Below are positions 1-64,000 of a stretch of DNA of 64,000 nucleotides, in pieces (the stretch's first letter is position 1; every line of letters starts with the position of its first letter). The stretch comes from Asparagopsis taxiformis. Taxonomy: Eukaryota > Rhodophyta > Florideophyceae > Bonnemaisoniales > Bonnemaisoniaceae. The notes beneath the pieces were generated by a model, which saw nothing but the letters and a program-made list of their open reading frames with translations, was not told the origin of the DNA and made no database searches. Both the position numbers and the translations under genes were made by a program. The stretch covers positions 110,116 to 174,115 of the forward strand of contig JALQPE010002294.1 of the NCBI GenBank assembly GCA_030407315.1, in the 5' to 3' direction.

Positions 1-1955
1 CAACACATCCGTCCACGATATTCCTAATTCGTGTGAACGGTAAACATGACATTGGATCTAGGCTCTGCGCAGTTGCTCCCTCTAGTAATTGAGCGAAATG
101 CTCTTTCGCTGAGTTCATCCTTTGCAGATTAGATCCCAATCAATCTCTGCAACAGCAAAGATTCTTGAAGTTGTTCTCCAGGAACTCGGTAGGTGTAGGT
201 GATGCTTGTACTCTTGTGCTTCTCTTGCTCTTGAATAAAATGTAGAGATTCAGGATCCTAAAAGAGAAGAATTCAAGTAGAAGTGTCTCGTTGATCTTTT
301 CTGGATCTGTGAAAGACTTATTTGTGTTTTCACGAGCTTTCGAATCGCAAAAAGCTTGCTAGGAAACTGTAGAAAACAATTATTCGAGGAGATCCAAGAT
401 GCTTGAAAGGAAAGATAGGGTATGAATATTATCTCAGGAATTGAACTGAAATCCTTCCGATACTTCTCTGGATGTCAGCACCGTATCAACTGATTGGAAT
501 CATCATAGAGTGAAATTTGGCTGTTTGTAAAGTGCAATTTATGAGCTACAGAGCTGCTTTCGTTAACTGCGATGTCACCGAATATCAGAAACAGAGAACA
601 ACACGCTCCGTTAAGAAAGCTGATTTCGTTGAATAACACCTAGTATTCAAGGAGAACTTCAATGGTTGATATAGCCCCACACAATTAATTGAAATTTAAA
701 GTATCTGCACAGCCTTTCTATTTGTAAATTCTGTCCATCATGTGATCGAATACTGGGAGACAAAAATACCTTTCGGATTGGAAAGAGCTCTAAGAGATGT
801 TGGCCTGTGAACATTTTCGACGGGTCACATGCTCCTGTACGTAATATCACGTGAGACACATACGTGTCTTCAAAATAGAATGGAAAACTAAAGCACAGGC
901 CAAGTATCCATGAATAAGTAGAACAGCACAGTTCCATTTAGGGTTATGAACAGTTCGTCATTGGTTGGACCAATAGTAACTTACACCAGATTCCTCATTT
1001 TGAAGCGATCTTATATCCATGAATTTTTTTCTGTCATACATTTCTATCATACTTCGTCATGACAGTTGGAAGGCCGCAGCTTTTCAACTTTCTTATACCT
1101 CAGAGAGCATGTAGTAGCACGAAAAGTTTATCATATCCGGTGTAATTCCCATTACATGACCATATGAGGTTTAGTATGCCTCTCGTACAGTGGAGCTGTT
1201 GCGAGTCATGACGCAAGCTTCCTCTAGTTATCGATTGCAAGCATTGTTGTCTCGCGTGTGCCCCACCAAAAACATAACTTTTCAGACAGACCTGACCTAC
1301 AGGCCGCAACCTGTAAACAGGTCTTGGATGGTCAACTGTCAGAAGGTAGACAGGTCACTGTTGGCATGAACGGTCACTAAAGCTCGAGTGTCACTTGAAT
1401 GCGGTGATATTATGTATCAGTTTCAAGAGAAACAGCTAGTAAACAGGCTGTTTCGTTTGGAATTGGAATACAATAATTATGTGAACGCTGACTCGCTGAT
1501 ACATTACGCGGGATCGGAGGATATCGAAACAATATGTTTCTGAGTGAAGATATTTCGGACATCTAGTGCGGCCATCTCTTTAAAAAATCATCGGCTGTCT
1601 ATACGTTTCTCTTCCGCATGGAACCTAAATCTTCCCCTGCTTCTTCGACGCAGAGTATTGCATTCAGCCTGAAATGCAGTGTCAGGATACTGGTAAAAAG
1701 CCGTTGGATTCAAGGGCGTTTCGTTTCGAGTTCTAGACTGGTCTAGTTTCTTAAAGCTCGTCCTGCCATGAATGAAATTCTGTAACGAAACTATTATCAT
1801 CTTCCCTTCTACCACTATTTAAGACTTCTCATTCGTTCATCAAAACATCTGAAGTTGAACTGATAAAAGAAGATACCCAAAGAAAAGAGGCCGAATGAGG
1901 ACAGCGAAAAGAGGGAGAAGGGCTTTATTCTCCACCAGAGTTAGTTATTACCAGG
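1..1955. other. Non-coding stretch before the first gene
   Basis: No reading frame here looks like protein: the longest are under 300 bases and have no recognisable motif or family resemblance. The only structure I see is a short inverted repeat at about 1309-1322 (ACCTGT, AA, ACAGGT). No tRNA or LTR borders were recognised. It may contain the promoter and 5' leader of the gene at 1956, but no TATA motif stands out. Confidence 0.5.
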
Positions 1956-4088
1956 ATGGGTCTCTCTGAGCTGAAAATCAAACGTTTACGGAATGCGAAT
2001 GAATCAATGGACCTCAATATATCCGAATGGAAGTGCTGCAAGGGAAAACGCTGCTTCACTAGAGTGAATCAGGTGTATTTCAAAGCACAAAGGAAAAGGT
2101 TCTTCGAAATGACTCAGGCACAGCGAAAACTATCATTGATATCCATGCTAAGGATTGTTGATACGAACAACATAACAAAGCAGAGATATTTCTTTGATGG
2201 TCTTCAAGTATGTTCCAGGTTCCTGGAGGTTGGATTTGGGATGTCTAGATTTCTACAATGTGCAGTCAAAGAAACTCCCAAATCTTCCGGCTCGAAATCG
2301 ATCATACGTATGCCTATTCTAGGCGCGAAACAAACCGCTAGAGATTCCATAAGATCGTTTCTCGAATATCTTGCAGAGTGCACTGCCAACAAAATGCCGG
2401 ACTGCAGCCAACTACATCTACCGTATTTTGAGAAGAAGCATGTGTATGAACGTTTCGAGATGCAATGGAGAGAACAAGACGGTACAGGAAACATTCTAGC
2501 TGTTCCTACTTACGCGTATTTTATCACCGTGTGGCAATCATATTGCCAGGATATCAAGTGCAGGCGGGTACATCGATTCTCAAAGTGTGACGTGTGTGAA
2601 CAACTAAGGCAACAACTAGCAGATGCAGGAATAGATCGCTTAAAGACTGACGCGCTCCGTGAACTACAAAAGAAGCATCATCAATTCGTTGAAAAGGAAC
2701 GGTTACAGTATTACAAGAACAGAGAACTGGCAAGAAAATTACCAAAGAAGTTTGCGAGCATCATCATAGACGGAGCATCCCAAAGCGCTTATGGACTTCC
2801 GCATTGGCCATATGAAACAAAGGCAACACAACGGGGTCACAAAATTGGTGTACACCTCACAGGCATACTGGAGCACGCGTCTCCGAATAAGCTTACACTG
2901 TTAACTATGACGGACGAGCACAAAACAGGCGCTAACCACGTTATTGAAGCACTACATAGATGGCTATCCCGGAAAGAGATGGAGGGGAGACTACCAGATG
3001 TTTTATTTGTTCAGGTCGACAATTGTACGCGTGAGAATAAGAATCGGTACTTCTTTTCTTACATAGAATGCCTCGTGGCACTGGAAGTGTTTTCAGAGAT
3101 ACAAGTGTCATTTTTACCTGTAGGTCATACCCACGAGGATATCGACCAAAGCTTTTCCTGTACCTCCAAACGGCTCAAGACCCACTCTGCAGTTACCTTG
3201 CAGGATTTAATTCATGAGCTGTCATGTTCATATACTCCCCAGCCTCATGTCAGCCATATGTTGCATGTCATAAATCTGTCGTCTCTTTTCGAACAGTCTC
3301 ACTGCCTCGCTAACGTGCCCCCATTTTCGCACTTCAGGTACTTCCGCTTTTCTAAGGAGGCTGGAGAACCAAGAAGTCGATATGAAAGGTCCAGAACTAC
3401 TGTCTCTGTTAAAGAGGCTTGTCAGCTTGAATGGAACTATTTGCATTCAGATAAGTCAGGGGGATTCCTAAAGTTCACACCGGATATTTTCTCAGCTCCT
3501 CCAACATTTACCACTCCCCCAGAAAACTTTCTCGAAGTACGCCGTGGTATCTTCTCTGCGGAGTCTCGAATTGCTAGCAAAGTCAAGATGGATGAGCTTG
3601 AGAAGCTTGTTGATACGATTTACAAACCAAGAAAGGATCCTATGCACTGGAGCAAGAGTTCATCTCCAGAATCAGTTTTACAGTTAAAATGCTCGCGTAA
3701 GAGGGATGGAATGATTACGACTGAAGGCAGTGACACTGAGGAAGAATCCGTCATTGATTATAGCTACTCTATTGATGATATGATTGCAATTCGAACTGAT
3801 GATGAGAGCTGCCCTTTCTGGCTTGCTTCCGTTGATGGAGTTATTGCGAATGGGGATGGTCTTATCCATCGACTGAAAATCGTGTGGCTAGAAGCTTACG
3901 GTAACAAGAAAGATCCACACCTTTCGAAATATAGGCGAGCAATTCTGAGCAACAACAAGGAGTGGACGGCAGAAATTAGTTCCAATACCGTCTTGGCGCG
4001 TTTAACAAATTGCGACGAGACAATCGTCTTTCAACTGATGACTCAAAGCGAATCAAAGAATCTCTATCCACCTGTCTGTAGCATGTAA
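1956..4088 (+). CDS. DUF7869-like protein with DDE-like acidic motifs (probable transposase-derived)
   Basis: A 710-residue intronless ORF. The N-terminus has a Cys cluster (CCKGKRC, near residue 30) and a basic stretch; a CDVC motif lies near residue 209. The core carries IIIDGASQ (D272), VQVDNCTREN (D355) and VGHTHEDIDQ (H391, H393, E394, D395, D397). The spacing and the DN and HTHEDIDQ signatures match the eukaryotic family I know as DUF7869, which resembles an RNase H/DDE integrase core. The C-terminal part (about 605-690) looks like a small beta-rich Tudor/BAH-like module (pattern DMIAIRTDDE..PFWLASV). The start at 1956 is the first ATG and includes the conserved N-terminal Cys cluster. 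I saw no terminal inverted repeats, so it could be a domesticated gene or a mobile element with decayed ends. The catalytic role is inferred. Confidence 0.6.
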   Translation: MGLSELKIKRLRNANESMDLNISEWKCCKGKRCFTRVNQVYFKAQRKRFFEMTQAQRKLSLISMLRIVDTNNITKQRYFFDGLQVCSRFLEVGFGMSRFLQCAVKETPKSSGSKSIIRMPILGAKQTARDSIRSFLEYLAECTANKMPDCSQLHLPYFEKKHVYERFEMQWREQDGTGNILAVPTYAYFITVWQSYCQDIKCRRVHRFSKCDVCEQLRQQLADAGIDRLKTDALRELQKKHHQFVEKERLQYYKNRELARKLPKKFASIIIDGASQSAYGLPHWPYETKATQRGHKIGVHLTGILEHASPNKLTLLTMTDEHKTGANHVIEALHRWLSRKEMEGRLPDVLFVQVDNCTRENKNRYFFSYIECLVALEVFSEIQVSFLPVGHTHEDIDQSFSCTSKRLKTHSAVTLQDLIHELSCSYTPQPHVSHMLHVINLSSLFEQSHCLANVPPFSHFRYFRFSKEAGEPRSRYERSRTTVSVKEACQLEWNYLHSDKSGGFLKFTPDIFSAPPTFTTPPENFLEVRRGIFSAESRIASKVKMDELEKLVDTIYKPRKDPMHWSKSSSPESVLQLKCSRKRDGMITTEGSDTEEESVIDYSYSIDDMIAIRTDDESCPFWLASVDGVIANGDGLIHRLKIVWLEAYGNKKDPHLSKYRRAILSNNKEWTAEISSNTVLARLTNCDETIVFQLMTQSESKNLYPPVCSM

Positions 4089-6217
4089 CTTTTGGATTAA
4101 ATTTCCTCTTGTTCTTCTTTAGAGCGCGCGTTCTGTATTTACCTCCTACGTAAGCGCTTCGAAATCTACTACACAAACTATGTATACCATAGACATATCT
4201 TAATCTGTGCACGACTGCTATTGCGCTTACATACGTGCACGTACACTCCAACCGTCTTTCCCTTTCCGTTTAGCTGCTTTGTTTGGCGTTTCAGCTGTGC
4301 AAGTGTAAACCCCGAAGCCTACAGAACTGTACAGCTGAACGTTTGCGGCACCTGTGTGTACACGTCTATGAAACTATAGCTTGGATAGACATTTGAGGGG
4401 TCGCTATAGCGACACCCAGTTCCTATTTTGACGGCGGTCTGGTACTTTCCGCTTGTGTACACATTCTTGACGGACTTCAATTGCATACTATGAGTACGCT
4501 ACACGAAGGAGTGCCAGCCGTTACACTTCGTGCTAGATGAAGTTCAGAACCTCGTGAACGTGCTACTGCCTGCGGTTGGGCCCATCGGCTTGGCTGACAG
4601 GAGCCATTCAGTTGATTTCCCTTGCCCAGCTTCACCATTTCTCCTTTCTTATAAAATAAGTGCAGTTGTTGTACACCCATTGGTAGGATGAATCTTACCT
4701 ATAGATACTGTGCAGGTTCAATTGAACTTGCACCAAATCAGAACAGTCAAACCAACATTAGGAAATGAAGATGAAGCTATAGTCAAATCTATACATGCAT
4801 ATGGTATACTCCATACAAGTTGAATATTACTTCTGTTACCACTAGAAATCTTCTACGGCATTTCATTGTTCAGGTATCATCATATAATGCATACCGCAAA
4901 CGTACCCGTGCAGTTTGAATACGGACTTGTAGTGATGTATATCAACCTCCGAACATGGTAGCCATCCTCCAAACTCTATTCTACCAACAGAAAAGCTTCA
5001 TTCATTGGCGGTCAGTGTACAGTGTACCTTGTCACACAACGGAGCACCTCGAGGTGCTCGTGCGATGTTATACGATCGTATAACATCAATGATGTGCACG
5101 ACTCATTGAACAGTGAACAGCCCCGTCTTGTGCTCAGCCTATGATAGTAATGTGACAGCTGTACCCGTTTGAAATATCATTTCTTCCCTATCATACGTGT
5201 CCTCATAGCGCAACACTACTACACACTACATACTGACTGCATTATTCCCCTGTGATACAGGATGTTAAACACTGGTATTTAAAGCGGCAGTCTACCGCTG
5301 CTGGCAGACTCCCCATGTATCCAGCAGGTTTGCCCGCATCAAATAATCAGTCGGAAATCCTTGTGGCATCTGTCTACATAGCCACTGACTTAAACACTGA
5401 CAAGTCATCTCACTTTTTGCTATTCATAGTCACTACAACTGGAAACAATATTTGATGGTTTTTTCCATATGTATATGGACGTGAAACTTATCAGTCAGCG
5501 GCAGCTTCAAACTTCGATAGGTCGCATTTCAGCTCACTGCAGTGGAATTTAAGATATGAACCAATATGCTCAGGAACACTCAGCACTGCAGTGTCGAACA
5601 CTGCCTGGAATGCATTTCTTTGTGACATAGTGCAACAATAGCAGCTGTCGGCGTGCGTATAGTTTCAGCTAGTGCACAGTATCTTCCAAATCAGAATCGT
5701 AAATTTCTCCCCAGCTAAAACTACTAATCACCATACATGTAGTACAATGATCTGAAGTCAGCCTGCCTCACCCAAAATCCTCGCAAGGGAACTAGTACAG
5801 CCAGCAGCCCACAACCAGCCAGCTAGCTGATGAATTGGTGCCCGCCAATAGCGACGGCCATTGGGACACGAGCAAATGGTACAAGCACAGCCGCGCAAGC
5901 TTGCCTCAAGGTTGCCAAGTGCAACTGCATGTCATGTGCAATTCTTGAAATTTGATTTAAAATAAACACTGACCAGTGTAACCACACAGGCAGAACACAG
6001 CATAACCGACAGGAACTCAATGCAGCTGTTTCAATAATAGTTTTTCACCGTAGCAATGCTGTAAACTATTCAAGGAACAACGCTAATTTTACAATAGCAG
6101 GAACCACGCACACGTGGCAGCATTTCTTTCTACAGTGCTACGCACTGTAGTCTAGGCGCCGTTTACGCTACCATTTTCCCATATCCAGCAAATTCGTTCT
6201 AGTTTTTTTTTCTGTTG
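4089..6217. other. Intergenic region with short perfect palindromes
   Basis: About 2.1 kb without a convincing gene; the longest frames are about 65 codons and look random. Three short perfect palindromes occur: GTCGCTATAGCGAC at 4400-4413, an 18-base one around CTCGAG at 5042-5059 and a 24-base one around CGATCG at 5064-5087. The right edge (about 6180-6217) is the broken 3' end of a minus-strand copia element; no 3' LTR was found here. Confidence 0.5.
5042..5087. repeat. Two adjacent perfect palindromes
   Basis: GAGCACCTCGAGGTGCTC (5042-5059) is followed after four bases by a 24-base perfect palindrome (5064-5087) whose left half is GATGTTATACGA. Each could form a cruciform or an RNA hairpin. 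No gene lies next to them, so a role as terminator or operator is not supported; they may be remnants of transposon ends. Confidence 0.7.
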
Positions 6218-8323
6218 TTACTCCGTACTGGGAGGAGAGAGATCGATGCCATCTGAGTATAGGTTGCTGAGAGGTTTGGCGTCGGCCAGGTTCGATTTGG
6301 CGACGACGGACTGTATGATATGAGGCTGGGAGATAGTGATACCCAATTCGGAGTGGGTGATTTTCCAATTGAGGTATTGAGTTGGGGGTCCTAACCTTTT
6401 GATGGTGTATTTGCGAGCAAGCATTTTGTATAGTGCCGTAAGCAAGTTGGGGGATGAGGCGCACGCCAGAAAGTCGTCAATGGTTATGGCGATGATTGTG
6501 GTGCCGTTCTTGTTTGCCCTTATGAATAAGCAAGGGTCGGACTTGGTTTGTGTGAAGCCGTTTGAAAGAAGGTATGTTCGTGCGCCGTCGCAGAATGTTT
6601 TGCCACCTTGCCGTGTACCGTATAAATTTTTGTCGAGGCGCCCAGTTGGTTCCGGGTGTTTGAAGGTGCCATCGAAAAGGGGGTGTTGGCAGATGAATAC
6701 TGGCTTGTTGTGGTTGAAGTCTTCGTGCAAGTAGGCTGACGAGATGTCGAAATGCTCGGTGGGGAGCCTGTTTGCGGATGCGTGACAAAGGAGGATGCGT
6801 ATGGTGGCCTTGTCAGCTGTAAATGTGGCGGTGTCGTTTGAGTTGAAGTGCACGTCTGGAAGCATTAGGTCCCCGCGGACTGCGCAGCGCGCTTTGCGTT
6901 CGGTTATGTTTCCGGCGCTGTCTCGTTTGTACCTGTATGCCATGGTGAGGGGTAAGGGTTTTGTGTGAGGGGGGACGAGGTGTGGGGGTGTCCATGTTAT
7001 AACTTGCATTTGGTCCAGTTTGTCGAGCTCATCATTGTGTGCATGGTGCCAGAGGTGGGCGTCTGGATAGCGTTGCGCTTGTTTGAAGGTTTTGGGAGCT
7101 GGTGTAGTTGGGTTGATGGTTGATGGTATGAATTGTGCGTGCTGGTGAGGGCGGCGGGCGGATGTGCGGAAGGCTATGGAGGTTGTGGCGGATGGATCTT
7201 TATCCTTGTGGTAAGGGCGAAAGTCTAGTGCAGAGATGTGCATAGATTGGTTGGTGTCGGTGTTGAGAGCCATGATTGTGTGTTGATCCATGCCGTGGAG
7301 GTATCGTATGGGAATGCCTCTGTTGTCGAGTTTGGATTTGGGTGCCAGGTTCGGTGTGTACCCGAGTTGACCGAATGCAAAAAGTCTTTGGATCTTGGGT
7401 TTGTGGCCGTGCCATACGGTGTACGGAATTTGGTTTGTGACGCTATGGAGGGTGATGTTTCGTTTGAAGACTGCGTCGTGTAGGGCGTCTTCCCAGTGTA
7501 CTGCGTGGAGGCCGCTGTGGAGCAAATTGGCGCGGACGGCGTCCATGAGCGTGCCATTGATGCGTTCAGCTACGCTGTTGTGTTGTGGGGTGTGGGGTAC
7601 CGTGCGGATGTGTGTAATTCCGCGGTGGGCGAGCTCGTTCTGGAGCGTGGATGAAAGGTATTCTTTGGCGTTGTCCGATCTGAAGTAGGATGGATAATTG
7701 TTGTGCAAGGTGCGAATATGTTCCATGACCTGGATGGTGATGCGCGGTATGGCCGATCTGTCGGGTGTACAATGGATGATGATGTAGCGGGATTTGGTGT
7801 CGATGAAGGTGACGAAGTACTTGTTGCCTTGTCTGGAAACGGGGTGAATTGGGCCGCATACGTCCGAGGAGATGTGTTTGCCCGTTTGGTGTTTGTGGTC
7901 AGCGGGATGGTGAGGGGCAGTTTTCAGTTTGGCGAGTGTGCATGCGCTGCATGTAATGTCTGCTGCTGGTTCGTCTGCGTGTGGTGCAAGGGCAGGAAGC
8001 ATGGAATGTTTGCACATTTTACGGATGGTGGCTGGGTTGGCGTGGGACATTTGGAGATGAAGATTATGACCGGGGTCAGGTGGGGTTAGTTGCTCTGTGA
8101 TGTCGATTTCTGTTGTTGGTTCCGTTTTGTTTTCGTGGCAAGATGTAGTGATGGGAGTCTGATCGGCGCGGTCGTCCGTGTGTGAGTGATGGAATTGGGT
8201 GGTAGTGGTTTGGGAGGGGTTTGTGCCGATGCACTGGGAGCGGTGTAAGTGGTTTTGTAGATGGAGGGGGTTCGGCGAGGTTTGGGTTTTGGTGGTGTGT
8301 GTGAACGGGGAGACTGGCGCCAA
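6218..8323 (-). CDS. Copia A integrase and reverse transcriptase (pol), incomplete
   Basis: 701 codons, reading leftwards. After a low-complexity N-terminus come the GAG-pre-integrase motif (LHLQMSH ... CSAC), an integrase core (SSDVCGP, RSDNAKEY, then SVAERINGTLMD for the final Glu), and an RVT_2-type reverse transcriptase (FDISSAYLHEDF, LYGTRQGGKTF, ITIDDFLAC). The frame ends shortly after the RT thumb, so RNase H is missing, unlike in the related elements at 21 kb. The ORF lies in a different frame from the upstream gag ORF and overlaps it by about 240 bases; expression would need a frameshift, or the overlap is due to decay. The enzyme would integrate and copy the element in a virus-like particle, but this copy is not autonomous. 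Confidence 0.85.
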   Translation of the reverse strand: MAPVSPFTHTTKTQTSPNPLHLQNHLHRSQCIGTNPSQTTTTQFHHSHTDDRADQTPITTSCHENKTEPTTEIDITEQLTPPDPGHNLHLQMSHANPATIRKMCKHSMLPALAPHADEPAADITCSACTLAKLKTAPHHPADHKHQTGKHISSDVCGPIHPVSRQGNKYFVTFIDTKSRYIIIHCTPDRSAIPRITIQVMEHIRTLHNNYPSYFRSDNAKEYLSSTLQNELAHRGITHIRTVPHTPQHNSVAERINGTLMDAVRANLLHSGLHAVHWEDALHDAVFKRNITLHSVTNQIPYTVWHGHKPKIQRLFAFGQLGYTPNLAPKSKLDNRGIPIRYLHGMDQHTIMALNTDTNQSMHISALDFRPYHKDKDPSATTSIAFRTSARRPHQHAQFIPSTINPTTPAPKTFKQAQRYPDAHLWHHAHNDELDKLDQMQVITWTPPHLVPPHTKPLPLTMAYRYKRDSAGNITERKARCAVRGDLMLPDVHFNSNDTATFTADKATIRILLCHASANRLPTEHFDISSAYLHEDFNHNKPVFICQHPLFDGTFKHPEPTGRLDKNLYGTRQGGKTFCDGARTYLLSNGFTQTKSDPCLFIRANKNGTTIIAITIDDFLACASSPNLLTALYKMLARKYTIKRLGPPTQYLNWKITHSELGITISQPHIIQSVVAKSNLADAKPLSNLYSDGIDLSPPSTE

Positions 8324-9756
8324 GGTTTTTGGTGGTCTAGCAGCTTAGTTTTGGTACGTGTGTTTTGGGATGGGGCGGATGGGTGAGGAGGTGTTTGCAT
8401 ACGACGACGTGGTCGTGTTGACGAAGTGGTTGACGTTGTTGGGGCTGGGGATGGAGCAGTACGAGCGGATGTCGGCGGTTTGGTTGATGAGCGTGTGGAA
8501 TTCGTGGTGGTGTGTAGGCATCGTGGTTTGGATGGGGAAGGAATTGATGGTTTACTGTCAAGCACGTATGCGCCGTTGTGGAATGATGCGATTTTGGTGC
8601 GGTTGGGTTGGTTGTGGCGGCGCAAAAGTGCCTCGTTACTTGTGAATGTCACGTCTCCGTGTCTGGTCGCAAGACTGTTGACGGAGATGAGATTCTGTTG
8701 GACGTCCGGTGCGACGATCGCGTCCGGGATGCGTAATGAGCCGCATTTAGTGGGTATCTTGATCGGTCCACGGTGGGTGATGCGATGTTGTCGGTTAGCG
8801 GCTGTTCTTGTAAACCATGGTTTCTTGACGGGCTTCATTCCGGGGTGTGGGCGGCGGATATGGGAGGGAAAGGCACCGGAGTCCAAAATGAACTTACCAT
8901 CGTAGCAAGAATCGTTGTCTTCGGTTGAGTTGGTGTCGTGAGGAGCTGCATCGCGAGGTTGGATGGCGTGTGCTCTGGAGTCGTGCGTGCAGGTCAGTTG
9001 CGCTCTGCATTCGCGGTTCGAATGATGCGGCGAGCGGTGGAGGGTGCACCATTTTCTGGAGGTTGGCGGCTTTTGCCACTGGGAATGGTGGCGTACATTG
9101 CGCGAGTATTGGCGATACGTTGTGGGTTGAGGTGTAGGGGGCTTGGTTGTCTTGTGTATCTGGATATTGGCGCTCGCGCGTCGTATTGCTGAGGTGAATT
9201 CCGCTATGGTTGACGGTGGGTTGTGTGTGAAAATCGCGTATGTCATTTGGTAGTCGGGGTGGTTTCGGATGCCTTGGAGCATGAATTTTAGCGATGTAGA
9301 CTCTTTGTCGATGAGCGGGTATCCGGCACGACGCATTTTGGAACGGATGAGGTCGTGCTCTTTGATGTACGTTTCGAGGTTGTCGCCGATGTTGAATGTG
9401 ATGGAGCGTGCGGTGTCTTCGAGGAGGGAGTGGTCTATGGTTGTTAGCTCGGTTACAATGTTTTGGACTTGCTGTAAGAGGAGGTGTGGATGGAGCTTAA
9501 GGGATGCGGAGTCGAGGCGTGAGATGATGTCTTTGGGTAGGCTGGCTAGGATCAGGAGGGAGAGGCGGTCTTGGTTGCGTTTGAAGGCTGTGAATTCTGT
9601 AGGATCGGTGGGGGCGGTGGTGGCAGGGTTAAGGTGGATTTCGAGGTTGAGATCCGAGGCGAGCACTTCCAGGGTGCGTTGCCAGTACTCGAAGTGTTCG
9701 ATGTCGAGGGGAGGGAGGTAGGTGCGATCCATTTGTGTTGAGGGGATTGGGGGCAA
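8086..9756 (-). CDS. Copia A gag and protease
   Basis: 556 codons. Residues 1-210 form a Gag capsid region of the copia type (YWQRTLEVLAS, later LETYIKEHDLIRSKMRRAGYP). A zinc-knuckle-like CX2HX4HX4C motif (starting WCTLH) lies near residue 235, and the aspartic-protease motif ILDSGA near residue 290. After that, continuing to the stop, the sequence is low-complexity Pro/Ser/Thr-rich and probably read out of the ancestral frame, since the integrase part continues in another frame. The knuckle with His in second position is shared with the copia elements at 21 and 37 kb. Confidence 0.8.
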   Translation of the reverse strand: MPPIPSTQMDRTYLPPLDIEHFEYWQRTLEVLASDLNLEIHLNPATTAPTDPTEFTAFKRNQDRLSLLILASLPKDIISRLDSASLKLHPHLLLQQVQNIVTELTTIDHSLLEDTARSITFNIGDNLETYIKEHDLIRSKMRRAGYPLIDKESTSLKFMLQGIRNHPDYQMTYAIFTHNPPSTIAEFTSAIRRASANIQIHKTTKPPTPQPTTYRQYSRNVRHHSQWQKPPTSRKWCTLHRSPHHSNRECRAQLTCTHDSRAHAIQPRDAAPHDTNSTEDNDSCYDGKFILDSGAFPSHIRRPHPGMKPVKKPWFTRTAANRQHRITHRGPIKIPTKCGSLRIPDAIVAPDVQQNLISVNSLATRHGDVTFTSNEALLRRHNQPNRTKIASFHNGAYVLDSKPSIPSPSKPRCLHTTTNSTRSSTKPPTSARTAPSPAPTTSTTSSTRPRRRMQTPPHPSAPSQNTRTKTKLLDHQKPWRQSPRSHTPPKPKPRRTPSIYKTTYTAPSASAQTPPKPLPPNSITHTRTTAPIRLPSLHLATKTKRNQQQKSTSQSN

Positions 9757-9789
9757 TCGTGTGCAGTGGGCGTAAAAAGGCCGATAACC

Positions 9790-9894
9790 TGTTGGACAAT
9801 GGTAGCTCCTCGCCTACCTTCTCTTTCTTTTGTCTTTACTTGGCAATATATATCTATTCATTGAGCCTTGAGATCGCCGGCGGTGCGTATGACA
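9790..9894 (-). repeat. Copia A 5' LTR (105 bp)
   Basis: On the minus strand this reads TGTCATACGC ... TTGTCCAACA, with TG/CA ends and immediately followed by GGTTATC, the same primer-binding context as in the other copia elements here. Its length is close to the 110- and 112-bp LTRs at 20.9 and 36.8 kb. No second copy was found. The border at 9894/9895 coincides with the start of recognisable host-gene homology. Confidence 0.65.
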
Positions 9895-10076
9895 GGCTGT
9901 CTTGTATTAGCATCCTGACACTGAGAATTCTGTTGGATCCGATTTCGTTAGCTGAGATAGCAATGATACGCGAACTTGCAACACAGAAAGCAAAACAGAA
10001 AAGAAATTCACGTAACACGAAGAGGATTTGGAAAATTTCGAGGATCGAGACAGTTGTTCCTGAGGAGAGTCTTTGA
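9895..10076 (+). pseudogene. 3' fragment of the three-copy membrane-protein family
   Basis: The plus-strand translation gives LRILLDPISLAEIAMIREL followed by ATQKAKQKRN, closely matching the last membrane segment and cytosolic tail of the intact gene at 14299-15852 (LRILLDPISIAEMAMMYHL). Only about 60 codons remain, ending at 10076. The 5' nine-tenths of the gene is absent; the break is exactly at the LTR edge of copia A, so the retrotransposon (with later deletion) most likely destroyed this copy. Confidence 0.75.
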
Positions 10077-10780
10077 ATACGTACAATAATCAACACTGAT
10101 TTAGAAGCGGGGATAATGAGCGTTTTTCGCGTGGAATTACTACAATATTGTTGACTAACCGGATTAATACGCTTTCTACCTCGAGTTGAATGCTTTTTAT
10201 ATAAATACTGTATGTGTATATGGTTGAATATGGACATCATGAGGTTTTGATGCACATGTCTTGGGGGGTTTTTTAGTCGTGGATGCATTCGAGTTTGGAT
10301 TGGGATGTGATTTGCCGGAAGGGTAAGAAACGATGTGTTCCAGTCTCTGCAGATCATGCCGAGAATCAGTGCATGATAATTCCAAATATACGGATGATAC
10401 TTGCTACAGGAAACGGTGAAGCTGAAATGTCTCATGAGATGAAAACATTAAGCCCTAGTACGACGACCATCAGATTGTTGGTAGTACGGGATTATAGCTC
10501 GCAGTCATAATCATAGCAGTTCCATCGCCTCAGTTATATATTTCCATCCCAAAACACGTAATATGAAGAGTTCATAAATATCGCGACATAAATAAGGCAA
10601 CCATGACAGCACTAGATACGAATTTGTGGACATATTATGTATTGTCCTTCGGAAGACATTGGCAGAAAGTAAACTTTTTAATTGCTTCGCTAAAGGTAAT
10701 GCCCTAACGACTGTCGACTCTCGATTAATAATTTTTCAGGTGCAAGCGTGAGTTTGATGTTTCGATAAAATATGAAAGCA
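10077..10780. other. Non-coding gap between copia A/gene fragment and piggyBac
   Basis: No coding potential seen. The sequence is AT-rich and repeat-free apart from its right edge, which is the CTAG flank of the piggyBac element. Confidence 0.5.
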
Positions 10781-10782
10781 CT

Positions 10783-10840
10783 AGTGTCTATCGGACAAGT
10801 GGCCTCATATGAGGTCAAATGACCTCATATGAGGCCACTT
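10783..10840. repeat. Left TIR and nested subterminal palindrome of piggyBac
   Basis: The terminal repeat (AGTGTCTATCGGACA, 10783-10797) runs into a perfect inverted repeat with arms AAGTGGCCTCATATGAGGTC and its complement around a TCAAATGA-type centre. Each arm itself contains the palindrome CCTCATATGAGG, giving a palindrome of palindromes. Such repeated subterminal motifs usually bind the transposase or a regulator; here the transposase's C-terminal Cys-rich domain is the obvious candidate. Confidence 0.85.
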
Positions 10841-10917
10841 TTTACCACTGTAGTTTAAATTGAAAAAATAAACGAATAGCTCCAATTTTACCACTAGAAG
10901 ACTCGCCGGCGAGATTA

Positions 10918-13107
10918 ATGATATGGCAGGGCAGAGTGAATGCTGAAATTTTAATCCTTCCATCAGAAAACTACGTCAACTCAATCTCGATCCTGAAATC
11001 ACAAAAAATGGTGAAACCAGTTGATTGTCGCCAAGTTGTCGGAAACAGGGTTCTCGCCCCTGCCAGACAACTGACATCTATCTCCAAATGTCGCAGGATG
11101 TATGGCGCCGGATGGAAGACAAAGATGATATCCGGAACTGTCATTCGAGTCATTAAGGAGAGAGGCAACAAGCGAATGATGACATCTATCGAGGCTGAGT
11201 GGGAGCTGGCCGATGGTAACAAGGTGACATCCCTGCGTCTCTGCAGTGTGAAGGCACCTGCAGGTGATGAAGAAGACCATGTGACCGAAGGAGGAGATCA
11301 AGCTCAAGACACCGGGAGTGACGGGAATGAGGCCGAAAAATCAGATGCAGTCACGCCGCAAGAGCGTGACTTGAGTACGAGTGTTAATACTCAGCCATGT
11401 GACACTGGGTCAACCGATGAGCCGGTTGTCATATGCAATGACGTGGAATGGATTGTATCTGATGTATCTATGCAAATGAATGGTTGGCGCCCCAATCGGT
11501 CGTGGAGGGTGATTGGGCCATTGGATGAGATAATATCTGAGGGGCACGGTCCATCAGATATGACACCATATGACTATTTCCAGTGGATGTTTCCGATGGG
11601 ATTTTTAAGTACTATCGTGTCATACTCCAATTACGAACTGGAAAAGCGGAATCTCAAATCGACCTCGCTGGGAGAGATTTTGAAGTATTTTGGAGTCATT
11701 GTACTCATGTCACGATTTGAGTTCAGTGGTAGGCGCTCTCTCTGGAGTAGTCAATCCGGGACTAAATACATCCCCACACCAATGCTCGGGCACATCATGT
11801 CACGCAAACGGTTTGAAGAGCTGAGGCAATACGTGACATACTCCAAGGTTCGTGACGAAATTGACAGGTGGGGTGTCATATCTGAGTTTATCACCGCCAT
11901 CAATGACCACAGAAGCTCTCAGGTATTCCCTTCAGATTCTATATGTGTGGATGAGAGTATGTCAAGGTGGTATGGTCTGGGAGGTGACTGGATCGACATC
12001 GGACTCCCACATTACGTCGCGATGGACCGTAAGCCTGAGAATGGATGTGAGCTGAAAACTGCATCATGTGGCAATAGTGGCATCATTCTCAGGATGGATG
12101 TTGTGATGTCAGCTGAGGAGACACGTGGAAAAGCATTCGAGTCCGAAACGACGCATGGTGCTGCCGTCACATTAAGGCTCGTCGAACCATGGTTTTATAC
12201 TCATCGCCTCGTGTGTGCCGATTCATACTTTTCCTCTGTTGAAACGGCAGAAATACTCTTCAAGCATGGGCTACGTTTCACTGGTGTCGTCAAGAATGCT
12301 ACAAAGGGATACCCGCTCCAGCATTTGTCCCACTTGGAAGTCACTGGAAAGGGTGAACACGTGTCTATGGTTGCTAAAGATAGAGATGGTCCGGATCTGA
12401 TGGCAGTGATGTGGATCGACCGTGACAGAAGGTACTTTATTAGTACAGCCGGTACTACTCAGCCTGGGACGCCAATATTCCGAGAGCGTTATCGAAGCAG
12501 GAATGGAAGGACATGGAAGGAGGAAATTGACATTCAGATCCCGCAAGTATGTGAAACATATTATGCGACGTGTTCGCAGGTTGAACGTCACAACCGATGT
12601 CGCCAAGATGACCTTATGCTGGAGAAGAAATTTGAGGTCAAAGAATGGTCGGCACGTGTCAACACGTCACTTTCGGCCATATGCGTCGTGGATGCCTGGA
12701 AGCTGTACTGTGGAGCCATGCACAACAGGGGCAGGATGACACCTCATCAGTTCTATACCCAATTGGCTGAAGGACTGATTGACAACTCCATGGATGCAAT
12801 TGGATTACGTCAGCGACAATCAGATGCACCTGATGTAGAAGAGATGGAGAGCGGTAGTGGCATTGGAACTCATTTGACGCGGACTACTCGCACTCGCAGG
12901 ACTTCCAATGGTAGGGATAGCAATGCTATCTATCAAGGTCGTTGCGATATTTGCAAGGGAACGAAGAAGTCGAAGTTCGTATGCTCCACTTGCAAACGAC
13001 TATACCGAAAGGACGTCTTTATCTGTCACCATCAGACAGGTCGTGATTGCTTTAAAAAGCATGTCGAGATGTGTCACGATCTTTCCTACGAAGGTCCTTT
13101 TTACTAA
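10918..13107 (+). CDS. piggyBac-family transposase
   Basis: 729 residues. An acidic Ser/Thr-rich region (about 100-165) precedes the DDE_Tnp_1_7 core (about 190-620). Catalytic Asp candidates are D345 (SICVDESMSRW), D435 (VCADSYFSS) and D501 (MWIDRD). A further family motif, VERHNRCRQDD, follows. The C-terminus (about 670-725) is a Cys/His-rich domain (CDIC ... CSTC ... CHH ... C ... H ... C) like the cross-brace zinc finger that binds the ends in piggyBac. The start ATG at 10918 lies 121 bases inside the left terminal repeat; a second ATG at 11008 is possible. No frameshift or stop is seen, so the protein may be functional. It would excise and insert the element flanked by CTAG rather than TTAA. 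Confidence 0.93.
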   Translation: MIWQGRVNAEILILPSENYVNSISILKSQKMVKPVDCRQVVGNRVLAPARQLTSISKCRRMYGAGWKTKMISGTVIRVIKERGNKRMMTSIEAEWELADGNKVTSLRLCSVKAPAGDEEDHVTEGGDQAQDTGSDGNEAEKSDAVTPQERDLSTSVNTQPCDTGSTDEPVVICNDVEWIVSDVSMQMNGWRPNRSWRVIGPLDEIISEGHGPSDMTPYDYFQWMFPMGFLSTIVSYSNYELEKRNLKSTSLGEILKYFGVIVLMSRFEFSGRRSLWSSQSGTKYIPTPMLGHIMSRKRFEELRQYVTYSKVRDEIDRWGVISEFITAINDHRSSQVFPSDSICVDESMSRWYGLGGDWIDIGLPHYVAMDRKPENGCELKTASCGNSGIILRMDVVMSAEETRGKAFESETTHGAAVTLRLVEPWFYTHRLVCADSYFSSVETAEILFKHGLRFTGVVKNATKGYPLQHLSHLEVTGKGEHVSMVAKDRDGPDLMAVMWIDRDRRYFISTAGTTQPGTPIFRERYRSRNGRTWKEEIDIQIPQVCETYYATCSQVERHNRCRQDDLMLEKKFEVKEWSARVNTSLSAICVVDAWKLYCGAMHNRGRMTPHQFYTQLAEGLIDNSMDAIGLRQRQSDAPDVEEMESGSGIGTHLTRTTRTRRTSNGRDSNAIYQGRCDICKGTKKSKFVCSTCKRLYRKDVFICHHQTGRDCFKKHVEMCHDLSYEGPFY

Positions 13108-13371
13108 GTATGCTCTCTCTATGGGTGCTTTAAACGCCCTTTAGTCACGCATTGATATCCAAAATAGAAAAATGAGATACTCCTCTAGCCCCCTCCGATT
13201 CTGACTGGCGTTCTCGACTTGCTCAGTAAACTTCTGCTTATGGCGGAATTCCCCTTTATGAAATGTCACCTTATACTGTCTCATGTTCAAGTGGGCGCGT
13301 AAGCATCCTAAAGCAGAAGTTGCAACTAAGAATCGGCGAGTTCTCCGAAGAGAATTTTCGAGCTGCCCAAG

Positions 13372-13444
13372 CAACTCAGCGAGGAGTCGAACCTCCGCCC
13401 TCTGGCTTTCCCGAGAGGTGCCAACCACTCAGCCATATGAGGAC
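13372..13444 (-). tRNA. tRNA-like (possibly Ser-type) pseudogene inside piggyBac
   Basis: On the minus strand there is a perfect Pol III A box (TGGCTGAGTGG) and B box (GGTTCGACTCC) at tRNA spacing, within a 73-base span. The T-arm folds with four of five pairs, an anticodon-like stem CCTCT/AGAGG is present with an enlarged loop, and the acceptor stem pairs only at its inner four positions (CTCA/TGAG). The three outer acceptor pairs are broken, so it is probably a degenerate tRNA or tRNA-derived sequence rather than a working tRNA. Transcription would run toward the 3' end of the transposase gene, reaching a T-run on its own strand near 13170. Confidence 0.5.
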
Positions 13445-13562
13445 ATGTGTCCGAAAGGCAAGCAATGCTTTATACAATGCAATGCTTGCGTTAGAAGTTT
13501 TATAAAAGCGATATAAAGAGGGAATGCTAAATTCTAATAATTTCTAGTAGATTTTTTTTCTG

Positions 13563-13620
13563 CCTCATATGAGGCCAGGGTTGACCTCATATGAGGAAAT
13601 TTTAATGTCCGATAGACACT
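13563..13620. repeat. Right subterminal palindromes and TIR of piggyBac
   Basis: Two CCTCATATGAGG palindromes (13563-13574 and 13585-13596) are followed by the inverted terminal repeat TGTCCGATAGACACT (13606-13620). The spacing differs from the left end, where the two palindromes form one large palindrome. Confidence 0.85.
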
Positions 13621-13622
13621 AG

Positions 13623-14298
13623 AAGTCCACGAATTGATGAAAGGTGGACAGTGAATGAAAAGGTTCATCTCCCGTTGAATAAACTGATCTCTGCGTGACG
13701 ACGTTGTGCTCCCTCAGACAGCATACCCTAACAGGTTGACAATGAAAAATTGATGCTTCCAACAGGAATTACAGGGGAGAAGCAAAACTTATTTTGGATG
13801 CGCAGCCGGAGGGAAACCGATTGGCCAGGGAAGAGCCAAGGGGATATCTGGATTCTCTCAATAGCCAATCATGATCCAGGAGATTGGAAAAACAGAAATT
13901 ATAAGAGGGCAGACTCCTTTCAAGCAGGTGCTGAAAGGCTTGAGGGACTGCTGTTCGTGTGGAAAGTCACTGTTTAATTTAATGAAAGAAAACGGACAGC
14001 ACAATGACATCGTCTCCCTCTGTAAAGATAGTGCATCCAAGGTTTTCCGCAATACAATCGATTTTGTACAATCATCCGCTTTGCAAGCACTTCGTCATTC
14101 TTTTACACGTCCATTCAAAGATTAAAATGAAATCGGAATCCTGCACCGTCACAATACCAGGCTTGCTGAATTCCGCAATCAACTTTTGATGATTTCCATC
14201 ACTCTCATAACACATTCTTTACAATTTCCTTATCTACAACACTTTTCCACCATTTCCAAAACCTACCTGCTACCACCATCATCATCTCTATATTCGCG
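13623..14298. other. Non-coding gap
   Basis: Between the piggyBac right end and the stop codon of the membrane-protein gene (which reads leftwards and ends at 14299). It should hold that gene's 3' UTR. Short frames here (up to 84 codons) show no homology or motif I recognise. Confidence 0.45.
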
Positions 14299-15852
14299 CT
14301 AGTGAAGCTCCTCAAAATGGTCCTCTTGAAACAATAACACATCTGCTCTGGATAATCTTGAGCGTTTCGAAAAGTCACTCTGCATTTTCTCCTTGACGAA
14401 ACCCATTTCTTCCTCCAGACGTTTCTGTATCTCCCCCGCTTCAACTCCTTTCTCCGCGCCCAAGTTCCTCTTCAACCTCGCTTTCCGCGCTGCAAGATGA
14501 TACATCATCGCCATTTCAGCTATCGATATCGGGTCAAGCAAAATTCTCAAACCTAAAAGCAACAACCCACAACTTACCACTAGAACAAGCAGTAATATAA
14601 TCCCTGCATTTCTTCCTTCTTCTGTCATTAGTCCTTCTATTCGTGTTTCTCTCTTCCCACTTAATTCTTCTTCGTACCATCCACTGCCTTGCACTTCCAA
14701 TACTGCTGTACTTGCTGCTAATACCTGCTGAGCACGGCTGATTGAGTTAACCTGTTTGTGTAGAGGAACTGTATATTTGCTCTTCAGGCCAATCACAGAT
14801 ATGTTAACTGGATTGCCACCTCGTTCCCATAGTGTGATTTCTCTCTCCTCTTGTTCTTCTCCTCCATACTGTAGCTCTTCGAGAATTTCCACGCAATCAT
14901 GGTCTGCCTTCTTATTGTTACATGAAAATTGCATTGCATTATATATCGTCACGTTATGCAAGAATCGCGTATCCTCCTCCCACGTATTGGACCTCTGAAA
15001 TAGAATTCTCTTCATCAACGGTTCTCCTTCAAAGTATACCTCGGCTCTTGTCTTAACACTGAACCATTTTTCTGCAAATGAGACATTATGATCACTGCCC
15101 CCCTCGTGGTACCACGACCTCATCGTGACGGTATCTGTATCTTCTTCCGGGGGAAGTATTCGAGGTCCACTATCATACTCGACACAACCTGCCAAGCGGA
15201 AGTGTTTTGTTTGCCGTTCAAACTTTGCAATGGGAAGAATACACGGCTTCTCCTCCGTGAAAGAGCGGATCTTTCTAGCAATACCTTCAGTAGTTCCAAT
15301 AGGGAGCATTCCTCGTAGATTGAGCTGATCAGCAGTTGAGGTGAAAGTTCTTGAGCGTGTGGCGAAAACGGTCATAACGTCTGCAACGAAGATGAAAGTA
15401 GCAAACAAGAGGACAAATATCGAAAGGAGACTGCTTCGCTCCCTGAAAGTTATATTGAACATGTTCTGAGGGCTTGGTCCGCGGCTTGTCATCTTTCTCC
15501 ATAGATTCCGAAAGTGAGAATACTCATCCAACATGTATGCCGTACGGAGACCATTCTCTGAAACGGATTTGTTTTCCTTGCGGAGAAGAAATGTTTGCAC
15601 TATCTCTGCAAAGAGAGATATTAGAATGACGGCGAGTATTCCAGTAATGAACTCCTCGACTTGCCTCGGAATAACGACTGTGTTGTCGAAGGAACGCTGG
15701 ATTCTGGGCACGATACTGGGTCTCCAGCCCAAATAGTGGGTAAAACCGACAATGTAAATGCCAGCCACTCTGGTGATGTTAAGAAAGTAAGGTGGAGCAT
15801 CTGGTATTCCGTAGAGGACGGTCCTGTTTCCTTTGCCGACTTGAAATGCCAT
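14299..15852 (-). CDS. Lineage-specific three-TM membrane glycoprotein (multi-copy family)
   Basis: 517 residues, intact and intronless. Predicted membrane segments lie at about 69-90 (FITGILAVILISLFAEIVQT), 141-163 (LLSIFVLLFATFIFVADVM) and 413-435. Between the last two is a roughly 250-residue presumably extracytosolic domain with N-glycosylation sequons and four Cys that are conserved in the paralogue at 34507 (contexts KPCILP, AGCVEYD, FSCNNKK, DHDCVE). Its most conserved stretch is RSWYHEGGSDHN. The charged 80-residue tail is likely cytosolic. Two more copies in this window (34507-36023 frameshifted; 9895-10076 fragment) show an expanded gene family. I do not recognise a known family and assign no function. 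Confidence 0.75.
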   Translation of the reverse strand: MAFQVGKGNRTVLYGIPDAPPYFLNITRVAGIYIVGFTHYLGWRPSIVPRIQRSFDNTVVIPRQVEEFITGILAVILISLFAEIVQTFLLRKENKSVSENGLRTAYMLDEYSHFRNLWRKMTSRGPSPQNMFNITFRERSSLLSIFVLLFATFIFVADVMTVFATRSRTFTSTADQLNLRGMLPIGTTEGIARKIRSFTEEKPCILPIAKFERQTKHFRLAGCVEYDSGPRILPPEEDTDTVTMRSWYHEGGSDHNVSFAEKWFSVKTRAEVYFEGEPLMKRILFQRSNTWEEDTRFLHNVTIYNAMQFSCNNKKADHDCVEILEELQYGGEEQEEREITLWERGGNPVNISVIGLKSKYTVPLHKQVNSISRAQQVLAASTAVLEVQGSGWYEEELSGKRETRIEGLMTEEGRNAGIILLLVLVVSCGLLLLGLRILLDPISIAEMAMMYHLAARKARLKRNLGAEKGVEAGEIQKRLEEEMGFVKEKMQSDFSKRSRLSRADVLLFQEDHFEELH

Positions 15853-17578
15853 ATCGGACAGAGGTTACGGCTGTGGGCTAAGGGAATGCCAATGAAATCA
15901 TGGACAGCGATAGGTGATAATGTGTTGAATTGTAAATTTGACGTGTTGCTTGGTGAACGTTGATATTGTCCTCCGGAAAGTGATACTGTACAAAGGGTAC
16001 TCACAAGAGTGTGTCGCCAGGAGCTGGATTTAGTACCCGAGCGTTCATGCAATGAGATATCCAGTCGTGTTGAAAACGTGATAAGGACGCAACCGATACT
16101 TTTTTCTTTGATAATTTTGTTGTGGGTATCATGGTAAGTATGACCTGGGGTTCCAATGCGTCACGGAGAATAAGTTATCATGGGTACAAGGAGTCCAATA
16201 ACACCAGCTCCGAAAGCCATCCGTAAAGTGAAGACAGCCCAATAAGCCAAAATGATATCCCCATTCCATTAGTCCAATAAGAATGCGAACATATTGTAAA
16301 CTCGGATGGAACCTGTCGCAAGCGAGAAAACACAATGGTGCAAGTCCAGGGGAAGCCATTGGAATCCCAACATTCTGTGCAAGTATGGTGAGCTTGTAGA
16401 TAATGATGAAATATTTGGCGACAGATTGTCACGTTCTCGAGTAAACAGCTATCTATGAAATAGTGCTGATGGCCAAGCTGCACTGTACCTTGGAGTTCTA
16501 TCAACTTCAGCTGGCCTCAGCAACTCTCGATACTATTATCATCAGCCGGGAGAACGCTTCCAGAATTGGCTAGTCTGTCCCAGACGCGTTACGCTGTTTT
16601 GTGTACACGTCGATAGTTGACCAGAACAGCAAAGGTGTGGAAAGTGAGGGGTCACTAAAGAAATCGCCTGTCACGTTACGAATCTCACGAGTGAAACGCT
16701 TGCCAAACGCACGCTTACGGATGGGTTTACAGAAGATCTGCTTGAGTGAAATGCGCGTGTCAAAGCAATATAATTATTGAACTAGTCCGTACCACTTATG
16801 TGGTTTCTGCAGTAATCTGAAAATATCCGTCAGCGCGCGCGCTGGGAACTCGTTGAATTAAACGGGGTCAATTGCACATGTTCATCCACCAGATTATCCG
16901 CGTCGAAAATGATGAGATCACTGCCTCACAGGAGGTAGAGCCACATACCGTAGCTGTTAATCTCCGTCGCCGCCGTTAGGCAGTCTCATATGTTAGATAC
17001 ATTCTGGCTATGCTCAGGAGAGGTATGTCCAAGCACCCACACAGCCCGAAAAAAAACTGCAATTTAGGATTTTCGTGTGGAGGGTAAAATGAGGACTTCC
17101 ATCGCTGTAATGTATCGTGGGGGTCTCTTCAGACGGTACTGCATCATGTAAGCGTCTCAGTAATCAGATCAACCAAATGTGTTTCGTTAACTGATTACCA
17201 ACGTCTTGAAATATAGTGGAAGTGGTATCACGTACGATGCGTTCCCACAGCTCTTCATGAGCTTCCTACTCAGAATCAAGATCTGATTTATGTCGTATCC
17301 CTCAGAAGCACAATAGTACTAGAGCATTCCAAAACCAATCCGTGGAGAAGCAATGCAATATGCTCTGCATGTAACCAACTCATGACCGCTACCATTCGTC
17401 TTCAACCAAAGTAGTGCTTTGACAATTGTCATTTGTGTACCCCACCAGCAAACTTTCACCAACCTGAATCACAATTTTTCCACATCAAGTGCATTATGCT
17501 GCAAGTACCACCTAATGTTTTGTATAAATTTCATTAGACCAACGTAGCACTACCCCAGTTGATGAAGATCGAACCGTT
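15853..17578. other. Non-coding region upstream of the membrane-protein gene
   Basis: Contains the 5' flank of the minus-strand gene at 15852. No convincing coding frame; the longest are about 110-140 codons and either overlap that gene antisense or are random. A short stretch at 16603-16655 (TGTGTACACGTC ... GAGGGGTC) resembles 4364-4402, suggesting fragments of one dispersed repeat. Confidence 0.4.
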
Positions 17579-17887
17579 ATGCTTGTCCTCTTCATATCAA
17601 TTTTGTGCGTCCTACTCATACTTCCTGCTGCGCAACTTTCCTTCATTCGCCAAAAACTTCCAACTGCGACTATTTCTACTCAAAATGTCTTCACTGCACC
17701 TCGTAAACGTCGTGAAGGCGAAATTTTGTCAAAGTGCCCGCACAAATGTCACAGGAGAAAACAGAGAGCATTTAGAGACTGTTCATTTTCTCGATCGTCT
17801 AAAAATTGCGCCGTCAAGCTTTGTTTAAGGTCAGTTACCCACCCCGCAGGAAACTCAATTCATCTCCGTGGTTTTGCTTGCAGGTAG
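17579..17887 (+). CDS. Small putative secreted cysteine-rich protein
   Basis: 102 residues. The N-terminus is a typical signal peptide (MLVLFISILCVLLILPAAQ, cleavage near 20). A basic RKRR site near residues 43-46 could be a proprotein cleavage point; the following roughly 55 residues contain six Cys in two halves (CPHKC, later DC, NC, LC, AC). Six Cys after signal and dibasic site is the usual plan of processed secreted peptides such as defence or signalling peptides, but I recognise no family. No homologue is present in the window to confirm it, and the reading could extend through an intron at GCAG/GTAG near the stop. Function unknown. Confidence 0.45.
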   Translation: MLVLFISILCVLLILPAAQLSFIRQKLPTATISTQNVFTAPRKRREGEILSKCPHKCHRRKQRAFRDCSFSRSSKNCAVKLCLRSVTHPAGNSIHLRGFACR

Positions 17888-19339
17888 ATGCAGATTTTTG
17901 GAAACGATCGTGGAAGTTGGCGCTGTTTTTCGTTTTATCTCAGTACCCCTTATCTCTCGATGACCCTAAGGATTATGAATGAGAACATTACTGGTTCTAA
18001 TGAAAGTGGATAGGTATTGGGGGATAAATCAAGTTGGTCATGTCGTATTGCCCGTAGAACCAATCTTAACCTCCTTACTGGACAGGAACAAATACAAATA
18101 AATACCGGTGACCAAATTGCATCAATTGGCGAGACTGCGCAGATCAGCCGGCAGTCGACACCGACCAAATTAACTCAGAGGGTCTTCGGATTCACTGGCT
18201 GCGCCGGTGAGTGCACTTTCTGTGAAATGATCCCCCCAAAAAGCGTCTTTAGTGACAGAACTAGCACTAGTGGTCGAGGTTACACAACACTGTTTGCTCT
18301 TTCCACCGGCAGATTGTTCAAGGGAGGGATGAATCAATAGTGCGTTTCAGTCTTTCCCCCTTCGTGCCGAAAATGGGCGCTGGCAGAGAATAGAAAACAG
18401 GATTGGTCGTTTTTTGTTTGACATTTCCATTAACAAGCCTTTGTTGTTGGGGTGATCGAACGAATGAAACCTCCTCCATGATCACTGGTTCTCCCAGTTC
18501 GGAGATAAAATGCCGATTTGTTTACACAACGCTGCCGGTGCAGATGTGCATGCCCTAATGTACGAGATATTGACAACAATGTTGTGACTACTGTCTTCCA
18601 TCAAATCATTTGCCGCCGTCGGATCATAGTTCATATCGGTCGGCACCGTCCATTTGGCTGTCACTCGACTGGATGTTTGAACAGCATGGTTCTGGATTGG
18701 TGATGGACTTTCAACACAACTTCCACTAAAAGTTGGAAAGCCATTTCACAGCCATTTGTCTCAATTCGAACACATAGATCACTGAAGAATGCTCTGAGTG
18801 ACATTGTTTACCATTCACAATGGATTGCGCAAGGTGTTGAGACTATGCACCACCAAAAATTCTGCTTGTTTGACAGGCAGCTCACCTTTGTGACGAGTGC
18901 TGATGCGTGATGAATTCAGGTGCTGTACCACGAACTTACTATTGTATGCCCAACATATGCCACTGGAATATACGATATGACCGACTGAGTGTTATGCACG
19001 TGTATCCAAACAGTGAAGATTGGAACTTCTTCCACTGCTGTGGCAATTACAACTGTGGACTTTCCAAACAGCTATTCTGACCTGGATTCCAGACTTGCTC
19101 CAAGATCTGCCACTGAGATCACGCAGTACTGCAGCTTCGCGCCTTGCTGATCTCATCTGTTTCACGTAGTATCAAGTCATGGTACTCATCCCTCAGTTTA
19201 ACGTTGCAAACTTCGTTCCGCCCAATCAGTTGCATGCAATCAACACATCAAGGCTGTTCAAAGTGTTTATGAGACGCGTCGTCTCGGCAACCTGGTGCGA
19301 ATAGACAACTCAATTTAGATATTTGTGAACCAGTGCAGC
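17888..19339. other. Non-coding region
   Basis: One frame of 107 codons at 18017-18340 has no recognisable motif and I do not call it a gene. No repeats of note were seen. Confidence 0.4.
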
Positions 19340-19745
19340 AATCTATACGAGTCTACGCTCGGCATCCTTCTCAGGGTCTTCGTTCGCGAGTTGCTTGTAC
19401 AATTGCTCAGCGCGTCTAACGTTCCTCTCAACTCCAGGGGCGCCAACGCCCAGAATTTCCGCCAAATCAGACATAGCACCATAATTATTCCGCTCTTCAA
19501 CACAAATTTCATACAAACGTTCCGCTGGCGGTAAATATCTTACAGCGCCGGATAGTCCGCCGGCAAACATGCTCGCTAAACTTTTCGTCGCTTGACAATT
19601 CCTTCTACGAATTCAGCTCCTCACCCAGCCTAATCGCGCGTTCTACGCTCCCTTTCGACTCCCGGCGCGCCTGTACCCAACAGTTCCATCTTGTCATACG
19701 CAGCGTCGTAGTCATTCCATCTCTTCATAATAATCTCATACGCTC
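19340..19745 (-). pseudogene. Sel1-repeat protein pseudogene, copy 1
   Basis: On the minus strand, 19343-19570 encodes a segment (MFAGGLSGAVR ... LYEICVEERNNYGAM) closely similar to the Sel1-like protein at 29969-30601. Homology resumes upstream in another frame at about 19620-19745 (GAPGVER preceded by MELLGTG-like residues), so at least one frameshift separates the two Sel1-type helical repeats. The GAPGVERN and AEILG motifs are typical of Sel1 repeats (G-x-GV-x-x-D/N). The start of the gene is missing. Sel1 repeats form alpha-solenoid scaffolds; this copy looks inactive. Confidence 0.6.
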
Positions 19746-20893
19746 ACATCGTAAGCAAAGTGGCTCTGCAGCCTACGGAGCGTGCATCGGAACTTGTTTT
19801 CTACCTGTTATGAAACCATCAGCGAGAGTCGTAACAAGAGAAATGGCGTACAAGTGCTCAAAATAGATACTAACAAAACGCTCGAGCAATTGCAGCACGC
19901 GATGCAAACCCCCGTCAATATTCAGTACTCAGATGGCAAAAAATGTACCAGATAGATCGTTGACATAGTTTCATTGGCGTGAATACGAGTCTGGTGGAAC
20001 TATGCTGCGGGAGAAACATCATGCTCATGACTCATCAAGCATGGTTTCAAAAGCTGAATCATCGCTGCATCAACACTGTTACCATCAATACATTCTTGAT
20101 GAAACTGAATAGGTCAGAGCGCATCTTGTTCGACACCAACGTGCCTTAGACCAATATAATAGCTAGTCGTTTCACGGCATTGAAGTTTTTGCCCAATTCA
20201 ATGTAGCACATGAAAAACAGGGCTGCGCAGCGACGTGCATTGCGTTTTACTCATCTCCATTTGTACACACGATCTGTATGCTTCACAGATAGATAATATA
20301 CGGTACCATGGTGGTTCTGCTCATCACTGCATCTCCGAAACAGTCGTACGGCAGCGCCTATATCTCGCACACAAAGAGACTCTCCCGTTTCATCTTCAGA
20401 AGATGTACAATTGGCCACAGCATCAAAACGCGTAAGACTTCTGGCCATTGAGCATGATTTGCGGGAGCGAATATGCTCGGGTTAATTTGTGCGTTCGTTG
20501 CTCTGCAAGGAATGGAATGGGTACGGCAGGATGATGTGTATGCAAATTCATGGCGGAACACCGAGTGGATAGGTCGCTAATCTGAAAGACAACCGGGAAT
20601 TGATCTGGGTCTCGCTGAACGAATAGATGGAAGTCTGAATATACGCTGGAAACATTGGGAGGGAAATGAGGGCATCTACTTGAGAAGACTCTCGTGCTAG
20701 CCTGCTACGACCGACAAGAGTCGTTCGGCAATTGGTTCCAGCACGTTTTGATAAATTTTGCATTACAGTAGAATGTCAGAAGAGATCTGGCGTACCTGTA
20801 TACAAGTGTTCAAACATGGTTGGTCGGCAACGTCAGATATACTTCAATCCCCATATACGTGTAAGTGTTGTAGGCGTGGGAAGGCACGCGCCG
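19746..20893. other. Non-coding region left of copia B
   Basis: No coding sequence or repeat recognised. The last five bases (CGCCG, 20889-20893) are the left copy of the copia B target-site duplication. Confidence 0.5.
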
Positions 20894-21003
20894 TGACGAA
20901 CAACTTACTACTTACAGTGCTTACAGCTATATCTTGCTCCCTTTATAACTTGACCGTCGTCGACAACAACCGTCAATAAACGAGATCATAGATTATCTTC
21001 ACA
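20894..21003 (+). repeat. Copia B 5' LTR
   Basis: 110 bp, TGACGAACAACTT ... TTATCTTCACA. It contains a TATA-like TTTATAA (about 20942) and AATAAA (about 20976), so this very short LTR still carries promoter and polyadenylation signals. The copy at 25465-25574 matches throughout by eye. Confidence 0.95.
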
Positions 21004-21020
21004 GGTTATGTGCCCAGACC
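21004..21020 (+). other. Copia B primer-binding site (initiator tRNA-Met anticodon region)
   Basis: GGTTATGTGCCCAGACC starts at the base after the LTR. It is complementary, with one mismatch, to the anticodon stem-loop of eukaryotic initiator tRNA-Met (CTGGGCCCATAACC), not to a tRNA 3' end. Priming from an internal tRNA fragment is known for Drosophila copia. Copia C and the TRIM at 27.8 kb have the same arrangement. Confidence 0.75.
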
Positions 21021-21135
21021 TACCACAGCGCTTCCCACCCATTCCTCACCCATTCTAATCTCGCGCGAATCCCTTCGCATCCCTCCGCTCACTGCTCGAA
21101 AAGCATAGCACTCTCTTTCTTTTCCACTCCAACCA

Positions 21136-21172
21136 CTGTGTCGAAAACACAGTCCCTGTGTCGAAAACACAG
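21136..21172 (+). repeat. Tandem hairpins in the copia B leader
   Basis: CTGTGTCGAAAACACAG occurs twice (21136-21152, 21156-21172), separated by three bases. Each copy is a six-base-pair stem (CTGTGT/ACACAG) with a CGAAA loop. They lie between the primer-binding site and the gag ATG, where retroelements often keep packaging or dimerisation signals. Confidence 0.7.
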
Positions 21173-21242
21173 CCCTACATCCCAATTGCACAACTTGCAA
21201 CAGCTCACACACTCTCAAACACGGCGACCAGTCTATCCCACC

Positions 21243-24200
21243 ATGTCAACTGAACCACTGTTACCCATTCAGCACAACCTCGAAATCCCATTACTTACTG
21301 ACGACAACTATGTACCATGGCGTATCACCGTAGAGCACTTTGCCCGCACCCAAGGAGTTTATGACTATCTCATTCAACCGCCACCCATATCAGAAGACCC
21401 CATCACCACAAACACTCACCACACGAAACATACTCAAGCACAACTCCTAGTGTTATCGTCTATCTCCCCACACTTACTGCTTCACTTCACACAGAAAGAA
21501 CAAAGCGGCCCAGTCCCCGTCATCTACAAGAAACTCGAAACCCTTCTCACACGCATACCACCGGAACACTCACCTGAAAACCTCCGTCGGCGTGCACGAG
21601 AGATCACATGGAACCAAACCATGCCCATCTCAGAATACATTGACGCACATCTCAAGCTACGCACAACGATGATTCGATCTGCCTACCCGGACATCCAAAA
21701 TGAAGAAACGACCATTCGTTTCCTACTTGAGGGCATCGAAGCCCACCACTCCTGGACTGTGCTCCTGCAATCGATATCAGCACACGGAGAGCTCAACCCT
21801 CACAAATCACTTACGCTTGATCAGATCATAGCCATGATGATCCGACACGATTCATTGCACAAAGCATCAGTACCGTCAAACCCCAAATTCCATCCGAAAC
21901 CACCAACACACCACATACTCCATCATCCTCGCTTCACCACCCATCCGCACAAACAGAAACCGAAGAAAACACAACAACGTACCCACGAATTTCACCCCAA
22001 CAACAACATCCCGCGTCCACATGGCTATGCTGGACCCTGGTGTCAATACCATGGTCTACGCTCACACTCCACCTCCGAATGCCGTCTACACAAAATGTTT
22101 CAAGATTTCATGAGTTCCAACACAAAATCAGCCCATAACCAACTATGGCATGATACATACGACGAACCTTGCATCCCAGAGACCTTCCAAGATTGCAAGC
22201 CAACAGCACATGTTTCAGACTCCGAATCCGAACCCGTAAGTCAATTACCTCCCTCCAATTACATTCTAGACTCCGGAGCAAACCCAACGCACCTAACCCA
22301 ACCAACCCCAGGCCTTCCAGTGAACATATCTTCCACTCACTGTGCAGATGGCCGTACAAGTTCTACAACACACCGCGGCAACGCATCTATACCCCTCTCA
22401 CCATCAACTACGCTCCCACCGCACGATGTGGTTGTAGCCCCACACCTTCGCAACAATCTCTTATCGGTTCCTCAAATCAGCAAAACCCACGATGTTCTCT
22501 TCCAGGCAGATTTCGCTTACATCACCAAACCATCACCACCTCCCAAGGATGATAAAATTGTTGCCAAATTCCCCAAACAAAATGATAACCTATTTCGCGT
22601 CACCACATCCCGACCGCCCATCCCTATTGTCAACGCAGCACGTGCTTACCCATCTCGTATCACACGCCCTCCCAACAAATTGGCCACCTCCAGACAACCT
22701 CCATCCATTCCCCCCACAATCACAACAATCAAAGTACGCAAAACTAACCACGCCAAACCATCTACAGCGGCCACATTCATCAAAAAAGCCACAAGCCGCA
22801 AAAGATCTACAGCAAAAAGACAAATTTCTACTCGTCCAAACCAGCACATCAAAACAGATCTCCCTTCTACGATAAGAGACTACCATTCATGGCATCTGAA
22901 ACTCAACCACACACACCCCTCTAAGATACACTACATGGCCAAAAATAACCTTGTTCCACACATGCCCAAGAGCTTGCTACGAACCCCTCCAAAAGACTTC
23001 TCCTGCTCTGGCTGTTCACTAGGCAAATCGCATGCCGCACCGTTCCGACGACGTGCCCGCACTGCCGCAGTCGGTACACATCTCCACACCGACATTTGCG
23101 GCCCATTACCCGTTGACTCCATTACTGGAAACCGTTTTTTTGCCACTTTCCTCGATGAAGGTAGCCGATATTTGGTAGTGAAATGCGCTCCAACCAAGAC
23201 AGAGGCTGCCAATTTTATCAAACAACACATTACAGATGTTCACACCCACACACCTCACCGTATCCGCCACATTACATCAGATAATGCTCTCGAATACTAC
23301 TCTCATGACCTATGCGCATTCTACGCCGCCCACAATATACAAACCCACCCAAGCACACCGCATACGCCGCAAGAAAAGTCTCTCGCTGAACGCGTCAATC
23401 GCTCCATTATGGACACAGCCAGATCCACACTCCTCACTTCCGATTTACCAGTCTCACTTTGGGACTACGCAGTATATACCGCCACAGACACAATCAACCA
23501 TATTCCACACACCGCACATGGCAAAATTCCTCACCAACTCTGGTTCCAATCAACCCCCGAGGTACACACCTTACTTCCATTTGGAACCCCTGGGTACGCA
23601 CATGATCCCTCCCCTCACACCAAGCTTGAGCCCCGTGCCAAACTCCTACACTTCATTGGCAGAGCCGACTACAGACATTATTTCACTTTCGACACAGTCT
23701 CTCAACGCATCACACGCTGCCGCATCGCGGACTTCTCGGTTTACAACGCAGTCAATGACCCCGTTTGCACTTCTGCCCCCACCGATCATGCCCTAGCAAC
23801 ATACACTACCACCTTTACAGAACCACGCAACATTCAACAAGCCCGAAATGCCCCTGACGCTCGCGAATGGGAACGTGCTTGGAACGCTGAACTTGACAGT
23901 CTCGAAGATCGCGGCGTCATCACTTACATCCCTAAACAAGACGTACCCAACGATATAAAGCCCCTTCCTCTAACCACAGTTCTACGCGTCAAAAAAGACA
24001 GCAATGGACAACCTTTAATACGCAAAGTGCGATGTACCATTCGCGGCGACAGACAAAAATCCGGAATTCACTATGACCCTGCAGATCTTTCAAGCCCAGT
24101 TGCTAGCAGAGATGCCATACGAACATCATTGGCCATAGCTGCAGCTCACAATTACCATACGTTCCACTGGGATTTGGAATCCGCTTTCCTCAATGAAAGC

Positions 24201-25412
24201 TTCTCGGAAGACCGAGAAATATACCTACACCAACCACGCAGATTTGACGGCACTCTGAAGCATCCCGGCCATATAGCCAAACTCACAGGGAACATGTACG
24301 GAAGCCGGCAAGCCTGTAAGATCTTCACAGAAGGTCTTGCCGACTTTCTCACCATATCCGACCTAACACGTCTCTCATCCGATACCTGCTCTTTCATTAT
24401 GCGAGACAAAACAGCCCCACACAATTTCATCCTTCTAGTCATAACTGTGGATGACTTCCTGGTCATATCAAATCATCTCCCACTTGTTGACAAAGTCAAA
24501 ACAAATCTTCAGTCCAAATACACACTCAAAGACCTCGGTCGCGTCAGCCACATCCTAGGCTGGAAAATATCGCACCATTCCGATGGAATCTCACTTTCTC
24601 AACCTAGCTACATACAATCCCTCCTTGCCCGCTTTGACCAAACCAACGCTCATCCCGCTCTATCCCCGATTGCCACCGAACCCCTAGCCACAGACAAAGC
24701 ACAAAGAGACCCCCTAGACACCTCGAAATACGATTAAAAGAGCCTAATTGGATCCCTTCGTTACTTATGTGACTCAACACGCCCCGACATAGCCTTCATT
24801 GTTGGCCTACTTGGCCGCTACGCACAGTCTCCGACCAAACATCACTGGAAAGCTGGCATCCGCGTACTCCGCTATCTAAAAGGTACAATCAATCAAGGTA
24901 TCAAATACTCTCGCACACTCCAAACCGAACTGGAAGCATATTCAGACTCGGACTTCGCAGCATGCCCAGATACTCGCCGATCAACCACTGGAACAATAAT
25001 TTTCTATAATGGTTCACCGGTTGCATGGCAATCAAGACGCCAGCAACAAGTGGTAACATCTACCCATCATGCTGAATACGTTGCCGGTTTCCATACCGGA
25101 CAACACTTACAAATCATCTCAAACTTTATCACTGAAATTGGCCATCCCAGCCCACACCCTATTCCATTATTCATCGATAATGCTGCAGCTATCAGCACCG
25201 CGACCGCCAAATACCCTACTCCGAAATCAAGACACATTGATGTTAAACATCACTGGCTTCGCGAGCAAACCCGCCTTAAGCTACTCAAACCTATCCACAT
25301 AGAATCAAAGAACAACCCCGCCGACATACTCACGAAAGCTCTCAAGCCTGCGCAATTCTCTCAAAAATTACCACTCCTCAACCTGACAATAGCCACGGTG
25401 CGCGGCGACTGA
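21243..25412 (+). CDS. Copia B gag-pol polyprotein with one in-frame stop
   Basis: I chose ATG 21243 (MSTEPLLPIQHN) because it aligns with the start of copia C; an upstream ATG at 21138 is in frame but in the hairpin leader. Domains in order: Gag (NYVPWRITVEHFARTQGVYD), CX2HX4HX4C knuckle (WCQYHGLRSH), protease (ILDSGA, D343), GAG-pre-integrase (HLKLNHTHPSKIHYM ... CSGC), integrase core (HTDICGP, TSDNALEY, SLAERVNR), reverse transcriptase (WDLESAFLNE, MYGSRQACKIF, ITVDDFLVIS near 1070). A TAA at 24735-24737 then interrupts; the same frame continues with RNase H (AYSDSDFAACPDTRRSTTG, LFIDNAAAI, SRHIDVKHHWLRE, NPADILTKAL) to the TGA at 25410. It is either a single nonsense mutation or a readthrough site. 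Confidence 0.93.
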
Positions 25413-25464
25413 CGAACAACTTTCTTTTCCGCCCCGTGTCCACCGTCATGTCTCGTCCTCTTAT

Positions 25465-25574
25465 TGACGAACAACTTACTACTTACAGTGCTTACAGCTA
25501 TATCTTGCTCCCTTTATAACTTGACCGTCGTCGACAACAACCGTCAATAAACGAGATCATAGATTATCTTCACA
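25465..25574 (+). repeat. Copia B 3' LTR
   Basis: 110 bp, same as the 5' LTR. Its first 13 bases (TGACGAACAACTT) also occur 55 bp earlier at 25410-25422, overlapping the pol stop codon, which may mark an alternative plus-strand priming boundary or a former LTR start. The five bases after it (CGCCG) complete the target duplication. Confidence 0.95.
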
Positions 25575-25579
25575 CGCCG

Positions 25580-27640
25580 CATACCATATCAGAAGACATC
25601 CTATTTTGGGTCAGCGTGGTAATTTGGGTCAACTTTATGGTAAAAAAATCGATGTTTGTAATGTGAGTAACCGGCTGAAATGGCGCGAAGTACTCTAGCA
25701 CCCAAACCAATGGACTACTGGCTTCTCAAATTATGTCCGTTGGACCTCTGTCGTTAGCATTATATTGAACGGTCTCTTTGGTGCAGTTCCATCATTCTGT
25801 GAGTAGCAATTCCACATCCGGCCTTCCCCAAACTCCTTTCTGAGGATTCGGTATCCTGGCTAATCGAAGGATAATGGTGATGCACTCAGCCGCTTAGAAA
25901 AATCCGAAATTATCCAGATTTGAGGCTGCTCGACAATTGGTTCTTACATCGAAATGCTCGATTCGACAAGCAGCGAAGCAATGTAACATCTCAAATACTC
26001 AGCTCCAGAGATTCATGCTTGGAAAACTGGAGATAGGAGGAGAGAGGAGGGGAAGAAAGCCTGTACTGACGTATCAAGAAGAGAAAGAAATTGTGAGGGC
26101 TGTCATCGAATTCTCACGGAATGGCACGCCACTTTCCCGTCAATGTCTGAAAGACATGATAGGAATATTTGTACACAACCTACCAATAGGTCGCCAAACG
26201 CAATTGCCATTCAGAAATGGAATACCAGGAGATTCCTTCATTCGAAACGTTTTGCGAAGGCACAAAGATCTTTCTCTGAAACGCCGTGCAAACCTTGAAA
26301 AACCACGAGCGGAAGCAATGTCAGCAAAGAACTTGGCAACGCACTTTGCCAGAATCCATCAAGTTTATCGTGAATATCAGATAACAAGTGGTGCCCAAAT
26401 TTTCAATGTTGACGAGAGCGGATTCAGCACCCACAACAGGTATTGTGGGAGAGCTAAAGCTCTTTTTGAGCGTTCGAAAGGATGTCGAAGCAATGCTAAA
26501 GAGCTGAAGTGGGCTTCAAATGCTCAACATGTTACTGTTATGCCAGTAGTGTCTGCAGATGGAACAGTATGGTCACCAGTAGTGATCCTTCAAGGCAAAG
26601 CTGCAAAGTACCGAAGAATGCATGGCGGTATTTTGCAGACACCTTCCGATTTTCTCCCAGCAAATTCACTGGTGTCCTATAGAGACCCTGCTGGTATGGA
26701 CAGTGAAATTTTCTTTCAATGGGCAAAGAAGTTTATTGAGGAAACTACTGCGCTTCGCACTAAGCATCGAAATATAGTGTTAACTTTCGATGGATACGGT
26801 GCGCAAATGACCTACAAAACTCTTAGATTGTTTCGTGACAATCGAATTGTCGTTGTTGCACTCCCAGCCCACACCAGCCATCGCACCCAAGCGCTAGATT
26901 ATTCAGTATTCTCACCGTTCAAGACTTACTTGCGAAATGAAATTAACAAGAGAACACTTAAGAAAACGTCAGAAATGCGAAATGATGTCTACACAATTTG
27001 TGAAATGCTGACAATTGCATACAGAAAGGCGTTAACATATGAAAACATTATCAGTGGTTTCTTAGGGGTTGGATTGTGGTGCGAAAAGAGGAAAGATGTG
27101 ATACGAGATGTGATCAAAGTCTCAGACATAACAAATATTGAGGAGCATGAGTGTCAGGTTGATTCTCACATCGGTTTCAAAGCTTTGGTCGAAATGTTAC
27201 AAAAGTCGCGGAACTTACTGCGCTCAGACGGCGAGGTGATCACCAACGGGACGGTAGATAGTTGCGAGGGTGTATTGCTTTCATCAGATGACGTTATTTC
27301 TTCCATAGGTCGGCGAGAGGAGAAACGCGAAAGGGAAAGAAATGAAAGGGCCGCACGGTCGGAAGCCGTTGAGCAAAGGAGTAAAGAAAGAACTGCAAAG
27401 TGTGCAGAGAGGGAAATACAGAAACGGAGGGAGGAAGAGCAGCGCCAAGAGCACATCAAATGGTTGTCTGGAAGGCATGAAAGAGGAAGGATACTGAAGG
27501 AAACGAGAGCAAAAAGGAGGAGGATTGTTCGGCTAAGGAAAGGAACAGCCCGGGAGGATACTGAAGTAGCATTCAATGGGGTATAAAAAAATAAAGATTC
27601 AGAATTGTCAACCGGCAGAGCGTGACCCAAATGTTGCCTC
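25580..27640 (+). mobile_element. pogo-like Tc1/mariner-superfamily DNA transposon
   Basis: Contains the DDD transposase ORF (25937-27586). Possible ends: TTTTGGGTCAGC at 25604 and its partial inverted match TGACCCAAAT at 27623-27632; a second AATTTGGGTCAAC lies at 25621. These are weak and the exact borders and TA duplication are not secure. Copia B sits immediately to the left, 30 bp away. Confidence 0.55.
25874..27586 (+). CDS. pogo/CENP-B-like DDE_1 transposase, 5' end interrupted
   Basis: The long open frame runs from 25898 to 27586, but its only upstream in-frame ATG is 25874, and a TAG at 25895-25897 separates them. The psq/CENP-B-type helix-turn-helix (CSIRQAAKQCNISNTQLQRF) lies just after the stop, so the gene seems 5'-inactivated by one nonsense codon or uses an unseen intron. 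Catalytic triad numbered from 25937: D159 (FNVDESGFS), D285 (LTFDGYGAQ), D321 (QALDYSVFSPFK), spacing 35, giving a pogo-like DD35D. The last 100 residues are a highly charged coiled coil (RREEKRERERNERAARSEA). Role: cut-and-paste transposition. Confidence 0.85.
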
Positions 27641-27761
27641 AGTAGGGTGGGTTGGGAGGCTATCGGTTCCATCGGGGATTGACTTTTTTCGCCCGTTTGT
27701 ACTCGTCCAACTCCAGTGGAAGGCGGTCATGTGGTCTGGCAAGGCAAGGGCTAGTAGTTGG

Positions 27762-28015
27762 GAAAGTGTAAAACCTGCTGCTGCAGGCATGGTGGCAGTA
27801 GATATGCTGTCACAGTCCCCCGCTCGCCCAGTGGTGACCCCCGAACACCAACTGGGGGAGGAACTCTTCGGGAGTCGAACCCGGAACCAATTATTGTTTA
27901 TCGTCATACGCAGTGATCGTGCTCTGGGCCCATAACCTGTAAAACCAGATACACCACATAGCCGGTGTGATGTCTGCTGCAGGCATGGTGGCAGTAGATA
28001 TGCTGTCACAGAAAG
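27762..28015 (-). mobile_element. TRIM: 244-bp miniature LTR retroelement
   Basis: Element 27767-28010 is flanked by the duplication GAAAG (27762-27766, 28011-28015). Read on the minus strand: 5' LTR 27938-28010 (73 bp, TGTGACAGCA ... GGTTTTACA), primer-binding site 27921-27937, a roughly 123-bp interior, a purine-rich tract (GGGCGAGCGGGGGA) next to the 3' LTR, then 3' LTR 27767-27814 (48 bp). The two LTRs match except that the 3' copy lacks about 25 internal bases. There is no coding capacity; it must use proteins of another element, probably one of the copia families with which it shares the primer-binding type. The interior holds a Pol III B-box sequence GGTTCGACTCC. Confidence 0.85.
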
Positions 28016-29960
28016 GAACGGAGACATGTGGATGAGAAGAAGCAATATTTGCATTTATATATTCAGAATGACCCAAGATTTGCAACCCTGATGGATACAG
28101 ATTAACGATTTCACTCATCAATGGAATTACTAGTGTCTATCGGACAAGTGGCCTCATATGAGGCAACCTTTTACCCACATAGATTAAATTGAAATAATAA
28201 ACCAATATTTTCAATTTTGCCATTAAAAGACTTGGAAAGTTAGCCCGTTACCTCTTTGTTTTGTCAGTCGCCGACGGATTGGAAGCTGGTGACAGCTGTC
28301 CGAAATTATTATCCTGACTAATGGGCGAGTTAGCTCTTGGCAACCTGTTAAGTTAATGTCCCGACACCCCCTGTCGCTGAGGGCCGGCGAGGCTAACGTT
28401 TGGTGCAATAAGAGGCGGGTTTGTGGTGTGGTGGGAGGGATAAATGTTAGTCTTAGTTAGACTGGGAAATGGTTGAATGCATTGGTGGAGATTGGCTTCA
28501 TAAATTTGTCGGCCAGCATTTTATTAGACGGCATATGAACTAGCTTGATGTTTGCTTATTGGATATAGTCTATTATCAAATGTAAGCGTAGGTCAATGAA
28601 TTTTCATTGCTTGGTTGGTGCGGTTTAATTGGTGACTTGGATAGCCGACTGGAAATAGGTGTAGGCGACGATGGAGTGGTTGGTTGGCATGATGTTGAGC
28701 TCTTTCAACATTCACGAGAGCGATTTTGTGTGGCAAGTAGTATCGGCAGCGGCGATGAGTTTTGCTTCGCATGTACTCAGTGCAACTATAGTTTGTAGCA
28801 AGGAGGCCCAGTTGATGGGGGAACCATGGTATTTGAGCACAGTTATAGATATCGGTTTGAGTGATTGGGTATCACTGGCTAAATAAGAGTGGCTGAATGC
28901 GGTAGGTTGGTTATTGAGGGGCGATGGAGGGAAGGTGATCCCTGTGAGAGGCTTGAGGTTAAGGTGGTTGTCAAGCTAGACAGGGAAGTTGTTTGATAGC
29001 TCGGAAGATGGGCGATGTCATTCTGCTCCCGCTGTCCGCTGAGGAGAGGATGTCTTTAATACTACTTGAATGGAGTTCCTTAGGGCAGTACTGACCGTAT
29101 TGCCCCATCCTGGATAGTGAAACCTGTAGACTCTTGCAAGTTTTCTAGCTGGACTGGAGAGGAATGGGAAGGCTAGGAAGATCGGCAATGTCGCTCTGCC
29201 TCTGTTGTCTACTGAGGAGAGGATGCCTTTAATACTACTTGAGTGGGCAATACTGACCGTAATTGCCGCCTTCTGGGTAGTGCAACCCAGAGAATCCCTT
29301 GCTATGCAGTGGCATAGCTGTATTCAGCCATAATAGGGTAGTATAGCTAGCTGCTGTGCTGCAGCGAGTCCAGTGAACGTCCACAACGTGGGTAGCAGCG
29401 CTACCCAATCATTACATAGCTTAATAAGATATAACAAGTAGCTGGGTGTCATCCATCATATTTTATATGTGGAGATTGTTCACGTATCATGATACGTGTA
29501 GGTCAGTGGCGGGAAGTCATCCCTTGTCCGGAGGACGCTGTTGAGCACTCCGCTACGTGACTCAGCCGGGATCAGCGATGTGTTACAAACCAAAGGTAAC
29601 AATTACTATGCGGTTGAGTAGCTGGATGATGCCCAAAATGGAGTAGTCTAGCTAGCTGCTGTGCAGCAGCGCGTACAATACTGGACTGCACGTCCTCAAC
29701 GCGGGTGGCAGTGCCACACAATATGGCACCCAATAGTTCCATAGTCTGAGACACAGTAGGTAGTTTGGTGTTATCCATCATAGTATGTATGCAGAGATTG
29801 AACACGTATCGGAACACGTGTAATTCAGTGTCTTCAGTAACTTATCCTTTGTCTGGAGTGAGTTAGTAACCACACGCTTCTGCATGCCTCAGCTGAAAGC
29901 AACGATGTATAACAGCGCACGATGATTCGTTGGGAAGGACTGGAGAGAATTAGGAGAGAA
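28016..29960. other. Non-coding region with a solo piggyBac end and diverged duplications
   Basis: At 28130-28230 lies a left end related to the piggyBac at 10.8 kb (CTAG, TGTCTATCGGACA, one CCTCATATGAGG, then alignable AT-rich sequence); no right end was found. About 29021-29140 and 29170-29290 are diverged tandem copies (shared GAGGAGAGGATG and TTTAATACTACTTGA), and about 29300-29600 and 29620-29915 are another pair (shared TAGCTAGCTGCTGTG and GGTGTTATCCATCATA-like blocks). No gene recognised. Confidence 0.5.
28130..28230 (+). mobile_element. Solo left end of a piggyBac-related element
   Basis: ACTAGTGTCTATCGGACAAG followed by one CCTCATATGAGG palindrome, then sequence alignable with the left subterminal region at 10840-10910 (shared TTAAATTGAAA, AATAAAC, CAATTTT, AAGACT). 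Only one palindrome remains versus two in the full element. Probably a deleted or MITE-like relative. Confidence 0.65.
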
Positions 29961-29968
29961 AAGCGTTC

Positions 29969-30601
29969 TTGAACGCGTTTGACGGTGACAAAGGTGTGCT
30001 CAGTCTAGCCGAAATGTATATGATAGGAGCAGGTGTCGAGAGGGATGAGCAGTGCGCGATAAAGCTCTGCAAGAAGAGTTTGGATATAGACAACATGGGG
30101 TGTGTTGATTTGAGAATTTTTGCTCAAACACTTGCAAGGAGAAAACGAGTTTCGTTTGCGATGCAGTTGTACGAAATTATGATCAATAATTATGATGACT
30201 ACGACACTGCGTATGAAATGATGGAACTGTTGGCTACAGGGGCGCCGGGAGTCGAAAGGGACGTAGAACGCGCAATTTGACTGAGTCAGAGGCTAATGTC
30301 GCAAGAAGAGGATTGCCAAGTGGCGAAAAGTCTAACCAGAATGTTTGCCGGCGGACTATCCCGCGCTGTGAGAGATGATCCGCTAGCAGTACGCTTGTAT
30401 GAAGTGTGCGTTGAAGAGTGGAACAATTATGGTGCAATGTTTGATTTGGCGGAAATTCTGAGCTTTGGCGCCCCTGGAGTTGAGAAGAACGTTGAACGCG
30501 CTGTGCAATTGTACAAGCGATGCTCGAATGAAGATCTCGACGCAGTAGCCGAGCGTAGACTTGTAGAAATTGCAGCGCTGGTTCAAGATGGATTTGATTA
30601 A
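29969..30601 (+). pseudogene. Sel1-repeat protein pseudogene, copy 2
   Basis: One plus-strand frame of about 210 codons with a TGA at 30278-30280. Before it: SLAEMYMIGAGVERDEQCAI and MMELLATGAPGVERDVERAI; after it: MFAGGLSRAVRDDPLAVRLY and LAEILSFGAPGVEKNVERAV. These are Sel1-type helical repeats (A..LA..Y..G.GV..D..KA pattern). No ATG opens the frame (it starts at a TTG), so the 5' part is also missing. The related minus-strand copy at 19.3-19.7 kb is more damaged. Sel1 proteins act as scaffolds, for instance in ER-associated degradation; nothing here gives this one a specific role. Confidence 0.65.
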
Positions 30602-31201
30602 CTTACCTGTTTGCACTGCGCTGATGTCTTGATTGCGTGTAGTTGAACGGGCGAGACATGGTTTTTGATATCAGTACAGAGAACGGGTGGCGTGATGTCG
30701 AATGACCCGTGACAAGTCATTACTGCAGACGGTAGTCAGTTGAATTAAGTAGACTGTCGCGCTTTTCGGCTACAACCTCGACTGTCGAGATTGAGAACTG
30801 CGATACTGAAAATATACACGAGAGTCCAGAGCTGTGTATGTCACGGATGTGGAACATGAAATGCGAGATGAAAGCATATCGTGCAATAAGCGATACACGT
30901 GCATAACTCTCAGTTTCTCATATGTTGTACGTTGCGCCTTACCCTTAGCATATGCTCTGTATTACAGTACCTGCCACTGGCATCCGCGTAGAGGTACTCA
31001 CAGAATCTCAATGGTGAGCAACAACGCATATGGCATATGTTTTTCTCCATAGCTCAGTCACGAAACCTTGCGCAACTGCTAAACAGCGCAATCGATGTCA
31101 CGTAGAGCGTCCCTATGTAACTGAAGTTGCGAACCGAGCGCCATTGGTGGCCACACCACAAAACGAAATGTCAAACGTAATCTAACTGTATTAATTTCAT
31201 T
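30602..31201. other. Non-coding region left of the DIRS-like element
   Basis: No gene or repeat recognised up to the outer direct repeat that begins at 31202. Confidence 0.5.
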
Positions 31202-31374
31202 TATTAACATCCTCCCCACTTTCCGCTTGTCGACCCAGAACTTCGGGGTCCCGAAGAAGAGTAAGAAGTAGAACGCATTTTTAATGCAGGGTTTGCCAGG
31301 TATTCGCTGGACTAAACATGGGGTTCGTGGCTCTTTCAGCGACGCTTTCACCATCGCATATGATGGATTCCCCC
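31202..31374 (-). repeat. Split direct repeat B2
   Basis: 173 bp, TATTAACATCCTCC ... GGATTCCCCC on the plus strand; same as 31711-31883. Confidence 0.9.
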
Positions 31375-31422
31375 GGTTTGCCAGACTAGTTGAACTACTA
31401 CTCTAGGGATGGAGGGAGGGTA

Positions 31423-31714
31423 TCAAAATAGTGTTCTTTCGCCGGCACTGAAAGTTGCTGCGCTTCTCAAGGCATATGGTATCGATCTGACGAGTAGAGC
31501 AAGCCTCGGATGGAGGATGGGGTAGTGCGTGAACCGCCGGCGCTGCTCGGTGGCCGAGCTATACAGCCGCTAGCATAGATCAATTTCTTGTCACATCCAA
31601 TCTGTTCATGCGGAGCGCATACTGTACCGAAATACAATTCCATCCGCCAAATATTCGTTTCGAAGCTTGACGTTCCGAAGTTAAAATACTTTCTGCGTGC
31701 CTTGAAAACCTATT
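31423..31714 (-). repeat. Split direct repeat A2
   Basis: 292 bp, TCAAAATAGTG ... AAAACCTATT on the plus strand; same as 33861-34152. Its end overlaps B1 by four bases, as expected for an internal B1-A2 junction copied from a circle. Confidence 0.9.
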
Positions 31715-31883
31715 AACATCCTCCCCACTTTCCGCTTGTCGACCCAGAACTTCGGGGTCCCGAAGAAGAGTAAGAAGTAGAACGCATTTTTAATGCAGGG
31801 TTTGCCAGGTATTCGCTGGACTAAACATGGGGTTCGTGGCTCTTTCAGCGACGCTTTCACCATCGCATATGATGGATTCCCCC
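31711..31883 (-). repeat. Split direct repeat B1
   Basis: 173 bp, next to A2. In the gene's orientation it follows the recombinase ORF after about 470 bp of non-coding sequence (31884-32348), in which I see no gene. Confidence 0.9.
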
Positions 31884-32348
31884 AAATTCCCATGCCCTTG
31901 TGGAACTGCTGGGTTCTACGAGGTCATGCTATGCAAATGTATAGATGGTCTCGTGTCCTTCCTAGCCCAAAAGGCTACGGGATTCCACCTCGCCAACTAT
32001 CTTAGTTTTTGTAGTTGACGAGACGTGACGTCACGTGTGGACAATAAACCTTGCGATCCCCGCAGGTCTTCTGCATTATGGCAACACATATTGCAGGTCA
32101 GCATGGTATCTCATGCACTATGTAGCTCGAATTGGGGTCACCATGTAGTGCTTCCGCATGGGTTACCTTTCGATGCCTAGTTTCATCTGCAACATGGCGA
32201 GAAAGTGTGCAGGTACGCATGGCAGCACATGCGATTTATATACCAATTACATGGTAGCCATAGGGCGGTTAGCCGTTTCATAAATTTCTAGTCCTCAATG
32301 CAAGCTTCCATTCCCTCCGAGACCTCTTGAGAGCAATACAGGGGGTAT

Positions 32349-33716
32349 CTACTGTCGGAGGGGAACAAATTTCTCGTTGTTTCCATGAATGGCGGTGATC
32401 CTTATGCAATCTGCAAGCCATCCTCCAATCTCTTCTTCGTGGAACGCTTTTGGGGCGCAGGGAGTAACCAATATTCCTACTCGTCGTAAGTGAAACGCTG
32501 CAAGAATTCCTTTCCATGTTCTGCACTGTGAATGGCTGGTTATGCGGGTGAGTTTCTCGACTCCGGGCCTTTCCGGGACTGTGAACAGTATAATCATAGA
32601 AAGATACTGAAGTGCTGTTCTGGAATGGGTTATTGGCATGATTCGGGCGGAATTTGGGGCTGAACGGCTTTGTAATCGACCTGCAAAAGCCTGGGAAAAG
32701 AACGCTGTATCCGTTGACAGGAAGTCCGTGGTAGCTGACGCATATTCGTAGATTATTTTTTGTTGCTCATTGGTCAGCTGAATAGCTTGAATGAAGGCTC
32801 TTCCATTAGACAAATAGTGTCGCAGGGACTTTAGACTTTCCCACCTTCCATGAATGGCAATAGAAGCTGCTTCCATTCCGTTGCAATAGTCGTGTAGGGC
32901 GCCGCCAATCCGCGCTGAATGGGGTGTGAGACTTCCGGGAAGGCCGAAAAAGTGTGCTGCTTCCTTCAGTTTGCCCAAATATCTAGAGTATGTAATTGGA
33001 AAGGCTTTGCCAGTGCTCTGAGTCCCTAATGAATATCGGTGGAGAATGTCCTGAACAGCAGTATCTCGGACAGATATAAACTGAAGCGGACCAGTTTTGG
33101 CATCTTTGATGTTCAAGCCGATAATACACTCGGAAAGGTGACGAGTGCGAGTATCGCCCTTTAGTGCAATATCATTCCAGGAGAGATTAAGTACTTCGGA
33201 TGCCCTGAGATATCCTCCCCATGCAGTTGCGAGTGCTGCCGCCACGACTGGTTCCCTGATACATCGAAGGTAATGTACTATAGCCAGCATAACATGTCGG
33301 GTTAGAGGTAGCGCAGATTTGGAGGGCGTCAATTTGCTCCATCCTTTGAGTGCTCTCCTGGAACGGGGTAACATTCTTGAGAGCTCTGGTGCCACAAGAG
33401 TAAGGTGAGATAACAGGTTTAGCATATCCTGTTTGCGTCCTGCGGACGAATTATCCATAGCTTGATCGTGGATGTAATCACGAAGAAGCAGATCTAGCTC
33501 GTATGGATCTGTGGGTATTTCAGGTGTGCTTTCTGCGAATCTGTTGAAGGCAGAGAGATATTTGGTGCGTGTACTGGGTTTAAGCGTGTCCCGGACTAAA
33601 GGGTAGTCATCGAAGAGAGTGGGGGCTGTTGTGGCGATGCTTTGGAGAAAACGGTGATTCAAGATGACAGTTTGTTGGTTTGCAGAAACAGCATATTCTT
33701 GAGCGCATTTCTGCAA
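32349..33716 (-). CDS. Tyrosine recombinase of the DIRS-like element
   Basis: 455 residues. The phage-integrase fold spans about 45-310: N-terminal core-binding helices (TRTKYLSAFNRF), then catalytic R171 (GGYLRASEVLNLSW), H266 and R269 (TPHSARIGGAL), H289 (IHGRW) and the nucleophile Y301 (LRHYLSNGR). The R, HxxR, H, Y set is complete. The extra 110-residue C-terminal tail has no recognisable domain. The enzyme would integrate a circular DNA copy without target duplication. Crypton recombinases also stand alone, but Cryptons lack the split repeats seen here. Start ATG 33716 is the first after the A1 repeat, which ends about 145 bp upstream. Confidence 0.88.
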   Translation of the reverse strand: MQKCAQEYAVSANQQTVILNHRFLQSIATTAPTLFDDYPLVRDTLKPSTRTKYLSAFNRFAESTPEIPTDPYELDLLLRDYIHDQAMDNSSAGRKQDMLNLLSHLTLVAPELSRMLPRSRRALKGWSKLTPSKSALPLTRHVMLAIVHYLRCIREPVVAAALATAWGGYLRASEVLNLSWNDIALKGDTRTRHLSECIIGLNIKDAKTGPLQFISVRDTAVQDILHRYSLGTQSTGKAFPITYSRYLGKLKEAAHFFGLPGSLTPHSARIGGALHDYCNGMEAASIAIHGRWESLKSLRHYLSNGRAFIQAIQLTNEQQKIIYEYASATTDFLSTDTAFFSQAFAGRLQSRSAPNSARIMPITHSRTALQYLSMIILFTVPERPGVEKLTRITSHSQCRTWKGILAAFHLRRVGILVTPCAPKAFHEEEIGGWLADCIRITAIHGNNEKFVPLRQ

Positions 33717-33860
33717 CTATGTTTGCTTTCTGTAAGTAGGCCCATCCATACTTGCTTCTGTATCCGAGGTAATGCTTGGGGACGTTTTGTGCGGGAGGTC
33801 TGTGTGGAAACGTTTGATGGAAGGAGCGTGCCCGGGAACGTCGTTGGGGTTATTCCTATG

Positions 33861-34152
33861 TCAAAATAGTGTTCTTTCGCCGGCACTGAAAGTTGCTGCG
33901 CTTCTCAAGGCATATGGTATCGATCTGACGAGTAGAGCAAGCCTCGGATGGAGGATGGGGTAGTGCGTGAACCGCCGGCGCTGCTCGGTGGCCGAGCTAT
34001 ACAGCCGCTAGCATAGATCAATTTCTTGTCACATCCAATCTGTTCATGCGGAGCGCATACTGTACCGAAATACAATTCCATCCGCCAAATATTCGTTTCG
34101 AAGCTTGACGTTCCGAAGTTAAAATACTTTCTGCGTGCCTTGAAAACCTATT
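33861..34152 (-). repeat. Split direct repeat A1 (5' terminal repeat)
   Basis: 292 bp matching 31423-31714. As the 5' end of the element it should contain the promoter for the recombinase. Its outer edge lies 355 bp upstream of the membrane-protein gene at 34507 on the opposite strand. Confidence 0.9.
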
Positions 34153-34506
34153 CTTTGCGACAATTTGCTATTATCACGCGCAAAAAATTCTTCCACCGTA
34201 GCAACGTACAACTCATTGAACCCCCTACTTCCTTTCAGTAGAATCTTTTGACAGCCCAAATTCCACTGGACGATCTCCCGTTCAGCAATGATATGGCGTC
34301 TAATTTGCAAAATGGTAGCAATAACCACATGTCTTGTCCAGTCGAGTTTCGTCGGCAACAATGACTTCATGAAGCTGATAACTTTTCGTCAAATCTGTAA
34401 ACATCATCAATCTGCCATAAGCTCTAAAGTACGTATCGACTCTCTCCTGAAAGGGAAACGCTCATTCCCATCATCCCTGAGTAAACTCCTCATTTCCCAA
34501 ACAAAA

Positions 34507-36023
34507 ATGGCCTATCAAGTAGGTAAATTCAATCGAACTATCCTCTTCGGAATCCCGGAAGCCCCACCTCTGTTCTTCAATGTAACTCGGCTAAACGGCA
34601 TTTACATTGTAGGGTATTCGTATTACCTCGGGTGGAGACTAAGTATCGTGCCCAACCTTCAACGCTCAATTGACCGACAACATTTCATACCGCCACCTGT
34701 AGAGGAATTCATTACCGGCGTACTGGCGGTTCTGCTTATTTCCATCTTTTCTGAAATAGTGCAGACTGTACTCTTGCGCACAACTAATCACGCCATTGCA
34801 AAAAATGGACTCCGAACCGCCTACCTTGTGGATGAGTTTTCTCATTTTCGAAATATATGGAATCGAGCAACTTCATCAGAAAGACGTGAGCGCAGGAGAA
34901 ACATCTTTAGCTCTCTTTTCAAGAAACAGGGTACACTGCTTTCAATGTTCGTACTCTTCATTGCTGCTCTCATTTTTGTTGCAGATGTAATGGCAGTTTA
35001 CATAACTCGAAATCGAACATTTTCTACGACTGCCGATGAATTCAATCTACGAGGAGTAAATCCCACCGGAACGACTGAGATCATATCTGCACGGATCAGA
35101 TACTTGACTGAGGATAGACCCTGCATTATTCCAAAGGGAAGATTCGAACGACAGCAAAAGAACTTTCGTATTGCTGGATGCGTGGAATACGACACAGGTC
35201 CAAGAATACTACCATCAGGAGAGAACCCATCCGCAGTAACAATACGATCATGGTACCACGAAGGCGGTAGTGATCACAACATATCATTTGCGAAAAAGTG
35301 GTTCAGTGTGAAGACACGAGCAATGGTGTACTTGGAAAGAGACTCTTCAATGAAGAGAATTCTGTTCAATAGATCCATGAACTGGCATAACGATACAACC
35401 TTCCTGCACAACGTTTCCATTCATCTCGCAATGCAATGGAGTTGTAACAAGAAAAAGGCGGAAAAGAATTGTTCAGAGATTGTGAAAGAACTTGAGTATC
35501 ACGGTGAGCAGCTGGAAGAAAGAAATATCACACTGTGGGAACGAAAAGGAAAGCCAGTCAATATAGGAGTCGTTGGATTAAGGAGCAGATATACTATAGA
35601 TCTATTCCAACAGGACAAATCAGTATACCGGGGATTGCAGATATTGACAGCAAGCACCGCGATCATGGAAGTACAAGGCCGGGCGTGGTATGAGGATGGA
35701 GCTACTGGGGATCGAATAACTGGTATTGAAGGGCTCATGTCTGAGACAGGGAGACACGCAGGAATGTACTTGCTTCTTACTCTTGTTCTAAGCTTTGGAG
35801 CAATTCTCTTTCTTCTCAGGATACTTTTTGATCCTTATCTTTGGCGGAGCTAGCATTGCTGTGCAGTCATAGAGCGAAGAAAGATCAGAGGAGGACCTGG
35901 GGAGGAAGAAAGATGAGAAAAAAAGTAAATCATATGGAAGACTCGAGCGAGACCACAAAAGAAGAGGACGAAAAATCACTAGGTGTACATTCAACGGATT
36001 CGTTCTATGAACGTGAATATTGA
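34507..36023 (+). pseudogene. Membrane-protein family, second full-length copy with a 3' frameshift
   Basis: ATG 34507 gives MAYQVGKFNRTILFGIP, aligned to the start of the 517-residue paralogue at 15852 (MAFQVGKGNRTVLYGIP); the open frame extends 73 codons upstream but that part is not conserved. Homology runs through all three membrane segments and the ectodomain (RSWYHEGGSDHN and the four conserved Cys). At about 35835 the frame breaks after LRILFDP; the tail continues in the next frame (SLAELALLCSHRAKKDQRR) to 36023. A single-base deletion explains this. The protein as written (448 residues) would lack its normal cytosolic tail, so it is either recently inactivated or a tail variant. Confidence 0.75.
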
Positions 36024-36839
36024 GAAGACATGGACACCCTTGTCGAAAATGAAAAATTGTGCTTCAATTCTTCCCCGTTCTTCACAACTTGCTTGGTGTC
36101 ACTCTCTGTGAAAATGGTCTCCTACGGTAGCATGCATGAAATGTTAAAAGGAAGCGGTGACCAATGTGTTGGTCATGTTAGTTTCATCAGCCCCTTCCTC
36201 CACGATAAAGTTTGCTTCAGACCCGGAAAACTTCGATCCCCGATTTACAGTCTGATAGATGCCGTTCTTTGAGTTGAGGACAGTCAAAAGCAAGGAACAT
36301 TATATACCAGGTCGAGAGGCCACTGTTCACTTCTGCTTCGATTTTCCTTGATGATGACGATGTGGCTCGGAAGGAAGACAATCATAATCTGTCTGGAATG
36401 ATGTCTAAAACAATACCGTTGTGAAAACTTCCATTTGGAATGCGGATGGAGGGTGGAACACTCTACAAGGTAGGTTGGCAACATAGATTTGGCACATAGC
36501 CACTTCGCTCCCTCGCTCGTGCCTTTTTTCTTTCTAGCTTCTCTAGATGCTGCTATTTATAATAAACACCGCTGTGCTCCATGTGAGCTACCAGCATTGC
36601 TTCTGCGTTCCAGGTGAACTGCCAGATGTGCCTCCGCGCTCCAGGTGAGCTGCCGGATATAATTGCTGTCCCGCTCCATGTGAGCTACTGACTCAGCCCC
36701 AGTTAATATCTCTATACTAAGCTGCTGATAGTGCGTGGGGTAGCGGATGCTGACCGTAGCGTCGGGGAGCTAATGCCGTTGGTCGGCGCCAACTTCTGGT
36801 GCTGAGCATATAAGCTGCATTGACCTGCATATGCCTAGT
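36024..36839. other. Non-coding region with a short degenerate tandem repeat
   Basis: At about 36573-36690 a motif of the type GCTCCAGGTGAGCTGCC recurs four times at 30-45 bp spacing with substitutions. No gene recognised. The right edge is the 5' LTR of copia C. Confidence 0.45.
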
Positions 36840-37036
36840 TGACGAATAACTTACACATTTACAGTACTTACAGTCATCACAACACATAGATAAACCTCCG
36901 CCGACGATCTCGGGGAGGAATAAACGGTCAAGCAACCACGTTTGTTTCACAGGTTATGAGCCCAGACGCTACAATCTGCTTCCCTCCACCCGCCCATTCT
37001 TCCTAATCACCGATCTCACGGCTGCACACTACCCGT

Positions 37037-37188
37037 GCCTCTCTTACGGCACCAACTAGCTCCACGCCTCTCTTACGGCGACACTCCCAACCCGTTATCA
37101 CGCCTCTTTTACGGCGATACTTAAATTTCAAAATCTCGCCTCTGTCCACGGCGACTCTCACCTCTCAATATCACGCCTCTTTTACGGC
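37037..37188 (+). repeat. Five hairpin repeats in the copia C leader
   Basis: Copies of a GCC(T)CTCTTACGGC-type motif at 37037-37050, 37066-37079, 37102-37115, 37138-37152 and 37175-37188. Copies 2-4 can pair CGCC with GGCG; copy 1 pairs GTGCC with GGCAC, a compensating change. The loops vary. Their place between primer-binding site and gag ATG matches the twin hairpins of copia B. Confidence 0.65.
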
Positions 37189-37309
37189 TATATTTTCGAC
37201 GTGTTTTCCACACACACTTACTCATCCACCACCTCATTTTTCCGGCGACCTTTCCCCAAATTTCTGTTGACTTTCTACTTCTATTCCAGAAACACTCAAA
37301 CTTCACAAC

Positions 37310-39699
37310 ATGGCTGACCATGAACATTCCACCCCCGTTCCGCCTACTCCACAGATCCAGCACCAATTGGAAATACCAGAACTAAACAATGGGAATTACA
37401 TTCCATGGAAAATAACGGTGGAACATTTTGCTCGAGCCCAAGGTGTCTACGACCACTTGACCAACAACATACCTGTTCCGTCTGACCCTATTATGGCGAC
37501 CGAGCACTTCACCAAACACACACAAGCCCAATTGCTTGTACTATCCACTTTATCTCAAGACATCATGAAACACTACACAGACTCGGAACTTCACGGACCT
37601 ATTAGTGTTTTATACAACAAAATTAATCACCGAATGACCACCGTGAGTCCGGAAAACTCCCCTGAGAACCTATGCCGAAAATCTCGTTCCATACATTGGT
37701 CACATTCTACCCCCATTTCTAATTTCATCAATCAGCACCTAGAACTTCGGACAGTCATGATCAGATCCAACTACCCCGAAATTTCCAACGAGCAAACCAC
37801 CATTCGTTTCATGCTGGAAGCCTTAGAAGGTCATTCCGAATGGACAACATTCCTACAAACCGTGTCAGCACACATGGATTTGAATCCTGACCGACCACCC
37901 TCTCTTCATCACATCACTGCCATGATGCTCAAACACGATGACATCCGCTCATGCTCTTCTATCTCCAACCAACCCAACAACCATTCTACTCCTCCTCCCT
38001 TCATCCGAAACCCTCAACGATACTACCAACGCCGCAGCTCTACTCGCCGCACACCCAAACCTCATCCCTTTCACCCTGAAAACTACATACCAAGGCCACA
38101 TGGCCACTCTGGCAGATGGTGCACCATGCATGGTACGAGCTCCCATGATACTTCCCACTGCAAAATGCGCAAGCGGCTTGAACGTCTTCCGCATACTTCT
38201 GACCACAAACAATTCCGCCGCACGCCGCCGCAAAACATTGGTCACCAAGCTATTGACCCCTCCGAAGGATATGATTCTCCTGTTCCACACTCTGACTCCG
38301 ACGACGTAAGTTCCAGTCAACATACAACTTACATTCTCGATTCCGGAGCAAATCGTACTCACCTCACTTCTCCCTCCACAGACATCCCCGTGAAACTGTC
38401 TTCCACAATATGCGCAGATGGCAGACGTGCACAAGTAACACATGGTGGACGAGCGTCAATTCCTGCGCTACAACACACTCCCCTCCCGGCACACGACGTC
38501 GTCGTGGCTCCCTCACTGCAGCATAATCTGCTATCCATGGGCCAAATAGCCAAAACACACGACGTCATATTCCAACGGAAAACAGCTTTCATTAAAACAC
38601 CATCTCCTCCCCCACCCAGCGACCAAATCGTAGCCACTGCTTCCAAGACGCCCGAAGGGCTCTATCGTCTACGATATCCTAACCCACACAAGTCGCAATT
38701 ACGCCGCTTAAGAAGGAACAACAGGCAAAAAACGCTTGCTAATGGCGCACGAGAGCTCCCTACCATACGAAAATCAAAACAAATCAAACTATCCTCTACA
38801 AACAAGCCACCAGCTCAAACGCCGCATATAATTCCCAAGCACCTTCGCAAATCGCGCTCACAGAAACGTTCTCAATCTATTACTTTTCTCAAAAAGGTCA
38901 TTTCCAAGAAGCCCCAATCTCAAAAACCTCGTATCCCTCCACGAACGCACCCAAGACTCAAGGCGGATCTACCGTCCACCATCAGAGACTACCACAAGTG
39001 GCATCTTAAACTGAACCACATTCATCCAAACAAGATTCACTACATGGCTAAAAATGGCCTTGTTTCCAACATGCCTTCAACACTGCTCCGCACACCCCCT
39101 CGTGATTTCATCTGCTCTGGCTGTGCACAAGGAAAAATGCACGCAGCTCCATTCCGCCGCAAAGTACGCCTTGCCCCTATCGGTTCTCACCTACACACCG
39201 ATGTCTGCGGTCCCATGCCTCATAATTCCTTTTCCCGCAATCGTTTCTTCATTACCTTCCTTGACGAAGGCAGCAGATTCCTCACTCTGATACCCATCAA
39301 ATCAAAAGCGGACGTAGGCTCCACCCTATCTCAACACATCACTGACACACTCACTCATACCCCACACCGCATCACACAGCTCACCTCAGACAATGCCAAA
39401 GAATACCACACACATTCCCTCACATCCTTTTACAAACAACACAACATCCACCTTCACCCTACCATACCTCACACCCCGCAAGAAAATTCTCTTGCCGAGC
39501 GAGTGAATCGTACAATCATGAACACAACCCGTACCACACTCCTATCCGCCAATTTACCATTAGAACTGTGGGACTACGCTGCCATTGCCGCAGCTGACAC
39601 GTACAACCACACCCGCATGCAGCACATGGCCAGCTCCCAGCTGCCCTTTGGCACAATATTCACCCACAAGTCGACTCACTCCTCCCATTCGGTACCGAC
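37310..39699 (+). CDS. Copia C gag-protease-integrase, truncated and frameshifted
   Basis: Starts at ATG 37310 (MADHEHSTPVPPTPQIQ). Domains: Gag (NYIPWKITVEHFARAQGVYDHL), CX2HX4HX4C knuckle (WCTMHGTSSH), protease (ILDSGA), GAG-pre-integrase (HLKLNHIHPNKIHYM ... CSGC), integrase (HTDVCGP, TSDNAKEY, SLAERVNR). Near 39620 the frame slips by one base relative to copia B (after NHTRMQ); in the other frame residues HGQLP ... LLPFGT continue the alignment to the gypsy insertion at 39700. The frame as written runs to 39727, its last codons in gypsy LTR sequence. Confidence 0.85.
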
Positions 39700-40383
39700 T
39701 GTCGTACCGCCTGGCGGTCCTCGCTGATCGAGCCGTGTCGCTTCCCTATTGGGTACCCACTTACGGGATGTGCCAATCAGAAGGCACCAGCCAACTGGCG
39801 TGTTTCCTATACTTAGGACAAGCTAAGGCTGACAAATAACCCCACCCGGGCCTATCGGCCCCGGCCAAGACCCCACAAGGGGCAAATTTTAACTTAGGCT
39901 GATCAGCCATACATTACAATGTAAGTCTATTGGCAATGACCTCGCGGGTAGGCGAGCGCCAGTAATTGGGTTCTGATTGGTCACTAACTGGATATTTATT
40001 CCTAACCACTAACCCTAGCTTACAGTACACTTAGTATAAAACTGCCACTGGAATAGCCAGTAGGCAGGGTTTCTAGAGTAATGTAAACTCAAGTGGAATT
40101 ACGACCCACAGGAACAGTGTTCGCATACCTATTGTTCAACCCCTCTCCGGGAAAACCTTAGGGTTAGCCAACAGCTCGACGGATTACGTCATCTTGCTCC
40201 ATTAATACGCACCTCGCGTGAGCGCTATAATCGCACAACCCCCTCCGGATAGCGATACCTTCTCTCATACGAGATTACCGGCTGGGTACGTTATAAGGTT
40301 CATCTGCTCTACCATCTCCTCTACCGAGGCTCGGGACACCTGTCGGGTGGTTTGCCGCTCCAGCGGATTTTCTACCTGCTACA
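39700..40383 (+). repeat. Gypsy 5' LTR (684 bp)
   Basis: Begins TGTCGTACCGCC and ends CTACCTGCTACA, with a TATAAA-type box (CTTAGTATAAAACTGCC) near 40035. It is clearly similar, but not identical, to the inverted LTR at 46065-46723: shared blocks include CCCCACAAGGGGCAAATTTT, GATATTTATTCCTAAC and CCGAGGCTCGGGACACCTGT. The two therefore belong to different insertions or subfamilies. Confidence 0.85.
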
Positions 40384-40460
40384 TTAGTCTCTCGACCTAG
40401 AACCTTGTACCCTCGGGTAAGTCTCTTTGAGAGAAATTTTCCTTCGCAATCATCTTCACG

Positions 40461-42386
40461 ATGCCTCGTAACCCTACAGCGGGACCCTCTAGTGAGGACA
40501 TAGCGCCTGCCAGCGACTTATCCGATTCGGATCTGATCGCCGAAGAAGGCGTGGTGATTAATACCCTGCAAGACCGAGCCGACCGAATATTCAACGAACG
40601 GTTGGAAGAGTTCAAGGCTGAATTCAGCACCGTCGTCGAGAAGACTGTTCAAGACCGCAGGGCGGAAATCGTAGACGCTACGGTCGAAACCGTCATGGAA
40701 CTGGTCGAGCCAAAGCTGATGGCCGCCAGCCGAGAAGCCACCCAAGATCGGGACGCCGAGTTCCTAGTGGAAACCTGGAATCAGGTCAAAGCCGAATTCG
40801 CTAAGCGCGTGTCCCTTTTGGAAACTCGTCTGGAGGAGCTTTCGATTCACGGCTTTAGTGCCAGTCCATTAGGACAACAGGAGTTTCCTGCTCGCCGCAT
40901 CCGATCGGCTGACTTCCCTGACCCTACATCCGGTAGGGAGGAAGAAGAAGATCCCCGATTGGATCAAGTCGCGGAAGCAACCCGACACCTGTCGGACCGT
41001 GTCGACGCCCTCGCCGAATCACTATCCCAAACAGGGAATATCTCTCGCACGAGACAGCACACTCGTGCCACCGGATCTGCACCGGGAAATCCCTCGTGGG
41101 ATGATGAAGAAGGACCTCTTGAGGAAGGCTTAGTGCCTTTGAAGGCCCGGGAACCCGCGTTCGACCTAGTGGTATCCTATCGGTACTACCGACTCAAGAA
41201 CAAGTCCCTAACGACTGATACCCCAATGGGGAAATAAAGAAGCTTGTATAAGCTAACGGAGAAGATCCGTAATTTCAACGCGTCATTCACGCCGTTCGAT
41301 GGTACGGAACCCATCGATATCCTCCGGTTCCTCGCGGAATTTCAAGATGCATGTGATTCATGCGGAGTCTCGGAGGGAGAAGCTACCAAGTTACTCAAGT
41401 ATTTCCTGGAAGGAGAACCTCAACGGTTTATCGCCGCTGAGGCGCGAAAGCGCAAGCTCCTCAACCACCTGCACCAGCAGATCACGTGGCCTCAAGCCGT
41501 TAACGCCCTTCTGGCTCGCTACGCGACGGACAATGTCCTAGCGGACGCATATGACGCAGTAACGCGTATACGGCAAGGGCCGGATGAGGACGAAGCTGCC
41601 TACGCAGACAGACTGCAGGACGCTGCACTCCTGTGTGCGAACGTCTTCTCGGAAAGAGACTTGGTCAACTACTACCTCAAGGGCCTACGCCCAGAGGTTA
41701 AACACACCGTCAAGGTGACTATAGGCCGCAGTGGCGGAGAAGATTTTCTTGCTGTCCGTAACCTTGCTAAAGGACTCGGGGACTCTCTACGAGCTTCGCT
41801 ACCCGCAAAGCCGAAGGCTTACCCTACTCGGGAAATCGCGGATCGCAAACGCAAAGCGTTGCTCGCTACCGTACCCGGAGAACCGGCCGTGATACCGCGG
41901 ACCCCGCCGCCGACCTTACCTTCCCCTACCGGGAACCCAATGGGCGCGCCAATGCAGGCCCCTACCCTAACGGGAGAACATCTTAAACTCGCTGAGAGTA
42001 TGATCCCCGAAGGGGCTGTTACTTGGAGATGCTCTGGCTGTCGCCAACCGGGGCATGTGTTGTACACTTGTCCTTACCTACCACTCTCAGTGGGAACTTA
42101 CTTCGCCTTTGCGAACTACGCTTACCAGCAAGAACCGGAGCAGGTTATGCGCCGCCAACAGCGCCAGTCCAATCGGTTCAACCGAAAAAGGGATTACCCT
42201 AAAGCCGTGCTCCAACGGTCAAACCCTCCAACACGCATGGTTGCGTTCGCCGATGACGAAAATCATCCCAAATTGGGCCCTCTGAGGCGAGACGTTTTAG
42301 AACGTAACGGATCTTCCGTAACGGCTCAAGACATTGCCGACGCCTTGGAAACCTCCGACGACTCTGACACGTCGTCGGAAAACTAA
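40461..42386 (+). CDS. Gypsy gag, with one in-frame stop
   Basis: ATG 40461 opens 258 codons of a helical, acidic N-terminal region (a probable coiled coil about 35-200) ending at TAA 41235-41237; the same frame continues from 41238 to 42386. The second part holds the capsid domain (FTPFDGTEPIDILRFLAEF, LLKYFLEGEPQRF) and a zinc knuckle CX2CX4HX4C (WRCSGCRQPGHVLYTC). The stop looks like a nonsense mutation in one gag gene, since neither half alone is a full gag. Its final TAATG overlaps the start of pol, so pol is probably made by reinitiation or frameshifting. Confidence 0.85.
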
Positions 42387-43828
42387 TGACGGGTAGTGAG
42401 GTGTCGCACTCCCGTCAGGAGGTGGAGCGATTACGCTACTCGGTGGACATCTCACCACAACCACCTCCGCAGGAAAAGGCTGCAACTCCCTCTAGGGACC
42501 AAAGTCTTTCCCAGACACCAACCCCTTCGGGTTCCCCCACAGGGACTCGAACCTCAAGGCCGAAAGACTCATGCCTGCTTAAGGCCGCCCATTACGTAGT
42601 AATGGGTTCCATCGGACTCGATCCGTCAATTCTCACGCCTATGCGTATGGTGATGGACACCGGGTCCGGACCATCGGTCATCCATGAAAGGAGCTTACCC
42701 CAAAATTGGGAACAATTCCAAGTCCCTACGGGGAAAGTTCCGCAACTGGCCGATGCTAACGGCAATCCTCTTCGGATAAAAGGCAAGATAATACTGTCCT
42801 TACAGTTAGGCCACAAGTCCTTTGAGGAAGAATTCTTCGTCGCGCCTAAGTTGGCCGTACCCCTCATCTTGGGAACTGGGGCAATGAATACCCACGTAGA
42901 CGCAATTAGGTGCCGGGCCCAACGAATTGATATTCACGACGGCGGGTCGATAGCTATCCTAGTGATGTCGCCTACGCGTAAAACATCCCCCACCCTTTCG
43001 TGCTACGTGGATGCCTCGCGACCCTCTAATGGGATTAACTTAGACCGCCAGCCTCATGGCATTCGATTGTCACAAAGTGTGAATGTTCCTCCGCGGAGTC
43101 AAGTAACAACTACTGTTGTATGCGCCGGTGGCGGCTTGAGTATACTCACACCGAGAGATCGGATCCTTCAACGACATCGTGTCTCTATCCCGAATGGGGT
43201 TGCGGAAGTCATCCCGCGACAGGAATTCCTGACTATTTTAACTAACTTCGGTACATCCGACAAGTACCTCCCTAAAGGGACAATTATAGGCTATGCCCTT
43301 CGGGCACCCGAACGGCCAATGCGCCCCATGGCTCTCAGCCGTTCTACCCCTTCCTCCCAAGAGGCCTCCACTATGGTGACTACTCTCCATCAGGAGCACA
43401 AGGCCGATGCCACCCAACCATCAAACTGGAAGCAAGAGGTCTCTCTAGACCACCTTGGTCAAATCCCGTTGAGGGAACGCATCCTTAACATGCTATCTAG
43501 ACACGAGTCTATGTGGGATGGATCCCTAGGGGACATCCGCGCTACGGAACACCGAATCGACATAGTCGAAGGGAGCAAGCCTAGACGGCAACAACCCTAC
43601 CGGATGGGACCCGCTCGCCGAGAGATTGCCCGTAAGGAAATAACCAGCATGCTGGAAAAAGGAGTGATCGAACCGTCGACCTCCGAATGGGCTAGCCCAG
43701 TGGTTCTTGTCCCGAAGAAGGATGGTAAATTATGCTTTTGCGTCGACTATAGGGGTCTTAACGACATCACTGTCAATGATGTGTACCCCCTTCCACGAAT
43801 GGATGATTGTATTGACTCCCTCGGAGAT
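42386..43828 (+). CDS. Gypsy pol part 1: protease and start of reverse transcriptase
   Basis: Begins at the ATG that overlaps the gag stop. The aspartic protease has MVMDTGSGPSVI near residue 92. The RT starts at about 410 (MLEKGVIEPSTSEWASPVVLVPKKDG) and proceeds to DCIDSLGD, where the solo LTR is inserted after codon 481. The frame then stops within the inserted LTR at 43840. Confidence 0.88.
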
Positions 43829-44614
43829 TGTGGGGGTTAAGGCACAACTTGGGAGAAGACGTTCCGGTCGAAGGTACCTCCGAATCCCTGAGGTGGGGAG
43901 CGGAGGGTAGTTTATATAGACTAGGAGGTAGCTCTAGGAGGGGTAAAATGAAGGGTAACTACGAGGAGCTACGAGGAGTAGGCATCGGGAGATCAACCAA
44001 TAGGAGAGGAGAATGGGAGATATTGTTGGTGGTGGCGGATCTGGAAACGGTCATAAGGAGAGTGTGACAGGGAGGGCCACGTGTAAGAGTCCAGCAATGT
44101 AACACGTGTAAGAGTCCAGCAATGTTCGACAGGAACCCCTGACACGTGGAAACCTGGAGCCGGGCGCGACCGGGCCCCGCAGGGCGGCTTACAGTGTAAG
44201 CTTACATTTCTTACATGTAGGCTTACAGTTGAAATTTCATTGGAAAAACGAGGTTTCCGTCAGTTACAGTTGTAAGTTACCTGTCATACGGGCGTATGTG
44301 TGTAAGTAACCCTGTAAGTGGGGCGAAAGTGGCTGAAAAAGCCATGTAATCTTGTAAGTAACCGTGTCAGTCACATGACAGGTGTTGTAAGTCTATCATA
44401 ACATGTAAGTAGCCTGCTCAAGTGTCTCCTAGGTGGTGTAAGGTATGTGGAAAGCTGTAAGTAGCCTCGTAGGAGTGGTTACTGTAAGCTTCCCTTGTAG
44501 TTGGGAGCTTTGGTCTCTGTGGAATGGTACTATCTTATTGGTTGGTCGGGGTATGGTGTTATAAGAACAGGAATCTAGTGTTTACCATGAGGTCTAGAGG
44601 GCTGATCCCTGACA
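43829..44614. repeat. Solo LTR of another retrotransposon inside the gypsy RT
   Basis: 786 bp with TG/CA ends (TGTGGGGGTTAAGG ... ATCCCTGACA), flanked by the 5-bp duplication GAGAT (43824-43828, 44615-44619). The gypsy RT reads in one frame up to GAT at 43826 and resumes in the matching frame at GAT 44617, exactly 791 bp later. It is unrelated to the other LTRs here. Inside are a TATATA near 43911 and many TGTAAG/CTTACA motifs (44190-44490). Confidence 0.92.
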
Positions 44615-44616
44615 GA

Positions 44617-46064
44617 GATGCTCAAATATTCACCACATTGGATTGTAATTCTGGCTATTGGCAGATACCTGTTGCACAGGACGACCGTGACAAAACGGCA
44701 TTCACCTCCCATTTGGGGACATATCGCTTTAAGCGTTTGCCCTTTGGCTTGAAGAATGCTCCGGCAACGTTTCAGCGTGCCATCGACATTATTCTTAGCA
44801 GCGTTCGCTGGCAGACCTGTCTGATTTACTTAGACGATGTAATCGTATTCTCTCGGGACGAGGCCGAACATCTCCACCATGTGGACCAAGTACTCTCCCT
44901 CCTGCGGGAAGCAGGTGTCACCCTGAAGTTGACAAAGTGTCATTTCTTCGAAAAGAAGGTTGATTACCTGGGGCATGTCGTGATGCCAGGAAAGCTAGCT
45001 GTTGCACAGAACGCCACTTCGGCTATCGCTGACGCGATCTTTCCGCAAACGCCTACGCAAATGCGATCCTTCCTCGGAAGCTGTGGCGTCTTTCGACGGT
45101 TCATCAAAGGGTATGCCGCAATTGCGCACCCTTGAACGAAATGCTGACCAAAGACAGCCTCCCTGAATTCGGGAAAGAACCTCCTACCGAGGACCAACGA
45201 CGCGCGTTCAACGCTCTCAAGGAGGTCATGACCAAGCCGCCGATACTGGCTCTACCCAAGTTGGGTCAACCCTACACCGTAGACACGGACGCTTCCGCAT
45301 ACCAAATAGGATGCGCTCTGCTTCAGCAGCAAGGGGAAGAGAACCATCTCAAGCCAATTGGCTATTGGTCGCGGACCTTGACTAAACCTGAAAGAGGTTA
45401 CTCCCCTACGGAGCGTGAATGTCTAGCCGTCGTATGGGCTGTCACTATCCTACGTCCATACTTGGAGCAAACAAAGTTTGTAGTCCGGACGGACCATAAC
45501 GCGCTGCGTTGGCTCATGAATATCAACGACCCTTCAGGGAGACTATGCCGATGGCGCCTCCGACTTGCGGAATTTGACTATCAAATAGTCTACCGACCCG
45601 GTCGGGTTCACCAACTACCAGACGCCCTTTCGCGTGTTGAAACTAACGGCGAGACGCCCGCCACTATTGACGATGAAATACCAACTCTGTTGGCCACGCA
45701 CGCACCGCAAGGTGAAACATCCTTGGATGATGATACTAATGTTTGGTTCTACGACCTTTCTCTAGCAAGAGACCACGCCGAGGAGGCGCCTAATCGCGAC
45801 GGTACACCCGTCTTGACAACTCATCCGCAAACGGAAAACTACTACCCGATAACTCTCCAAGAGTGGCTCGAAGAGCAAAGAACCGACGACTTCTGCCAAC
45901 AGGCCCTGGCCTCGCAGAAGTCTGACTCTCTCTTCTTCGAAGATGAAGACGGTGTCCTTTGTAGGAAGTCCAGACTGGATGGGTCATCCCAAATCGTAGT
46001 ACCTAAAGCCTTACGGCAACGTCTATTGACGATGTGCCACCACGGCATATTAGCAGGACATCCT
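44617..46064 (+). CDS. Gypsy pol part 2: reverse transcriptase, RNase H, start of integrase (frameshifted)
   Basis: First segment to 45131: RT palm (FTTLDCNSGYWQIPV, TYRFKRLPFGLKNAPATFQR, CLIYLDDVIVFSRDE) and thumb (KCHFFEKKVDYLGHVV). At about 45131 the frame shifts by one base (IAHP stop, then LNEMLTKDSLPEF in the next frame). Second segment: RNase H (YTVDTDASAYQIGCALLQQQ, SPTERECLAVVWAV, FVVRTDHNALRWL, RVHQLPDALSRV) and the H2C2 integrase zinc region, cut off at 46064 by the inverted LTR. Chain termination and truncation make this copy inactive. Confidence 0.9.
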
Positions 46065-46723
46065 TGTAGTAGGTAGAAAATCCGCAAAGCGGCAAAACCA
46101 CCCTACAGGTGTCCCGAGCCTCGGTAGTGTGGTAGAGCAAGCGAATCTTGCGTCAACCGCCAATAGCGAGTATACCCCGAAAGGTCTGCCGGTAATACCG
46201 GGTGAAGGTTGGGGGGTGCTCACGCACGAAGTGCGTATTGATGGAGCGAAAGACGTAACCCGTCGAGCTGTATAGCTAAAGCTAATTCGTCCTAGAAGGA
46301 TAGAAAAGAGCGATGCAAACACTGTTCAGTGGAGTCGTAAATTCCACGTGAGTTTACGTTACCTCTAAAGGTTAAGCACTCTGGGTAATCCAGAGGCATT
46401 TTATACTAAACTAAGTTACTATAAACAGTTAGGGTAGGTAGACAGTTAGGAATAAATATCCTTATGTGCACCAATCAGATCCCTGATTATGGCGACTGCG
46501 GGAGCCCGCGAGATCACCGACTGTTAGTGTTACAGTGTAAAGTTAGCTGAGTCAGCTTAGTTAAAATTTGCCCCTTGTGGGGTCTTTAGTTGTCCCAATG
46601 GGTCCCTCTCCCTCACTGGTCTGAGGTACAACGAGGCTGTTTCCATTGGTTATTCCCGAACCGGGGTCGTCCAATAGGATGTCGACACGACCCCACCAGG
46701 GCAGACCACTCCGTGGTATGACA
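46065..46723 (-). repeat. Inverted gypsy LTR (659 bp) with adjoining polypurine tract
   Basis: The reverse complement aligns along its length with the LTR at 39700-40383. On the minus strand it starts TGTCATACCACGG and ends CTACCTACTACA. Directly upstream on that strand is the purine tract AGGAGGGGGCGA (46724-46735), as expected for a 3' LTR, so the rest of that element would lie to the right (46724 onward). No target duplication was found (ATCCT left, no match right), and no partner LTR is visible to 64 kb. Confidence 0.85.
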
Positions 46724-47813
46724 TCGCCCCCTCCTAAGCCAATTGTCGTCCCGACAATTAAAATTCCAAAAATCCGTTGATTTTAAATTCCCAAATAATT
46801 TCCACCGCCGTGGCCGGCCAGCCGGGTAAAAATTTTGCGCGCCAAAAATTGGCTGTTATATTTACCCGTGCACACGGTTCCACCCCGAGCCTCGCTCATC
46901 CATCTGACTCACGACACTTCGGGTTTCTTCATCCTCTTCCCCGGCACTGCCGTGTTTTCCATCCCGCCGTTCCGGATTGCGAAGCGATCGCCTGCCTGGC
47001 GATTTGAATTCCGTACCTTTCGGTAGCTTGCTTGCGTGATACGCGACCTTTCTTGCGTTAAGGGTAACACCCGCTTTGCGTATTTTAGGTGTCCCTTCGG
47101 GTTTCAAGAAAAAGGCTCACGCCTGCTGCGACCGTACGGCTTGTCCGTTGATTTCTTCTTTGGCGATCACTAACTCCAGTGGAGTGTATATAAGGGCGGG
47201 AGATCATCAGCATGGCTGCACACGGTAACAGCCCACAAGGCAACATGCCTCCTCGTTCAACCCGGGCGTCTTCTCGCCGACCAACAACACGCCACCAGGC
47301 GTCGCGCGCGAATGCGACTCCGGCTACGCCGTCAACAAACCTGTGGAACCACGTTAGTTCTAGAAGTAGCTGGTACGAGCCACGGACACGCTGTCCTCAA
47401 CGAAACGAAACGAACAGTCCACCCGCTGGTGTTTGACTGTATTGTTAGAACGGTAGAAGGTAGAGTGGTTAGCGAGTAGACACGAGCGTCACGACGCAAC
47501 AATCCACGCGAGGATTACGTTAGCACACGAGGTGGTACGTCACCGGAGGCGCTCTCGACCAAGCCCGGAGGCACTACACGCAATCAGCCTTACGTGCGGC
47601 GATGGGTAGGGAGTACGCAGCTCGACGGAGACGAAGCCTCGTTAGGCCAAAACGTAAACGTAAACGTAGAAGTCAGTCGTAGACTAGAGCCGTTGCTCGA
47701 TCGTTGTCTTGTCCCCTTTCCCTCCCGGCACGATGCCAATACCTATATGGCCACGATGGCATCGCTTTACAGTGTAAACACTCACTACGGTGTTGAAAAG
47801 GGGGCCTCAGACA
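46724..47813. other. Region right of the inverted gypsy LTR
   Basis: It may be 3' internal sequence of the inverted gypsy element, but I recognise no gypsy domain. A TATATAAG box at 47187 lies 25 bp before an ATG opening a 74-codon frame (47212-47436) rich in Ser, Arg, Thr and Pro (MAAHGNSPQGNMPPRS); this could be a decayed gag start or chance. I see no other gene. Confidence 0.4.
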
Positions 47814-48010
47814 GTACTGCGAGACAGTGATTTTTACTGTCTGAGACAGTAAAAATCACTATGCGGCAAATGAAAATTAATGCCACACTTGGAGACAGTG
47901 ATTTGCACTGTCTGGCAGACAGTACGGAACACTGTCTGCAGACAGTAAAAAACACTGTCTCACAGTACTGTCTGAGGCAGTGAATGGAGACAGTAAAAAT
48001 TAATGATTTA
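47814..48010. repeat. Irregular cluster of ACAGT/ACTGT palindromes
   Basis: Includes a perfect 35-base palindrome at 47826-47860 (arms AGTGATTTTTACTGTCT, one-base centre) and several shorter inverted pairs of GACAGT/ACTGTC up to 48000. The motif recurs in the ordered tandem array that follows. Confidence 0.75.
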
Positions 48011-48145
48011 TTCAATAGTTGGATATGATGTAATTTACTGTACTGGGCAGTGTTGGCGGATAGTGTTTTGTATTGGCCAAGGCAACATGGCCGGATAGTG
48101 AAATACGCTGCCTGGGACAATAGATGGAACCAACACGGTGCACTG

Positions 48146-48555
48146 TCCTGGGCAGTACCTGGAGACAGTGATTTTCACTGTCCTGGGCAGTACCTGGAGA
48201 CAGTGATTTTCACTGTCCTGGGCAGTACCTGGAGACAGTGATTTTCACTGTCCTGGGCAGTACCTGTAGACAGTACTTTGTGCTGCCCTGGGCAGTACCT
48301 GTAGACAGTACTTTGTGCTGCCCTGGGCAGCACCTGTAGACAGTACTTTGTGCTGCCCTGGGCAGCACCTGTAGACAGTACTTTGTGCTGCCCTGGGCAG
48401 CACCTGTAGACAGTATTTCGTGCTGCCCTGGGCAGCACCTGGAGACAGTATTTCGTGCTGCCCTGGGCAGCACCTGGAGACAGTATTTCGTGCTGCCCTG
48501 GGCAGCACCTGGAGACAGTATTTCGTGCTGCCCTGGGCAGCACCTGGAGACAGTA
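48146..48555. repeat. 35-bp palindromic minisatellite (11.7 units)
   Basis: Unit starts are 48146, 48181, 48216 and so on every 35 bp to 48531. Early units contain ACAGTGATTTTCACTGT; later ones contain GTGCTGCCCTGGGCAGCAC, a palindrome with a one-base centre. Unit sequence drifts in steps along the array, and both halves of the palindrome change together. The minus-strand open frame across it is a by-product of the 35-bp period (three units make 35 codons). Confidence 0.92.
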
Positions 48556-48585
48556 AAAGTAGTGTCCTGATATAGTAAAATTCGG

Positions 48586-50356
48586 TGTCTGGGAGTGGTG
48601 GATGAGATGGAGCGTCACGCTGTCGTGGGCATCTTTCTGGGGTAGAGGAAGGCAGTTCTAGCGCTATGAGGATGGGGCATGGACGGTATTCATATGGGAA
48701 TGGACAGAATAGTACGGCTAGGAATTTTTATTTCGTAGTGACTATGAGCTAGCGAGAGGTATACGCGGTAGGATAGGTAGCAATCTAAGAGGGTGCGATA
48801 TGGGAAGCTTCACTCTGGATTTGTTTATTTGCGCAGGCTACATTGAGAATAAACAATCCCTATGTTAAAAATGCTACTACAACTAACACTATTCCGACGA
48901 GTAAAACTAAAACTACTAGAAAAGTCTAGAAATCTATCAACTGATTGAGCTGCATGAATAAGCTAGGAAATGAAGAGAAGAAGAAAAAATGATGTAGAGA
49001 AAGGAAACAAGTTAGTGACGTTGAATTGGAGAGGGAAATTGATGGTGATTAGGAGACTAACGTACCTTAACAAATACCATTGCATCCCAAATTGAGATAT
49101 GTACTCACAGGCAGAAAAGAAAATTAGTGGAGAAGTGGTAAGAGAGAAAGATAAATGAAAGTAGAATTGGAACACTCACCGACTGGAAACCTGAGAAAGA
49201 GAAAACGAATAGAAAACTGGGTTAGTGGCGTGAGTTGTGGAAACGTACCATCATGGTTCATATCCGTCGGAGACAAAGCAACAACTTTGGCCTTGGGAGC
49301 CGTATTGATGATCTAAAACTTACGCTTTGGAAGCAGTTTAGATGATCTATACGGCTTCCACGGCCAGGGTTGTTGCTTTGCTTCCGACGGATATGAAGAT
49401 GGAAACAGGGATCTCCAGAATCTGTTGTTTAAGTAGCACTCTGCGGGCGGAAATGACGTGTACTCTAACAATAGAGGGATGAATTTGAAACGGAGCGGTG
49501 CGATGGGAGGCCCAGAAAAACGATACCTAGGGTGCGAATTACGCTTTGAAGCACATGACCTGGCAGAACAGGCGCAAAATTATTGTATCTTCTACCGCCT
49601 TCTCTAGTCTATAATGACGTCATCACTACAGAAATATAGGAAAAACACTAGCATATCGGGCCTACTGGAAAGGGGGAGGCGAGGAGTAGGAAAAATGGCG
49701 CACTTTCCTGGACGAGGAGTCCGCGCTTCCAGTGATGATTTGGACGGTATATATCGATGACGTCATTGCATGCTCTGAGCACACTTGGCAGGCAGTCAAA
49801 GCGGGCCACGTGGATGTGGGCGGCTAGGAAACAGCAGTGTGGGAGAAATTTTATAATTTTCATGTTGCAAGCGAGCAGTGAATCTGCATTGCAATATATA
49901 AATTTATGCTAATTTAAGATATCACACCGAGTACGATTCAACGAGAGATTGTGCTTTCAACTTGTAAATAGGGCCGAAAATGGTAGAGTATACGAGTAGG
50001 AAGTACGTGTATGAGAAAATCAGATTCAGTATTAGTGCCTAGAGCATCACTGCGAAATAAACGGCCGTTTTCCGGAAATGGATACATCTTGGCTGGGTTT
50101 GTGGTTAGGGGATGCGATACAAGATAGCAAAACGATGTTGAGTCCGGATGAAATAGCAATCAATGTGCATAAAGCAATGAGCATAGGGCAAAGCATTGTG
50201 GTGAACCAGTTCATTGGATCGAATGAAAGCCTGGAAAGGTTTCGTAACGGTTAAAAGTAGTAGTACTGTATTGAGATAGTAGTCATGTCATAGAAGTTTA
50301 GAGTTGTATTCTATGCCACAAAACTGAGCGAAGAAGAAAAGAACAAAAACATCAAG
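48586..50356. other. Non-coding region upstream of the Tnp2-like gene
   Basis: Holds the 141-bp foldback repeat at 49257-49397 and otherwise unremarkable AT-rich sequence. It should include the promoter of the gene at 50357; no clear TATA box seen. Confidence 0.5.
49257..49397. repeat. MITE-like foldback repeat
   Basis: Arms of about 48 bases start TTCATATCCGTCGG and end with its complement at 49397; they are roughly 85-90 percent complementary. A second, inner inverted pair (GATGATCTAAAAC / GTTTAGATGATC) extends the stem, so almost the whole 141 bp can fold. No clear target duplication. Confidence 0.75.
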
Positions 50357-53300
50357 ATGGCTCCGAGACGGACTCCTATTCGAAAGAAAACCACAAGTCG
50401 TAGGACAAAGGCGAGATTCGATTCACTCAATGTGGCCAGTCCCAGTAAACAGCTTCCTGGGAAACTGCAGGGAGAAATCCGCAGCAGTGATGCAGCCTGC
50501 ATGAACAAAGAAATCCCGAGAGGTAATGAGCTACGACGTGAGTGTACCACAGATGACCTATTGGAGTCCCCAATCCCTATGGGTGACACAATAGAAGGTT
50601 GTATTGATGTGTACAGCAACAACGATGAAGCTGGAAGTGACATCTACGTAGCATCGAGCACGCTAATGGAATCGGAAGAAGCAACCGGACGAGGTTCTGA
50701 TTCCATTTCAACTGGAGGCCCGATAGACCGAAATGCTGGGGATGAAGCATGTGGTGATTTCAAGGCATTACTACAATGGCCTGCGATGTATGGGGCTCTT
50801 CAGCTGAGTGGAACTCAAAGAATGACAAGAGCCCACTATGAAGGTACCCTGTTCGGAATGAATTTCCGCAGAGATCCAAGTGAGCACGTCCCGTCGGACT
50901 CTGTGATGCGACAGAAGATACTACCATTCTTGAGGAAACATTGCTATGCAAAGAGCTGTGACATCGAGTTTCCGATAGACCTTCGAAAGAGCGGAGCAAG
51001 AGCTGCACAGCATCGAGGTGCAGTAGGAACCCGTGGAACAACAGATGACAGAGACAATTGTGGAGGAATGGCGAAAGTTCGTATTGTACTCCCAAGCACA
51101 TGGGCTCTGAAAGATGTCCAGACTCGACCAATCTTTAAAGCATTCCGCAGTGATGCGAACAATCGAAGCTCGGAAGGAGAAAAATCAACCGCAGAGTGCA
51201 GCATTGAAGATTCGTTCATTGCAAAGTGCAGGAGGGGTGTTTTGAGCGACCCATTCGTTCGCACAGCAGTTGTTCCCATTGACAGCGATGGGAAAAAGGG
51301 TTTGAAGCACATTTATGTACCTGATGGAACAGCAATTCGAATCCGATGTCATCCAGGAGCTCGTCAGGTTGCCGTCATCGAAAGAGCAAAAGGGTTCAGG
51401 AAGAATGACAGAGATGGTGGGAAACCGAAGAGGAGAAGAGTGGCGGTTACGTCGTTGTGGGAACTTCATGCTAGGACCATAGTTACCTATGAGGCTCGAC
51501 ACGACGGTGAGCATGATGTGCATGTCGAAAAATATCTGCAGCCGCGAATGTCACATCTATTGGAATGGGAGAGGCAGCATGCTCTGCGAGCGATATCGCA
51601 ATGTGTAATCGGAGCAGGAGCCAAGGGAAAAGGAACACGAGCTGGGGACGTGATAACCGTTCTATTACCAATTGGAATGGAAGAGGGTGATATTGTTCCA
51701 CACGTCGTATTGGTGAACAGGTATTTGAAAGAGCAGGTCGGAGAAGCATCCACCATGTTACTTTGCTTTTCACCGGGCGCGAGCTTTGCTGAAGCCAGAA
51801 ACCCGCCCGATAGACTAGGAAGCCCCAACTATGAAGAAATTCGTGTTTCAGGGGTGTTCTCGGATGGTTTCGGAGACCACAGGTCGCAATGGCACCCAGC
51901 GTCTCCGCGAGAAGATGCACCATGTTGGGGAAAGCTGGAGGATGGTCGAAACTACTTTGTTTACCGATTTCTCCTTTACACGGATGACTTTGAACCATTC
52001 ACAAGCAGGAAGGGAAGTTTTGGTGGATGCTATATGTTACCTCTCAATCTACCGCCTCGGAAAAGGGGAAGCTACCAAGCGGTTCGAGTGATTGGTTTGC
52101 CACCTCCGGGAGTGTCCACAAATTGTGTATTGCGATATATCGTTCAAGATATAGTGCGAGGAAGCACAGAGGGTTTCCCAACGAAAAATGCAGAGGGAGA
52201 AGATATTGTGGTATTTCTAGACCCAGTGGGGAGCATTGGAGACTATCCTGCAGTTTCACATACCCTGGATGTTCTTGGACACACATCAAACTCTCCGTGC
52301 CACATCTGCAGTTTCCGCAAATATGACCTGAGCAGTACTGGTGGCACGAAGAATGCATACACTTCGGTAGTGAACGGGCAAACATCGACGCATGCCAGGA
52401 GCAAGTATCGGAATGCATCGACACGTAAGGATGCCACAGAAACCCAGCTTCGCACTCTCGGACTGGCTGCAGAAGAAGGGGAAGATTTACCATTTCATGT
52501 CCTGAGCACTTCCTTGGAAGCAGTGCAGGAAGAAGTACCGAAGACGGAAAACGGAGTTTCAGTTGTCCCAGCAATTTTTGACCCGTACCGTTCCGCAGTG
52601 ATAGCACCTGACCATCTATTGTCTGGACTGGCACAAGATGTACTGAACGCTTGTATTTCAGCTGCCAGCCCACGAATTCGAGAGGTAGCTGAATTGCAAA
52701 TTCTGGGCGCTCTGAAGAAGTTCAGGATGGGAAGGCAGAACCGTTTATTTGGAACCAACAATCTGCTTTCCATGAACATGAGTGACATATTCAGTGTGCT
52801 TCTGATAGCACCTATGGCATTCGAAAACGCAGCTCGAATGATGGATGGGAAAGGGGAAGGTCATCGTGAAAAATTTGATGGGGCCGTCAAACTAGTAGTG
52901 ATGTTTCAGAAGCTGGTTTCGTGTATTAGTTTCATGCCCGTATGGTGGAAAGACGGTCCCCATGAAGTAGAGACGGCTGACGGAGAAGGTGGCAGGAATG
53001 AATACATTCTGGGAAGAACTGTAGACTACGTGGAGACGTTGAATGAGTATTGTCGGAAAGTGAAGGGAGCAGGAGCACATTTGGACAAGCCTAATGTTCA
53101 TCGTCTTGTCGAGTTTTGTGTTCATACGCTTCCTGCCTACGGCTCTGTGAAGCACGTGCAGGAGCTTATATTCGAACGGATGCATCAGCCGCTGAAGAAA
53201 GGTGTGAGAATGTCCAATCACCAAAGCGAACAGCTTTCAGCGCTGGAATTAGTTCTTGCGGATGACTGGCAGACGAGAGTGGCCATTGTTTTGCGCGAAA

Positions 53301-54160
53301 TCGGCATGGAGCCACAACATTGGTCCTCGTCCGAATGCTCTCAAATGGTCAACGTTCTTTCACAGGAGCTAGGGAGAGAAATAGATGTGGAAGACGAGGT
53401 AGTGAAAAACTGCTTCCAGGAACCGGTTCTCCAGCTTCTCTCCCAGCGTCGAGGAAAGATATTGTCGGCGGATGGTGAAATTGTGACGTGGAGAGGGCAT
53501 GGAGGTATATCTATTGACGAGGTCAAGGAGTACATGAATGGAAAATGTGATATGGCAGAGGGTGCTGTAGGTGTTTTCAAACGGTTCTTTACCGAAAGGT
53601 ACGGAAGCGGAACAAGCGGGTGTGGAAAGTATGCCGAATGGGTGAGAAGAGTTTCTAGAAGCACTACGACAGAGTGGGGAAGGAAAACAGTGCAGAGGTC
53701 TGGCTCTCTAGAATCAGGAGCTATCATCCATGCTGTTTGCCCTGAACAGATGAAATGTGAGGATGGTGCAACTTCACAAGCGATTCTGTACCCGGCGTCT
53801 CGTCTCACATCAGAGATAATGCGGGGAAGAATTAATTATGAACCGCGGTTTTTTATTGTTCTAGCGTTCTTTATCCTGAGGAACGAGAGTGCGAGAGATG
53901 AGCAAGGTACAGCTTATGGAGTTTGCCTGGGTTTGCGAAAAACTGATGAAGGAGTGTTCAAGGTCGAAGAGAGGCGACGAACAGTAATTGTGGAGATGAG
54001 TGAGGGAGTCACTGAGGTGTTTGGTATGCACTATTGCAATGGGAGTGTATGCGAATATGATGAGAACATGAGGGAGGTAAGGCACGGACCCGGACTGCTG
54101 GAGGGTGGAGAGATATATGCACTATGTAGGCGAGACGGATTTCCACCGAGGGCTGCATGA
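50357..54160 (+). CDS. Tnp2/CACTA-like DDE transposase (large intronless ORF)
   Basis: 1267 residues. The N-terminal 200 are basic and Ser-rich. The core resembles the Transposase_21/Tnp2 and Plavaka group: LYTDDFEPF (D543/D544) followed by YMLPLNLPPRKRG; then FLDPVGSIGDYPAVSHTLDV (D622, D629) with the typical CHIC zinc pair near 647-650, and APDHLLSGLAQDVL near 757, matching the position where the family has its D/E-H motif. The C-terminal 450 residues are helical with VKHVQELIFERMHQPLK. The frame is open throughout, so it may be active or domesticated. I saw no CACTA-type ends. Its neighbours on the same strand are the ParB/dioxygenase genes, separated by palindrome arrays. Family call is from motifs and is moderately sure. 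Confidence 0.6.
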   Translation: MAPRRTPIRKKTTSRRTKARFDSLNVASPSKQLPGKLQGEIRSSDAACMNKEIPRGNELRRECTTDDLLESPIPMGDTIEGCIDVYSNNDEAGSDIYVASSTLMESEEATGRGSDSISTGGPIDRNAGDEACGDFKALLQWPAMYGALQLSGTQRMTRAHYEGTLFGMNFRRDPSEHVPSDSVMRQKILPFLRKHCYAKSCDIEFPIDLRKSGARAAQHRGAVGTRGTTDDRDNCGGMAKVRIVLPSTWALKDVQTRPIFKAFRSDANNRSSEGEKSTAECSIEDSFIAKCRRGVLSDPFVRTAVVPIDSDGKKGLKHIYVPDGTAIRIRCHPGARQVAVIERAKGFRKNDRDGGKPKRRRVAVTSLWELHARTIVTYEARHDGEHDVHVEKYLQPRMSHLLEWERQHALRAISQCVIGAGAKGKGTRAGDVITVLLPIGMEEGDIVPHVVLVNRYLKEQVGEASTMLLCFSPGASFAEARNPPDRLGSPNYEEIRVSGVFSDGFGDHRSQWHPASPREDAPCWGKLEDGRNYFVYRFLLYTDDFEPFTSRKGSFGGCYMLPLNLPPRKRGSYQAVRVIGLPPPGVSTNCVLRYIVQDIVRGSTEGFPTKNAEGEDIVVFLDPVGSIGDYPAVSHTLDVLGHTSNSPCHICSFRKYDLSSTGGTKNAYTSVVNGQTSTHARSKYRNASTRKDATETQLRTLGLAAEEGEDLPFHVLSTSLEAVQEEVPKTENGVSVVPAIFDPYRSAVIAPDHLLSGLAQDVLNACISAASPRIREVAELQILGALKKFRMGRQNRLFGTNNLLSMNMSDIFSVLLIAPMAFENAARMMDGKGEGHREKFDGAVKLVVMFQKLVSCISFMPVWWKDGPHEVETADGEGGRNEYILGRTVDYVETLNEYCRKVKGAGAHLDKPNVHRLVEFCVHTLPAYGSVKHVQELIFERMHQPLKKGVRMSNHQSEQLSALELVLADDWQTRVAIVLREIGMEPQHWSSSECSQMVNVLSQELGREIDVEDEVVKNCFQEPVLQLLSQRRGKILSADGEIVTWRGHGGISIDEVKEYMNGKCDMAEGAVGVFKRFFTERYGSGTSGCGKYAEWVRRVSRSTTTEWGRKTVQRSGSLESGAIIHAVCPEQMKCEDGATSQAILYPASRLTSEIMRGRINYEPRFFIVLAFFILRNESARDEQGTAYGVCLGLRKTDEGVFKVEERRRTVIVEMSEGVTEVFGMHYCNGSVCEYDENMREVRHGPGLLEGGEIYALCRRDGFPPRAA

Positions 54161-55494
54161 TTTTTAGGGAAGAATAAAATGAATAACCAGATGCATCACA
54201 TATGAATTGTACACTCTAGGGCGGTGGTGGATTGGTGCAAAGTAGTGGGGAGAGGATCTGAGAGGATGGAGGGAGGTATGCTTACAGCAAAGTCATCGTT
54301 ACGATGACTTTGCTGTAAGAAAACGTTTCCATTACAGTGGCCAAGAATGTTTTACCGGGTAAAAAAATCGTGGCAGCTGTAATGATTTGCTTTCTTACAG
54401 CAAAGTCATCGTAACGATGACTTTGCTGTAAGGAACCGTTTCCTTGCAGTGGCCGAAGTTTTTTTCACCGGGTAAAAAATCAGCAAGAAATTTTACCGGG
54501 TAAAAAAATTGTGGCCGCTGTAATGATTTGCTTTCTTACAGCAAAGTCATCGTTACGATGACTTTGCTGTAAGAAAACGTTTCATTACAGCGGCCACAAT
54601 TTTTTACCCGGTAAAGAAATCATGGCTACTGTAATGTTTTCTTTTCTTACAGCAAAGTCATCGTAACGATGACTTTGCTGTAAGAAAACGTTTCATTACA
54701 GCGGCCACAATTTTTTTACCCGGTAAAGAAATCATGGCTGCTGTAATGTTTTCTTTCTTACAGCAAAGTCATCGTAACGATGACTTTGCTGTAAGAAAAC
54801 GTTTCATTACAGCAAATTCATCGATAGTTAAGGTTAAGTAACCAACTTTAGGATGTCCAGAGGACCTGCTCGTTGTAAGGAATAAGGAATATTGATCAAC
54901 TGACGAAGAGGAAGCATTTTGAATCGACTAGGGTAGGAACGCAATGAGATTTGGTATGCAAGAAAACTGAATCGCAGTAGTGAATAGGTAGTTGAAATGA
55001 ATTCATATTGATGTTCTTTGGTGTATTGTCCATTGGAGCACATTGAAAACCATTTATATGATCACCGTTTAAATAGTCTATGAATCCTTTGCAGCCGAGT
55101 ACGCCAATAGGAAGAAATTCAAGCAGTGGCCTGCACGGGAACCGTTCATTTGTGAGTAGCAAAAGTTAGTGTAGAAATGAATTTTTCAGACTTGTAGGAG
55201 AGGTGGATCGTAGTAAATGTATAAAACTCACGTAGAATCGATTGATAGGAATCAATGGTACGGAAGAAGAAGCGAGGTGGAGAGTGTGGATGAAATAGGT
55301 TGTTGGAATATGAATGATAATTGACGTGGTGAGGTAAACGGGTTCGATTGCATTATATGCGCTAGAGGTACATACTATTAGGTGTAGATTGATGGAAAGG
55401 GCTAAACGCTTTGTGGAGGTATCAGGATCAGGTAGAGTCAGAGGTGCTGAGCGGGTGCAGCGTAAGGTTCATCAGGACTGAACGTAGGTAGGGA
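54161..55494. other. Intergenic region with palindrome cluster 1
   Basis: Palindromes fill 54281-54810 (separate entry). The remaining 680 bp to the ParB/dioxygenase gene has no other recognisable gene and should hold its promoter. Confidence 0.6.
54281..54810. repeat. Palindrome cluster 1 (five P1, four P2)
   Basis: P1 is a 39-base perfect palindrome with arms CTTACAGCAAAGTCATCGT around one A/T: copies at 54281-54319, 54394-54432, 54535-54573, 54646-54684, 54757-54795. Between them sits P2, about 55 bp, centred on TTTACCCGGTAAA with outer arms CATTACAGCGGCCA / TGGCCGCTGTAATG (for example 54330-54384). P1 plus P2 makes a unit of about 111 bp (113, 141, 111, 111 bp start-to-start). Both palindromes share TTACAG...CTGTAA ends. 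The centre of P1 alternates between A and T, that is, either strand orientation. Confidence 0.95.
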
Positions 55495-58400
55495 ATGTCT
55501 TGTCCGGACAGTATAAGAGAGGAAGCTGAGAGACGGGAAGCGCACTCGGAGGTACCACAATTGTGGATTTCATCGTCTACACAACATTTGAACAGAGAAC
55601 CGATTGAACGAACTGAGATTGCAGGGATTACAATGGGAGACAATAGTATCATGAATACTACAGCGGAGAAGAGCAATTCTCCTTCTGCTGAAGAGAAAAG
55701 CATCACTATTGCTCAGTACAGCTCTTCTAAAGTGCAAGTTGATCCTCGCAAAGTGAAATTTCCGACAGTGACCTCCCGTTTGGTGCGACCGGGTCGTGTA
55801 AACGAACTGGCCAGCATTTTCATGGATAGAGGTTTCTCTACCACTGGAACTATGATTACAGTCTGCAAAATGGAAGATAACGAAGGAGACGAGTTTTACT
55901 GCATCGATGGCTCTCATCGCATAGCTGCTCTGCAACTATGCCTGGAGAAGTACTCAGGAAAGAACAGGGATTCCTTGGAATTGGTTTGGGTACAACAGTT
56001 GATTGCGCCGAACGGGCGTCTAATTTTCGATGCGCTGGAGGTTCTGAAACTGTCTCTCGAAGCCAATATACAAACTCACGATGTCGCTTCTGTGAGCATT
56101 GCCGACAATGTCTGTGCGGTCATAGAGTTTCTCAGGTTTTCCAACCAGATGGATCTTCCTGTTGTCCGGCTTATTCCTATTCTGAAAGAAGTGAGCTATA
56201 TTCTGCCGTCCGACAGGAACCGTTCGGAGAACTCGTATAGGCAGTACATCAACATTGCGAAGGGGTTCAATCGCACAGACAGCGTTGCTTTCGTGTACTG
56301 GAGCTCTATCCCTAGCGTTTACAATGCTTTGGATAGGAACAGAGAAATCGAGGATGCAAGAACCGAGGGAAGAGATCCGGACTTTTCTCGAATTGACTCT
56401 GCCGATATGTACGGGTGCGTGCTCGATCTTGTCAATAACGCAATATTCCGCAATGGCACGGACGGACGCGGGACGCGCGATAAGGAGTGGTTCCAGTGGT
56501 TTGTGCTCGAGATGACAGCGTCGTGGACAAGGATGAGGAGGAAGAGAGGACTTGTCAGAAATATCGGAAGCGGAAGTCCGTTCACGATGCGCACTTGGCT
56601 ACTGGCTCTGTTGGCCATCTATGATATGGCAGAGGTCGTCCGCAAGTGGTTGAACTCTGCAACGATGGAGGAATTCGTGCGAACGGATTTGGCAGCAGAA
56701 AACGCGAAGGAGGTCGGGGATAATGATCATCGCATTGGAGAGCGCATTGTATTCGTCCTTGTCGACTTTCATGACGACGTGGTAGACAGTAGCAGTCTGA
56801 GAACCAAGAACGGGATGTTTACAAACAGTTTTTACGACAAACTGGAATATGCTACCGGGACAAAGGCAATGCAGGAGACGAAAGCGGAGGAGGAGAGGGA
56901 ACGGAATCGCATGACCCCCGGAGAAATAGAAAAAGCACTTGTTGATGGCGCCAAAGCAGAAGACGAAGAAGCACCTACTGCCGCAGAACAGGGAAATAAT
57001 TCTACAGAGAAGGAAACTGTGGAAACTTCTGGTCCTGTTCAAGCAGAAGAAGGAGTATCTGCCGAAGCCCAAGCAGAGCAGGAAGTTTCTGCTGTTGTGG
57101 AGGAAGAACAGGAAATTACTCCAAATGTGGTGGCTGAAGAAGTGATTCCTGCTGTCGCGACGAAAGCAATAGAAGAGGCACCTCTGAGCACCCCGAAAGA
57201 AGCAGAAGACCGTCCTGCCGCAGCAAAAGAGGGAGGACAGGAACGTCCTGCCACGCGTCTTGCAGCAGCTGAGAAGAGGGAAGCAGAACGTCTTGCTGTT
57301 CTCCAAAAAGAACAGGAACGTCTTTCAGCTTCAAGGGCAGAGCGGGAAAGTCGTGCCAGGGATAATTCGCCGGGAAGGATTGTCAGAGAAGATCTTCCTC
57401 AGGGAAGGAAACAAAGCGGCGATACGCAAAGTCTGGATATCAACTTGGACAATAGTGGTCGCATGGACATAGACACGCCTGGACAACAAGCTGGAGATGC
57501 GCAGAACCGCTCTGTGATATTGAAACTTCGAATCAGGACACCAGAAACTTACAGCACTAGCCCGGCCGAAGTGGACAAGGAGAATTCGGGAAGAAGCAGG
57601 AGTTCTGGTGGAAGCGGCGATGAAAACGAGTCCAGGTTGCATAAGAAGCGAAGAAGGGAAGATACTAGCGCGAAGTTTTCTGAGCCCAATACGCCGGATG
57701 ACAACATTGAGATTGGGCCTCCCCGGGAAAAGAAGAGTAGAGTCAATGCAAGAAAACGAACGACTGGAGAAGAAGCACCACTCTTCACTGACGAGCAAGA
57801 AAACTCCCTTCCAGACCGCACATTCGCAGAGGACATACCTGAGAAGCTGCCTTTATGCGTTCCTTCCAACTCGAGAATGAAGTATTATATCACAGAAGAA
57901 GACATTGATACAATCCGGACGGAGATAATGGAAGCAGCTGCAGGCTACTCTACTTTGGTATGTCCCCTCGGTTCTTGTGAAAGCCAACAATACTTCAGCT
58001 ACCAGAGAAGAATGATCGACGAGCTTGGTTACGTGGTGTTGCAAGACATTTTCTCTTCTACTACAGTGGGAGCAGCTACGCACGAGTTATTCACACAGAT
58101 GGCCAGCACATTCCAAGGTACTACAAGTGGCTCAAGTGCAAGTCAGAAGAACCCGTGGAAACCACTTCGACCGAAAGACAGCACTGGTGTATTCAAGACG
58201 GACCGGAAAAGCATCTGCGATGACCTTGAGCAAGAAAGCGCGCGGCAGTACAGGAACAAGCTGATTCTGGAGCTAGGTAAGGCGATTTGTGCGGAGAACC
58301 TGAAGCTCGGGTTTGGAAGAGAAGAAGCGGTGGTCTTTCCAGAAACGGGTCTTCGTCTGATTTTGACCGCAGAAGGTAGTCAGGAGCAACTTATGCATAC

Positions 58401-58755
58401 CGATGTTCCCGTCCGTGAGGGAACTGGAACTGGTCCTCTCAACTCGCCATCATATTTCATGATGGCTGCTGGTGCGGATGGGTTCATCATTCGTATCGCC
58501 AAGTTCAGCCATGTGTGCCTAAGTCATCCAGCGAAAGAAAAGTACCGCGTGCCAGTGACGAACGTGCGCATCCCACCGTATTCCCTGCTTGTATGCCGAA
58601 CGGACGTGTATCACGGAGGAATGGGATTCGCGGAGGGTCGTTCTTCGGTGAGGTACCAGCATCCTATCCGGTCCCATCTATCACTGCGAACTTCCAGGGA
58701 GAAGTTGCTACAGCCTCCCTTCAATGTCAACTACTGGGAGCGTTTAGATATCTGA
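55495..58755 (+). CDS. ParB/sulfiredoxin-fold plus Fe(II)/2-oxoglutarate dioxygenase-like fusion protein
   Basis: 1086 residues, intact, intronless. Residues about 78-160 resemble ParB/Srx: basic FP..TSRLVRPGRVNELASIF, GFSTTGTMITV, and the signature DGSHRIAAL (D138-H141-R142), like the DG/GxHR motif of ParB and sulfiredoxin. A helical domain follows (to about 450; SVSIADNVCAVIEFLRF). Residues about 460-770 are low-complexity Glu/Ala-rich with basic nuclear-signal-like clusters (HKKRRRED, REKKSRVNARKR). The C-terminal 250 residues look like a double-stranded beta-helix dioxygenase: HTD (H968, D970), H1040 in DVYHGGMGF and R1053 in SVRYQHP, the HxD..H..R pattern for Fe(II) and 2-oxoglutarate. 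Start ATG 55495; ATG 55633 is possible. Palindrome arrays lie on both sides. Substrate unknown; a DNA- or chromatin-linked oxidase is inference. Confidence 0.7.
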   Translation: MSCPDSIREEAERREAHSEVPQLWISSSTQHLNREPIERTEIAGITMGDNSIMNTTAEKSNSPSAEEKSITIAQYSSSKVQVDPRKVKFPTVTSRLVRPGRVNELASIFMDRGFSTTGTMITVCKMEDNEGDEFYCIDGSHRIAALQLCLEKYSGKNRDSLELVWVQQLIAPNGRLIFDALEVLKLSLEANIQTHDVASVSIADNVCAVIEFLRFSNQMDLPVVRLIPILKEVSYILPSDRNRSENSYRQYINIAKGFNRTDSVAFVYWSSIPSVYNALDRNREIEDARTEGRDPDFSRIDSADMYGCVLDLVNNAIFRNGTDGRGTRDKEWFQWFVLEMTASWTRMRRKRGLVRNIGSGSPFTMRTWLLALLAIYDMAEVVRKWLNSATMEEFVRTDLAAENAKEVGDNDHRIGERIVFVLVDFHDDVVDSSSLRTKNGMFTNSFYDKLEYATGTKAMQETKAEEERERNRMTPGEIEKALVDGAKAEDEEAPTAAEQGNNSTEKETVETSGPVQAEEGVSAEAQAEQEVSAVVEEEQEITPNVVAEEVIPAVATKAIEEAPLSTPKEAEDRPAAAKEGGQERPATRLAAAEKREAERLAVLQKEQERLSASRAERESRARDNSPGRIVREDLPQGRKQSGDTQSLDINLDNSGRMDIDTPGQQAGDAQNRSVILKLRIRTPETYSTSPAEVDKENSGRSRSSGGSGDENESRLHKKRRREDTSAKFSEPNTPDDNIEIGPPREKKSRVNARKRTTGEEAPLFTDEQENSLPDRTFAEDIPEKLPLCVPSNSRMKYYITEEDIDTIRTEIMEAAAGYSTLVCPLGSCESQQYFSYQRRMIDELGYVVLQDIFSSTTVGAATHELFTQMASTFQGTTSGSSASQKNPWKPLRPKDSTGVFKTDRKSICDDLEQESARQYRNKLILELGKAICAENLKLGFGREEAVVFPETGLRLILTAEGSQEQLMHTDVPVREGTGTGPLNSPSYFMMAAGADGFIIRIAKFSHVCLSHPAKEKYRVPVTNVRIPPYSLLVCRTDVYHGGMGFAEGRSSVRYQHPIRSHLSLRTSREKLLQPPFNVNYWERLDI

Positions 58756-59005
58756 TGAAATTAGTTCTTAATAGCATTCTATGGCAGGCATCAAGGCCGC
58801 CTTCAAGTAAACGATGAAAGTTAGGCTAGTACATGACGTTTGCGTATGTAGACGGGTCGAGAGATATACAATACTCAATTTAATATGAGAAGGGGAGGAA
58901 ACTATGGTGGGCACTACTAGAATAGAACAAGGTAATATCGCAGTCGTCTTTGGTTACAACATTGAGGTGAGGAAGGCTTACAGATGATGCAGTTTCGCTG
59001 GGGTG

Positions 59006-59233
59006 CTGACAGCAAAGTCATCGTTACGATGACTTTGCTGTAATGATTTGATTTCTTACAGCAAAGTCATCGTAACGATGACTTTGCTGTAAGAAATCAA
59101 ATCATTACAGCGGCCACAATTTTTTACCGGGTAAAAAATTCTTGCTGATTTTTTTACCCGGTAAAATTTTCTCACCACTGTAATCAAACCTTTCCTTACA
59201 GCAAAGTCATCGTAACGATGACTTTGCTGTAAG
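59006..59233. repeat. Palindrome cluster 2 (three P1, P2 between)
   Basis: P1 copies at about 59006-59044 (left edge CTGACAGC, one change), 59055-59093 and 59195-59233; a P2-type block with two TTTACC..GGTAAA centres at 59103-59184. It lies 250 bp after the stop of the intact ParB/dioxygenase gene. Confidence 0.93.
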
Positions 59234-59832
59234 CATCCCGGGTAAACGGCTTCGGCTGTAAGCGGTTGGGAGTTTCGTCCGTCTCCCACCCTGGGAAGGG
59301 TGAGAAGGGAAGTGTGGAGCCGGGAACATCGTACAACGATGGTTTGGACGACTGTTGACGGCTCTGGGGAGCACTCTGCGTCGTGCAAGCCTGGTTTGCG
59401 CTGGCTGCACTACCTGGTATTGAACGGTTCTGTGCGCAAAGTTTACTCATGAAGGAGTTAGGGTGTTGTGTACCACACCAACCATAGTTACTAACATTTG
59501 CAGTGTACTCTAGTGATGTAATTATTATTCTAGTTTCTAGCTATACAATGATATTAAGTAAGTCAGATGTGCACAGAGCATGGTCTAAGCCTAGCACGGT
59601 AGAGAAAGATGGAAGAAAGATTGAAGGGTAGGCATGCAGAGGTATGAAGGCAGCAGTATGTGTAGACTATGGCAGTGGTAAGAAAATATTTCATGCACCA
59701 AAGGGTGGGTAGAGTGACATTAGAGAGGTGGTGTGTAGGGGGAAGGTAGGTGGAGATGATGAAGGAGGACAACAGAAACGAGAGCGAGGGTTGAGACCAA
59801 CGGCTTACAGATGGAGCAGTTTACCAGGGATG

Positions 59833-60095
59833 CTTACAGCAAAGTCATCGTTACGATGACTTTGCTGTAAGGAAAGGTTTCATTACAGTGGCCATGATTT
59901 CTTTACCCGGTAAAAAAATTCCTGGCCGCTGTAATGAAAACGTTTTCTTACAGCAAAGTCATCGTAACGATGACTTTGCTGTCAGGAACAAAACATTACA
60001 GTGGCCATGATTTCTTTACCGGTAAAAAATTCCTGGCCTCTGTAATGAAACGTTTCCTTACAGCAAAGTCATCGTAACGATGGCTTTGCTGTAAG
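59833..60095. repeat. Palindrome cluster 3 (three P1, two P2)
   Basis: P1 at 59833-59871, 59947-59985 (right end GTCAG, one change) and 60057-60095 (GGCTTTG, one change); P2 at 59881-59935 and about 59993-60046. It ends about 235 bp before ATG 60329 of the second ParB/dioxygenase gene. Substitutions in P1 here are on one arm only. Confidence 0.93.
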
Positions 60096-60328
60096 GATCC
60101 TTGGTAAACTGCCTGAGCTGTAATTGTCGTACAACGAAAAGTGATGTGGAAGGTTCGGATTGGTCAACCGCTGAATATCATTACCAGGGTGTATACTAAT
60201 AGGAATATGTCAGATCTCTAAGTTTCGCCTATCTTACTCAGCTTACGCAGCAAAACAGCTTGTCGTTCAGATCTTCTTCTCTCTTTCTCAATCTTTCACT
60301 CTTCGTTTGTCAATCACTCACCAAAGCA

Positions 60329-63300
60329 ATGGCTCAACAATCCCCCAACGCTTTCGACCGCCAGGTGCGCTCTGCCAGCCGCCGTGACAACGATTCTCCC
60401 ACTCCTTCTCCCTCTCCTTCTCCCTCTCCTTCTCCTTCTCTGGCCCCCCCTGTCCCCATGGACGTTTGCGAAGCTGCTGCAGCGCTGACCCAGCTCAGCC
60501 CAGCACCTAAGCCCGTCCCCTCCCCCCCTTCCGCTTCCGATCCCGCGGTTGTCCCGACAATCGACGCTGGCGTTCCCGCAACTCCGCTTCCGGCTCAATC
60601 TGCCGAAGCGGCGCCAGCCGTCGAGGGATCTGGTGCTCCTCTGCCCAGCTCGCCTGCTCCGGACATGATCATCGCGTCCGGCAGCGACTTGGCAGAGGAT
60701 GCGGAGAAGGTCGATGATCACAACGCTCGTGACATCGTACCGAACAAGCCTCTCCGCAGCACCAGGCTGGCCTACCCTGGCACAGTGCCCATCCCGGTGG
60801 ATGTGGACTACGACATAAGTCCGGAGAGCTGCCGAAACATTCCAGTCTTCATTTCCCCCCTGGATGTTTCTCCTCCGGCAGTCGTGTCCAGGGTGGTCAG
60901 GCCGCATCGCGTTGATGAGTTGAAGAAAACGTTTCTCACTCAGGGATTTTCCGTGATTGCTTCACGCGTGTCCGTCTGCGAGGTGATTGATTCCAATGCA
61001 AAAGTACGACTGCAATATGTCGATGGATCTCACCGAGTGACCGCGTTGAAGGCCATTCTCGAGTCGGCTGGACCTGCTCCTGCGAAGGACAGTCCAGAGT
61101 GGGAGGAGTTTGTCAAGTCTGACATCTACCGTCGCTTTGGAACTATTCCAGTCGACTTTCTCCTCCCACCGACTCGGCTTGGCCGGGATGTCTTCTGCTC
61201 CGAAGAAGTACTCCCGCTTTCACGGCTGATGAACTTCCACACCCACAATGTCAGCGAGGTAACAGTTGCTGACAATGTGTGCTCTGTGATGGAGTTCATC
61301 AATATCCACCGCCTGGGAAAGAAGAAGATCGAGCCGACCGTTCAATACATAAAGAACGGAAAGCGCTGAGCTGGATTCGTCCGAGACAGCTCATGCGCTA
61401 CGTCTCGATCGCGCGAGGGTTCAAGACCATTGAAAGCCCTGCTTTCAAATACTGGTCGAGCATCCCGAACAGGCCGGAGTTCGTGCAATTTTCTTCCACA
61501 GAGGATCTGGCTGGGTGTACGGTGAACTTGTTGTTCAATGGGTCGTTCAGGAGTGCTCCGGATGTGCAGAAGTGTTTCATCCTGGAGATGACGGCGCGCT
61601 ACACTTGTAGCCGTCGGTCGGCCGGGCTGAAACCGTACTCGGTTGGTACCATTGGGCAGGAATGGATTGCTGGTTTGTTGGAAATCTTCGGGTACGTGAA
61701 GGAGGTGGCCGAGTACTGGAACGTGTCGGATGTGTTGAGGATGCTGGATGGGTCAATTCCCAGCCGGGTGACCCGAGCAAGAGCTTCGACATTCGCTCGC
61801 GCGTTGTCGAAGTTCTTGCTCAGATGGTCCCCAAGAAGGGGTGCTGGGCAGACTTCCGTCCCAAGGAAGGCCCCCCCGATGGTTACAGTTACGAAAATAT
61901 TTTTCCCCGTAAGAAGTCTGTCTTCGGGAAGGACGCCAGGAAAATGCTCCTGCGCGTCACTGGGTACCGCGACATGCAATGCGGAAACGCTTTCACGCGA
62001 TGTACCCAGACATCCCACATGCTGCGCTCCCAGCCACATGTGGTGATGATGCCCCCATCCCTTCCTCTTCCAATTCCTTGCCCATCCCTTCATCCTCCAT
62101 TCCTTTGCCCCCACCACCTCAACTGGAATCTTCCAGCAATTCCGAGGTTGCCCCTGTTCCTGTCTCTACCCCTGCCGTGTCTGCATCCTCCCCTGCGGTG
62201 ACCCCGGTCAAGCCGACTGCGCGTGGTCCCCAGGATGGCAGCGAACGCTCTGGTCCAGTTTCCCACGCCGGGACTGGTACCCCCAACCGTCCTGTCCAAG
62301 CCGCGCAGGAGCAGGTCTCACCGGCTTCGCAGCCTGAGCCTGCGACTCCGGCTGCCGAGCAGCACCCTGCTGCTCCGGCCCCCGCTGTCGAAGCTTCCCG
62401 TTCTGCATCTGCTAGCAGTTCGGGAAGCTCCAGCGATGACAGCTTCGTCCCTTCACCATCCGGTGGGGTTGGACAGAAGACGGTTGCGAGGATTTCGACG
62501 GAGGGCCCTACTCCCGAGAATGTGGTCGAGGGCAGCAGTGCGAAGGGCGGTGCAGATCCTGACGAACTTCGTCATCTTGAAGATGTCATTGAAGTCAGTG
62601 ATTCTGCACCGCCCGGAGTGGAAACTTCTGGGAGGAAAGTGATGCCCAGAAGGAGTACCCGCCTGCAAGCGAGTCGTTCCGGTCGTGGTGGAACGGCGGG
62701 TGGTGCTGTGGAGGTCGTCGAGCTGGAGAGCGCCCCCGAGGATGCGGGTGAAAACTCCATCCTCGGGAAGCGTAACTTGGAAGCCGCTTCTGCGACGCCC
62801 GAGCCTTCTACCAAAAAGAGAAGGCTCGGTGAGACTTCATCAAAGTCGTCGTCAAAGAAATCCAAGTCGGCTTCCCGAGGTCGCTCTCGGGAGCCGGTTC
62901 TCCAGTTCGACGACGCCCAGGAGAATCCCATTCCCGACAGCATCGTCGATGAGAATGTGGCCGCCGTTCTCCCCAGCGCAATTGCGTCTGGCAGCCGGAT
63001 GAAGTACTATATGGAAAGTACGACGGTGGAGACGGTTCGGGCGGAAATGAGGGCGGCAGCATTCCAGGCAGCTGCATCGCCGGGTGCTGAGGATACGGTG
63101 GTGGACAGGTACTTTGCGGTGAGAAGGCATTGTTGGAAAACTTGGGGGTTATTGTTATGGAGGCCTGTTGGCATCGTCCACGGCTGGTAATGCGACGCAT
63201 GAGTTGTTCGGTCACTTCGCTAGGCAGTTCCCGCTGGTTGAGGAGGTTGAAAAACCTCCCAGCAGTCTGATTCTAACGATGACGACAGGGAGCCACAGGA

Positions 63301-63981
63301 CGAGCCGCCAGCTTTCGCAAAGCCCGGCTTCGATCCTTCGCCGTGGCAGTTCATCCACAACGTGGGTGATGCGAGGGACCGCATCGATGGTGGTCGTGGG
63401 CGCCTCTCTCTGCCGCGGCGTGAGTTGTGCGACAAGTTGGAGGAGGGGAATTTGGAGATGTATAAGAACAAGTTGGTGGCAGAGCTTGCTCTTGGTGTTT
63501 GTGCGGAGTTCTTGAAGTTGGGAATGGAGGGTGAGGATCCTGTCTTCTTCCCGAAGACAGGATTGCGGCTGCTTCTTACAGCAGATGGGGCTGCGGACCA
63601 GATGGGCACACGGACTTCAAGGTAGCGACGAATAGTGTTGGAAGTCCTACCACGTCTCCATCATATTTCATGATGTCGAGCGGAGCCGATGGGTTCTCTA
63701 TAGTAGTTGCCCCTTATAGTCATGTATGCCTGGCCAGTCCGGGCGCCGATATGTGGAAGGTTCCCCCTCTCATCTTTTGGGTGCCACCTATTCCGTATTG
63801 GGGTCGCGGTGACCTTTACCATTACGGGGTCGGCTTCAGCCGAGGAGATCTTCCTGCAGGCGAGAAGTTAGTCTATGGCCTGCCCACGCGCGGCCACATC
63901 TACTTGAAGACGGAGAAGGACGTCCTCACGGACCACATCCACACCGTCGAATATTACAAGTACGATAGGAGCAATAGATAG
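60329..63981 (+). pseudogene. Second ParB/dioxygenase gene copy, multiply frameshifted
   Basis: Start ATG 60329 (MAQQSPNAFDRQ) after a CT-rich leader; a PS repeat lies at about 60399-60440. ParB-like motif DGSHRVTAL near 61022 and SEVTVADNVCSVMEFI near 61255 align with the first gene. The frame then slips at about 61362, 61775, 61980, 63130, 63165, 63260 and 63610, while homology continues with no gap large enough for an intron. The last part has HTDF, then SYFMMSSGADGFSI and LYHYGVGFSRG, so iron-ligand residues remain; but the Arg seen in the first copy (VRYQHP) is replaced (VYGLP). It is GC-richer and Pro/Ser/Ala-richer than copy 1. Many single-base shifts mean either a pseudogene or uncorrected sequencing indels. 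Confidence 0.65.
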
Positions 63982-64000
63982 CATATCAGAAGTATTAAAA

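Follow-up and report, generated by a model that had tools for sequence, protein, structure and literature searches.

A ParB-like protein with a putative Fe(II)/2-oxoglutarate oxygenase domain is carried by a giant CACTA/EnSpm-type transposon in Asparagopsis taxiformis

The window, a stretch of 64,000 nucleotides from the red alga A. taxiformis, carries an ATG-initiated gene (55495..58755, + strand) encoding a protein of 1086 aa, termed here protein A. A preliminary description had read it as a fusion of a ParB/sulfiredoxin (Srx)-like domain to a 2-oxoglutarate (2OG) oxygenase-like domain but had missed that protein A is cargo of a transposon. Judging from sequence comparison and genomic setting, we consider with about even confidence that protein A, addressed by its ParB-like part, erases or modifies amino-methyl marks on the DNA (or marks on the histones) of this giant transposon.

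Protein A is cargo of a recently active giant transposon

Gene A belongs to a giant DNA transposon of the CACTA/EnSpm type that has been active recently. The left ~16.2 kb of this transposon occupies 47783..64000 (+ strand), from the start of homology to the end of the window, which is also the end of the contig; the remainder of the element lies past this end and gene A is its second gene. The 5' boundary was found at CACTACGG in three of three flanks, and homology to three other copies begins at 47782/47783. The 5' terminal inverted repeat, CACTACGGTGTTG (47783..47795, + strand), has a start of the CACTA/CACTG type and is present at both ends, inverted at the 3' end, in two complete copies of 26,511 bp (C632) and 26,546 bp (C1569) that are 99.95% identical over 26 kb. 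A repeat search and motif positions placed subterminal repeats in units of ~35 bp (GACAGTG/CACTGTC) at 47809..48596. Across the 141-Mb genome, exact termini numbered 869 for the 5' end (32 bp) and 671 for the 3' end. Target duplications of 2 bp, expected at 1/16 for each copy, flanked 7 of 12 copies and were absent from the other five; six of ten hand-chosen copies and C1569 were positive, and C632 was negative.

The complete element encodes a transposase, protein A, a homologue of A termed B, a protein combining ParB-like, N6/N4 methylase and SET domains, and two ORFs with no recognised function (orf453, with no Pfam match, and orf508, with none above the curated cut-off). The probable CACTA/EnSpm-type transposase (50357..54160, + strand, 1267 aa) is the same ORF in both complete copies; it gave no Pfam match, and its motifs 'PCHIC' and 'FER..LKK' presumably reflect a resemblance to transposases. 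A KDZ identity for this protein is argued against by the CACTA termini.

The coordinates, strand and length of the protein A frame were exactly those given before. In 200 mononucleotide shuffles of the segment 54200-59800, the longest frame open by chance was 166 codons. The frame of protein A is present full-length, stop-free and at ~100% identity at no fewer than 42 genomic places, the window copy counted.

Conserved domains of protein A and its homologues

Homologue B (60329..63981, + strand), a ParB-like protein with a putative 2OG oxygenase domain, was located by tblastn within the window, where it is frame-broken at the contig end. Its intact form is a 1215-aa ORF (L034:1580-5227), and an intact ORF is present on C632, the only one among six copies examined; B is broken in the window copy and in C2146, C1569, C158 and C123, through either decay or assembly indels. 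The intact ORF on C632 rules out that B is a pseudogene everywhere, but a second working oxygenase is doubtful in most copies because B is intact in only one of the six. There is also a third homologue, X. B and X are 31-33% identical to A across the whole protein, and sequence comparison revealed that all three share two conserved blocks on either side of a variable linker. Over five blocks, A and B show constraint (pN of 0.39-0.46 versus pS of 0.65-0.88). Searches with codon-excluding patterns yielded no further families of A/B/X homologues, and no relatives were found in viral and other genome contig collections.

The ParB/Srx-like domain of A (residues 80-213, 55732..56133, + strand) contains the sequence IDGSHRIAAL; the DGSHRIAAL motif reported previously is present at residues 138-146. 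This domain is conserved in A, B and X, as is the larger region that joins it to a central block (residues 80-390). Its profile matches are weak: PHROG 1033 ParB (E 0.0033) ranked behind an unnamed PHROG (0.0014), and GmrSD_N and DndB were matched at E 0.052 and 0.091. The N-domain of X gave a weak SerK match (E 0.016), and that of the methylase protein matched PHROG ParB (E 9.4e-4) behind an unnamed PHROG (7.9e-7). Across A, X and the methylase protein, GmrSD_N and DndB were matched weakly, at E 0.05-0.24. No ParB-family match was obtained for B in the profile searches, and PF02195 matched none of A, B, X and the methylase protein. ParB, SerK, DndB and GmrSD_N are families that we take to share the ParB/Srx fold. 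These weak but concordant hits suggest that the N-domain of A is a ParB/Srx-like module, as had been proposed. The charged linker with nuclear-signal-like clusters was likewise recovered, with a KKRRR cluster.

The C-terminal conserved domain (residues 785-1086, 57847..58752, + strand) is a candidate Fe(II)/2OG oxygenase that is conserved in A, B and X. The C-domains of B and X are just 39-42% identical to that of A; candidate Fe(II) ligands are nonetheless invariant in the three proteins, namely H968 and D970 in H-T-D (58396..58404, + strand) and H1040 in R-x-D-x-Y-H (58612..58614, + strand). The four residues of the HxD..H..R set listed in the preliminary description are all at their positions in A, but at the position of its arginine, R1053, A has R, B has V and X has Q, so that this residue is not conserved. 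In contrast, R1059 (58669..58671, + strand) is invariant and lies with H1061 in a P-x-R-x-H motif conserved in A, B and X; the 2OG arginine of protein A is probably R1059 and not R1053. The invariance of HTD, H and R in three homologues makes a 2OG oxygenase plausible and we infer such an activity for the C-domain.

No meaningful match to the C-domain was obtained in Pfam, PHROGs, NCBIfam, PDB sequences, or phage or plasmid sequences, and no 2OG-family profile was matched in the first four of these collections; A, B and X gave no useful match to PDB sequences, and JmjC was not matched in Pfam searches. AlphaFold models of the C-domain had mean pLDDT values of 36.7 and 31.1, from alignments of 5 and 3 rows. 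Thus, of the proposed fusion, the ORF and its motifs are real, whereas the beta-rich C-terminal fold was not confirmed. Tet_JBP (PF12851) matched none of A, B and X. Genome-wide, Tet_JBP gave 0 matches at E<=1, in a search of uncertain sensitivity that gave one match, below the cut-off, in control genomes; membership of protein A in the TET/JBP group is not supported.

Palindrome arrays, methylation setting and candidate functions

An array of five 31-bp palindromes, CAGCAAAGTCATCGTNACGATGACTTTGCTG, lies at 54281..54813; a second palindrome, around TTTACCSGGTAAA, is interspersed among them. The gap between A and B holds a further array in two parts, with three palindromes at 58976..59265 and three, one with 1 mismatch, at 59801..60127. 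In the complete copy C632, all 17 exact 31-bp palindromes are located in the three gaps between the transposase, A, B and methylase genes (5, 5 and 7); the other four non-coding stretches of this copy are palindrome-free, including the gap beyond the ParB-like methylase gene (21933-22445). A search for the palindrome in viral contigs gave none. The arrays may have originated as nested foldback repeats; three separate small foldback insertions are argued against by the recurrence of the same arrays in register in both complete copies.

The ParB-like module would probably bind these arrays; a foldback origin, the palindrome-free gap beyond the ParB-like methylase gene and the lack of a ParB-family match for B speak against it. 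Palindrome binding would also suit a TNPA-like accessory protein, whose ParB-like and central regions would bind the palindromes and organise transposition while the C-domain would not be an active oxygenase. The conservation of residues 80-390 in A, B and X, the placement of arrays in the gaps adjoining A and B, the lack of an oxygenase profile match and the frequent breakage of B all agree with such a role. However, HTD, H and R have stayed invariant in C-domains so diverged from A, the palindromes are internal and not subterminal, and the third ParB-like protein bears methylase and SET domains; we regard a TNPA-like role as possible but rather unlikely.

The methylase protein of the element matched the Pfam families N6_N4_Mtase (E 1.5e-16) and SET (E 2.9e-6). 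In the genome, a six-frame search, which could miss an intron-split or unassembled gene, gave no match to C5-DNA methylase (PF00145), whereas 150 N6/N4 methylase matches were scored, of 2605 candidates. The CpG observed/expected ratio is 0.86. The absence of C5-methylase and Tet_JBP matches, the number of N6/N4 methylase matches and this CpG ratio hint at N6-methyladenine or N4-methylcytosine as the more likely substrate. In keeping with a red algal host, phycobilisome families were matched 13 times, and 11 of these matches, falling in 10 reading frames, are on the single contig C469.

In the mechanism that we favour, the ParB/Srx-like module, of bacterial type, would direct protein A to the element, with the intergenic palindrome arrays as the probable docking sites. 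There, the putative oxygenase domain of A (and of B where it is intact) would oxidise methyl marks on the DNA or chromatin of the element, and thereby remove or remodel them, the marks being most likely N6-methyladenine or N4-methylcytosine. Their source would be the ParB-like/amino-methyltransferase/SET protein of the element or other N6/N4 methylases of the genome. By combining a writer and erasers on its own copies, the element might escape silencing or time its expression and transposition. The earlier proposal of a ParB-addressed DNA or chromatin oxidase fits the setting of the gene. Kinship to TET/JBP enzymes is not supported, with no Tet_JBP or C5-methylase match genome-wide, and neither is R1053 as the 2OG ligand. 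A bolder and more tentative extension, to which we give distinctly less credence, is that the three ParB-like proteins acting on parS-like intergenic palindromes form a self-contained, sequence-addressed epigenetic system. One of them would write both amino-methyl marks on DNA and marks on histones, and the other two would erase or oxidise such marks, so that hundreds of dispersed copies could maintain a private state apart from that of the host.

The oxygenase might instead target chromatin proteins, for example histone methyl-lysine, and counter the element's own SET activity or host silencing marks. Histone demethylases are among the 2OG oxygenases, the partner protein carries a SET domain and the genome lacks a C5-methylase match; against this, JmjC was not matched and the same partner has a strong DNA amino-methylase domain, which leaves a chromatin-protein target improbable. 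Still less probable is that the enzyme, in the manner of JBP or phage TET/JBP enzymes, produces a hypermodified base by which the element is protected or marked, and does not erase a methyl mark. The available text of PMC12730594 shows that 2OG enzymes can take part in such hypermodification, but the Pfam results for orf453 and orf508 revealed no glycosyltransferase on the element, and Tet_JBP went unmatched in the genome. Lastly, a host chromatin oxidase gene lying among transposons, close to the earlier view and suggested by the intact long ORF with its nuclear-signal-like clusters, was rejected as very improbable given the near-identical copies at different loci, within a unit bearing transposon termini and duplications.

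Relation to known systems

Among the literature matches listed, none describes a ParB-like/2OG-oxygenase layout, as had been claimed, but related transposon-borne enzymes have been described. In the available accounts, ParB-methylase fusions of algal giant DNA transposons are proposed to bind and epigenetically modify their own element. The present element likewise joins a ParB-like module to a base-modifying enzyme in its ParB-like/N6_N4_Mtase/SET protein; unlike the elements in those accounts, it has a putative Fe(II)/2OG oxygenase in A and B, beside the methylase and the palindrome arrays. As cited in PMC12477816, red algae have giant EnSpm elements with accessory genes (Petroll et al. 2025, Curr Biol); on this citation, those elements agree with the present one in host group, in class and in carrying accessory genes, and that study may already describe these genes. 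According to the available text of PMC12704722, lineage-specific enzyme domains are found joined to ParB-CTPase-fold domains, frequently in a mobile-element setting, phage fusions include N6_N4 methylases, and sulfiredoxin is the most common eukaryotic member of the fold. Enzyme fusion and a mobile-element setting are thus common to those proteins and the present element, whereas the terms 'dioxygenase' and 'oxoglutarate' do not appear in that main text and the putative oxygenase fusion is a feature of the present element. In fungi, KDZ, EnSpm, Plavaka, hAT and other transposons carry TET/JBP dioxygenases (PMC12730594, available text), DNA oxygenases that are thought to counter methylation-based silencing, as may be the case here. 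In contrast to those fungal elements, no Tet_JBP match was obtained here and the host has no C5-methylase match; the term 'ParB' is absent from the same text and ParB-like modules are a feature of the present element.

Transposons with a methylase (algae) and with a TET/JBP oxygenase (fungi) are therefore known separately. If our reading is true, a single mobile element would bring its own writer, erasers and addresses, through shared ParB-like modules and one palindrome. This makes the laying and removal of 6mA/4mC testable in a eukaryote with no detectable C5-methylase, and in a genome where nearly identical copies of the element are abundant.

Gene A, its domains and its homologues

The open reading frame at 55495-58755 (plus strand) was borne out: gene A starts with an ATG and encodes protein A of 1086 aa, the longest open run across 200 shuffles of the region being 166 codons. 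The motifs reported in the preliminary description are present in protein A at the positions it gave. Full-length protein A retrieved only SNRNP27 (E 0.012) and DUF2275 (0.89) from Pfam, both under the cut-offs, and a search of PDB sequences gave no match.

Two homologues, B, encoded by the next gene of the transposon that carries A, and X, found elsewhere in the genome, were compared with protein A. In the C-terminal domain (residues 785-1086), A, B and X share H968-T-D970, H1040, R1059 and H1061 without exception; H1040 lies within R-x-D-x-Y-H and R1059 within P-x-R-x-H. R1053, initially taken as the arginine of an HxD..H..R set, is R, V or Q across the three proteins. The spacings of the invariant residues fit an Fe(II)/2OG oxygenase, and the stretch GYVVLQDIFSS resembles the start of PhyH-like oxygenases. 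Searches of the profile library and of PDB, phage and plasmid sequences gave no support for an oxygenase, and AlphaFold predictions of the domain had a mean pLDDT of 36.7 and 31.1 (5- and 3-row alignments, respectively). Judged by its residue pattern, the C-domain is probably an Fe(II)/2OG oxygenase.

The N-domain of protein A matched PHROG 1033 "ParB-like partition protein" (E 0.0033), GmrSD_N (0.052) and DndB (0.091), homologue X matched a SerK model (0.016) and DndB (0.11), and the 1155-aa methylase protein of the same transposon matched PHROG 1033 (9.4e-4) and three other ParB PHROGs (0.056-0.26). No ParB-type match was obtained for homologue B in the same profile searches. An unnamed PHROG outscored the ParB PHROG in A (0.0014) and in the methylase protein (7.9e-7), SNRNP27 (0.002) and other scattered matches disagree with a ParB-type superfamily, and a 3-row alignment profile retrieved no ParB structure from PDB sequences, the best matches (E 0.5 and worse) being unrelated. 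The matches to DNA-partition, SerK, DndB and GmrSD families, singly weak, agree on one superfamily, and protein A likely carries a ParB-like module.

In a tblastn of protein A against the window, homologue B was detected at 60.3-64.0 kb, split among frames; the window ends within this region, at the end of the contig (174,115 bases). An intact B of 1215 aa occupies the corresponding position in the transposon copy on contig C632 (extracted stretch L034:1580-5227), the only one of six copies examined with an open frame. The frames broken in the window, C2146, C1569, C158 and C123 may reflect either decay or assembly indels. In five aligned blocks of A and B, pS was 0.65-0.88, with synonymous sites near saturation, and pN was 0.39-0.46, which argues that both lineages have been under amino-acid constraint. 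A degenerate pattern excluding the codons of A and B gave 312 further sites in the genome; among the 100 listed, 62 had a distinct codon set (eye count). Homologue X, intact at L044:175-3696 (1174 aa), has the layout of A; among four copies, its frame is open over the full length in two, lacks 14 residues in another and is broken in the last. Two additional patterns for more homologue families gave no sites and 10 sites, the latter A-like (5) or B-like (5).

A giant transposon carrying gene A

Gene A was searched in the window's own assembly (141,494,207 bases, 3,156 contigs) and had at least 42 full-length matches of ~100% identity, the window's own included; the frame was open at all 42 scored places, which are the best-scoring of 5,134 candidates and hence a biased sample of the copies. 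Eighteen of the 30 returned loci (window included) align to the window as a single piece over the whole 6.26 kb and 12 partly or in several pieces. In the flanks of all three further copies compared, the match to the window starts at 47,782/47,783, at CACTACGGTGTTG. One of the three, C2146, additionally matches window 47,367-47,780 at 86.5% in a separate segment ~870 bases outside the end of its element.

Complete copies with the same inverted terminus at each end are present on C632 (26,511 bp) and C1569 (26,546 bp); across 26 kb their identity is 99.95%. The genome contains 869 exact instances of the 32-bp 5' terminus and 671 matches to a 34-position pattern for the 3' terminus, with none for either reversed-pattern control. 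When the listed termini were paired by hand, lengths were mostly ~24.5-27 kb (C44, C74, C168, C221) or ~14.4-15.8 kb (e.g. C19, C104, C117, C192, C228, C21); other lengths included 8.4 kb (C59) and 19.3 kb (C64). A 2-bp duplication was found at six of 10 hand-chosen pairs; it is present at the C1569 copy and absent at the C632 copy. On these features the element is classed as CACTA/EnSpm-type, a label based on termini and duplications, the putative 1267-aa transposase having no match in Pfam.

Shorter elements (~14.4-15.8 kb) with the same termini lie, for example, at C19:12359-26803, C104:62353-76797 and C192:84430-98883, and one span of this class (C10:63817-78888) contains palindromes. On C1569 (L038), the element's 3' end is immediately followed by 4.6 kb of the same element in inverted orientation, which is either an adjacent inverted copy or an artefact of assembly.

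In the C632 copy, the putative transposase (2749-6552) is followed by gene A (7888-11148), gene B (12725-16372) and, on the minus strand, the methylase gene (18465-21932), whose product combines an N-terminal ParB-like stretch with N6_N4_Mtase (E 1.5e-16) and SET (E 2.9e-6) domains. Its methylase part matches DpnA structures (E 0.0015) and phage adenine methylases. C632 and C1569 both keep the 1155-aa frame intact, and the longest minus-strand frame in the examined stretch of C2146 is 900 aa. Two further genes are orf453 (22446-23807, plus strand; L037:1301-2662), with no Pfam match, and orf508 (24083-25609, minus strand; L037:2938-4464), with Pfam matches under cut-offs only. One of the two gives the impression of starting with a chromatin-reader-like fold.

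Protein A is thus almost certainly transposon cargo. The preliminary reading of its sequence holds; the role proposed for it, a host chromatin oxidase, gives way to that of a transposon accessory enzyme, a member of a matched set.

The remainder of the window (1-47782) is a dense nest of other transposons, with Copia-type elements at 6218-9756 (minus strand, by eye), 21138-24737 and 37310-39727 (both plus strand, Pfam), Ty3-type fragments at 40461-46076 (plus strand), a piggyBac-type transposase (DDE_Tnp_1_7, 10918-13107), a DDE_1 transposase (25937-27586), a weak tyrosine-recombinase match (32349-33716, minus strand) and a DUF7869 protein (1956-4088). A pair of ~520-aa proteins with membrane-like segments (14299-15852, minus strand; 34288-35853, plus strand), clearly related to each other, had no significant Pfam match. 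Of 13 matches to phycobilisome families elsewhere in the assembly, 11, in 10 reading frames, fall on a single contig, C469; taken with 141 Mb of sequence rich in transposons, this suggests a red alga as the host.

Possible substrates and possible addressing by palindromes

Six-frame searches, made with no intron handling on an assembly that is possibly incomplete and is contaminated to some extent by bacterial DNA (a plasmid contig with ParB), gave no match to C5-DNA methylase (PF00145, E<=1e-3) or to Tet_JBP (E<=1, with a control of low sensitivity). N6_N4_Mtase gave at least 150 matches, which fall into several score groups (150 scored out of 2,605 candidates), and the CpG observed/expected ratio was 0.86 within the element part of the window and 0.90 outside it. 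On these results the putative oxygenase is more likely to target amino-methyl DNA or histone marks than 5mC. Many of the N6/N4 methylase genes have long ORFs, which, with the score groups, suggests several families with their own amino-methylases in the genome. Bacterial plasmid ParA/ParB-type genes lie on C1526 (L039:1339-2187), probably a contaminant contig.

TET/JBP oxygenases occur in many fungal transposons according to PMC12730594, in which the word ParB is absent, as it is from the accessible parts of PMC12695648 and PMC12502185. ParB-fold fusions are surveyed in PMC12704722, whose main text contains neither "dioxygenase" nor "oxoglutarate". No paper on a ParB/2OG-oxygenase fusion appeared among the records listed by the literature searches, the work on red-algal giant elements (Petroll 2025) lying outside their coverage.

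Each of the two complete copies carries 17 exact instances of a 31-bp palindrome whose middle base is free. In C632, 5, 5 and 7 palindromes occupy the three gaps between the transposase, A, B and methylase genes, and none is present in the other four non-coding stretches, including 21933-22445, where the methylase gene starts. The element also contains every one of the window's 11 sites (one of them with a mismatch), against an expectation of none; the genome has 8,355 exact palindromes and none of the reversed pattern. The arrays also include a second palindrome, around TTTACCSGGTAAA, in alternation with the first. The element proteins might act as writer and eraser, and their ParB-like modules might address them to the palindromes; the gene set of the element makes both ideas testable. 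By analogy, the ParB-type module would bind the palindromes, and its presence together with palindrome arrays on one element recalls ParB/parS.
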